A DNA stretch of 38,573 nt from Chloroflexota bacterium (GCA_028872875.1 JAGWOC010000002.1:1-38573); one strand, 5' to 3'. Shown: positions 1 to 38,573, counted from the stretch's first letter. Numbers and translations are program-made. The notes: a model not told the origin generated them from the sequence alone.

Positions 1-1
1 C

Positions 2-958
2 GCGAGCATGCCCTCCGTCCACCACCTGAACTTCGTCCTCATCGACAAGGCGATCGAGCCGCCGGACATGGCGATGAACGACTACGACATCGGCATCGGC
101 CTCGTGCGCAAGATCGAGGAGCGCGCGGCGGAGCGCGAGATGCCGGACTTCACCGACCGCAACGGCGTCGTCCACAGCCTGAAAGACATGGTCAACAAGC
201 TGACGCTGGACGGCGCGCTCCTCGACGAGGAGACGCGCATGGACGAGCAGATCCGCGACGACGCCGCCTACGGCATCCTGCCGCCCGGCAGCTCGCTCGA
301 TGTCGCCCGGCAGAAGGGCGCCATCCGCTGGACGGGCTGGGGGCTCGTCGGCCATGGGCTGGCGCAGGCGTCAACCATCAAGCCGGACGAGACGCACAAC
401 CCGTTCCGCTGGCACACCGAGGACAAGCTGCCGTACCCGACGCTGACGCGGCGGGCGCAGTTCTACATCGACCACGAGTGGTTCCTGGAGGCCGGCGAAG
501 AGCTGCCGGTGCACAAGGAGCCGCCGGGGCACGGCGGGCCGAAGCGCGCGTTCAAGATGACCAGCGGCCACAACCGCTGGAGCATCCACTCGATGAACAT
601 GACGAACAACATCATCATGAACACGCACCGCGGCGAGCCCTTCATGTTCATCAACGACAAGGACGCGAAGGCGAAGGGCATCGAGAACGGCGAGTGGGTG
701 CGGGTGGTGAGCGACGTCGGCTCGATGCTGATCACGGCGAAGCTCTCGCCGGCCGTGCGGCCGGGACAGATCATCGTCTACAACGGCTTCGAGCCGTACA
801 TGCACAAGGAGTGGTACAGCCAGGCCGACGTCGAACCGGGCCACGTCAAGTGGCTGGGGCTCGCCGGCGGCTACGGCCACCTGCAGTACCGGCCGCTGCA
901 GTGGCAGCCGATCCCGGCCGACCGCGCCGTCCACGTCGACGTGGAGAAGGTGTCATGA
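2..958 (+). CDS. Molybdopterin oxidoreductase catalytic (alpha) subunit, C-terminal part
   Basis: This is the C-terminal part (about 318 residues) of a large molybdenum enzyme of the DMSO reductase family; the reading frame is open to the left edge, so the start lies outside the window. The visible part covers the end of the catalytic core and the molybdopterin-dinucleotide binding domain. Landmarks are YPTLTRRAQFYIDH, the SGHNRWSIHS stretch, NTHRGEPF and a closing GGYGHLQYRP. All of these recur in the two full-length paralogues at 30448-33282 and 35415-38183, and it looks closer to the former. A class II beta subunit starts 43 bases downstream, so this copy is the catalytic partner of that protein. 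Class II enzymes include ethylbenzene dehydrogenase, DMS dehydrogenase and selenate/chlorate reductases. The substrate cannot be deduced, and the N-terminal cluster and any Tat signal are not visible. Confidence 0.9.
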   Translation, partial: ASMPSVHHLNFVLIDKAIEPPDMAMNDYDIGIGLVRKIEERAAEREMPDFTDRNGVVHSLKDMVNKLTLDGALLDEETRMDEQIRDDAAYGILPPGSSLDVARQKGAIRWTGWGLVGHGLAQASTIKPDETHNPFRWHTEDKLPYPTLTRRAQFYIDHEWFLEAGEELPVHKEPPGHGGPKRAFKMTSGHNRWSIHSMNMTNNIIMNTHRGEPFMFINDKDAKAKGIENGEWVRVVSDVGSMLITAKLSPAVRPGQIIVYNGFEPYMHKEWYSQADVEPGHVKWLGLAGGYGHLQYRPLQWQPIPADRAVHVDVEKVS

Positions 959-1001
959 CCGCGGGCGCCGTGCGTCCCGGGATCGCCAGGGAGAGAGACT
1001 G

Positions 1002-2036
1002 ATGGGCACGATCACCGCTTCGAAGCGACAGCTCGCGTGGGTCTTCGACCTGAACAAGTGCATCGGCTGCCAGACCTGCTCGGTCGCCTGCAAGATGCTC
1101 TGGACGCAGGATGAGGGCACCGAGCACCAGTGGTGGATGACGGTCAACACCCAGCCCGGGCAGGGCACACCGAAGGGCTGGGAGACGATGGGCGGCGGCT
1201 ACAAGGACGGCAAGGCGACGCCCGGCAAGCTGCCGACGCCCGAGGAGTTCGGCGGTGGCTGGGACTACAACTACCAGGAGGTGCTACGCGGCGGCAAAGG
1301 CCGCAACGTCCACCTCGAGAAGACGGCGGGCAGCAAGACGTGGGGCATGAACTGGGACGAAGACGAAGGTGCGGGCGAGTTCCCCAACGCCTACTTCTTC
1401 TACCTGCCGCGGCTCTGCAACCACTGCACCCAGCCCGGCTGCGTCGAGGCCTGCCCCAACGACGCGCTGTACAAGGACCCGGAGAACGGGCTGGTGCTGC
1501 GGAACGAGGACCTCTGCAAGGGCGCGCAGATGTGTGCGCGCGCCTGCCCGTACAAGAAGATCTACTTCAACCCGGCGCGCAGGGTGAGCCAGCAGTGCAT
1601 CGGCTGCTTCCCGCGCATCGAGCAGGGCGTCGCGCCGGCGTGCGTGCGGCAGTGCCCGGGCCGCGCGGCCTGGATCGGCTTCCTCGACGACGCGCACGGC
1701 TCGGTGGCCAAGCTCGTCAACCAGTGGAAAGTCGCGCTGCCGCTGCACCCGGAGTTCGAGACGAAGCCGAACGTGTACTACGTCCCGCCGCTCAGCCCGG
1801 CACCGCTGAACGCGGACGGAAGCTGGAACGAGCACGCCAACCGCATCCCTGACTCCTACCTCGAGTCGCTGTTTGGCCCCGCCGTGCACGGCGCCGTCGA
1901 CACGCTCAAGGCGGAGATGGCGAAGCGCCGCCGGGGCGAGCCGTCGGAGCTGATGGACGTGCTCGTCATGTACAAGTGGGAGGAAGCGCTCGGGCACCTG
2001 CGGCGCGACCCGGCGGAGATCGTCTGGGCCGACTGA
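1002..2036 (+). CDS. Class II molybdoenzyme iron-sulfur (beta) subunit
   Basis: The 344-residue electron-transfer subunit of the molybdoenzyme just upstream carries electrons between the molybdenum subunit and an outside partner. Four cysteine groups are visible: C20/C23/C26/C30, C139/C142/C147/C151, C172/C178/C182 and C199/C202/C214/C218. The last has the C-x2-C-x11-C-x3-C spacing typical of NarH/EbdB-type beta subunits. In the third group the position that holds Trp in NarH (C-x2-W-x2-C) is Ala175, so this cluster is expected to be [3Fe-4S] but with an unusual residue beside it. The start ATG follows a purine-rich AGGGAGAGAG. No signal peptide is seen, so it would need to be exported together with its alpha subunit, or the complex is cytoplasmic. 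No NarJ/TorD-like chaperone or heme b gamma subunit gene follows. Confidence 0.92.
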   Translation: MGTITASKRQLAWVFDLNKCIGCQTCSVACKMLWTQDEGTEHQWWMTVNTQPGQGTPKGWETMGGGYKDGKATPGKLPTPEEFGGGWDYNYQEVLRGGKGRNVHLEKTAGSKTWGMNWDEDEGAGEFPNAYFFYLPRLCNHCTQPGCVEACPNDALYKDPENGLVLRNEDLCKGAQMCARACPYKKIYFNPARRVSQQCIGCFPRIEQGVAPACVRQCPGRAAWIGFLDDAHGSVAKLVNQWKVALPLHPEFETKPNVYYVPPLSPAPLNADGSWNEHANRIPDSYLESLFGPAVHGAVDTLKAEMAKRRRGEPSELMDVLVMYKWEEALGHLRRDPAEIVWAD

Positions 2037-2142
2037 CGGTCTCGGCGGCCGCGCCCTGAGCCGCTGCGCCCGTTGGACCTTGCCGACGCGGGTCCCGGCG
2101 GCCGGGATCCGTGGGGACGCGCGCATATCCGCTGATCGGCCC

Positions 2143-2171
2143 TTGACTGCGCCGCATCCCGGCCGGACGAT
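2143..2171 (+). promoter_or_regulatory. Possible promoter of the His-rich protein gene
   Basis: TTGACT (2143-2148, five of six to the sigma-70 -35 consensus) is followed after 17 bases by GACGAT (2166-2171), a weak -10 match. The position, about 55 bases before the ATG at 2226, is sensible. The -10 is poor, so this is tentative. Confidence 0.25.
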
Positions 2172-2225
2172 CGCATCGCGCCTGACGCACGGCCCCCGCC
2201 GTGCGGCGCCGAACAGGAGGCCAGC

Positions 2226-2459
2226 ATGGCAGCCGCGTCGTCCCACGGCCATGAAGCCGTCGTCCACAGTCACGCGCACCTGCACGTCACGCACTATGCG
2301 CACGCGTCCGCGCGCGCCGGCGTCGAGCACCTGACATCGACGCACGCCCACCGCCACAACCATGCGCCCGTCCAGCACGCCCACGCCGCGCACGAGGACG
2401 CCGCGCGGGAGCATCGCCGGGAGGCGCACATACACGACCACGGGCACCCGGCCGGCTAG
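2226..2459 (+). CDS. Small histidine-rich protein
   Basis: A 77-residue protein with 21 histidines (27%) spread along its whole length, mostly as HxH pairs, ending in an acidic/His tail (EAHIHDHGHP). There is no cysteine, no signal peptide and no membrane segment. It is very likely translated: AGGAGG at 2215-2220 sits 5 bases before the ATG, one of the best ribosome sites in the window, and the composition is not explained by GC bias. Such proteins usually bind Ni, Zn, Cu or Co for storage or delivery; that is an inference from composition. I recall similar short His-rich hypothetical proteins in Actinobacteria and Chloroflexota but know no gene name or function. It lies 190 bases after the molybdoenzyme beta subunit and upstream of a copper/heme electron-transfer operon, so a metal-handling role for one of these is possible. 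Confidence 0.75.
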   Translation: MAAASSHGHEAVVHSHAHLHVTHYAHASARAGVEHLTSTHAHRHNHAPVQHAHAAHEDAAREHRREAHIHDHGHPAG

Positions 2460-2609
2460 CGGGAGCGGCGGATGCGTCGCTGCGGAGCTTCAGTCCCGCT
2501 CTGGCAGGGGCTCAACGGGGACGCGGACTGCCGCGCGGCGACCGGCTGCCCTTCGGCGCGCGGCGAGCGCTTGCGTGCGGGACTGGTCGGGCGTGACGCC
2601 GGCGAAGCG

Positions 2610-3314
2610 TCATTCTTCGCCCAGGTCGTCCAGCGAAATGAATCCCTTCCGCAGCCCCGCGACGACGGCCTCCGTGCGCGAGCCGACGCCCAGCTTGCCG
2701 AAGACGTGCGTCATGTGGACCTGCACGGTGCGGATGCTGAAGTCGAGCAGCTCGGCGATCTGGCCGTTGGTCTTGCCGCTCGCGGCCAGCCGCAGCACCT
2801 CCATCTCGCGCGCCGTCAGGAGCGCCTGGTCGCGCCCGCCTGGCGCGCCGCGCGCCTGTGACCCCTCGCCTTCCGCGAGCCTCGCCAGCACCCGCCTGAC
2901 GATGGCCGGGTGCAACACCGCCTCGCCGGCGTAGACCGCCCGGATGGCGTGGACAAGCTCGGCGGCGGGCACGTCCTTCAGGAGGTAGCCCGCGGCGCCC
3001 GCCCCCAGCAGCGCGGTCACGTAGTGGTCGTCGTCGTAGGCCGTCAGGACGAGCACCGCCGTCGGGGGACGCGCGGCCTTGATCTGGCGCGTAGCTTCGA
3101 TGCCGTTCATCACCGGCATCGCGATGTCCATGAGCACGAGGTCGGGTGCGAGCGCCGTCACGAGTGACACCGCCTCCGCGCCCGTCGCCGCTTCGCCCAC
3201 AACCTCGATGTCGTCCTCGCGCTCCAGCAACTGTCGCGTGCCCTCGCGGACGACGGCATGATCCTCGGCGATGATCAAGCGAATCGCGCGCGCCGGGTCG
3301 TCGGGGGTGGTCAC
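2610..3314 (-). CDS. NarL/LuxR-family response regulator
   Basis: A 234-residue two-component response regulator. The receiver domain (about residues 10-130) has the acidic pair E17/D18, the phospho-acceptor Asp63 in LVLMDIAMP, Thr91 and Lys113 (GYLLKD). A C-terminal LuxR-type helix-turn-helix (about 165-225) begins LTAREMEVLRLAASG and has the usual TNGQIAELL...RTVQVHM pattern. Phosphorylation by a histidine kinase should switch on DNA binding. The most likely partner is the HisKA_3-type kinase at 8880-10508, the only one in the window, which sits on the other side of the electron-transfer operon. The start is GTG at 3314; a TAGAAT box ends 6 bases upstream, so the mRNA may be leaderless. The gene converges on the His-rich gene with about 150 bases between them and no clear terminator. 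Confidence 0.95.
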   Translation of the reverse strand: MTTPDDPARAIRLIIAEDHAVVREGTRQLLEREDDIEVVGEAATGAEAVSLVTALAPDLVLMDIAMPVMNGIEATRQIKAARPPTAVLVLTAYDDDHYVTALLGAGAAGYLLKDVPAAELVHAIRAVYAGEAVLHPAIVRRVLARLAEGEGSQARGAPGGRDQALLTAREMEVLRLAASGKTNGQIAELLDFSIRTVQVHMTHVFGKLGVGSRTEAVVAGLRKGFISLDDLGEE

Positions 3315-3320
3315 ATGCGC

Positions 3321-3326
3321 ATTCTA
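3321..3326 (-). promoter_or_regulatory. Putative -10 box for the response regulator (leaderless start)
   Basis: Read on the minus strand this is TAGAAT, five of six to TATAAT, followed by GCGCAT and then the GTG start codon. Transcription would begin at or next to the start codon. No convincing -35 is seen 17 bases upstream. Confidence 0.4.
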
Positions 3327-3478
3327 TCCCGCCTGAGACCGCTGCGCGATGCGCGTAGCGCCTGCCCGAAACGCGTACGGCGCGCGCCCCCAACGGCCCG
3401 ACGAAAGACGTGCGCATCGGCCGATGCCCCTGACCGCGCGCTCGACGAAGCTGTAGGCGCCGGCCCGACGGGGGCGGT

Positions 3479-3597
3479 GCGGACGGGACGGAGCTACTGG
3501 GAGTTGGACCGCATTGAGCGCGGAGGGGCCGGAACGCGAACCACAAGATCGGGAGGGCGGCGCGGCGACCTCGCCAGCAGCGAGTGACCCGCCGGGG
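3479..3597 (+). repeat. Direct repeat, copy A (about 120 bases)
   Basis: An imperfect direct repeat of 4037-4157. The core at 3556-3587 is identical over 32 bases to 4116-4147, and similarity continues to the left with a few small indels. Read from TTG 3514 the copy encodes SAEGPE...EGGAATSPAASDPPGR, the same peptide that forms the leader of the Fe-S protein encoded by copy B. Most substitutions between the copies fall in third codon positions. It contains the short inverted repeat CTCGC/GCGAG. It could be a remnant of a duplicated gene start or a member of a dispersed intergenic family. Confidence 0.8.
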
Positions 3598-3685
3598 CGC
3601 CGCCGCGGCGGCCCATGTGGCTGCGCGGTCCGTGGCCGGAGGTGGGAGTACGTCACTATCAGGCCGATTCGCGGACACACAGGCG

Positions 3686-4024
3686 GTGGTCACCATCCGC
3701 GGCGCGCAACCGGAGCCGTACTGCCCGTACTTCCGGCACGCCGTGGAGCTCATCGGCCGGCGCTGGACGGGGGCGATCCTGCGTGCGCTGCAGGCGGACG
3801 TCTGTCACTTCAGCGCGCTCGTCGGCGTCATCCCCGGCCTGAGCGACCGCATGCTCTCGGAGCGCCTGCGGGAGCTGGAAGCAGAAGGGCTCGTCGAGCG
3901 GCACGTCATCCCGGAGATGCCCGTGCGTGTCGAGTACGGCCTGACGGCAAAGGGGCGCGCGCTGGGCGAGGTGTTCGCGGCGATCAGCGCGTGGGCCGCC
4001 GCATGGCATGACGATGCGCCATGA
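3686..4024 (+). CDS. HxlR-family winged-helix transcriptional regulator
   Basis: A 112-residue DNA-binding protein of the HxlR/HTH_31 family. Recognisable are the N-terminal PYCPYFRHAVELIGRRW segment with Cys13, the winged helix around GLSDRMLSERLRELEAEGLV, and the wing ending EYGLTAKG. Length is normal for the family (about 110-130). I chose GTG 3686 because homologues begin just before this block and the frame upstream is repeat-derived and low complexity; a longer form from 3584 is possible but unlikely. Some HxlR members sense electrophiles or redox state through an N-terminal cysteine, and Cys13 sits where such a residue would. It is encoded just before the electron-transfer operon, in the same direction and ending where that operon's possible upstream starts lie, so it may control it. 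The gene is bracketed by the 120-base direct repeats. Confidence 0.88.
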   Translation: MVTIRGAQPEPYCPYFRHAVELIGRRWTGAILRALQADVCHFSALVGVIPGLSDRMLSERLRELEAEGLVERHVIPEMPVRVEYGLTAKGRALGEVFAAISAWAAAWHDDAP

Positions 4025-4036
4025 GCGGGTGGACGC

Positions 4037-4157
4037 GCGGACAGACGGAGACACAGGGAGTCGGATCACGTTGAGCGCAGAGGGACCGGAACAGGGCGAA
4101 CCACTGGACCAAGAAGGCGGCGCGGCGACCTCGCCAGCAGCGAGTGATCCGCCGGGC
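4037..4157 (+). repeat. Direct repeat, copy B (about 120 bases)
   Basis: The second copy of the repeat at 3479-3597, about 560 bases downstream. It overlaps the beginning of the Fe-S protein gene and supplies the first 30 or so codons of its leader. No ATG, GTG or TTG occurs in that frame between TTG 4071 and the Tat motif, so the Fe-S protein has to be translated through the repeat. Confidence 0.8.
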
Positions 4158-5042
4158 CGCAGGAGCGTCGGCCGCCGGCGGTTCCTCGGCGTTCTCGCGG
4201 GCGCGGGCCTCGCGACGCTGCCCATCGCGTGGGTGTTCGGGAGGGGCGGTGCCCGCTCTCCGCGGGCGGCGGCTGCCGGCGCTTCGCCGAGCGCCGCGCC
4301 GCGCCTCCGCCGCTGGTCGATGATCATCGACCTGCGGCGCTGCGATGGCTGCCAGTCCCAGAACAAGCCCCCGCTGTGCACCGCCGCGTGCATCGAAGGG
4401 CACTTCGTGCCCGACCCGATGCAATGGATCGAGGTGTACGAGCCCGACCTGCACGGCGGTGGCAGCCAGTTCGTGCCCACACCGTGCCAGCAATGCCAGA
4501 ACGCCCCGTGCACGAACGTCTGTCCCGTCGGCGCGACGTTCGCCACGCCGGAAGGCGTCGTGCTGATCGACCAGGAGCGCTGCATCGGCTGCCGGATCTG
4601 CATGGCCGCCTGCCCGTACGACCGGCGCTTCTTCAACTGGGGCGACCCGCCCGTCCCGCCCGAGGCGATGGCGATGAAGTACATGCCGGAGCACCAGACG
4701 CCCGCGATCAAGGGCACCGTCATGAAGTGCGACTTCTGCCCGGACATGGCGGGTGCCGGGCGCCTTCCCTACTGCGCGCAGGCGTGCCCCAACCACGCGA
4801 TCTACTACGGCGACCTCGAGGAAGGCATCGCGACCAACGGCGACCAGGTCGTCGACGTCAACCACTTCCTCGCCGCGAACGCCGCCTATCGTCTGAAGGA
4901 AGAGCTGGGGACGGAGCCGCGCGTCTTCTACATCCCGGGGTATGGGCAGAAGGTCGGGAGGAGTCCGTTCAAGCGGGGCCGCCTGGCAACGATCTGGCCG
5001 TGGAAGAAGGTTGCGAAGGGGAGTGAAACGTGGACGCGGTGA
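4071..5042 (+). CDS. Tat-exported four-cluster ferredoxin-like subunit (PsrB/NrfC/DmsB type)
   Basis: An electron-transfer protein of about 323 residues with four cysteine groups: C91/C94/C103/C107, C139/C142/C147/C151, C171/C174/C177/C181 and C220/C223/C235/C239, as expected for four [4Fe-4S] clusters of the DmsB/PsrB/NrfC type. Before them is a Tat signal, RRRFLG at residues 35-40 followed by a hydrophobic stretch, so it is exported folded. The start is uncertain. TTG 4071 is the last usual start before the Tat motif; GTG 4029 and ATG 4008/4014 would lengthen the leader, and all forms include repeat B. It overlaps the NrfD gene by 13 bases, the classic pairing of an Fe-S subunit with its membrane quinone-site partner. 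No catalytic molybdoenzyme subunit is adjacent, so the pair may act as a stand-alone quinone-linked module or serve one of the molybdoenzymes. Confidence 0.9.
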   Translation: MSAEGPEQGEPLDQEGGAATSPAASDPPGRRSVGRRRFLGVLAGAGLATLPIAWVFGRGGARSPRAAAAGASPSAAPRLRRWSMIIDLRRCDGCQSQNKPPLCTAACIEGHFVPDPMQWIEVYEPDLHGGGSQFVPTPCQQCQNAPCTNVCPVGATFATPEGVVLIDQERCIGCRICMAACPYDRRFFNWGDPPVPPEAMAMKYMPEHQTPAIKGTVMKCDFCPDMAGAGRLPYCAQACPNHAIYYGDLEEGIATNGDQVVDVNHFLAANAAYRLKEELGTEPRVFYIPGYGQKVGRSPFKRGRLATIWPWKKVAKGSETWTR

Positions 5043-6427
5043 CTGATCGGGCATGGGGCGTGCGTCTCGAGGACCGGGCGTTAGCCCCGTTGTCGAAGAC
5101 GAGCTGGCGGTACTGGGTGTGGATCGCGTCGCTGCTCGTCGTCATCGGCTGGGCGCTGTTCGCCTACAGCTATCAGCTCCGTCACGGTCTCATCGTCACC
5201 GGCATGCGGGACCGCATCTCCTGGGGGATGTACATCCTGACCTTCGTCTTCTTCATCGGCATCAGCCACGCCGGGACGCTGCTCTCCGCGATCCTCCGCG
5301 TCTTCAAGGCGCGCTGGCAGCTCTCCGTCACGCGCATGGCGGAGTTCATCACCGTGGTGGCGCTGATGGTGGGCGGGCTGTTCCCGCTGATCGATATGGG
5401 CCGTCCGGACCGCATCCTCAACCTCGTCTGGTACGGCCGCTGGCAGTCGCCCCTGATGTGGGACGTCTTCGCCGTGCTCACCTACCTCTGCGGCAGCACG
5501 ATCTACCTGTACTTGCCGCTCATCCCTGACTTCGCGCTTTGCCGCGACCGCCTGGGCCCGTGGGCGCCGGCGTGGAAGCGCTGGTTCTTCACCGCTGCCG
5601 CCGCGGGATGGACGGGGACGCCCCGGCAGCGCAAGGCGCTGGACCGCGCGATGACGGTGATGATGATCGTGATCATCCCGGTCGCGGTGTCCGTCCACAC
5701 GGTCATCTCGTGGATTTTCGCGATGACGCTGCGCGTGCCGTTCAACAGCACGGTCTTCGGCGCCTACTTCGTGGCCGGTGCCATCTTCTCGGGCGTCGCC
5801 GCGATCATCCTGCTGATGGCGGTGCTGCGGAAGCTCATGCACCTCGAGGAGTTCATCACGATCACCCAGTTCCGCGCCCTCGGCTTCGTGCTCGGCGGGA
5901 TGGCGCTCGTGATGGTCTACTTCAACCTCTCCGAGTACGTCACGTCCGGCTACAAGATGGAGGCCGGCGTCGCCTTCCACTTCCACGACATCATGACCGG
6001 CTACCTGGCGCCGCTCTTCTGGTTCTACATCGTCGGCGGGCTCTTCGTCCCCGTGCTGATCATGGCGCTGCCCTGGACGCGCAATATCCGGGGCATCGTC
6101 GTCGCGGCAGGGCTCGTGCTGGCCGCGATGTGGATCGAGCGCTACCTGATCGTGGTCAGCGGCTTCCGCGTGCCGCTGATGGCGTACTCCGCCCGGCCGT
6201 ACGCGCCCTCCTGGGTCGAGTGGTCGATCTTCGGCGGCGCTGCCGCACTCTTCCTGCTCATCATCTCCGTCTTCGCCAAGGTCTTCCCCATGATCTCGGT
6301 GTGGGAAGTGATGGAGCACCGCGGTCCCGAAGAAGTGGAGGTGCCGGCTCCGGCCACGGTGACCGCGCCGCCAAGGCGCGTGCCGGTGCCTGTCGCACGG
6401 TCGGTGGAGACAGGGAGCCCGCAATGA
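5030..6427 (+). CDS. nrfD: NrfD/PsrC-family polytopic membrane subunit
   Basis: A 465-residue integral membrane protein with roughly nine or ten hydrophobic helices, the first near residues 25-46 after a short cytoplasmic N-terminus. NrfD/PsrC proteins lack heme and bind quinone/quinol, exchanging electrons with the Fe-S subunit at the membrane surface. Family-like features include DRISWGMYI, ISHAGTLLSAILR and LFPLIDMGRPDR. The size matches long NrfD members found with DMSO-reductase-like or alternative-complex-III-like systems. The C-terminus is a soluble Pro/Val-rich tail. GTG at 5030 is preceded by AAGGGGAGTG, a good ribosome site. The stop overlaps the next gene's ATG (ATGA). Direction of electron flow, quinol oxidation versus quinone reduction, cannot be read here; the downstream cytochrome and cupredoxins suggest quinol oxidation toward the periplasm. 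Confidence 0.93.
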   Translation: MDAVTDRAWGVRLEDRALAPLSKTSWRYWVWIASLLVVIGWALFAYSYQLRHGLIVTGMRDRISWGMYILTFVFFIGISHAGTLLSAILRVFKARWQLSVTRMAEFITVVALMVGGLFPLIDMGRPDRILNLVWYGRWQSPLMWDVFAVLTYLCGSTIYLYLPLIPDFALCRDRLGPWAPAWKRWFFTAAAAGWTGTPRQRKALDRAMTVMMIVIIPVAVSVHTVISWIFAMTLRVPFNSTVFGAYFVAGAIFSGVAAIILLMAVLRKLMHLEEFITITQFRALGFVLGGMALVMVYFNLSEYVTSGYKMEAGVAFHFHDIMTGYLAPLFWFYIVGGLFVPVLIMALPWTRNIRGIVVAAGLVLAAMWIERYLIVVSGFRVPLMAYSARPYAPSWVEWSIFGGAAALFLLIISVFAKVFPMISVWEVMEHRGPEEVEVPAPATVTAPPRRVPVPVARSVETGSPQ

Positions 6428-7074
6428 AGACGGCCGCCATGACCTCCGTGTACCGCTCTCGCACCGTCATCGGGCTGCTCGCGCTCGTCGCGCTCGCCGC
6501 CGGCGTGGTGGCGATGGCGCCGCGGTCCGTCGCGGCGCAAACCGCGGCGAAGGCGCCGACGGCGATCGGCATCTCCGTCCCGGCGGACGCGCAGCTCGGC
6601 CAGAGCATCCTGCTGCAGGCGCGCCTCGTCGATGCGCGCGGCACGGGCATCCCCGGCGTGGACGTGCAGTTCACGAGCCCGGCGACGTTCTTGAACACGA
6701 GCGGCGACATGGTCATCGCCGACGCCATGACCGATAGCCACGGCCTGGCGGCGGCCCAGTACGAAGTGCGCCGCACGGGCAAGCTGACCGTCAAGGCCGT
6801 GTTTGCCGGCAGCGACCGGTATGCGCCGGCCAAGATCAGCGCGCCGCTGGCGGTCAGCGGCGACCGGCAGCTCTACGTGCAGGACGCGGGCGTCAAGATC
6901 CCGGGGCTCAACGCCACATCGACGCAACAGACGAGCGGCTGGCCGCACTGGGTGCTGAGCGGCTGGCCGATCGCCGCGGTGCTGCTCATCGTCTGGTCGC
7001 TCTACGGCGTTGCCGTCTTCTTCATGTCGCAGATCGTCGGCGCGGGCGAGCAGCCCGGGGAGGGAGCGCCATGA
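6424..7074 (+). CDS. Membrane-anchored periplasmic protein with an Ig-like domain
   Basis: A 216-residue protein with an N-terminal signal sequence (hydrophobic about residues 14-31, then AAQTAAKA). The middle domain (about 45-150) resembles bacterial Ig-like repeats: alternating strands, DARGTGIPGVDVQFTSP and DSHGLAAAQY. A C-terminal transmembrane helix lies around 183-205 in WPIAAVLLIVWSLYGVAVFF. It has no cysteine or heme motif, so it is probably structural, holding the cytochrome or cupredoxin near the NrfD complex. That role is inferred only from its position: it overlaps both nrfD (ATGA at 6424-6427) and the cytochrome gene (ATGA at 7071-7074), so the three are translationally coupled. 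I do not recognise a named family member. Confidence 0.85.
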   Translation: MKTAAMTSVYRSRTVIGLLALVALAAGVVAMAPRSVAAQTAAKAPTAIGISVPADAQLGQSILLQARLVDARGTGIPGVDVQFTSPATFLNTSGDMVIADAMTDSHGLAAAQYEVRRTGKLTVKAVFAGSDRYAPAKISAPLAVSGDRQLYVQDAGVKIPGLNATSTQQTSGWPHWVLSGWPIAAVLLIVWSLYGVAVFFMSQIVGAGEQPGEGAP

Positions 7075-7535
7075 ACAAGCGCTGGTACTGGAGCGCGCCG
7101 GTGATCTTCGGGGCCCTGGTCCTCGTCCTTGGTCTCGGGCTGCAGACGATCTTCGCGCGCAGCCCGTACACGCACGCGAACCTCGTCGGGGGATATGCCG
7201 CCAACTACACGCGCACCGGGCAGTCGGTCGTCGGCCCGCCGACGCCGTACGTGCCGCCCGGCCTGAGCGCGTCCGGCGCCGCATCCAACGACCCTGTAGC
7301 GCTGGGGCGCTCGCTCTTCGTGGCGCTGAACTGCGCGTCGTGCCACGGCCTGCAGGGACAGGGCAGCAACTTCACATCGCCGATCGTCGGCTTCGGGGTG
7401 AACACGCTTCAGCAGCGCACGCACAGCGGCCCGGGAGGCATGCCGGCCTACGCCGACCTCACGCCGGACCAGCTCAAGGCGCTGGTCGCGTACCTCAATT
7501 CGGTCGCAGCGTCGAAGTCCAGCCAGGCAAAGTAG
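7071..7535 (+). CDS. Membrane-anchored mono-heme cytochrome c
   Basis: A 154-residue class I c-type cytochrome. An N-terminal hydrophobic helix (about residues 8-28) with a positively charged start and no obvious cleavage site should anchor it in the membrane. After a Pro/Gly linker comes one heme-binding CASCH motif (C88, C91, H92). The probable axial ligand is Met124 in GGMPAY, and the terminal helix LTPDQLKALVAYLNSV is typical of this fold. It would carry electrons on the periplasmic side between the NrfD/Fe-S module and an acceptor, plausibly the cupredoxin lipoprotein encoded next. The gene starts inside the stop of the preceding gene, and the next gene follows 11 bases after its stop. 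Confidence 0.93.
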   Translation: MNKRWYWSAPVIFGALVLVLGLGLQTIFARSPYTHANLVGGYAANYTRTGQSVVGPPTPYVPPGLSASGAASNDPVALGRSLFVALNCASCHGLQGQGSNFTSPIVGFGVNTLQQRTHSGPGGMPAYADLTPDQLKALVAYLNSVAASKSSQAK

Positions 7536-7546
7536 GAGGAGGAGCC

Positions 7547-8650
7547 ATGCGTTCAGGTACACAGAACGGGAAGAACGGCGAAGGCGGCGAGGCCGACCTG
7601 TTCGCCGACCTCGCATCGCGCGCGGACCGGCTCACCGGACGCCGCATGACGCGCCGTGACATCCTGCGGATGGGCGGGCTGCTCGCCGGCGTCGCCGCCG
7701 TGCAGCCGCTGCTCAACGCCTGCGGCAGCGGCAGCTCCAGCTCGAGCCCGACCGCGGCAGCCACGGGCACCGCCGCGCCGCCGCCCACGGTGGCGGTCCC
7801 GGTGGCGACGGTCGCCGCTGGGGGTGGTTCGCCCGTCGCGGGGGCGACGGTCGTCAACATCAAGACCCATGAGGCCGGCAGCGCGATGGTCTACGACGTG
7901 GACAAGCTCGCCGTCCCCGCGGGCCCGGTGCAGTTCGACATCACCAACACCGGCAAGAAGATCCACGAAGTCTGGGTGTACCCGGTCCAGGATCTCGTCG
8001 CGATGCTGGCGCTCAAGCGGCAGGGCAAGACCGCACACGAGGCCGACTTCATCAAGGGCATCGCGGGGAAGGCCGAGGACATCGACCCCGGCAAGTCCGC
8101 GACGATCAACGCCACGCTCGTCCCGGGCTTCTACGAGCTCGCCTGCTTCGTCAAGGCCCAGAACCCGGACGGGACCACGTCGGTCCACTTCGACATGGGC
8201 ATGGTGAACACGATCGCCGTCACCGGCCCCGGCGGCCCCGACGCCTCCGTCACGACGCCCAGTGACACGATCAGCCTCGACATGGCTCCGGGCACGGGTG
8301 ACCTCAGCAGTTCGTGGCTGTTCCTGCCCGACCACCTGGTGGTGAAGGCGGGCACCGTCAACTTCAAGGCGAAGAACGACATGCCCAACATGAAGCACGA
8401 TGTCGTCATCTACCCGCAAGGCGACATCACCCCGCTCATCCACCAGCGCCTGGCGAACAAAGAGGACTACAGCATCATCAAGGGCCAGCTCCTGGTGGAA
8501 GACCTGGATTCGAGCCAGAGCATCGAGAAGGCCGGGAACGTGACGCCCGGCTGGTGGTACGCCGCCTGCTTCCGGGTGAGCACGCTCCCGGACGGCACGA
8601 AGTACGTGCACAGCGACCGCGGACAGCGCTTCAGCTTCCTCGCGCAGTAA
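7547..8650 (+). CDS. Tat lipoprotein with two tandem cupredoxin domains
   Basis: A 367-residue exported copper protein, with an exceptionally strong ribosome site (AGGAGGAGGAG) directly before ATG 7547. The N-terminal signal has twin arginines R36-R37 (TRRDIL), a hydrophobic run and Cys59 (LLNAC) followed by a Ser-rich linker, indicating a Tat-exported lipoprotein. Two homologous domains follow. Domain 1 (about 103-226) offers His140, Cys200, His214 and Met219 as type 1 copper ligands. Domain 2 (about 240-367) offers His284, Cys341 and His355, with Gln360 where domain 1 has Met219. Both have a 13-residue gap between Cys and the second His, much longer than in plastocyanin. A Gln axial ligand is known from stellacyanin. 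As the last gene of the operon, before a strong hairpin, it is the likely terminal carrier. Copper binding is predicted, not shown. Confidence 0.88.
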   Translation: MRSGTQNGKNGEGGEADLFADLASRADRLTGRRMTRRDILRMGGLLAGVAAVQPLLNACGSGSSSSSPTAAATGTAAPPPTVAVPVATVAAGGGSPVAGATVVNIKTHEAGSAMVYDVDKLAVPAGPVQFDITNTGKKIHEVWVYPVQDLVAMLALKRQGKTAHEADFIKGIAGKAEDIDPGKSATINATLVPGFYELACFVKAQNPDGTTSVHFDMGMVNTIAVTGPGGPDASVTTPSDTISLDMAPGTGDLSSSWLFLPDHLVVKAGTVNFKAKNDMPNMKHDVVIYPQGDITPLIHQRLANKEDYSIIKGQLLVEDLDSSQSIEKAGNVTPGWWYAACFRVSTLPDGTKYVHSDRGQRFSFLAQ

Positions 8651-8663
8651 GCGGTCGCCCGGC

Positions 8664-8699
8664 AGGGTGGGGCAGCCGCGTGCGCGGCGGCCCCGCCCT
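8664..8699 (+). terminator. Strong GC hairpin after the cupredoxin gene
   Basis: AGGGTGGGGC at 8664-8673 pairs with GCCCCGCCCT at 8690-8699 (10 pairs, one G-T), with an inner stem GCCGC/GCGGC around a 4-base loop. It starts 14 bases after the cupredoxin stop codon and probably ends the operon before the kinase gene. No T-run follows, so it may work with Rho or only protect the RNA end. Confidence 0.6.
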
Positions 8700-8808
8700 A
8701 CCCCGCCTCGGAGCCCCTCTCCGCCCGGCACCGCGCGCATGCCGGCTGTATGCACACCTCGCTGTCCACGGCGGCCCAGACGATCGGCCGCCGTGCTCCG
8801 CGCGGGGG

Positions 8809-8814
8809 TACAAT
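8809..8814 (+). promoter_or_regulatory. Possible -10 box of the sensor kinase gene
   Basis: TACAAT (five of six to TATAAT) lies 65 bases before the kinase ATG and after the operon hairpin. The same TACAATT string precedes the methylcrotonyl-CoA carboxylase operon on the other strand. No good -35 is present. Confidence 0.3.
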
Positions 8815-8879
8815 TGACTGAGCGCGACGCCGCGCCCAAACGCGCGGAGGGGCAGCGCAGGCTGTCCGCGGGATGTTCG

Positions 8880-10508
8880 ATGATTGCTGAACGGGTCGAC
8901 GCGCCGCCGGTTGCGCCGCACCACTGGGCGGCAGGCCGCCTGGTGCGCGACGTGTTCGTCCCGCTGAGCCGCTTCCCGGACCGGCTGCGCGACCGCCGTT
9001 TCTGGAACATCCAACTGATGGTGCTGGCCGCCACCATCCCGCACTACGCCATCGAGATTGCGGGCTTCACCAACCCCTTCGAGACGTTCCACGGCCTCGC
9101 CATCACCCTCTACGTGATCCCCCTGCTCTATGCCGCGCTCTCGTTTGGCTGGGAGGGCGCCATCCTGACCGCGCTCTGGCTGGTCTTCCTGACATCGCCG
9201 AGCATGTGGATCTGGCATCGCGGCTCGTTCCACTGGCTCACGGAGGTCGGCCAGCTCGCCATCACGCTGCCCGCAGGCATCATGGTCGCCTGGCGCGTAG
9301 ACCTCGAATCGAAGCAGCGGCAGCGGGCCGAGCGGATGAGCGCGAGGCTGAGCACGCTCAAAGACGTCGGAGAGCGGCTCAGCCGCACGATGGACGTGGA
9401 ACGCGTGCTGCCGACCGTCCTGGAGCGCCTGCTGGCCGTCCTGCCGGCGCAGGTCGTGTGGCTCCGGCTCGCCCCTTCGGCCTGGAACCGGGAGTGGGTC
9501 GCCGTCATCAAGTCGCGCGAACGACAGCCGGCGGACGGGATCCCCGATGAAGAGCTGCAACGGCTTGCCGAGGAACGCCGCGAGCCCGTGCGGTTCGCTG
9601 ATCGCACCGCGGTACCGCTCGCCCGCGAAGGGCCCGTGGTCGGCGTCCTGGGTGTCGTGTGGGCCGCTGCCGCGCCCGTCGCCGAGGAGCAGGTGGAGTT
9701 CCTCGGCGCGGTCGCGCATGAGATCCATGTCGCGGTCGAGAACGCCCGCCTGTACCGCGAGCGCCAGGAGAGCCTCCAGACGTACGCCCGCCAGGTCACG
9801 CAGGCGCAGGAGGACGAACGCTTGCGCCTCGCCCGCGAACTGCATGACGAGACCGCCCAGGAGCTCGTGCACCTCGTCCGCCGACTCGAGCGGCTCCGGG
9901 AGGGCGCGCCGGCGGATGGCCGCGCCTCAGAGCAGCTCGAAGACCTCCTCCAGTTGTCGCGCGGCATCCTCAAGTCGGTCCGCCGCTTCAGCCGCGACCT
10001 GCGGCCGTCCGTGCTCGACGACCTGGGCCTCGTGCCGGCGATCGAGCTGGCGGTGGAAGAGGCGAACGCGCGGCTCTCTGACTGCGCGAGCCTCGAGGTA
10101 TCCGGGACGCCGCGCCGCCTCGGCTCGGCCGCCGAGGTCGCCCTCTTTCGCATCGCGCAGGAGGCGCTCCACAACGTCGAGAAACACGCGCAGGCGACGC
10201 GCGCCACGGTGAAGCTCGTCTTCTTGCCCGACTGCGTGCGCCTCGCGGTGGAAGACGATGGCCGCGGGTTCGACGTGCCCGAGAACGTCTCCTCGCTCGC
10301 GCGCCTGGGCAAGCTCGGCGTCCTCGGCATGAAGGAGCGGGCGGAGCTGGTCGGCGGGTCGTTCTCCCTCGTGTCGGCCGCGCACAACGGCTGCACGGTC
10401 AGCGTGACCGTCGAGACGCCGGGCGCTCCGGAGACGGCGCCGGCCGCCGCTGCCCGATCGTCCCAGGCGCGATCACTGCCAACGCCCGCCGCCGGCCGTT
10501 CGCCCTGA
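8880..10508 (+). CDS. Membrane sensor histidine kinase (NarX/DegS-like, HisKA_3)
   Basis: A 542-residue sensor kinase. Roughly four hydrophobic helices occupy about residues 40-145, followed by a GAF-like sensory domain (about 165-300). The HisKA_3 dimerisation domain has ARELHDETAQ with phospho-acceptor His322. The HATPase_c domain has the N-box-like ALHNVEKHA, DDGRGFD and GVLGMKERAELVGG. It should sense a signal in or near the membrane or through the GAF domain and phosphorylate a NarL-type regulator, most likely the one at 2610-3314. ATG 8880 is chosen because sequence upstream in frame is Pro/Arg-rich and overlaps the terminator; TTG 8814 is a less likely alternative. Gene order suggests it controls the electron-transfer operon lying between it and its presumed regulator. 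It ends 20 bases from a convergent gene. Confidence 0.92.
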   Translation: MIAERVDAPPVAPHHWAAGRLVRDVFVPLSRFPDRLRDRRFWNIQLMVLAATIPHYAIEIAGFTNPFETFHGLAITLYVIPLLYAALSFGWEGAILTALWLVFLTSPSMWIWHRGSFHWLTEVGQLAITLPAGIMVAWRVDLESKQRQRAERMSARLSTLKDVGERLSRTMDVERVLPTVLERLLAVLPAQVVWLRLAPSAWNREWVAVIKSRERQPADGIPDEELQRLAEERREPVRFADRTAVPLAREGPVVGVLGVVWAAAAPVAEEQVEFLGAVAHEIHVAVENARLYRERQESLQTYARQVTQAQEDERLRLARELHDETAQELVHLVRRLERLREGAPADGRASEQLEDLLQLSRGILKSVRRFSRDLRPSVLDDLGLVPAIELAVEEANARLSDCASLEVSGTPRRLGSAAEVALFRIAQEALHNVEKHAQATRATVKLVFLPDCVRLAVEDDGRGFDVPENVSSLARLGKLGVLGMKERAELVGGSFSLVSAAHNGCTVSVTVETPGAPETAPAAAARSSQARSLPTPAAGRSP

Positions 10509-10528
10509 CCGGACGCAACGGCTGGGCG

Positions 10529-11185
10529 CTACAGCTCCATCTCCCGGAGATCCGGCGACAGCCGAAGCTCCGGCTCCGTGCGCGCCTGCACGAACGCGGC
10601 ATCCACTCCCGGCGCGACTTCTGTGAGCAGCAGCCCCTCCGGGCGCACCTCGATCACCGCCAAGTCGGTGATGATGAGGTCGACGCAGGCCGGCGCCGTC
10701 AGCGGGTACGCGCAGCGCGTGCGGATGCGCGGCCGGTCCTCGCGCGCGGTGTGCGTCATCGCGACGATCACCCTGCGTGCTCCGCAGGCGAGGTCCATCG
10801 CGCCGCCGATCGACCCGCCGCCGCGCTCCGGCAGGTACCAGTTCGCCAGGTCGCCTCGCTCCGAGACCTCCAGGCCTCCGAGCACGGCCACGTCGACGTG
10901 GCCGCCGCGGATCATCGCGAACGACGCCGCGCTGTCGAAGAAGCTCGCCCCGGGGAGCAGCGTCACCGGCTGGCCGCCGGCGTTGATGAGGTCGGGGTCG
11001 AAGTCCTGCTCGCTGATCGCGCCGTAGCCCAGGATCCCGTCTTCGGCCTGGAGCAGGATCTCCGCACCGGGCGGCAGGAAGCTGGACACGAGGGTCGGCA
11101 GGCCGATGCCGAGGTTCACGACCATGCCCTCGCGCAGCTCGCGCGCCACCCGCAGCGCGATCAACTCGCGGCTCAAGCCCGCCAT
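10529..11185 (-). CDS. scoB: 3-oxoacid CoA-transferase subunit B
   Basis: The 218-residue beta subunit of a family I CoA-transferase. It carries the active-site glutamate Glu48 in AEDGILG; the usual motif is ENGILG, here with Asp after Glu. GGHVDVAVLGGLEV and the GGSIGGAMDLACGA segment are typical of AtoA/ScoB. With subunit A it moves CoA from succinyl-CoA or acetyl-CoA to acetoacetate. The position at the end of a leucine-degradation operon, after HMG-CoA lyase which makes acetoacetate, makes succinyl-CoA:acetoacetate transfer the natural role. It starts 10 bases after subunit A stops, with GGAG as ribosome site. Confidence 0.93.
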   Translation of the reverse strand: MAGLSRELIALRVARELREGMVVNLGIGLPTLVSSFLPPGAEILLQAEDGILGYGAISEQDFDPDLINAGGQPVTLLPGASFFDSAASFAMIRGGHVDVAVLGGLEVSERGDLANWYLPERGGGSIGGAMDLACGARRVIVAMTHTAREDRPRIRTRCAYPLTAPACVDLIITDLAVIEVRPEGLLLTEVAPGVDAAFVQARTEPELRLSPDLREMEL

Positions 11186-11195
11186 CGGCCCGCTC

Positions 11196-11888
11196 CTACC
11201 CGTACCAGCGCACCGGCACCGGGTCGCAGCGCACGACCCGGTCGACGTATACGCCCGGCGTCCCGACGGACTCCGGGTCGATCCCGCCCGGCTCGACGAT
11301 CTGCTCCACCTCCGCGATCACGACGTCCGCGGCGGTGGCCATCGCCGGGTTGAAGTTGCGCCCCGCCATCCGGTACGCGAGGTTCCCCATGCGGTCAGCG
11401 CGGTACGCCTTGATGAACGCGAAATCCGCCCGTAACGGCAGCTCCAGCAGATAGTCCGCGCCGTCGATGTTGATCGTCCGCTTGCCTTCTTCGACCATCG
11501 TCCCCAGGCCTACCCGCGTCAGCACCCCGCCGAGCCCGGCGCCCGCCGCCCGGATGCGCTCGACGAAGGTCCCCTGCGGCACGAGCTCGAGCGCGACCTC
11601 GCCGCGCGCGTACTGTTCCTCGAACAGGCTCTTGCGCGCCCCGGACGCGCGGACCGCGAACGTCGCGATGAACTTCGCGAGCTGGCGTTTCTCGCACAGC
11701 ACATCGAGCAGGTCGCCGAGGCCGATGTTGTTGGCGATGCCGGTGATGTCGCGGGTGCCGCGCCGTTGCAGCGCCAGGATCAGGTTGCTCGGCGTGCCGG
11801 CCGACACGAAGCCGCCGAACATGATCGTCGCGCCGTCGGCCACGTCGTGTAGCGCGTCGTCGGGTGAGGCGAACGTCTTGTCGATCAT
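11196..11888 (-). CDS. scoA: 3-oxoacid CoA-transferase subunit A
   Basis: The 230-residue alpha subunit of the same CoA-transferase. The N-terminal MFGGFVSAGTPSNLILAL is the family's CoA-binding glycine motif (usually GGFGLCGIP-like). ANNIGLGDLLDVLCEKRQ, GTFVERIRAAGAGLGG and AMATAADVVIAEVE follow in the expected order. Its length matches AtoD/ScoA. The start ATG overlaps the stop of the HMG-CoA lyase gene (ATGA at 11885-11888), and subunit B follows 10 bases after its stop, so the heterodimer is translationally coupled to the lyase whose product it uses. Confidence 0.93.
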   Translation of the reverse strand: MIDKTFASPDDALHDVADGATIMFGGFVSAGTPSNLILALQRRGTRDITGIANNIGLGDLLDVLCEKRQLAKFIATFAVRASGARKSLFEEQYARGEVALELVPQGTFVERIRAAGAGLGGVLTRVGLGTMVEEGKRTINIDGADYLLELPLRADFAFIKAYRADRMGNLAYRMAGRNFNPAMATAADVVIAEVEQIVEPGGIDPESVGTPGVYVDRVVRCDPVPVRWYG

Positions 11889-12785
11889 GCGCTGTCCCTC
11901 AGCACGGCCTCACCCGCGCCCTTCACACGGCCGGGAAGCGCCCGCCCGACGAGCGCCTCGACCCAGCGCGCCACGTCGATCAGCGCGGCCAGATCCACGG
12001 CCGTCCCGATGCCCATGCGATGCGCCATGTATACCAGGTCCTCCGTCGCGACGTTGCCCGCCGCGCCCGGCGCGTACGGGCAGCCGCCCAGCCCGCCGAC
12101 GGACCCGTCGAAGCTGTCGATGCCCTCCTCCATCGCGGCGAGCACGTTCGCGAGGCCCGTGCCGCGCGTGTCGTGGAAATGGAGCCGCAGGGGGACGTCC
12201 GGCAGCGCCTCGCGCACTTCCCGCACGAGCGCGCTCACCTGGCGCGGGTCCGCCGACCCGATCGTGTCGCCGAGCGCTACGGCGTAGGCGCCGAGGGCGC
12301 GCAGGCGCGTCGCGACGCGCAGCACCTGCGCCGGCGCGACCGCGCCCTCGTACGGGCAGCCGAACGCGGTCGATACGTAGCCGGCCCAGGGCAGGCCCGC
12401 GGCCGCCGCCAGCGCTGCTACCTTCTCGATGCCGGCGAGCGACTCTTCGATGGCCCGGTTGACGTTGCGCTGGTTGTGCGTCTCGCTGGCCGAGACGACA
12501 GTGGCCAGCTCGTCGGCGCCTGCGGCGATCGCGTCGCGCGCGCCCCGTTCGTTCGGGACGAGCGCGACGTAGGTCACACCCGGCCGGCGTAGCACCTGCG
12601 TCATGACGTCGCGCGCGTCGCGCATCTGCGGGATCGCTGCCGGGCTCACGAACGAGGCCGCTTCGATGCGCCGCAGCCCGGCCGCCGCCAGCCGCGCGAT
12701 GAGCTGGAGCTTGCGCGGCGTCTCGAAGAACAGGTCTTCGTTCTGGAGCCCGTCGCGCGGGCCGACCTCCGTGATCGTGATCCGC

Positions 12786-12805
<20 letters not shown>
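11885..12805 (-). CDS. Hydroxymethylglutaryl-CoA lyase
   Basis: This 306-residue TIM-barrel enzyme cleaves 3-hydroxy-3-methylglutaryl-CoA to acetoacetate and acetyl-CoA, the last carbon-chain step of leucine breakdown. Visible are the N-terminal EVGPRDGLQNE with the catalytic Arg-Asp, the metal-ligand stretch LHFHDTRGTG, and the signature SVGGLGGCPYAPGAAGN holding the catalytic cysteine. Length is normal (about 300). The ATG at 12805 overlaps the MCC alpha gene by 20 bases; a second ATG two codons later (12799) is an alternative. Its neighbours on both sides belong to the same pathway. Confidence 0.95.
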
Positions 12806-14765
<1,960 letters not shown>

Positions 14766-14795
14766 CGTCCGGGATCCACGGGTGTGTTGCCATGC

Positions 14796-16439
14796 CTACA
14801 TGCGGAACACGCCGAACCGCGTGTCCGGGATCGGTGCGTTGAGCGCCGCGCTGATGCCGAGGCCGAGCGCCGCGCGCGTGTCCAGCGGGTCGATGATGCC
14901 GTCGTCCCAGAGCCGCGCGGTGCTGTAGTAGGCGCTGCCCTCCGTGTCGTACCGCTCGATCGTCGGCCGCAGGAACGCCTCCTGCTCCTCCGCGCTCATC
15001 GCGCCGCCGCGCGTACGGAGCTGGTCCAGCCGCACGGTGAGCAGCACGCTCGCCGCCTGCTGTCCGCCCATCACCGAGATCTTGGCGTTCGGCCACATCC
15101 AGAGGAAGCGCGGCTCGTACGCGCGCCCGCACATCGCGTAGTTGCCGGCGCCGAACGAGCCGCCGACCACGACCGTGAACTTCGGGACGTCCGCGTTGGC
15201 GACCGCCATCACCATCTTCGCGCCGTGCTTGGCGATGCCCTCGGCTTCGTACCGGCGGCCGACCATGAAGCCCGTGATGTTCTGCAGGAAGACGAGCGGG
15301 TAGCGCCGCATCGCGCACAGCTCGATGAAGTGCGCGCCCTTCACCGCGCTCTCCGAGAACAGGATGCCGTTGTTCGCGACGATCCCGACCGGGTACCCCA
15401 TGATCCGCGCGAAGCCGCAGACGAGCGTCGGACCGTACGCCGCCTTGAACTCGTGGAACCGGCTGCCGTCGACGATCCGCGCGATCACCTCGCGCACTTC
15501 GAAGCTCCGCCGCGGGTCCGAAGGCACGAGCCCGTACAGCTCTGCGGGATCGTAGGCCGGCGGCTCGGGCGGCATCACCGCCCAGGGCGCGCGCTTCGCG
15601 GCCGGCAGCGACGCGACGATGCTGCGTGTGATCGCCAGCGCGTGCGCGTCGTCATGGGCCAGGTGGTCGGCGACGCCCGACACCTCGGTGTGCACGCGGG
15701 CGCCGCCAAGATCCTCGGCCGACACCTCCTCGCCCGTCGCCGCCTTAACGAGCGGCGGCCCGCCGAGGAAGATCGTCCCCGCGCCCTCTACGATCACCGT
15801 CTCATCGCTCATCGCCGGCACGTACGCGCCGCCAGCCGTACACGAGCCCATGACCACCGCGATCTGGGTGATGCCCTTCGCCGACATCCGCGCCTGGTTG
15901 TAGAAGATGCGGCCGAAATGTGCGCGGTCCGGGAACACATCCGCTTGCAGTGGCAGGAACGCGCCGCCCGAGTCGACGAGGTAGATGCACGGTAGGCGGT
16001 TCTCCTCGGCGACCTGCTGCGCGCGCAGGTGCTTCTTCACCGTCATCGGGTAGTACGTGCCGCCCTTGACGGTCGCGTCGTTCGCGACGACCACCACCTC
16101 GCGGCCGCAGACGCGGCCGACGCCGGTGACGATGCCGGCGGAGGGCGCGTCGCCGTCGTACATCTCGTACGCCGCGAGCGGGCTCAGCTCCAGGAACGCG
16201 GTGCCCGCGTCCAGCAGGCGCTCGACGCGCTCGCGCGCGGTCAGCTTGCCGCGCGAGCGGTGGCGCGCGACGGCCTCCTCGCCGCCTCCCGCGCGTGCGG
16301 CCGCCTCGCGGCGCCGCAGCTCGGCGACGGCTGCGGTCATCTCACGGCGGTTGTCGTCGAACTCGGCGCTGCCGGCGTCGAGTGAGGAAGGGATGACCGG
16401 GACGGCATCGGAGAAGTCCGGCGTCTCTGGAGCGATCAC
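14796..16439 (-). CDS. Methylcrotonyl-CoA carboxylase beta subunit (carboxyltransferase)
   Basis: A 547-residue carboxyltransferase that moves CO2 from biotin to 3-methylcrotonyl-CoA. Recognisable blocks are [43 protein letters not shown] and [18 protein letters not shown], in the order and spacing of MCC beta (about 535 residues). GTG 16439 is chosen because it lies 5 bases after GGAGAG (complement of 16445-16450) and gives the normal length; the frame stays open further upstream but is then antisense to the divergent dehydrogenase. First gene of a five-gene operon (MCC beta, MCC alpha, HMG-CoA lyase, CoA-transferase A and B). Confidence 0.94.
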
Positions 16440-16466
16440 GTGTGCTCTCCGGCGATCATCGCGCGA

Positions 16467-16472
16467 ATTGTA
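16467..16472 (-). promoter_or_regulatory. Putative -10 box of the leucine-degradation operon
   Basis: On the minus strand this reads TACAAT within GGATACAATTCG, about 27 bases before the GTG start, leaving room for the GGAGAG ribosome site. It lies in the short divergent gap shared with the isovaleryl-CoA dehydrogenase gene. No clear -35 is seen. Confidence 0.4.
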
Positions 16473-16535
16473 TCCGTTTTCCGCCCCTGGGACGCCGCCT
16501 GCCGGCGCTGGCTTGCCCGTCCGCCGCCCTCCGCG

Positions 16536-16541
16536 TATACC
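16536..16541 (+). promoter_or_regulatory. Possible -10 box giving a leaderless acyl-CoA dehydrogenase mRNA
   Basis: TATACC ends 6 bases before the GTG start at 16548 and no ribosome site is visible, the same geometry as at the response regulator (3314). Transcription would start at the initiation codon. The box is only four of six to consensus. Confidence 0.3.
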
Positions 16542-16547
16542 GACGGC

Positions 16548-17684
16548 GTGACCGCGCTCCTCACCGACGAGCACCGCCTCCTGCGCGACACCGTGCGGTC
16601 GTTCGCACGGCGCGAGCTCGCGCCCATCGCCGCCGACATCGACCGGGACGACGCCTTTCCGCCGGACCTCTTCCGCCGCCTCGGCGAGCTCGGCGTCCTC
16701 GGTGTCACGGTGCCGCGCGAGTACGGCGGCGCCGGCGCCGACCTCCTCGCCGGCGTGCTCGTCATCGAGCAGCTCGCGCGCGCCTCCGCGTCCGTCGCGC
16801 TCTCGTACGGCGCCCACGCGAACCTCTGCGTCAACAATCTCTTCGCCAACGGCACCGAAGAGCAACGCCGCGCCTACCTGCCGGCGCTCTGCTCCGGCGA
16901 GTGCATCGGCGCCCTCGCGCTCACGGAACCGGAGGCCGGGTCCGATGCCACCGGCATCACCACGACGGCCGTGGCCGACGGTGACGACTTCGTGCTCAAC
17001 GGCACCAAGACGTTCATCACCAACGGCTCGATCGCCGGCGTCTTCGTGCTCTACGCCAAGACCGACCCGGCCCGCGGTGCGCACGGTATCACCGCCTTCA
17101 TCGTCGAGCGCGGCTTCCCGGGCTTCTCCGTCTCGCGCACCTTCGACAAGTTCGGGCATCGCGGCTCACCCACGGCCGAGTTGCGGTTCGACGACTGCCG
17201 CGTGCCGCGTCGCAACGTGCTGGGCAGGGTCGATGACGGCGTCGCCGTCATGATGCGCGGCCTCGACATCGAGCGCGTGTTTCTCGCCGGCGAGCCGCTC
17301 GGCATCGCCGAGGAGGCGCTGGCGCTGGCGGTTGAGTACGCGAAGCAGCGCCGTCAGTTCGGCCAGCCGATCGGCAGCTTCCAGCTCATCCAGGCGAAGC
17401 TCGCCGACATGTACACGCAGGTCGAGGCGGCGCGTGCGCTTGTATACCAGACCGCCGTCCTCGCCGAGAGGGGCGAGGTCCACAAGGAGGCCGCGGCCGC
17501 CATCCTCTTTGCGGCGGAGATGGCGACGCGCGTCAGCCTCGACGCCATGCAGGTCCACGGCGGCTACGGGTACATGAACGACCTGCCGCTCGGGCGCCTG
17601 ATCCGCGACGCGAAGCTCGTCGAGATCGGCGCCGGCACGTCGGAGATCCGCCGCCTGATCATCGGCCGCGAGCTCGTCAAGTAA
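16548..17684 (+). CDS. ivd: Isovaleryl-CoA dehydrogenase
   Basis: A 378-residue FAD acyl-CoA dehydrogenase that oxidises isovaleryl-CoA to 3-methylcrotonyl-CoA and passes electrons to ETF. Family motifs include [22 protein letters not shown] and [14 protein letters not shown]. Most family members carry the catalytic Glu near the C-terminus in a YEGT-like motif; here that place reads IGAGTSEI without it, while Glu242 sits in GLDIERV, exactly where human isovaleryl-CoA dehydrogenase has its catalytic base (LDLERL). This supports IVD over short-chain dehydrogenases. GTG 16548 gives the normal family length; the upstream extension from 16440 runs into the promoter region. It is divergent from the MCC operon, which takes its product. 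Confidence 0.93.
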
Positions 17685-17698
17685 CGCCTCGTGGCGTG

Positions 17699-17725
17699 CC
17701 TCCCCCTCTCTACGATGTGGGGAGG
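17699..17725. terminator. Hairpin between convergent genes, resembling a dispersed intergenic repeat
   Basis: CCTCCCC (17699-17705) pairs perfectly with GGGGAGG (17719-17725) around a 13-base loop, between the stop codons of the dehydrogenase (17684) and the minus-strand gene (17747). The continuation GGGTCGGGGGTGAGG resembles a very common family of intergenic repeats in GC-rich bacteria. It may act as a two-way terminator; no T-run is present. Confidence 0.45.
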
Positions 17726-17746
17726 GGGTCGGGGGTGAGGTCCGTG

Positions 17747-18745
17747 CTATCCCGGCGGCAGCTTCTCCGCCCTGGCGATCGGGAAGTAGCGGTGATGGTG
17801 CGTGCCGGTCAGCTCGTAGATGGCGGTACCGGTGCGCCCGTCGTCCGTGCGCACCCGCATCTGATGCTGGCCGCCGCCGAAGGGCCCGTACGCCGCGCAG
17901 CGCGTGCCTTCCCCTTCCACCACCACCGTGCGACCGCCCTCCAGCACCAGCTCGACGCGCCCGGCCAGGCCGTCGGTGTTCGTGCCGTCGCGCCCGTAGT
18001 CCGCGGGCTGGCCGTCCCTGCCGGTCCAGTGCAGGTCGTGGCGGAAGTCGACGATCGGGGTCGGTGCGCCGCCGTCCGCCGGGGCGTAGCAGCCGTCCGT
18101 GAAGACGCGGGCGCCGTTCGCGTACTCCCAGTGCCAGACGCCGAACATCCCGTCCGGCAGTTGGATCGCCAGCCACAGCCACATCGGGCAGCGTGCGTGG
18201 TCGCGGATCCCCCACGAATGGTCGCGCTGCCCCCACCAGTTGTCGATGCGCCTCGTCACGCCCTGATGGCTGTAGCTGCCTGAATAGCTGCCCGACTGGA
18301 AGAAGTGGCTCTGGTCCCAGATGACCTCGTCGCCTCGCTTCATCGTCCCGCGCCGCAGCGCGTACGCCCGCGTGCGCGCGGTGAAGGTGATGTCGAAGCC
18401 CACGGGCGCGGCCGCGGCGTCCGCCCGCAGCCGCAGCGTCCGGTACGGCTCCAGGATCTCGACCGAGATCGGCCCTACCACCGGCGTGTGCGGGTCGTCG
18501 CCGTACGGCCGCGTGAAGTGCGCGAAGATCCGCTGCCCATCGATGAAGCTGAACTCGTGCGAATCGAGCGTCTCGCGCTGCGGATAGTGCGCCATCGTCA
18601 GGACGATGGCGTCGCCGATCCCATCGCGGGGATGGATGCCAAAATAGTAGCTATCGCGCCAGTGCTCGTGATGGACCGCCACGCTGGGCAGCGGTTCCGG
18701 GATCTGGTGCACGAACAACTCGTCGGCCGCGGTGAGCCTGGGCAT
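17747..18745 (-). CDS. Uncharacterised protein, probable AttH/CrtC-like (DUF7064/7065-type) beta fold
   Basis: A 332-residue protein with no signal peptide or membrane helix. It is rich in Trp, His, Tyr and Gly and beta-strand-like. Notable stretches are TAADELFVHQIPEP, HHEHWRDSYYFGIHPRD, WWGQRDHSWGIRDH, MWLWLAIQLPDG and a His-rich end ELTGTHHHRYFP. The central WWGQRDHSWG resembles the active-site region of AttH/CrtC-like hydratases and related proteins of Actinobacteria. I recall such proteins as conserved and uncharacterised, often near steroid or lipid catabolism genes, so the fold assignment is moderate and the function unknown. ATG 18745 is chosen: GGAGGAG (complement of 18752-18758) stands 6 bases before it, while the earlier ATG at 18760 would place that ribosome site inside the gene. 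It follows the acyl-CoA mutase gene by 60 bases on the same strand. Confidence 0.8.
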   Translation of the reverse strand: MPRLTAADELFVHQIPEPLPSVAVHHEHWRDSYYFGIHPRDGIGDAIVLTMAHYPQRETLDSHEFSFIDGQRIFAHFTRPYGDDPHTPVVGPISVEILEPYRTLRLRADAAAAPVGFDITFTARTRAYALRRGTMKRGDEVIWDQSHFFQSGSYSGSYSHQGVTRRIDNWWGQRDHSWGIRDHARCPMWLWLAIQLPDGMFGVWHWEYANGARVFTDGCYAPADGGAPTPIVDFRHDLHWTGRDGQPADYGRDGTNTDGLAGRVELVLEGGRTVVVEGEGTRCAAYGPFGGGQHQMRVRTDDGRTGTAIYELTGTHHHRYFPIARAEKLPPG

Positions 18746-18751
18746 CGGCGA

Positions 18752-18758
18752 CTCCTCC
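18752..18758 (-). promoter_or_regulatory. Ribosome binding site deciding the start at 18745
   Basis: GGAGGAG on the minus strand, 6 bases before ATG 18745. It argues against the longer form starting at 18760. Confidence 0.7.
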
Positions 18759-18805
18759 ATGCACGCAGCGGTGCGCTGCTGTTCGCGGGCGCGTATCCGG
18801 CCGCC

Positions 18806-20500
18806 CTACAAGACCGCCGACTCCTGGTAGACGCCGAATGCGTCCCGCATCACGTCGCACGTCTCGCCGAGCGTTGCGTACGCGCGCACGGCATCGAGCA
18901 GTGGCGGCATGACGTTGACGCCGCCGCGGCACGCCGCCTCGAGCGCGCGCAGGCTGCGCGTGACCTCGCGTCCGTCGCGGGTCCGACGCAGGGCTCCGAG
19001 CCGCGCCTTCTGCTGCTGCTCGCCGTGTGGGTCCATGCGCAGGATGGGGATCTCCAGCGGCTCCTCCGAGGCGAACCTGTTGACACCGACGATGCCACGC
19101 GCCCCCGCCTCGATTTCCCGCTGGTAGCGGTACGCTGACTCGGCGATTTCGCGCTGCGGATAGCCTGCCGCGATCGCGGGCACCATGCCGCCGAACTCGT
19201 CGATCCGCCGGATGTACGTGCGCGCCTCGCCCTCGATGGCGTCCGTCAGCGACTCGACATAAAAGCTCCCGCCGAGCGGGTCGATCGTGTCCGTCACGCC
19301 CGTCTCGCAGGCGATCACCTGCTGCGTCCGCAGGGCCAGCGTCGCCGCGTGCTCGCTCGGCAGGGCGAGCGCCTCGTCGAGGGCGTTGGTGTGGAGCGAC
19401 TGCGTGCCGCCGAGCACGCCCGCCAGCGCCTGGAGTGCGGTGCGCACGACGTTCACCTCCGGCTGCTGCGCCGTCAGCGACGCGCCCGACGTCTGCGTGT
19501 GGAATCGCATCCGCCAGGACCGCGGGTCCTTCGCGCCGAACCGCTCACGCATCTCGCGGGCCCAGATGCGGCGCGCCGCGCGGAACTTCGCGATCTCCTC
19601 GAAGAACTCGTTGTGGCAGTTGAAGAAGAACGACAGGCGCGGCGCGAACGCGTCGACGTGCAGGCCCCGCTCGAGGCAGGCGCGCACGTACTCGAAGCCG
19701 TCGGCGAGCGTGAACGCCAGCTCCTGCGCGGCCGTCGCGCCCGCCTCGCGGATGTGGTAGCCGGAGATGCTGACCGTGTTCCATGCGGGCATCTCGTGCG
19801 TGCCAAACTCGACCGTGTCGACGATCAACCGCAGCGATGGCGCCGGCGGGTAGATGTACTCCTTCTGCGCGATGAACTCCTTGAGGATGTCGTTCTGCAG
19901 CGTGCCGCCGAGCTGGCGTCTCGGCGTGCCGCGCTTCTCCGCGGCCGCGATGTACATCGCCCAGATCGCGGCGGCCGGCCCGTTGATCGTCATCGACGTG
20001 GTGATCTCGCCAGGCGGGATGCCGTTGAGCAGGATCTCCATGTCGGCGAGCGACGAGACGGCGACGCCACAGCGCCCGAACTCGCCCTCGGCCTCCGCGG
20101 CGTCCGCGTCGTACCCCATGAGCGTCGGCAGGTCGAAGGCGATGGAGAGCCCGGTCTGCCCCTGCGCCAGCAGGTGCCGGAAGCGCGCGTTCGTCTCCTC
20201 GGCGCCGCCGAAGCCGGCGAACATGCGCATCGTCCACAGCTTGCCGCGATAGCCCGTCGCGTGGATGCCGCGCGTGAACGGCGGCTCTCCGGGCGTACCG
20301 AGGTCACGCTCGTAGTCGAGGGCGGACACGTCGGTCGGGTCGTAGACGCGGCGCACCTCGCGGCCGGCGACGCTCGTGCGCGGGCCGTCACCGGCGGCGT
20401 CGCAGCGCGCGTCGTACGCCGCGCGTGCGGCGGCGATGCGGCGGAGCATGTCGCCGTCGAACAGGCCGCGGCGTTCGCCGCCGCCCGATGGCGTCTTCAT
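18806..20500 (-). CDS. B12-dependent acyl-CoA mutase large subunit, isobutyryl-CoA-mutase-like
   Basis: The 564-residue TIM-barrel catalytic subunit of a coenzyme-B12 acyl-CoA mutase. The C-terminal B12-binding domain is absent, as expected for a split enzyme. The family block [11 protein letters not shown] and downstream [17 protein letters not shown] are clear. Substrate-specificity residues differ from methylmalonyl-CoA mutase: Tyr89 of the P. shermanii enzyme corresponds to Phe94 here (MRMFAGF), and Arg207 to Gln212 (IAQKEYI). Phe/Gln is the combination known for isobutyryl-CoA mutase (IcmA), so isobutyryl-/n-butyryl-CoA interconversion is predicted; annotation as methylmalonyl-CoA mutase would be misleading. 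The small B12 subunit and a G-protein chaperone are not in the window. It lies between menG and the uncharacterised gene on the same strand, with 130 bases before it that show nothing notable. Confidence 0.92.
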
Positions 20501-20630
20501 GGCCGCGACACGCGTCCCGGGTGTCGGCCGGCCGCGATGCCAGGATGCTTCACCGATGCCTCCCCGCCGATTCTACGCGGTGGGCGCCGCGCGGGCACGT
20601 GCCAAGCGGCCCCGTGCCCCTTTCCGGGCC

Positions 20631-21353
20631 CTATCGCTCGGCGCGATGGAGCGCCACCGCGCCGCCGCCCAGCCGCCGGTAGCTCACGTCCCGAAACCCT
20701 GCGTCCCGGAGCATCCGCGACAGCGTCTCCGCGTCGGGAAAGCCGGCGAGCGAGGCGGGCAGGTAGCGGTACGCGGCGCGGTCACCGCTCAGCACGCCGG
20801 CGATGACCGGCATGATCCGGTTGAAGTACAGGCGATAGAGCGCGGCGAACACGCCCGGCGGCGGCTGCGTCATGTCGAGGCACACGAGGCGGCCGCCAGG
20901 CCGCAGCACCCGCGCCATCTCCCGGAAGGCGGCCGGCAGGTCGACGAGATTGCGCAGGAGGAAGGCGTTGGTCACGCGCTCGAAGCTGCCGTCCGCGAAC
21001 GGCAGGTGGTGGCCGTCCGCGCAGGCCCAGGCGTAGCGGCCGTCGCGCTTGTACCGCCGCGCCGCCACGCCGAGCATCGGCGGGCTGAAGTCCGCGCCCA
21101 CGACGCGGCCGCCGCGCCGCACCAGCGCCCGCGCCATGTCGCCGGTCCCGCTGCCGAGGTCCAGCACCCGCATCCCCTCGGGCGACGCGGCGTCGGCGGC
21201 GAGCCGGCGCCAGCCGCCGTCCATGCCCAGGCTGATCAGCCGGTTCATCCGGTCGTAGCGGCCGACGATGCGCCCGAACATGCGCTGGATCTGACGGGAT
21301 CGCTCGCGCCGGCTCTCGTTGGCCGCGGCCGGCGCGCGCTCCTGCGACATCAT
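20631..21353 (-). CDS. menG: Demethylmenaquinone methyltransferase
   Basis: A 240-residue SAM-dependent C-methyltransferase that makes menaquinone from demethylmenaquinone, the last step of the pathway. Motif I is VLDLGSGTGDMA, and ADFSPPML and ADGHHLPFADGSFERV follow. The family signature is FLLRNLVDLPAAFREMARVLRPGG (usually FGLRN), and the N-terminal FGRIVGRYDRMN matches UbiE/MenG. I chose ATG 21353 because GGGGGTAGGGAC precedes the tandem ATG ATG; a start at 21371 would add six residues containing that site. The gene is divergent from the tetR-men operon, with the palindromic operator in between, so both sides of the pathway are probably controlled together. Confidence 0.93.
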   Translation of the reverse strand: MMSQERAPAAANESRRERSRQIQRMFGRIVGRYDRMNRLISLGMDGGWRRLAADAASPEGMRVLDLGSGTGDMARALVRRGGRVVGADFSPPMLGVAARRYKRDGRYAWACADGHHLPFADGSFERVTNAFLLRNLVDLPAAFREMARVLRPGGRLVCLDMTQPPPGVFAALYRLYFNRIMPVIAGVLSGDRAAYRYLPASLAGFPDAETLSRMLRDAGFRDVSYRRLGGGAVALHRAER

Positions 21354-21413
21354 GTCCCTACCCCCGCCCATGCACCCGGCTCATTGCCCCGGGCGGCCGC
21401 GCCTGCTACGCTC

Positions 21414-21441
21414 AAAAGCGACCGACCTGTCAGTCGCTTTT
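21414..21441. promoter_or_regulatory. 28-base palindrome, probable TetR operator
   Basis: Two 13-base arms (AAAAGCGACCGAC and its complement, one mismatch) around a 2-base centre. The site ends 8 bases before the tetR ATG and lies in the divergent gap with menG. Size, symmetry and location fit autoregulation by the adjacent TetR protein and control of the whole menaquinone cluster. Confidence 0.75.
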
Positions 21442-21449
21442 AGTCTATC

Positions 21450-22085
21450 ATGAAGTTCGAGCAGAACCGCGCCGAGGAACGCCATGGCCGCATCCTGGAT
21501 GCGGCGCTGAAGGTCTTCGCCCGCAAAGGGTACCGCGACTCGTCGGTGGACGACATCGCCGGCCAGTCCGCCACCTCCAAGGGCGGCGTCTACTTCCACT
21601 TCCCCGGCAAGCAGGCCATCTTCCTCGCCCTGATGGACCGCGCCGCGTCCCGCCTCCTCGACCGCGTCGAGGCCGTGATCGCCCAAGAGTCCGCCCCGGT
21701 CGCCCGGGCGGAAGCCGCGCTTCACGTCGTGCTGCGGACGTTCGCGCGGCACCGCGCCCTGGCCCGCCTCTTCCTCATCGAGGCCTACGGCGCCGGCCGC
21801 GAGTTTCACGCCCGCCTCATGGAGTTCCACGAGCTCTTCATCGGCGTCATCCGGCGCCACCTCGACGATGCGGTCGCCGCCGGTGTCATCGAGCCCGTCG
21901 ATACCGAGCTGGCCGGCCGCATCTGGTTCGGCGCGCTGAACGAGATCATCACCTACTGGCTGCTCACCGGGCGTCCCGGCCCGCTCGAGGATTCGTACGC
22001 GTCGCTGCGTCCGCTGCTCTTCCGGAGCGTCGGCGCCGACATGCCGCCGCCGCGCGGCGCCGCTGGCGCGAAGGGCACGCCATGA
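21450..22085 (+). CDS. TetR-family regulator of the menaquinone cluster
   Basis: A 211-residue repressor-type protein. The N-terminal helix-turn-helix (about residues 12-58) reads ILDAALKVFARKGYRDSSV...SKGGVYFHFPGK, the canonical TetR pattern. The C-terminal ligand domain is all-helical and resembles FadR/AcrR-like members, but the ligand is not evident. It is the first gene of the operon: its TGA overlaps the menF ATG (ATGA at 22082-22085). A near-perfect palindrome lies just upstream of its start. Together these suggest that it represses itself and the men genes, and responds to a quinone, acyl-CoA or fatty-acid-like effector. The effector is speculation. Confidence 0.93.
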   Translation: MKFEQNRAEERHGRILDAALKVFARKGYRDSSVDDIAGQSATSKGGVYFHFPGKQAIFLALMDRAASRLLDRVEAVIAQESAPVARAEAALHVVLRTFARHRALARLFLIEAYGAGREFHARLMEFHELFIGVIRRHLDDAVAAGVIEPVDTELAGRIWFGALNEIITYWLLTGRPGPLEDSYASLRPLLFRSVGADMPPPRGAAGAKGTP

Positions 22086-23491
22086 TCATCCCGCGGGCCC
22101 CCGCCGCCGAAGAGCAGCGCTCGGCAGACGCCCCGTCCGGGCTGGCCGCAGCGGCCTGCGCCGAGGCCACGCGCCGCCGCGAGCCGGTGCTGCTGAGCGA
22201 CAGCCGCCCGTCGCAGATCCTCGATGCCCTCCAGCTCTATCGCCGTGCGCGGCGCGCCGGGCACGCTGTGGTGTACTGGGAGCAACCGTCGCGGGGGGCC
22301 GTCCTCGTCGCTGTCGGCGGTGTGCGCTCCCTGACCCCGCGCGGCGAGCAGCGCTTCGCCCAGGCGGCCGACGCGTGGCGGGCGCTCGTCGCGGGTGCCG
22401 TCGCCAATTGTCCGGAGGATCTGGTGGCGATCGGCGGCTTCGCCTTCGAGGCCGGCGGTACGCGCGCCGCCCACTGGTCCGCATTCGGCGACGCCGCGCT
22501 CGTCGTGCCGGAGCTGCTGTACCGGTGCGATGGGGGCGGCGCGCGCCTGGTCCGGAACGTCACCGTGCGGCCCGGCGAGTCACCCGGCGACGTGGCCGTC
22601 CGCGCCGCGCCGCCGCCGTGGCTGCGCGCCGCGTCTCCGCCGGAGCCCTCGCCGGGGCAGCCGGCCTGCGCCGTCCGGCAGGACCCGTCCGCGCCCGACC
22701 GCTGGGACGCTGCCGTGCGCGCCCTCACCGCCGAAATCGACGCCGGCCGGGTCGAGAAGGTCGTCCTCGCGCGCGAGGTCGTGCTCGATGCCCCGGGCGA
22801 GATCGATGAGGCTGCCGCGCTCGCCCGCCTGCGCGCCGGCTACCCGGACTGCACGGTCTTCGCCGTGCACCGCGGCGGCGCCACCCTCATCGGCGCGACG
22901 CCCGAGCGGCTGGTGCGCGTCGACGGGCGCCGGGTGCGCGTGTCGTGTCTCGCCGGCTCCGCCCGCCGCGGCGCCGCCCCCGAGGACGACGCCGCCATCG
23001 GCGCCGCGTTGCTCGCCGACGGCAAGGAGCGGCGCGAGCATCAGCTCGTCGTCAGGATGATCGCCGGCGCGCTTACGCCGCTCTGCCGCGACATCGACGT
23101 GCCTCCAGAGCCCGTACTGATGCGCATGCCGAACGTGCAGCATCTCTCCACGCCGGTCGAGGGCACGCTGGCCGGCGACGTCGGGGTGCTGGCGCTCGTC
23201 GAGCGGTTGCACCCGACGCCGGCCGTCGGCGGCTTGCCGCGCGGCGCTGCGCTCCGGCTGCTGCGGCGGTGGGAGTCGTTCGACCGCGGCTGGTACGCCG
23301 GTCCCGTCGGCTGGGTCGACGCGCGCGGCGACGGCGAGTTCGCCGTCGCCATCCGTTCGGCGCTGCTGCGCGGACGCGAGGCGCGGCTCTTCGCCGGCTG
23401 CGGCATCGTCGCCGGCTCCGACCCGCGCCGGGAGTACGAGGAATCGTCGCTGAAGCTGAGGCCGATGCTGTGGGCGCTCAACCAGGCCTGA
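22082..23491 (+). CDS. menF: Isochorismate synthase
   Basis: A 469-residue chorismate-utilising enzyme that converts chorismate to isochorismate, the first step of the menaquinone pathway. The conserved C-terminal chorismate-binding half starts near residue 215 with EIDAGRVEKVVLAREV (the Lys is the expected general base). GATPERLVRV, CLAGSARRG, VQHLSTPVEG, HPTPAVGGLPR, WYAGPVGW and AGCGIVAGSDP then follow in the usual order. The N-terminal half is less conserved, as usual. It overlaps tetR by 4 bases and menD by about 22 bases, so its expression is coupled to both. Confidence 0.95.
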   Translation: MIIPRAPAAEEQRSADAPSGLAAAACAEATRRREPVLLSDSRPSQILDALQLYRRARRAGHAVVYWEQPSRGAVLVAVGGVRSLTPRGEQRFAQAADAWRALVAGAVANCPEDLVAIGGFAFEAGGTRAAHWSAFGDAALVVPELLYRCDGGGARLVRNVTVRPGESPGDVAVRAAPPPWLRAASPPEPSPGQPACAVRQDPSAPDRWDAAVRALTAEIDAGRVEKVVLAREVVLDAPGEIDEAAALARLRAGYPDCTVFAVHRGGATLIGATPERLVRVDGRRVRVSCLAGSARRGAAPEDDAAIGAALLADGKERREHQLVVRMIAGALTPLCRDIDVPPEPVLMRMPNVQHLSTPVEGTLAGDVGVLALVERLHPTPAVGGLPRGAALRLLRRWESFDRGWYAGPVGWVDARGDGEFAVAIRSALLRGREARLFAGCGIVAGSDPRREYEESSLKLRPMLWALNQA

Positions 23492-25251
23492 CCGTCGCGT
23501 CGCCGAGCGCCCAGGCGGGCCTGTCGGCGCTCGATGTTACCGTCGGCGCCTTCGTCGACGCGCTGGCGGGCGCCGGCGTCAGCGACGTCTGCATCTGCCC
23601 CGGCTCGCGCTCGGCGCCGCTCGCCATGCTGCTGCAGGTGCATCCCCGCATCCGCGTCTGGATGCACCTCGATGAGCGCTCGGCCGCGTACTTCGCGCTC
23701 GGCATGGCGAAGGCAGCGCGCCGCCCCGTCGCGCTGCTGGCGACGTCGGGCACAGCGGCGGTCAACTTCGCGCCGGCCGTGGCCGAGGCGCGCTACGCGC
23801 GCGTGCCGCTCGTCGTCCTTACCGCCGACCGGCCGCCCGAGCTGCGCGACCTCGGCGCGCCGCAGACGGTCGACCAGACCCACCTCTACGGCCGCCACGC
23901 CAAGTGGTTCGTCGAGATGCCGCTGCCGGAAGCGACCGAAGGCGCCGCGCGCTACGCCCGTATCGTCGCGGCGCGCGCCACCGCAGCGGCCCGAGAGGCG
24001 CCCGCCGGGCCGGTGCACCTCAACTTCCCGTTCCGCGAGCCGCTCATCCCGTCGCTGGACGGCGACCCCGGGAGCATCGCCAGGCCGGCGGAGGGGATCG
24101 CCACATCGAGCGCGACGCGCCGCGCGACGGCGCAGGAGCTGGCGCCGCTCGCCGGCGACTTGCGCGGCGCCCCTGACGGCGTCATCGTCTGCGGCCCGCA
24201 GGACGACCCCGCGTTTGCCGGCGCTGTCGCCGATCTCGCGGCCGTGCTCGGCTACCCGCTGCTCGCGGACCCGCTGTCGCTCGTCCGCTGCGGCGGCCAC
24301 GACCGCGGCCACGTCGTCGATGCCTACGACGCCTTTCTGCGCGATGATGCGCTGGCGGAGCGCCTCCGGCCGCAGGCGGTCCTGCGCTTCGGCGCACCGC
24401 CGACTTCGAAGCCGTTGTCCCAGTTCCTCCAGCGCCACCACGACGTGCCGCAGGTCGTCGTCGATGAGGCGGCGTGGCCAGACCCGACGCATACGGCGTC
24501 GCGCGTCTACCACGCCGAGCCGGCATCGTTCTGCGCCGCGCTGACCGCGGCCTTCGGCACGCGGCGCGGCGTCGGCGGCTGGACGCGGCGGTGGCTGGCC
24601 ATTGCCGCCCGCGCGCGGGCGGCGATGGCGGCGCGTCTCGCGGAGGACGACGAAGCCAGCGAGCCGGCCGTGTTCGCTGACCTCGCCGCGGTGCTCCCGG
24701 ACGGTGCGGCGCTGTTCGCCGGCAACAGCATGCCCGTGCGCGACCTCGACACGTTCTTCCCTTCTTCCCCGCGCGCCGTCCGCTTCCTGGCGAACCGCGG
24801 CGCCAACGGCATCGATGGCGTCGTGTCCAGCGCGCTCGGCGTGTCGAGCGTCACCGACGGCCCGCTCGTGCTCGTCATCGGCGACCTGTCGTTCTTTCAC
24901 GACATGAACGGCCTGCTCGCCGCGAAGCGCCACCGGCTCGACGCCACGATCGTGCTGCTCAACAACGACGGCGGCGGCATCTTCTCGTTCCTGCCGCAGG
25001 CGGAACACCCCGCGCAGTTCGAGGAGCTGTTTGGCACGCCGCACGGACTCGACGCGCGCCCGGCCTGCGACCTGTACGGCGTGGGGTACGAGCGCGTCGT
25101 CAGCCGGAGCGCGTTCCGCGACGCCGTCGCGCGCAGCATCGCGTCGCCCGGCGTGCGGGTGATTGAGGTGCGCACCGACCGGATGGCGAACGTCGCGCTG
25201 CACCGCGCGCTCTGGGCCGACGCTGCCGCCGCGACGGCGGAGGCGGACTGA
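23470..25251 (+). CDS. menD: SEPHCHC synthase (2-oxoglutarate decarboxylase/isochorismate condensing)
   Basis: A 593-residue thiamine-diphosphate enzyme that joins 2-oxoglutarate-derived succinic semialdehyde to isochorismate. The N-terminal CICPGSRSAPLAM and HLDERSAAYFALGMAKA, then TSGTAAVNFAPAV, are MenD hallmarks. The C-terminal TDP/Mg motif is GDLSFFHDMNGLL followed by LLNNDGGGIFSFLPQ. GTG 23470 is preferred: it follows TGAGG by 8 bases and gives the normal length; the frame upstream is antisense-like menF sequence. The gene overlaps menF and stops one base before the menH ATG. Confidence 0.94.
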   Translation: MGAQPGLTVASPSAQAGLSALDVTVGAFVDALAGAGVSDVCICPGSRSAPLAMLLQVHPRIRVWMHLDERSAAYFALGMAKAARRPVALLATSGTAAVNFAPAVAEARYARVPLVVLTADRPPELRDLGAPQTVDQTHLYGRHAKWFVEMPLPEATEGAARYARIVAARATAAAREAPAGPVHLNFPFREPLIPSLDGDPGSIARPAEGIATSSATRRATAQELAPLAGDLRGAPDGVIVCGPQDDPAFAGAVADLAAVLGYPLLADPLSLVRCGGHDRGHVVDAYDAFLRDDALAERLRPQAVLRFGAPPTSKPLSQFLQRHHDVPQVVVDEAAWPDPTHTASRVYHAEPASFCAALTAAFGTRRGVGGWTRRWLAIAARARAAMAARLAEDDEASEPAVFADLAAVLPDGAALFAGNSMPVRDLDTFFPSSPRAVRFLANRGANGIDGVVSSALGVSSVTDGPLVLVIGDLSFFHDMNGLLAAKRHRLDATIVLLNNDGGGIFSFLPQAEHPAQFEELFGTPHGLDARPACDLYGVGYERVVSRSAFRDAVARSIASPGVRVIEVRTDRMANVALHRALWADAAAATAEAD

Positions 25252-25252
25252 G

Positions 25253-26101
25253 ATGACGCGCAAGGAGGTGGGTGGCCTGCACCTGAACGTCGAGGCCAGT
25301 GGCGACGGGCCGGCGCTCTTGCTGCTGCACGGCTTCACCGGCAGCGCCGCCACCTGGGAGCCGTTCGCGGCGGCGTGGGCGGGCTTCCGCACGATCGCCG
25401 TCGACTTGATCGGCCACGGCGCCTCCGATGCCCCTGCCGACGAATCGCGATACACAATGGCACGCTGCGTCGCCGACGTCATCGCGCTGCTCGACACGCT
25501 CGGCGCCGGGCGGGCGGCCGTGCTGGGCTACTCGATGGGCGGGCGCGTCGCCCTGCACCTGGCGCTCGCCGCCCCTGATAGGATCAGCGCGCTCGTGCTC
25601 GAAGGCGCGTCGCCGGGCATCGAAGACGCTGGCGAACGGCGTGCGCGCGTCGCGTCGGACCGCGCGCTCGCAGACGACATCGAGCGCGACGGTGTCGAGG
25701 CGTTCGTCGACCGCTGGCAGGCGCTTCCGCTCTTCGCCACGCAGGCGTGCCTGCCCGATGCGGTGCGCCTTGGATTGCGGACACAGCGCCTCCGCAACAG
25801 CGCCGCCGGCCTGGCGAACAGCCTGCGCGGCATGGGCGCGGGCACGACGGAGCCGCTGCTCGCGTGCCTGCACGAGCTCGCGATGCCCGTCCTGCTCGTC
25901 GCGGGCGAGCACGACGCGAAGTACCGCACGCTCGCCCTCGCGATGCGGGATCGCATGCCGGATGCGCGCGTCCGCATCGTGCCGGACGCCGGCCACGCGC
26001 CCCACCTCGAACAGCCCGCGGCCTTCGCGCCGCTTGTAAAGGAGTTCTTGACGGCATGTCTGCGACACAGCGAGCGACCGGCGCCATCCCTCCGGCGATA
26101 G
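25253..26101 (+). CDS. menH: SHCHC synthase, alpha/beta hydrolase
   Basis: A 282-residue alpha/beta-hydrolase that eliminates pyruvate from SEPHCHC to give SHCHC. It has the oxyanion region [14 protein letters not shown], nucleophile Ser94 in GYSMGGR and a C-terminal His in [11 protein letters not shown], the usual catalytic triad elements. MenH is hard to tell from other small hydrolases by sequence alone, but the position between menD and menB and the GFTGS loop typical of MenH make the assignment strong. Its end overlaps menB by 46 bases. Confidence 0.92.
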
Positions 26102-26910
26102 CCTGGGCGGCGGCGAAGACCTACGGCGACGTCCTCTACGAGAAGGCGGAGGGCATCGCGAAGGTCACGATCAACCGGCCGGAAGTCCGCAACGCCTTCC
26201 GGCCACAGACGCTCTTCGAGCTGAAGGACGCCTTCGCCGACGCGCACGAGGACCCGGCGATCGGCGTCGTTATCCTCACCGGCGCCGGCGACGAGGCCTT
26301 CTGCTCGGGGGGCGACCAGCGCGTCCGCGGCGCCGGCGGCTACGTCGGCGGCGACGGTGTGCCGCGCCTCAACGTGCTCGAGCTGCAGCGGCAGATCCGC
26401 ACGCTGCCCAAGCCCGTCATCGCGATGGTCGCCGGATACGCCATCGGCGGCGGCCACGTGCTGCACCTCGTCTGCGACCTGACGATCGCAGCCGACAACG
26501 CTGTCTTCGGCCAGACCGGCCCGAAGGTCGGCAGCTTCGACGCCGGCTACGGCGCCACGCTGCTCGCACGCATCGTCGGCCACAAGAAGGCGCGCGAGAT
26601 CTGGTATCTCTGCCGCCAGTACTCGGCGCGGGACGCGCTGGCGATGGGGCTCGTCAACACCGTCGTGCCGCTCGCACGCCTGGAGGAGGAGACCGTGCGG
26701 TGGGCGCGCGAGATCCTCGCCATGAGCCCGACGGCGCTCCGCTTCCTCAAGGCGGCGTTCAATGCCGATACCGACGGCCTCGCCGGCATCCAGCAGCTCG
26801 CGGGCGACGCGACGCTGCTCTACTACCTGACCGAGGAGGCCAGGGAGGGCCGCGACGCGTTCGTCGAGAAGCGCAAGCCGGACTTCTCGAAGTTCCCGCG
26901 GTTCCCGTAG
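26056..26910 (+). CDS. menB: 1,4-dihydroxy-2-naphthoyl-CoA synthase
   Basis: A 284-residue crotonase-family enzyme that closes the ring of o-succinylbenzoyl-CoA. [29 protein letters not shown] and [14 protein letters not shown] are the MenB signature blocks, and the C-terminal [13 protein letters not shown] is typical of MenB. ATG 26056 lies inside menH; no ATG, GTG or TTG occurs in frame between it and the conserved [18 protein letters not shown], so the 46-base overlap looks real. AAAGGAG stands 11 bases upstream. Confidence 0.96.
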
Positions 26911-26917
26911 CACGACG

Positions 26918-27814
26918 ATGGCGGCATCGACGCAGGCCCCTCCGAATGCCCTGAACGCGTGGCTCCTCGCCGCGCGCCCCGCGACGCTGCCCGCCGCCGC
27001 GGCGCCCGTGCTCGTCGGCACCGGCGCCGCCATCCACGCCGGCGCCGCGAGCCTGCCGGTCTTCTTCGCCGCCCTGCTGGCCGCGCTGCTAATCCAGGTC
27101 GGCACGAACTTCGCCAACGACGTCGCCGATTTCGAGCGCGGCGCCGATACGCACGAGCGCCTCGGCCCGCCCCGCGCGACCCACGGCGGACTGCTGACGG
27201 CGCGGGCCGTCCGCTTCGGCATGATCGCGGCGTTCGGCGCGGCGGCGCTGTTCGGCCTCTACCTGGCCTACGTCGGCGGCTGGCCGATCATCGCCGTCGG
27301 GGTCGCGTCCATCATCGCGGGCGTCGCCTACACCGGCGGCCCGTGGCCATTCGGGTACCACGGACTGGGCGACGTGTTCGTCTTCTGCTTCTTTGGCCTC
27401 GTCGCTGTGGGTGGCACCTACTACCTACACACGGGCGAGCTGACCGGCACATCCGTCGCCGCCGGTGCCGCCGTTGGCTTCCTTGTGACGGCGATCCTCG
27501 TCGTCAACAATCTGCGTGACCGCGAGACCGATGCCCGCGCCGGCAAGCGCACGCTCGCCGTGCGCATCGGCGACCGCGCGACCCGCATGGAGTACGCCGC
27601 GCTGCTCGCCGGCGCCTACATCATCGCGCTCGCGCTCGCGGTCGCCGTATCGTGGTGGCTGCTGCTGACGCTGCTGAGCCTGCCGGCCGCCATGCGCGCC
27701 GCCTTGCCGCTGCTACGCGGCGCAGACGGCCGCGCGCTGAATCTGACGCTCAGGGACACCGCGCGCCTGGCGCTCGTCTTTGGCGTGCTGATGGCTGCCG
27801 GGTTCGTGCTGTGA
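26918..27814 (+). CDS. menA: 1,4-dihydroxy-2-naphthoate polyprenyltransferase
   Basis: A 298-residue membrane prenyltransferase with about eight or nine helices that attaches the isoprenoid tail to DHNA. The first Asp-rich motif is NDVADFERGAD (NDxxD type) and the second is NNLRDRETDARAGKRTLAVRIG, both on cytoplasmic loops and required for Mg-diphosphate binding. N-terminal ARPATLPAAAAPVLVGTG is characteristic of MenA. It begins 7 bases after menB and its stop overlaps the menC GTG (GTGA at 27811-27814). Confidence 0.95.
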   Translation: MAASTQAPPNALNAWLLAARPATLPAAAAPVLVGTGAAIHAGAASLPVFFAALLAALLIQVGTNFANDVADFERGADTHERLGPPRATHGGLLTARAVRFGMIAAFGAAALFGLYLAYVGGWPIIAVGVASIIAGVAYTGGPWPFGYHGLGDVFVFCFFGLVAVGGTYYLHTGELTGTSVAAGAAVGFLVTAILVVNNLRDRETDARAGKRTLAVRIGDRATRMEYAALLAGAYIIALALAVAVSWWLLLTLLSLPAAMRAALPLLRGADGRALNLTLRDTARLALVFGVLMAAGFVL

Positions 27815-28935
27815 AGGTCGTCGAGCTGCGCTGGACCCCGTACAGGATTCCGTTCGTGGCGGCGGTGGGGACTGCGCACGGCGCGTGGTCCGTGCGCGAG
27901 GGCGCCATCGTCCAATTGCGCACGGGCGACGGCGCCATCGGCGCGGGCGACGTCGCGCCTCTGCCGTCCCACGGCACGGCGGACATCGCGGCGTGCCTCG
28001 CCCTGCTCGACGACATCGCGCCGCGCATCCTCGGCACGGCGATCGACGACGTGCCTTCCCGCATCGACGCGCTGGTCCCCGATGACGCGCCCTTCGCGCC
28101 GCTGCGCTGCGCCCTCGAGACCGCCCTCCTCGATGCGACGGCGCGCGCCGCCGGCGTCAGCGTCGCCCGGCTCCTGACGCCGGACCCGGCGCGCGATGTC
28201 GCCGTCAACGCGCTCGTGGACGCGGCGCCGTGCGCGGCTGCCGCCGCGGCCGCGGCCCGGGCCCGCGCCGCCGGGTTTCGCGATATCAAGCTGAAGGTCG
28301 GCATGGCGGCGTCCGTCGCCGAAGAGACGGCGCGCGTCGCCGCCGTCCGAGGGGCCGCCGGCCCGGCCGCGCGCCTGCGGCTCGACGCCAACGGCGCATG
28401 GACCGAGGAGCAGGCGATCGCGCGCATCCGGGCGATGGAGCCATACGCCATCGATCTGGTGGAGCAACCGATCCCGCCGGGCGATATCTTTGCCCTTCGC
28501 CGCGTCCGCGAGGCCGTGCCCGTGCCCGTCGCCGCCGATGAGGGCGCCGCCAGCCTCGCCGCTGTGCGCGCGCTGATCGAAGCGCGAGCGGTCGATGCCG
28601 TCGTCGTGAAGCTGCCCGTCGTCGGCGGCCCGCGGCTGGCGCGCGAGATGATCGCGCTGGTGACGGCCGCCGGCGTCGCGCCGGTCGTCACCAGCGCGTT
28701 CGAATCGGGCGTCGGCGTCGCTGCCGCCCTGCAGCTCTCTGCCACGCTCCCGCGGCCCGCCCGCGCATGCGGCCTCGCGACGCTCGGCCTCCTGGCCGAC
28801 GACCTGATCGCCGAGCAACTGCGCGTGGACGGCGGCCGCATGGCGCTGCCGGGCGCGCCGGGCATCGGCGTCACCGTCGATGCCCCGGCGCTCGCACGCT
28901 ACGCTGCCGGCGCCGAGCGGGTGGTGCGCGCATGA
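27811..28935 (+). CDS. menC: o-succinylbenzoate synthase
   Basis: A 374-residue enolase-superfamily enzyme that dehydrates SHCHC to o-succinylbenzoate. Catalytic elements are the K-x-K pair Lys160/Lys162 (DIKLKVG), metal ligands Asp192 (LRLDANGAW), Glu218 (VEQPI) and Asp243 (ADEG), and the second base Lys267 (VVVKLPVVGG). The start is GTG 27811 inside the menA stop codon. Its own stop overlaps the menE ATG (ATGA). Length is normal. Enolase members can be promiscuous (for example N-acylamino acid racemase), but the men context settles the role. Confidence 0.94.
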   Translation: MKVVELRWTPYRIPFVAAVGTAHGAWSVREGAIVQLRTGDGAIGAGDVAPLPSHGTADIAACLALLDDIAPRILGTAIDDVPSRIDALVPDDAPFAPLRCALETALLDATARAAGVSVARLLTPDPARDVAVNALVDAAPCAAAAAAAARARAAGFRDIKLKVGMAASVAEETARVAAVRGAAGPAARLRLDANGAWTEEQAIARIRAMEPYAIDLVEQPIPPGDIFALRRVREAVPVPVAADEGAASLAAVRALIEARAVDAVVVKLPVVGGPRLAREMIALVTAAGVAPVVTSAFESGVGVAAALQLSATLPRPARACGLATLGLLADDLIAEQLRVDGGRMALPGAPGIGVTVDAPALARYAAGAERVVRA

Positions 28936-30407
28936 GCGCGGCGACCCCGGCCCCCGGCGACTGGCTGCGCAAGCGCGCCGCGCTGTCCCCATCGGCGCCG
29001 GCCGTACTGTTGGACGGCACGACCGTTACGTGGTCCGATCTCGATGCGCGCGCCGATCGCGCAGCGGCAGCGCTCGGCGCGCGCGGCCTGGCTGCGGGCG
29101 ACCGCGTCGCCGTGCTGCTGCCGAACGGACTGCCGTTCGTCGAGCTGGTGCACGCCGTGCCGCGCGCCGGCGCGGTCCTCGTACCGCTGAACACGCGCCT
29201 CGCGGCCGAGGAGCTGGCGTGGCAGGTCGATGACGCCGGCGCGCGCGTCATCGTCTTCGACGACGCGACGGCGCCGCTCGCGACGGCCGCGGCATCGGCG
29301 CAGGGCGCCGCGATCGTGCACGCGGGCGAGTTGCGTGCCGCTTCCGCCCCGCTGTCCGGCAGCGCCCCACGCTCTCTCGGCGACGTGCACAGCATCATCT
29401 ACACATCCGGCACCAGCGGCCGCCCGAAGGGTGTCATGCTCACGTCCGGCAACCACCTGTGGAGCGCCGTTGGCTCGGCGTTGAACCTCGGGCTCGACCC
29501 CGCGGACCGGCTGCTCGCCTGCCTGCCGATGTTCCACGTCGGCGGTCTCGCCGTGCTGCTCCGCAGCGCCATCTACGGACACCCCGCCGTCGTGCACGCC
29601 TCGTTCGACGCGCAGCGCGTCAACGCGGCCATCGACGACGGCGTCACCATCGTCTCCGTCGTCGCCACCATGCTCGCACGGATGCTCGAGGCGCGCGGCC
29701 CGGCGTCCTACCCCTCGACGCTGCGGGCAGTGCTCCTCGGCGGCGGCCCGGCGCCGCGACCGCTGCTCGAGGCCTGCGCCGCGCGCGGGGTGCCCGTCGT
29801 GCAGACGTACGGGCTCACCGAGGCGGCGTCGCAGGTCGCCACGCTCGCGCCCGCCGACGCCCTCCGCAAGCTCGGCTCCGCCGGCAAGCCGCTCTTCCCC
29901 ACCGACGTGCGCATCGACCGTGACGGCGCCCCGGACGAAGCCGCGGCCGGGGAGGCCGGCGAGATCCTCGTGCGCGGCGCCACCGTCAGCCCCGGCTACT
30001 GGCATCGCCCCGAAGAGACCGCGGAGGTCTTCCGCGACGGCTGGCTGCATACGGGCGACGTCGGCCGCGTTGACGACGAGGGTTACCTGTACGTGCTCGA
30101 CCGCCGCGACGACCTGATCATCTCCGGTGGCGAGAACGTCTATCCGGCCGAGGTCGAGGCGGTGCTGCTCTCGCACCCGGCCGTCGCCGAAGCCGGCGTG
30201 TACCCGCAGGAGGACGCACGCTGGGGCAGCGTGCCCGCGGCGCACGTGGTGCTGCGCGCCGGCATGTCCGTCGCTTCCGACGACCTGCGGCAGTTCTGCC
30301 GCGAGCGGCTGGCGGGGTACAAGGTGCCCGCCGCGATCCGCTTCGTGGCCGTGCTTCCGAGGACGCCGGCCGGCAAGCTCCAGCGCCGCCTGCTCGCCGA
30401 TCCCTGA
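28932..30407 (+). CDS. menE: o-succinylbenzoate-CoA ligase
   Basis: A 491-residue ANL-family adenylating enzyme that activates o-succinylbenzoate with ATP and CoA. The AMP-binding P-loop is YTSGTSGRPKGVM, the A5 motif is QTYGLTEAAS, the A7/A8 region is GWLHTGDVG and DRRDDLIISGGENVYPAEVE, and the A10 lysine is in PAGKLQR. It starts inside the menC stop and is the last gene of the operon. A GC hairpin lies 14 bases after its stop, before the convergent molybdoenzyme gene. Confidence 0.94.
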   Translation: MSAATPAPGDWLRKRAALSPSAPAVLLDGTTVTWSDLDARADRAAAALGARGLAAGDRVAVLLPNGLPFVELVHAVPRAGAVLVPLNTRLAAEELAWQVDDAGARVIVFDDATAPLATAAASAQGAAIVHAGELRAASAPLSGSAPRSLGDVHSIIYTSGTSGRPKGVMLTSGNHLWSAVGSALNLGLDPADRLLACLPMFHVGGLAVLLRSAIYGHPAVVHASFDAQRVNAAIDDGVTIVSVVATMLARMLEARGPASYPSTLRAVLLGGGPAPRPLLEACAARGVPVVQTYGLTEAASQVATLAPADALRKLGSAGKPLFPTDVRIDRDGAPDEAAAGEAGEILVRGATVSPGYWHRPEETAEVFRDGWLHTGDVGRVDDEGYLYVLDRRDDLIISGGENVYPAEVEAVLLSHPAVAEAGVYPQEDARWGSVPAAHVVLRAGMSVASDDLRQFCRERLAGYKVPAAIRFVAVLPRTPAGKLQRRLLADP

Positions 30408-30420
30408 AGGCGGCGCAGGG

Positions 30421-30442
30421 CGTGCGGCGCGCGCCGCGCACG
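30421..30442. terminator. GC hairpin between convergent menE and molybdoenzyme gene
   Basis: CGTGCG at 30421-30426 pairs with CGCACG at 30437-30442, with the self-complementary GGCGCGCGCC inside. The whole hairpin sits in the 40-base gap between the two stop codons. It could stop transcription from both sides; no T-run. Confidence 0.4.
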
Positions 30443-30447
30443 GGGCG

Positions 30448-33282
30448 TCAGGTCGCGGGCGAGCGCCTTTGCCGCCGTACCCGCGCACCGTCCGCTGCGT
30501 GGTCCGCCCGCTCGAAGTCGACGCGCGTCGCGCGGTCGACGGGCACCGGCTGCCACATGCCGGGCCGGTAGCGGATGTGGCCGTAGCCGCCAGCGAGGTG
30601 CAGCGGCTTGACCATGCCCGGCTCGACGTCCATTGGCCCCCGCCAGCCGGGGAACTGCGCCGGGTCCCAGCCGTTGTACATCACCACCTGCCCCGGCCTG
30701 ACGCCGGGCGTCAGCTTCGCCATGACGACGAACTCGCCCATGTCGTTGAAGACGCGGATGGCCCCGCCTTCGCGCACGCCGCGGCGCGCCGCGTCGGCCG
30801 GGTTGACGAAGATGAAAGGCTCGCCGCGGTGCGTCGCCAGCATCAGCCGGTTCGTGACGTTCGACGAGTGGATGCTCCAGCGCATGTGCCCGCTCGTCAT
30901 CTGCAGCGGGTACTCGCCGCCCATCGCCGGCGTCTCCTTGTGGGCGGGCAGCGCCTCCCCGGCCTCCAGGAACCAGGGATGGTCGATGTAGAACTGCGCG
31001 CGGCGCGTCAGCGTCGGGTACGGGAACTTCTTCTCGACGTGGTCGCGGTTCGGCACGTGCGTCTCGTCGGCGTGGATCTCGGACGCCTGCCACACGGCGA
31101 GGGGCGACGCGCCCCAGCCTTCGACGCGCACGTAGCCGGTCTTTCGCATGCGCCCGAGCGTGCTCGCCTTCGGGATGTTCCCCGCGACCGCGCTGTCGCG
31201 GATCCACTCATCGACGAGCCGCTCATCGGAGCGATACTGGTCGCCTTGCGTGTACTGCTCGCCGATGTCGGCCCAGTTCCGCACCGTGCCGCCGGCGTCG
31301 GTGAACGAGGTCAGGCCGCGCGCCCGCGCCCGCTCGCTGACGCGGCGCGCCAGCAGTTGGAAGATCTCCCACTCCGGCTTCGCCTCGCCCGCCGGCGCGA
31401 CGGCGCGGTCCGCGATCAGCACCTGCATGACGTGCGGCGTCGCGTAGTGCACGTTCAGCTTCTCGCCGTGGTTCGCCGCGGGCAGGAGGATGTCCGATTG
31501 CAGCGCCGTCGTCGTCATGTGGAAGTCGACCGTCGCCACCATCTTCAGCATGGGCCAGAACTCCCCGAGGAGCATGTTCTGGCCGCCGCGCGTGCGCCGC
31601 AGGATGTTGCCGCCGGCCTCGATGAATACGCGCGGCGGCACGCTGGCATCGTTCATGCCGCTCCACCAGCCGGCCTCGCGCGCCTCGCGGAAGTACTCGT
31701 CGAAGGAGCGGGGCAGCGTCGGGTCCCCCCAGTTGCGGCGGTTCCACAGCTTGCCGTAGCCGCTATAGCGCTGGAGCAACATGAACGCCGGCACGATCTT
31801 GCGGTGCATCGGCACCATGCTCAGCAGGTCCAGCGTCGCCAGCTCGTCGGTGAGCGTCGGGTCGCCGGCCCGCAGCATGTCGATGCCCATCTGGCGGAGC
31901 GCCAGGACCTCGCGCGCCCCCGCGGTTCCGGGTTTGTTCTTCATCCCGGAGATAAACGGCCCGTCGAATGGCCCGGCGCTCCAGCTCCGGGCGCCCGTGC
32001 CCTTCTTCCCCCAGTTGCCCGTCAGCGCGAGGAAGAGCAGCATCGAGCGCTCCATCAGGTCGCAGTGGTAGTACTTGCACGAGTTGAAGCCGAGCAGGAT
32101 CGCCGTCTTCCTCTTCGCGCAGTCGCGCGCCAGCGCCCGGATCACGTCCGGATGGGTCCCGCACGACGCCGACGCCGCCTCCGGGCTGTACGCCTTGAGG
32201 TGATCGCGGAGCCGCGCGAAGACCGGGCGGACGCGCACGCGCTCGCCTCCGGCGAGCCGCACGGCGGCGCTCGCCTCGAGCGACGGCACGACGCGCCGCC
32301 AGCGCAGGCTGCCGCGGTCGGCGGGTGCCGGCTCCCCGGTCTTGCTGTCGAGCGCGTAGAACTGGTCGTCGCGCCCTCCCTCGCGCAGGTCGGACTCGCG
32401 CAGGAAGCGGCCCGTGTCCTCGCGCACCAGCAGCGGCAGGTCCGTCTGCTCGCGCACGAAGCGCGCGTCGTACAGCCCCTCGTCGATGACGACGCGGCAC
32501 ATCGCCAGCGCCAGCGCGGCGTCGGCGCCGGGGCGCACCGGCACGTACGTGTCCGCGTGCATCGCCGACGGGCTGACGTCGGGCGCGATGGTGTAGACGC
32601 GCGCGCCGCGATACCGCGCCTCCGCGATGTAGTGGTAGAAGGGGATGCGCGTGTACGCCGGGTTCATGTGCCAGATCAGGATGCGGTCGGCGTGGAACCA
32701 GTCGTCCACCGAGCTGACGTTGAACTTGCCGTACGTCAGGTACATGCCGGAGTTGAAGTCGTTGATCACCCCTTCGAGGTCGATCGCCACGCCTCCGACC
32801 ATGCCGATGAAGCGGGCGATAGCGACCACGCCCACCATGCCGCCCTGCGCCGGCGACGTCTCGTAGAAGATCGACTCCGGTCCGGTTTCCTCCGCCGCGT
32901 CGATGACGGCGTCGGCAACGGCATCGAGCGCGTCATCCCACGAGATGCGCTCCCACTCGCCGGAACCGCGCGGGCCGGCGCGCCGCATCGGGTAGAGGAT
33001 GCGCTCGGCGGCGTGATGCGTGGCGCTCCAGCCGGCGCCCTTCTGGCACCCCATCGGGTTCATGTCGGGGACGCCGGGCTCGACGACGCCGTATGTGCCC
33101 GCCTGCTCCTCGCGCCAGATCACGCCGTCGCGGACGTAGGCGCGGAACGGGCAGTTACCGGGATAGCAATCGACGCAGTGGCTGCTCCAGACGACGTCGT
33201 CCCAGCGCAGTTCGTTTTCGTATCCGGTCGATTGCTGAGGCTCGCCGGCGCGGGCCGGGCGGACGGCGCGGGTTCGTGGCAT
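30448..33282 (-). CDS. Class II-like molybdopterin oxidoreductase catalytic subunit (944 aa)
   Basis: A full-length molybdenum enzyme of the DMSO reductase family, 944 residues from ATG 33282. The N-terminal cluster-binding segment has His35-Cys36, Cys39, Cys44 and Cys79 (HCVDCYPGNCPF...GCQKG), so either His or Cys36 could be the first ligand. Asp175 in VINDFNSG sits where class II enzymes have the molybdenum-binding aspartate. The C-terminal half has the cofactor-binding SGHMRWSIHSSN and GGYGHIRYRP. No twin-arginine signal is visible, so it looks cytoplasmic unless carried by a partner. No beta subunit is adjacent. GGGAGGT (complement of 33290-33296) lies 7 bases before ATG 33282, which rules against GTG 33291. 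It is the last gene of a four-gene operon with the 922-residue paralogue and E1 alpha/beta. Substrate unknown. Confidence 0.93.
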   Translation of the reverse strand: MPRTRAVRPARAGEPQQSTGYENELRWDDVVWSSHCVDCYPGNCPFRAYVRDGVIWREEQAGTYGVVEPGVPDMNPMGCQKGAGWSATHHAAERILYPMRRAGPRGSGEWERISWDDALDAVADAVIDAAEETGPESIFYETSPAQGGMVGVVAIARFIGMVGGVAIDLEGVINDFNSGMYLTYGKFNVSSVDDWFHADRILIWHMNPAYTRIPFYHYIAEARYRGARVYTIAPDVSPSAMHADTYVPVRPGADAALALAMCRVVIDEGLYDARFVREQTDLPLLVREDTGRFLRESDLREGGRDDQFYALDSKTGEPAPADRGSLRWRRVVPSLEASAAVRLAGGERVRVRPVFARLRDHLKAYSPEAASASCGTHPDVIRALARDCAKRKTAILLGFNSCKYYHCDLMERSMLLFLALTGNWGKKGTGARSWSAGPFDGPFISGMKNKPGTAGAREVLALRQMGIDMLRAGDPTLTDELATLDLLSMVPMHRKIVPAFMLLQRYSGYGKLWNRRNWGDPTLPRSFDEYFREAREAGWWSGMNDASVPPRVFIEAGGNILRRTRGGQNMLLGEFWPMLKMVATVDFHMTTTALQSDILLPAANHGEKLNVHYATPHVMQVLIADRAVAPAGEAKPEWEIFQLLARRVSERARARGLTSFTDAGGTVRNWADIGEQYTQGDQYRSDERLVDEWIRDSAVAGNIPKASTLGRMRKTGYVRVEGWGASPLAVWQASEIHADETHVPNRDHVEKKFPYPTLTRRAQFYIDHPWFLEAGEALPAHKETPAMGGEYPLQMTSGHMRWSIHSSNVTNRLMLATHRGEPFIFVNPADAARRGVREGGAIRVFNDMGEFVVMAKLTPGVRPGQVVMYNGWDPAQFPGWRGPMDVEPGMVKPLHLAGGYGHIRYRPGMWQPVPVDRATRVDFERADHAADGARVRRQRRSPAT

Positions 33283-33289
33283 CGGGCGC

Positions 33290-33296
33290 ACCTCCC
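33290..33296 (-). promoter_or_regulatory. Ribosome binding site deciding the start at 33282
   Basis: GGGAGGT on the minus strand, 7 bases before ATG 33282. It overlaps the alternative GTG at 33291, making that start unlikely. Confidence 0.75.
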
Positions 33297-33367
33297 TGCT
33301 TGGTGGCCCCGACGCTATGCCCTCAGTGGCCCGCCGCGCAAGAGTCCAGCGGCACGGGCCGTTGGGC

Positions 33368-34420
33368 CTACGCGCCGGTGCGCCCGGACGGGCCCGTATT
33401 GGGCGCCGTCAGATCGAGCACGGCCGCCCGCACCTGGTCGGCGCTCGGCATGAACGCCGTCTCCAGGGGCCGGCTGAAGGGCACGGGCGCGTGCGGCGCC
33501 GTCACGGTCCTCACCGGCCCGTCGAGGTCGTCGAACGCCCGTTCGCCGATCAGCGCGGCGACGTCGACCGCGAGGCCGCAGCGGGGGAAGCCCTCGTCGA
33601 CGACGACAGCGCGGCCCGTCCTTCGCACGGACGCCAGCACCGTTTCCTCATCGAGCGGCGACAGGCTCAGCAGGTCCACCACCTCGGCGTCGATGCCGTC
33701 CTCCTCGAGCGCCTGCGCCGCGCGCAGGCAGACCGACGTCGTCAGCGCGGCGCCGATCAGCGTCACGTCGCGCCCTTCCCGCGCGACCCGCGCCTGGCCG
33801 ATGGGGAACGCGTACGGTTCCTCCGGGACGTGCTCCGACTGCCCCAGCAGGAGCTTGTGCGCGCAGAATACGACGGGGTCATCGTCGCGGATCGCCGCCG
33901 TGAGCAGCCCTTTCGCGTGATACGCCGACGACGGCGCCACGACCTTCAGCCCCGGGATGTGTGCGAAGAACGAGTACAGCATCTTCGAGTGCTGCGCCGC
34001 CATGCCGACGCCCGCGCCCACGTGCGTGATCAGCGTCAGCGGCACGTGGACGCGCCCGCCCGACATGTAGCGCGCGAACGCCGCCTGGTTCATCAACTGG
34101 TCCAGGCAGACGCCGATGAAGTCCACGAACATCAGCTCCGCGACGGGCCGCAGGCCGGTGACGGCGGCGCCGACGGCCGCGCCGAGATAACCCATCTCGG
34201 AGATCGGCGTGTCGAGCACGCGCCCGTCGCCGAACTCCGTGAACAGCCCCTTGTACTCGGCGAAGGCGCCGCCCCACGCCTCGGACAGGCCCTGGGCCTG
34301 GCGCCCTGCGCCGCCCGCGACGTCCTCGCCCATGAGGATGACGCGGGCGTCCCGCCGCATCTCCTGCCGCAGCGCCTCCGTGATCGCCTCCCGGAACGAG
34401 ATGACGCGTCCCCCGGTCAT
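33368..34420 (-). CDS. Acetoin/2-oxoacid dehydrogenase E1 beta subunit
   Basis: The 350-residue beta subunit of a thiamine-diphosphate E1 component. FREAITEALRQEM, ILMGEDVAGG, VLDTPISEMGYLGAAVGAA (with the TDP-activating Glu), LMFVDFIGVCLDQLMNQAA and GMAAQHSKMLYSFFAHIPGLKVV are the standard E1 beta blocks. Sequence flavour is closest to acetoin dehydrogenase AcoB or the PDH-type beta chains of GC-rich bacteria; the substrate is not certain. The ATG at 34420 overlaps the E1 alpha stop (ATGA). An E2 acyltransferase and E3 normally follow in such operons. Here the next gene, 85 bases on, is a molybdoenzyme instead. Confidence 0.93.
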   Translation of the reverse strand: MTGGRVISFREAITEALRQEMRRDARVILMGEDVAGGAGRQAQGLSEAWGGAFAEYKGLFTEFGDGRVLDTPISEMGYLGAAVGAAVTGLRPVAELMFVDFIGVCLDQLMNQAAFARYMSGGRVHVPLTLITHVGAGVGMAAQHSKMLYSFFAHIPGLKVVAPSSAYHAKGLLTAAIRDDDPVVFCAHKLLLGQSEHVPEEPYAFPIGQARVAREGRDVTLIGAALTTSVCLRAAQALEEDGIDAEVVDLLSLSPLDEETVLASVRRTGRAVVVDEGFPRCGLAVDVAALIGERAFDDLDGPVRTVTAPHAPVPFSRPLETAFMPSADQVRAAVLDLTAPNTGPSGRTGA

Positions 34421-35418
34421 GCGCGCGCCTCGCCGTAGACGTCTTCCAGGATGGCGGCGAGGCCCGGTGCCGTGCCGCTCTCGGCGAACGCGACGGCCGC
34501 GTCCAGGCGGCGCTCCGCCTCGGCGCCGATCTCGTCGAGCTGCTTCACGGCGACGCCGTGCCGCTCTCGCAGGTACTCCGCGCAGCGGATGATGCAGTCG
34601 CGCGCGCGGTACCACTCGACCTCCTCCGCGGACCGATAGCGTGCCGGGTCGCCGACGAAGTGGCCGAAGTAGCGGTAGGTCTCGCACTCGAGCAGCACGG
34701 GCCCGGCGCCCGAGCGGGCGTGTGCCACCGCCTCGCGCGCCTTCCCGTACACGTCGAGCACGTCCTGCCCGTCGGCGATCAGCCCTGGCATGCGATAGCT
34801 CGCCGCGCGGTCGGCCACGTGCTCGGCGGACAGCGCGTACTCGACGGGCGTCGCCTCGCCGTAGCGGTTGTTCTCGCAGACGAAGACGACCGGCAGCTTC
34901 CAGACGGCGGCCAGGTTGAGTGACTCGTGAAACGCGCCGATGTTCGACGCGCCATCGCCGAAGAAGGCCACGGTGACCCGGCCCGAGTCCGTGAGTTTCG
35001 CCGTCAGCGCCGCGCCGCAGGCGATCGGCAGCCCGGCGCCGACGATGCCGTTCGCGCCGAGCATGCCGCGCCGGAAATCCGCGATGTGCATCGACCCGCC
35101 CTTGCCGTGGCAGGTGCCGGTCGCCTTGCCGAACAGCTCAGCCATCATCTCGCCCGGGTCGACGCCCTTCGCCAGGCAGTGGCCGTGGCCGCGATGTGTG
35201 GATGTCACGTAGTCGTCGTCGCGCAGGGCCGCGCAGACGCCGGCCGCGACCGCCTCCTGTCCGACGCAGAGATGGCCGACGCCGCTGAACGCGCCCTTGA
35301 GCACGAGCGTCGCGACGCGCTGGTCAAAGGCGCGGATCAGCGCCATCGTGGCGTACAGGCGCAACACGTCGTCGCGCGATGGCGGCGCGCCCGCGGCCGC
35401 TCGCGTCTCGCCGCTCAC
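34417..35418 (-). CDS. Acetoin/2-oxoacid dehydrogenase E1 alpha subunit
   Basis: The 333-residue alpha subunit, binding thiamine diphosphate through GDGASNIGAFHESLNLAAVW (GDG at 154-156) and CENNRYGEATP (NN at 183-184). STHRGHGHCLAKG and GKGGSMHIAD are typical of AcoA/PdhA. The length and the short N-terminus fit acetoin:2,6-dichlorophenolindophenol oxidoreductase alpha chains more than the longer branched-chain E1 alpha. The GTG start at 35418 overlaps the stop of the 922-residue molybdoenzyme (GTGA at 35415-35418), so the two are translationally coupled. Without a local E2/E3 it either shares a core complex encoded elsewhere or works as a stand-alone TDP lyase or dehydrogenase. Confidence 0.93.
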   Translation of the reverse strand: MSGETRAAAGAPPSRDDVLRLYATMALIRAFDQRVATLVLKGAFSGVGHLCVGQEAVAAGVCAALRDDDYVTSTHRGHGHCLAKGVDPGEMMAELFGKATGTCHGKGGSMHIADFRRGMLGANGIVGAGLPIACGAALTAKLTDSGRVTVAFFGDGASNIGAFHESLNLAAVWKLPVVFVCENNRYGEATPVEYALSAEHVADRAASYRMPGLIADGQDVLDVYGKAREAVAHARSGAGPVLLECETYRYFGHFVGDPARYRSAEEVEWYRARDCIIRCAEYLRERHGVAVKQLDEIGAEAERRLDAAVAFAESGTAPGLAAILEDVYGEARA

Positions 35419-38183
35419 GTCGCCGGCTCCACGTCGATGCTGATCGCCCGGTCGTTCGGCACCGGCTGCCACTCGAACTGCCAGTAGCGCAGGTGGCCGT
35501 AGCCGCCCGCGAAGCCCAGCCACTTCACCAGCCCCGGCTCGACGTTCGCGCTGCCCCCCCACGCGCGGAACTGGTACGGCTCCCAGCCGTTGTAGACCAC
35601 GGCCAGCCCCGGCGGCACCGACGGCGCCAGCCGCGCGTGCGTCGCGAAGCCGCCGACGTCGTTGCGCACGCGCACCGCGTCGTCGTCGGCGATCCCGCGC
35701 CGCGCCGCGTCGCCGGGGTTGAGCGCGATGAACGGGCGGCCGCGGTGCGTGTTGAGCATGAGGCGGTTGACCTGGTTCGTCGAGTGGCTGCTCCAGCGGT
35801 TGTGGCCGCTGATCAGGGTCAGCGGGTGCGCGCCACCCTGGTTCGGTGGCGGCTTGTAACACGGCAGCTCCTCGCCGGCCTCCACGAACCACGGATGCTC
35901 GATGTAGAACTGCGCCCGCCGGGCGAACGTCGGGTACGGCTCCAGCCGCTCGACGTGGTTGCGGAACGGCGTCGTCGTCTCGTCCTGGCGCACGTCCGTC
36001 GCCTGCGTGATGCCGTACGGGGAGATGCCCCAGCCCGTGAAGCGCACGAACCCGCGCTCGCGCATCGTCTCTATCGTCGTGTCCGGCGGCACGTTCCCGG
36101 CCACGACGGTGTCCGCCACCATCTCCTCCGCCACCTGCTCCGCCGTCAGGATGGCGCCACCCTTGCTCAGCACGGCGTGCAGGCCGGCGATCCGGCGCGC
36201 CTGCCCCTGCCCGTCGCTGTACTCGATGAGCCCGCGCGCCGCCGCGCGCGCCTCGATCGCTTCCGCCAGGGCCAGCATGATCTCGTACTCGCTCTTCGAC
36301 TCGCCCGCCGGCGGCACCGCCCGATCCGAGAATGTGATCCCCATCGCCCGCGGCATCGGCATCTGGAACGACGCCTTCTCGTAGTGCTGCGCCGCCGGCA
36401 GGATAACATCGGAGTGCAGCGCGGTCGTCGACATGCGCCAGTCGACCGTGACGGCGAGCTTCAGCTTCGACCAGAGCTGGTCGAGGAGCAGGGCGCTGCC
36501 GCCGCGCGCCCGCCGCAGGATGTTGCCGCCGCACTCGATGAACACCTCGGGCGTGATCCCGGCCGCCGGGCGCGCGTTCGGCCACCAGCCCGCGTCCTCC
36601 GCCTCGCGCACGTACGCGTCGAAGGGCCGCCGCATCGACGGGTCCGTCCACCGTTGCCAGCGCTCGCGATAGCCGGCCTGCCGGTGCCAGAAGAACGCCG
36701 AGGGCGACGTGCCGCTCCCCTGCGCGAGCCGCATCGACAGCTCGACCGTGGCGAGCTCGTCGGTGAGCGTCGGGTCCTGCCGCCGCAGCGCGTCGATCAT
36801 GGCCCGCCGTCCGGCAAGTACCTGCCGCGCCGCATCTGGCCCCGCCGCCGGCTTCATGCCGAACAGCAGCGCCCCGTCGAAGCCGCCGACGGCCCACTGA
36901 TGGAAGCCCGTACCCTTGCGCCCCCAGTTGCCCGTCAGTGCGGCGAGGAGCGCCCAGCTCCGCTGGATCAGGTCGCCGTGGAAGTACTTGCCGGAGGTCA
37001 GCCCCATCAGGAAGTCCGTGCGCCGCGACGCGACCTTGCGCGCCAGCGTCCGCACCGTGTCCGGGTGCGTCCCGCACAGCTCGGGCGCGCGCTCCGGGCC
37101 GTACGCCGCCAGCCGCTCGCGCAGCGCCTCGAACACCGGGCGTACGCGCACCCGCGAGCCGTCGGCGAGTGCCACCTCGGCCGCGCCCTCGAGCGCGGGC
37201 CGCGCGCCGCCCGCATCGAGCGTGCGCCGCGGCGCCTCGACGATGGCCCCGGTCGCTGCGTCGAGCCAGTAGAGCTGCGCGTCGCTGCCGTCCGGGCCGA
37301 GGTCGCTCGCGCGCAGATAGCGCCCCGTGTCGTCGCGGAGCAGCAGCGGCAGGTCCGTCTGGACCGCCACGAAGTCGCGGTCGTACAGCCCCTCGTCGAC
37401 CACCACGCGGCACATGGCGAGGGCCAGCGCGGCATCGCAGCCCGGGCGCAGCGGCACGTACTCGTCCGCGTGCACCGTCGAGGGCGAGCAGTCGGGCGCG
37501 ATGGTGATCACCTCAGCGCCCTTGTAGCGCGCTTCCGCGATGAAGTGATACTGGGTGATCCACGTGTACACGGGGTTGGCGCAGGTGATGAGGATCAACT
37601 CGGCGTGAAACCAGTCGTCGGCGCTGGCCATCGCGTTGAACGTGCCGAACGTGAGGTACAGGCCGGGCCCGAAGTCGTTGATGTTGGCGTTCACGTCCGT
37701 CTGCACCGCGCCGAGCTGCGAGAAGAGCGCGCCCAGCAATGGCGAAGCCAGCAGTCCGCCCTGCGCTGGCGTGCCCTCGTAGATCACCGCGTCGGGCCCC
37801 TGCCCCGCCAGCGCGTCGAGGATGCCGTCGGCGACGCGCCCAAGCGCTTCATCCCACGACGCGCGCCGCCATCGTCCGCTGCCGCGCGCGCCGTCGCGGA
37901 TCAGCGGGTGCAGCACCCGCTCGGGCGCGTCGAGCATGCGGCTCCAGCCGGCGCCCTTCTGGCAGCCGGCCGGGTTCATGTCCGGCACGCCCTCCTCCAC
38001 CGTCTGGAAGATGGCGGACTGCTCCTCGCGCACCACTCGGCCGCCGGCGATGTACGCCTTGAACGGGCACGCCTCCGGGTAGCAGTCCACGCAGTGCGTC
38101 ACGGACGCGATGCGCTCCCAGAGGATCGCGTCGCGATACCGCTGCTCCGAACGGCGGCCGTCGGCGGCGGCGTCTGTCGTCAT
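35415..38183 (-). CDS. Class II-like molybdopterin oxidoreductase catalytic subunit (922 aa)
   Basis: A 922-residue paralogue of the 944-residue enzyme. The N-terminal segment has His30-Cys31, Cys34, Cys39 and Cys74 (THCVDCYPEACPF...GCQKG). Asp170 in NANINDFGPG is the expected class II molybdenum ligand. ARYKGAEVITIAPDCSPS and the HADEYVPLRPG region follow, then the C-terminal cofactor-binding block with SGHNRWSSHSTN and GGYGHLRYWQ. The N-terminus (MTTDAAADGRRSEQRY) is polar with no Tat hydrophobic region, so no export signal. No beta subunit, chaperone or gamma subunit adjoins; it is coupled instead to an E1 alpha gene. It could share the beta subunit at 1002-2036 or a distant one. ATG 38183 has only a weak ribosome site (CCAGG). 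Substrate unknown. Confidence 0.93.
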   Translation of the reverse strand: MTTDAAADGRRSEQRYRDAILWERIASVTHCVDCYPEACPFKAYIAGGRVVREEQSAIFQTVEEGVPDMNPAGCQKGAGWSRMLDAPERVLHPLIRDGARGSGRWRRASWDEALGRVADGILDALAGQGPDAVIYEGTPAQGGLLASPLLGALFSQLGAVQTDVNANINDFGPGLYLTFGTFNAMASADDWFHAELILITCANPVYTWITQYHFIAEARYKGAEVITIAPDCSPSTVHADEYVPLRPGCDAALALAMCRVVVDEGLYDRDFVAVQTDLPLLLRDDTGRYLRASDLGPDGSDAQLYWLDAATGAIVEAPRRTLDAGGARPALEGAAEVALADGSRVRVRPVFEALRERLAAYGPERAPELCGTHPDTVRTLARKVASRRTDFLMGLTSGKYFHGDLIQRSWALLAALTGNWGRKGTGFHQWAVGGFDGALLFGMKPAAGPDAARQVLAGRRAMIDALRRQDPTLTDELATVELSMRLAQGSGTSPSAFFWHRQAGYRERWQRWTDPSMRRPFDAYVREAEDAGWWPNARPAAGITPEVFIECGGNILRRARGGSALLLDQLWSKLKLAVTVDWRMSTTALHSDVILPAAQHYEKASFQMPMPRAMGITFSDRAVPPAGESKSEYEIMLALAEAIEARAAARGLIEYSDGQGQARRIAGLHAVLSKGGAILTAEQVAEEMVADTVVAGNVPPDTTIETMRERGFVRFTGWGISPYGITQATDVRQDETTTPFRNHVERLEPYPTFARRAQFYIEHPWFVEAGEELPCYKPPPNQGGAHPLTLISGHNRWSSHSTNQVNRLMLNTHRGRPFIALNPGDAARRGIADDDAVRVRNDVGGFATHARLAPSVPPGLAVVYNGWEPYQFRAWGGSANVEPGLVKWLGFAGGYGHLRYWQFEWQPVPNDRAISIDVEPAT

Positions 38184-38298
38184 GCGCCTGGCAGTCTCAC
38201 GAGATCGACCCTACGCGGCGGAGCGCCGGCCGATCAAGGGCCGAACGTCCCCGCCGGCGGGCCGCCCGGGTCGCCGGCCCCTGTCAGGGCACAGTCGA

Positions 38299-38322
38299 GC
38301 GCGCCGGGCGACCCCGGCGCGC
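38299..38322 (-). terminator. Perfect 10-bp GC hairpin after the small membrane protein gene
   Basis: GCGCGCCGGG and CCCGGCGCGC enclose a 4-base loop. On the minus strand it begins 29 bases after the stop of the small membrane-protein gene and precedes the 922-residue molybdoenzyme gene by over 100 bases. It probably separates two transcription units. The rest of 38184-38351 shows nothing else. Confidence 0.55.
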
Positions 38323-38351
38323 ACGCTGTGGATGTCGTGCTCCGGCGCCGA

Positions 38352-38573
38352 TCAGCGCGCCGGCAGCGGCGGCGTCGCCGTCGCGCCGGCGGCGGCCGCG
38401 CGCGCCTCGCGCTTCGGGGCCGACTGCGTCATCACGTAGCCGAAGATGAACGCGCCCGTCGCCGCGACCAGCGCCAGCGAGACGTAGAACAGCGCGATCG
38501 CGACCGAAAAGTTGGCGTTCGATGTCAGGTGCGTGACGGCCCACGTCATGTGGCTCTGCGACGTTACCTCGAC
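38352..38573 (-). CDS. Small single-pass membrane protein, possibly incomplete at the right edge
   Basis: From ATG 38549 this is 65 residues: a short polar N-terminus, one transmembrane helix (about residues 15-41, VAIALFYVSLALVAATGAFIF) and a basic Ala/Pro-rich cytoplasmic tail. The frame stays open for the eight codons between that ATG and the window edge and no strong ribosome site is seen, so the protein may be longer. A perfect hairpin after the stop supports it as a real gene. Family not recognised; it may be a small accessory subunit of a membrane complex encoded beyond the edge. Confidence 0.5.
   Translation of the reverse strand, partial: VEVTSQSHMTWAVTHLTSNANFSVAIALFYVSLALVAATGAFIFGYVMTQSAPKREARAAAAGATATPPLPAR

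Follow-up and report, generated by a model that had tools for sequence, protein, structure and literature searches.

A conserved Fe-S/NrfD/Ig-like/cytochrome c operon with an exchangeable fifth gene: a candidate quinol:periplasmic-carrier oxidoreductase related to alternative complex III

Five tightly packed genes of a Chloroflexota bacterium encode a four-cluster iron-sulfur (Fe-S) protein, an NrfD-type membrane subunit and three putative periplasmic partners, and they raise the question of which reaction a quinone-linked module of this kind can serve if no catalytic subunit is encoded with it. We approached this question by computational analysis of the window (i.e., the whole 38,573-nucleotide stretch of DNA) and of homologous loci. 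The genes of the operon and its surroundings are the following:

2..958, + strand: ethylbenzene-dehydrogenase-like molybdenum (Mo) alpha subunit, C-terminal part (2ivf_A, 7e-59; TIGR03479, 1e-74)
1002..2036, + strand: type II DMSO-reductase beta subunit (Fe-S; TIGR03478, 1e-141)
2610..3314, - strand: NarL/LuxR-type response regulator, a conserved neighbour
3584..4024, + strand: HxlR-type regulator, directly upstream on the operon strand
4071..5042, + strand: Fe-S subunit (TTG start at 4071, with an in-frame ATG at 4008 as alternative)
5030..6427, + strand: NrfD/ActC-type integral membrane quinone subunit (GTG start; Pfam NrfD)
6424..7074, + strand: Ig-like protein with a periplasmic domain and a C-terminal membrane helix, the hallmark subunit of the family
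7071..7535, + strand: membrane-anchored monoheme cytochrome c (N-terminal helix)
7547..8650, + strand: TAT lipoprotein with two type-1 copper cupredoxin domains, the exchangeable fifth gene
8667..10508, + strand: membrane histidine kinase (GAF, HisKA_3), a conserved neighbour

The earlier note on this DNA had described five closely coupled genes, and their placement was borne out: the Fe-S and NrfD genes overlap by 13 bases, the NrfD and Ig-like genes as well as the Ig-like and cytochrome c genes overlap by 4 bases each (ATGA), and 11 bases separate the cytochrome c gene from the cupredoxin gene. The note also had the operon end in a hairpin, which is indeed present 3' of the cupredoxin gene but is no stronger than in shuffled sequence (z -1.34) and lacks a T-run, so that it is weak evidence for a terminator; beyond this one hairpin, a clear terminator after the operon is unsupported. 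We also considered an RNA leader in a repeated segment upstream and discarded it, since an Rfam search gave no match and folding was not better than that of shuffles.

The predicted proteins carry the ligands of an electron-transfer chain. The Fe-S protein (Pfam Fer4_11, 1e-16) has a twin-arginine signal and 16 cysteines for four clusters, is of the PsrB/NrfC/DsrO/ActB2 type, and retains all 16 cysteines across the aligned homologues. Its neighbour matches Pfam NrfD (4.5e-37), while the match of the Ig-like protein to Big_1 (1.4e-7) stays slightly under the Pfam cut-off (32.0 against 34.9 bits); AlphaFold predicts a single beta-sandwich followed by the C-terminal membrane helix (pLDDT 86.5). 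The cytochrome c (Cytochrome_CBB3, 1.6e-11) shows a PYTHANL motif, the heme motif CASCH and a distal GMPAY, and in the alignment of its homologues CxxCH and distal GMPx[YF] are conserved, with the membrane-proximal PYTHxNL found in most. Finally, the fifth protein (Cupredoxin_1, 1.1e-9) is predicted to fold into two cupredoxin-like domains, though with a modest pLDDT of 64, and in each of them His/Cys/His plus Met or Gln are conserved. The top fold matches of this protein are two-domain laccases or nitrite reductases, an identity that we rejected because only type-1 ligands are present and no HxH of type 2/3 copper was seen in the sequence.

Homologous loci gathered by tblastn and profile searches, 46 of them non-redundant, come from Chloroflexota and Actinomycetota. 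The Fe-S gene adjoins NrfD in 45/46, the Ig gene lies directly downstream of NrfD in 45/46, and the order FeS-NrfD-Ig is kept in 45/46 across the two phyla; given this conservation of the gene set, the operon is not due to chance. A Mo-type subunit (searched with three query proteins) occurs within 3 kb at a single one of the 46 loci, L086, which is also the sole locus without an Ig gene. Homologous operons thus do not regularly include a catalytic subunit, and the idea that one was lost only from the operon of the window can be dismissed. The cytochrome c gene was detected by profile in only 31/46 loci, which we count against our main reading.

For the reciprocal test, we compared an Ig-only profile with 301 Chloroflexota genomes and obtained strong full-length matches in 21 of them. 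NrfD lies immediately upstream in 19/19 of the full-length Ig loci inspected (the window excluded, some of them duplicating loci obtained earlier, and L111 being a fused NrfD/Fe-S frame), but is adjacent to none of 10 weak generic Ig matches. Since NrfD neighbours every full-length match inspected and no generic one, the Ig protein can be taken as the hallmark of the family, and the co-occurrence of Ig-like protein and cytochrome with the NrfD pair that the earlier note had presumed holds up in both searches. Two or three copies of the operon are present in 8 of the 21 carrier genomes. Gene fusions also occur, joining Ig to the cytochrome in Actinomycetota loci, Ig to a cupredoxin domain in L031 and L088, and NrfD to the Fe-S protein in L034. 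In the open-access literature, no NrfD complex with an Ig subunit turned up, although one may have been described elsewhere, and a published NrfD survey has no Ig-bearing group among its groups. The four-gene core of Fe-S protein, NrfD, Ig-like protein and cytochrome c is thus a recurrent putative complex, apparently without prior description.

The best solved relatives of the NrfD protein are the ActC subunits of alternative complex III (ACIII; 6btm_C, 9e-54; 6f0k_C, 1e-51), with an alignment that spans 400 residues. Quinone-site residues of the NrfD family have been named previously, including Ser164, Asp169 and the protonating His139 of ActC (PMC8076601). In our NrfD alignment, Ser164 corresponds to S140 of the window protein (98% conserved) and Asp169 to D145 (96% conserved), while the position of His139 is taken by D122, with Asp in 42/46 and His in 4/46 of the homologues. 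Asp is also found at this position in DsrP, QrcD and HybB, and QrcD reduces quinone, which counts against reading the operon as a quinol-oxidizing module; so does the replacement of ActC Asp253, one of several proposed quinol ligands, by Ile in the window. Overall, an NrfD protein beside a four-cluster Fe-S protein, with the quinone-site Ser and Asp kept, fits the quinone modules of the NrfD/PsrC superfamily. The quinone-linked module without catalytic subunit proposed in the earlier note is supported. In the NrfD tree, the Ig-bearing proteins stand beside ActC and not inside it; in a larger tree, whose root is not resolved, they stand apart from ActC, with a single clade not rejected (p-AU 0.15).

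The fifth position of the operon is variable. It encodes a double cupredoxin in the window, G001, G038, L041/G221, G071 and G252, other cupredoxins in L032, L033 and G040, an EB_dh-type heme-b protein with NxrC as best solved relative in G014, G017, G231 and four Actinomycetota loci, a c-type lipoprotein in L031 and L156, and lipoprotein pairs of unassigned function in further loci. Even within one genome, G221, three operon copies each have different partners. Cupredoxin operons fall mainly into one supported subclade of the NrfD tree and EB_dh operons mainly into another, suggesting that the type of the fifth gene broadly follows this tree. The copper lipoprotein, named as a partner in the earlier note, is thus present in the window but as one of several exchangeable partners.

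The host genome also encodes a cytochrome bc-type complex and a cytochrome oxidase. The bc complex rules out that the operon replaces complex III in this host, and together with the oxidase it suggests an accessory branch that would supplement complex III. Nearly all other close carriers likewise have bc or ACIII, and some genomes hold both the Ig-type operon and ACIII; beside these, another quinol:cytochrome c enzyme would seem superfluous if it did not serve a special acceptor, which also speaks against our main reading. In G034, COX2 and then COX1 lie downstream of the operon on the same strand, and oxidase genes are often found downstream of ACIII clusters as well (PMC5928083).

Considering the gene content and its conservation, the cofactor ligands, the residues of the quinone site and the exchange of partners, we favor with moderate confidence a quinol:periplasmic-carrier oxidoreductase in the membrane as the product of the operon. 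It would be a small ACIII relative with an Ig scaffold, a lineage-swapped electron outlet and NarL-type control. NrfD would oxidize menaquinol close to the membrane's outer face; via the four clusters of the exported Fe-S protein, the electrons would reach the membrane-anchored heme c, which in turn would reduce a dedicated periplasmic carrier, in the window the double-cupredoxin lipoprotein. The Ig-like protein may serve as a membrane-anchored scaffold that replaces the large ActA/ActB1 arm. The outlet would depend on the fifth gene, which differs among lineages and in some cases among the copies of a single genome: in place of the double cupredoxin, it can encode a plastocyanin/sulfocyanin-like protein, an EB_dh/NxrC-type heme-b protein, additional hemes c or different lipoproteins. 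The potentials of copper and heme-b carriers are normally well above that of menaquinone/menaquinol, and these usual potentials, together with the kinship of NrfD with ActC, favor quinol oxidation. In 32/46 loci, genes for a NarL-type kinase and regulator are located no more than 8 kb from the operon, and such a two-component system would turn it on; the final acceptor is probably a cytochrome oxidase or a periplasmic reductase, and any proton pumping would be a putative property. The most likely role is therefore that of a two-component-regulated quinol:cytochrome c/cupredoxin oxidoreductase, with the direction of flow being what we infer.

The surroundings of the operon point to an alternative that we consider improbable, namely a dedicated quinone or electron-transfer module for type II DMSO-reductase (ethylbenzene-dehydrogenase-like) enzymes. 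Overlooked in the earlier note, the C-terminal part of a type II alpha subunit and its beta subunit (2-2036) are encoded 2-3 kb upstream of the operon, with the alpha gene cut at the start of the window, which is a contig end. Two further type II alphas lie on the minus strand (30448-33291 and 35415-38183), and the host genome has more than 10 of these alpha genes. Genes for EB_dh, the gamma-type heme-b protein, are absent from the window and present in operons of a related subclade, being found inside those of G014, G017, G231 and Actinomycetota. In the order of the window, full type II alphas occur in 5/5 operon carriers versus 3/13 non-carriers (one-sided Fisher p ~0.007, computed by hand on relatives that are not independent). 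However, the opposite-strand response regulator gene stands between the alpha/beta pair and the operon, and this pair is a non-conserved neighbour separate from the operon; no type II alpha was found near the homologous operons at the 46 loci. Across the phylum, a full type II alpha is present in only 2/301 Chloroflexota genomes and the Ig-type operon in 21/301, so that the association is local and not general: type II Mo enzymes are ruled out as a general partner phylum-wide, while the order-level association stands.

The same hydroxylase-like enzymes, whose electrons emerge in the periplasm and which all operon carriers of the order possess, would also be compatible with reverse flow from periplasmic heme-b, heme-c or copper carriers via heme c and the Fe-S clusters to menaquinone, as in Qrc, with the carriers charged by hydroxylases or by metal or sulfur oxidation. 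Both the QrcD/DsrP-like Asp at the NrfD protonation position and the bc complex that the host already has agree with this direction. Nevertheless, we regard it as unlikely, since quinone reduction by copper or heme-b carriers would be uphill and NrfD groups with ActC, a quinol oxidizer, whereas the QrcD clade is separate (PMC6303296). Least probable is a degenerate remnant of ACIII or a CISM enzyme after subunit loss: Fe-S protein and ActC-like NrfD are two pieces of ACIII, but 45/46 loci in two phyla keep the specific new Ig subunit and intact cofactor ligands, ACIII coexists with the operon in some genomes, and several genomes have two or three intact copies.

If the favored reading of a quinol:periplasmic-carrier oxidoreductase is true, carrier bacteria have an additional, compact route by which electrons of the quinone pool reach periplasmic carriers, and the swaps of the last subunit show one quinone module wired to different acceptors. 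More tentatively, the family might represent a widespread additional class of quinol:cytochrome/cupredoxin oxidoreductases beside bc1/b6f and ACIII, built from a minimal Fe-S/NrfD core of the ActC type, an obligatory scaffold of the Ig-like kind and plug-in outlets in the periplasm that use copper, heme b or heme c; a cell would then hold several copies that are wired differently. How ACIII was assembled may also become clearer, since a simpler complex of the ActC type, lacking the large ActA/ActB arm, would exist beside it. Annotation by similarity likely calls the genes of the family just NrfD or polysulfide reductase, and recognizing the family would correct such misleading labels.

Among known systems, the operon shares with cytochrome bc1/b6f the proposed reaction from quinol to cytochrome c or cupredoxin but is unrelated in fold and, as the earlier note had stated for bc1, has neither cytochrome b nor Rieske protein among its five genes as judged by Pfam. 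CISM enzymes (PsrABC, TtrABC, NrfABCD) likewise have an exported Fe-S subunit and NrfD but possess a catalytic Mo/W subunit, of which the operon has none. The Fe-S/NrfD pair also recurs as the QrcCD and DsrOP modules of QrcABCD and DsrMKJOP, with the same Asp at the protonation site, and its best NCBIfam matches are DsrO and DsrP (below cut-off); in contrast to these complexes, the operon lacks multiheme QrcA/DsrJ, QrcB and DsrMK and has an Ig subunit and a cupredoxin. Closest is ACIII, with its ActC-type NrfD, outward-facing four-cluster Fe-S domain, monoheme cytochrome c, lack of Mo and occasional position beside an oxidase cluster. Nevertheless, the operon is without ActA, ActB1, ActD and ActF: ActD (PF11821) is absent anywhere in the host genome, the single NrfD gene leaves no second one (ActF), and neither the Mo-like domain of ActB1 nor multiheme ActA was found by Pfam among the five genes, which places the operon outside ACIII. 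It further differs in its Fe-S subunit, which is a free TAT protein, in the Ig-like subunit universal in the family, in the exchangeable copper or heme-b partner and in the NarL-type regulators alongside. The separation from ACIII drawn in the earlier note stands on these missing subunits, but the two are not unrelated, as NrfD is nearest to ActC by structure match and trees. Among named respiratory complexes, we found none that corresponds to the predicted complex, which appears to be a relative of ACIII through its NrfD subunit.

Ethylbenzene-dehydrogenase-like type II DMSO-reductase alpha genes form a large expansion in the 3.4-Mb source genome of the window (G000; more than 10 genes), and a full alpha copy outside this genome was found in only one other among 301 sampled Chloroflexota genomes. 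The window contains the following members of this expansion and smaller features:

2-958, alpha gene (C-terminus)
2226-2459, very His-rich open frame of 77 residues between the beta subunit and response regulator genes
3503-3613, direct repeat, one copy
4060-4173, direct repeat, other copy
30448-33291, alpha gene
35415-38183, alpha gene

The product of the His-rich frame is possibly metal-binding. The direct repeat of about 110 bases lies on both sides of the HxlR gene with 82% identity between its copies, which are the only long ones in the genome; it has no matches in Rfam, and folding of the segment revealed nothing unusual.

Homologous loci in other genomes vary in the form of the operon. 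At L034, a single frame (7959-10256) encodes a fusion of NrfD with the Fe-S protein, NrfD coming first. The Actinomycetota locus L037 (1483-5869) has an operon with multiheme Ig-rich cytochromes and, upstream of it in divergent orientation, a second EB_dh gene. In a distant subclade (L089, L150, L151-L153, and L157-L159), the NrfD-Ig genes are followed by up to three tandem pairs of uncharacterised lipoprotein genes, each pair encoding products of about 260 and 530 amino acids with TIG-like repeats.

A related NrfD at locus L086 (genome G054) is accompanied by an Fe-S protein and a Mo-like subunit without an Ig gene. Its branch position is near ActC, the NrfD-type subunit of alternative complex III, and this locus is a possible link joining the CISM enzymes with alternative complex III.
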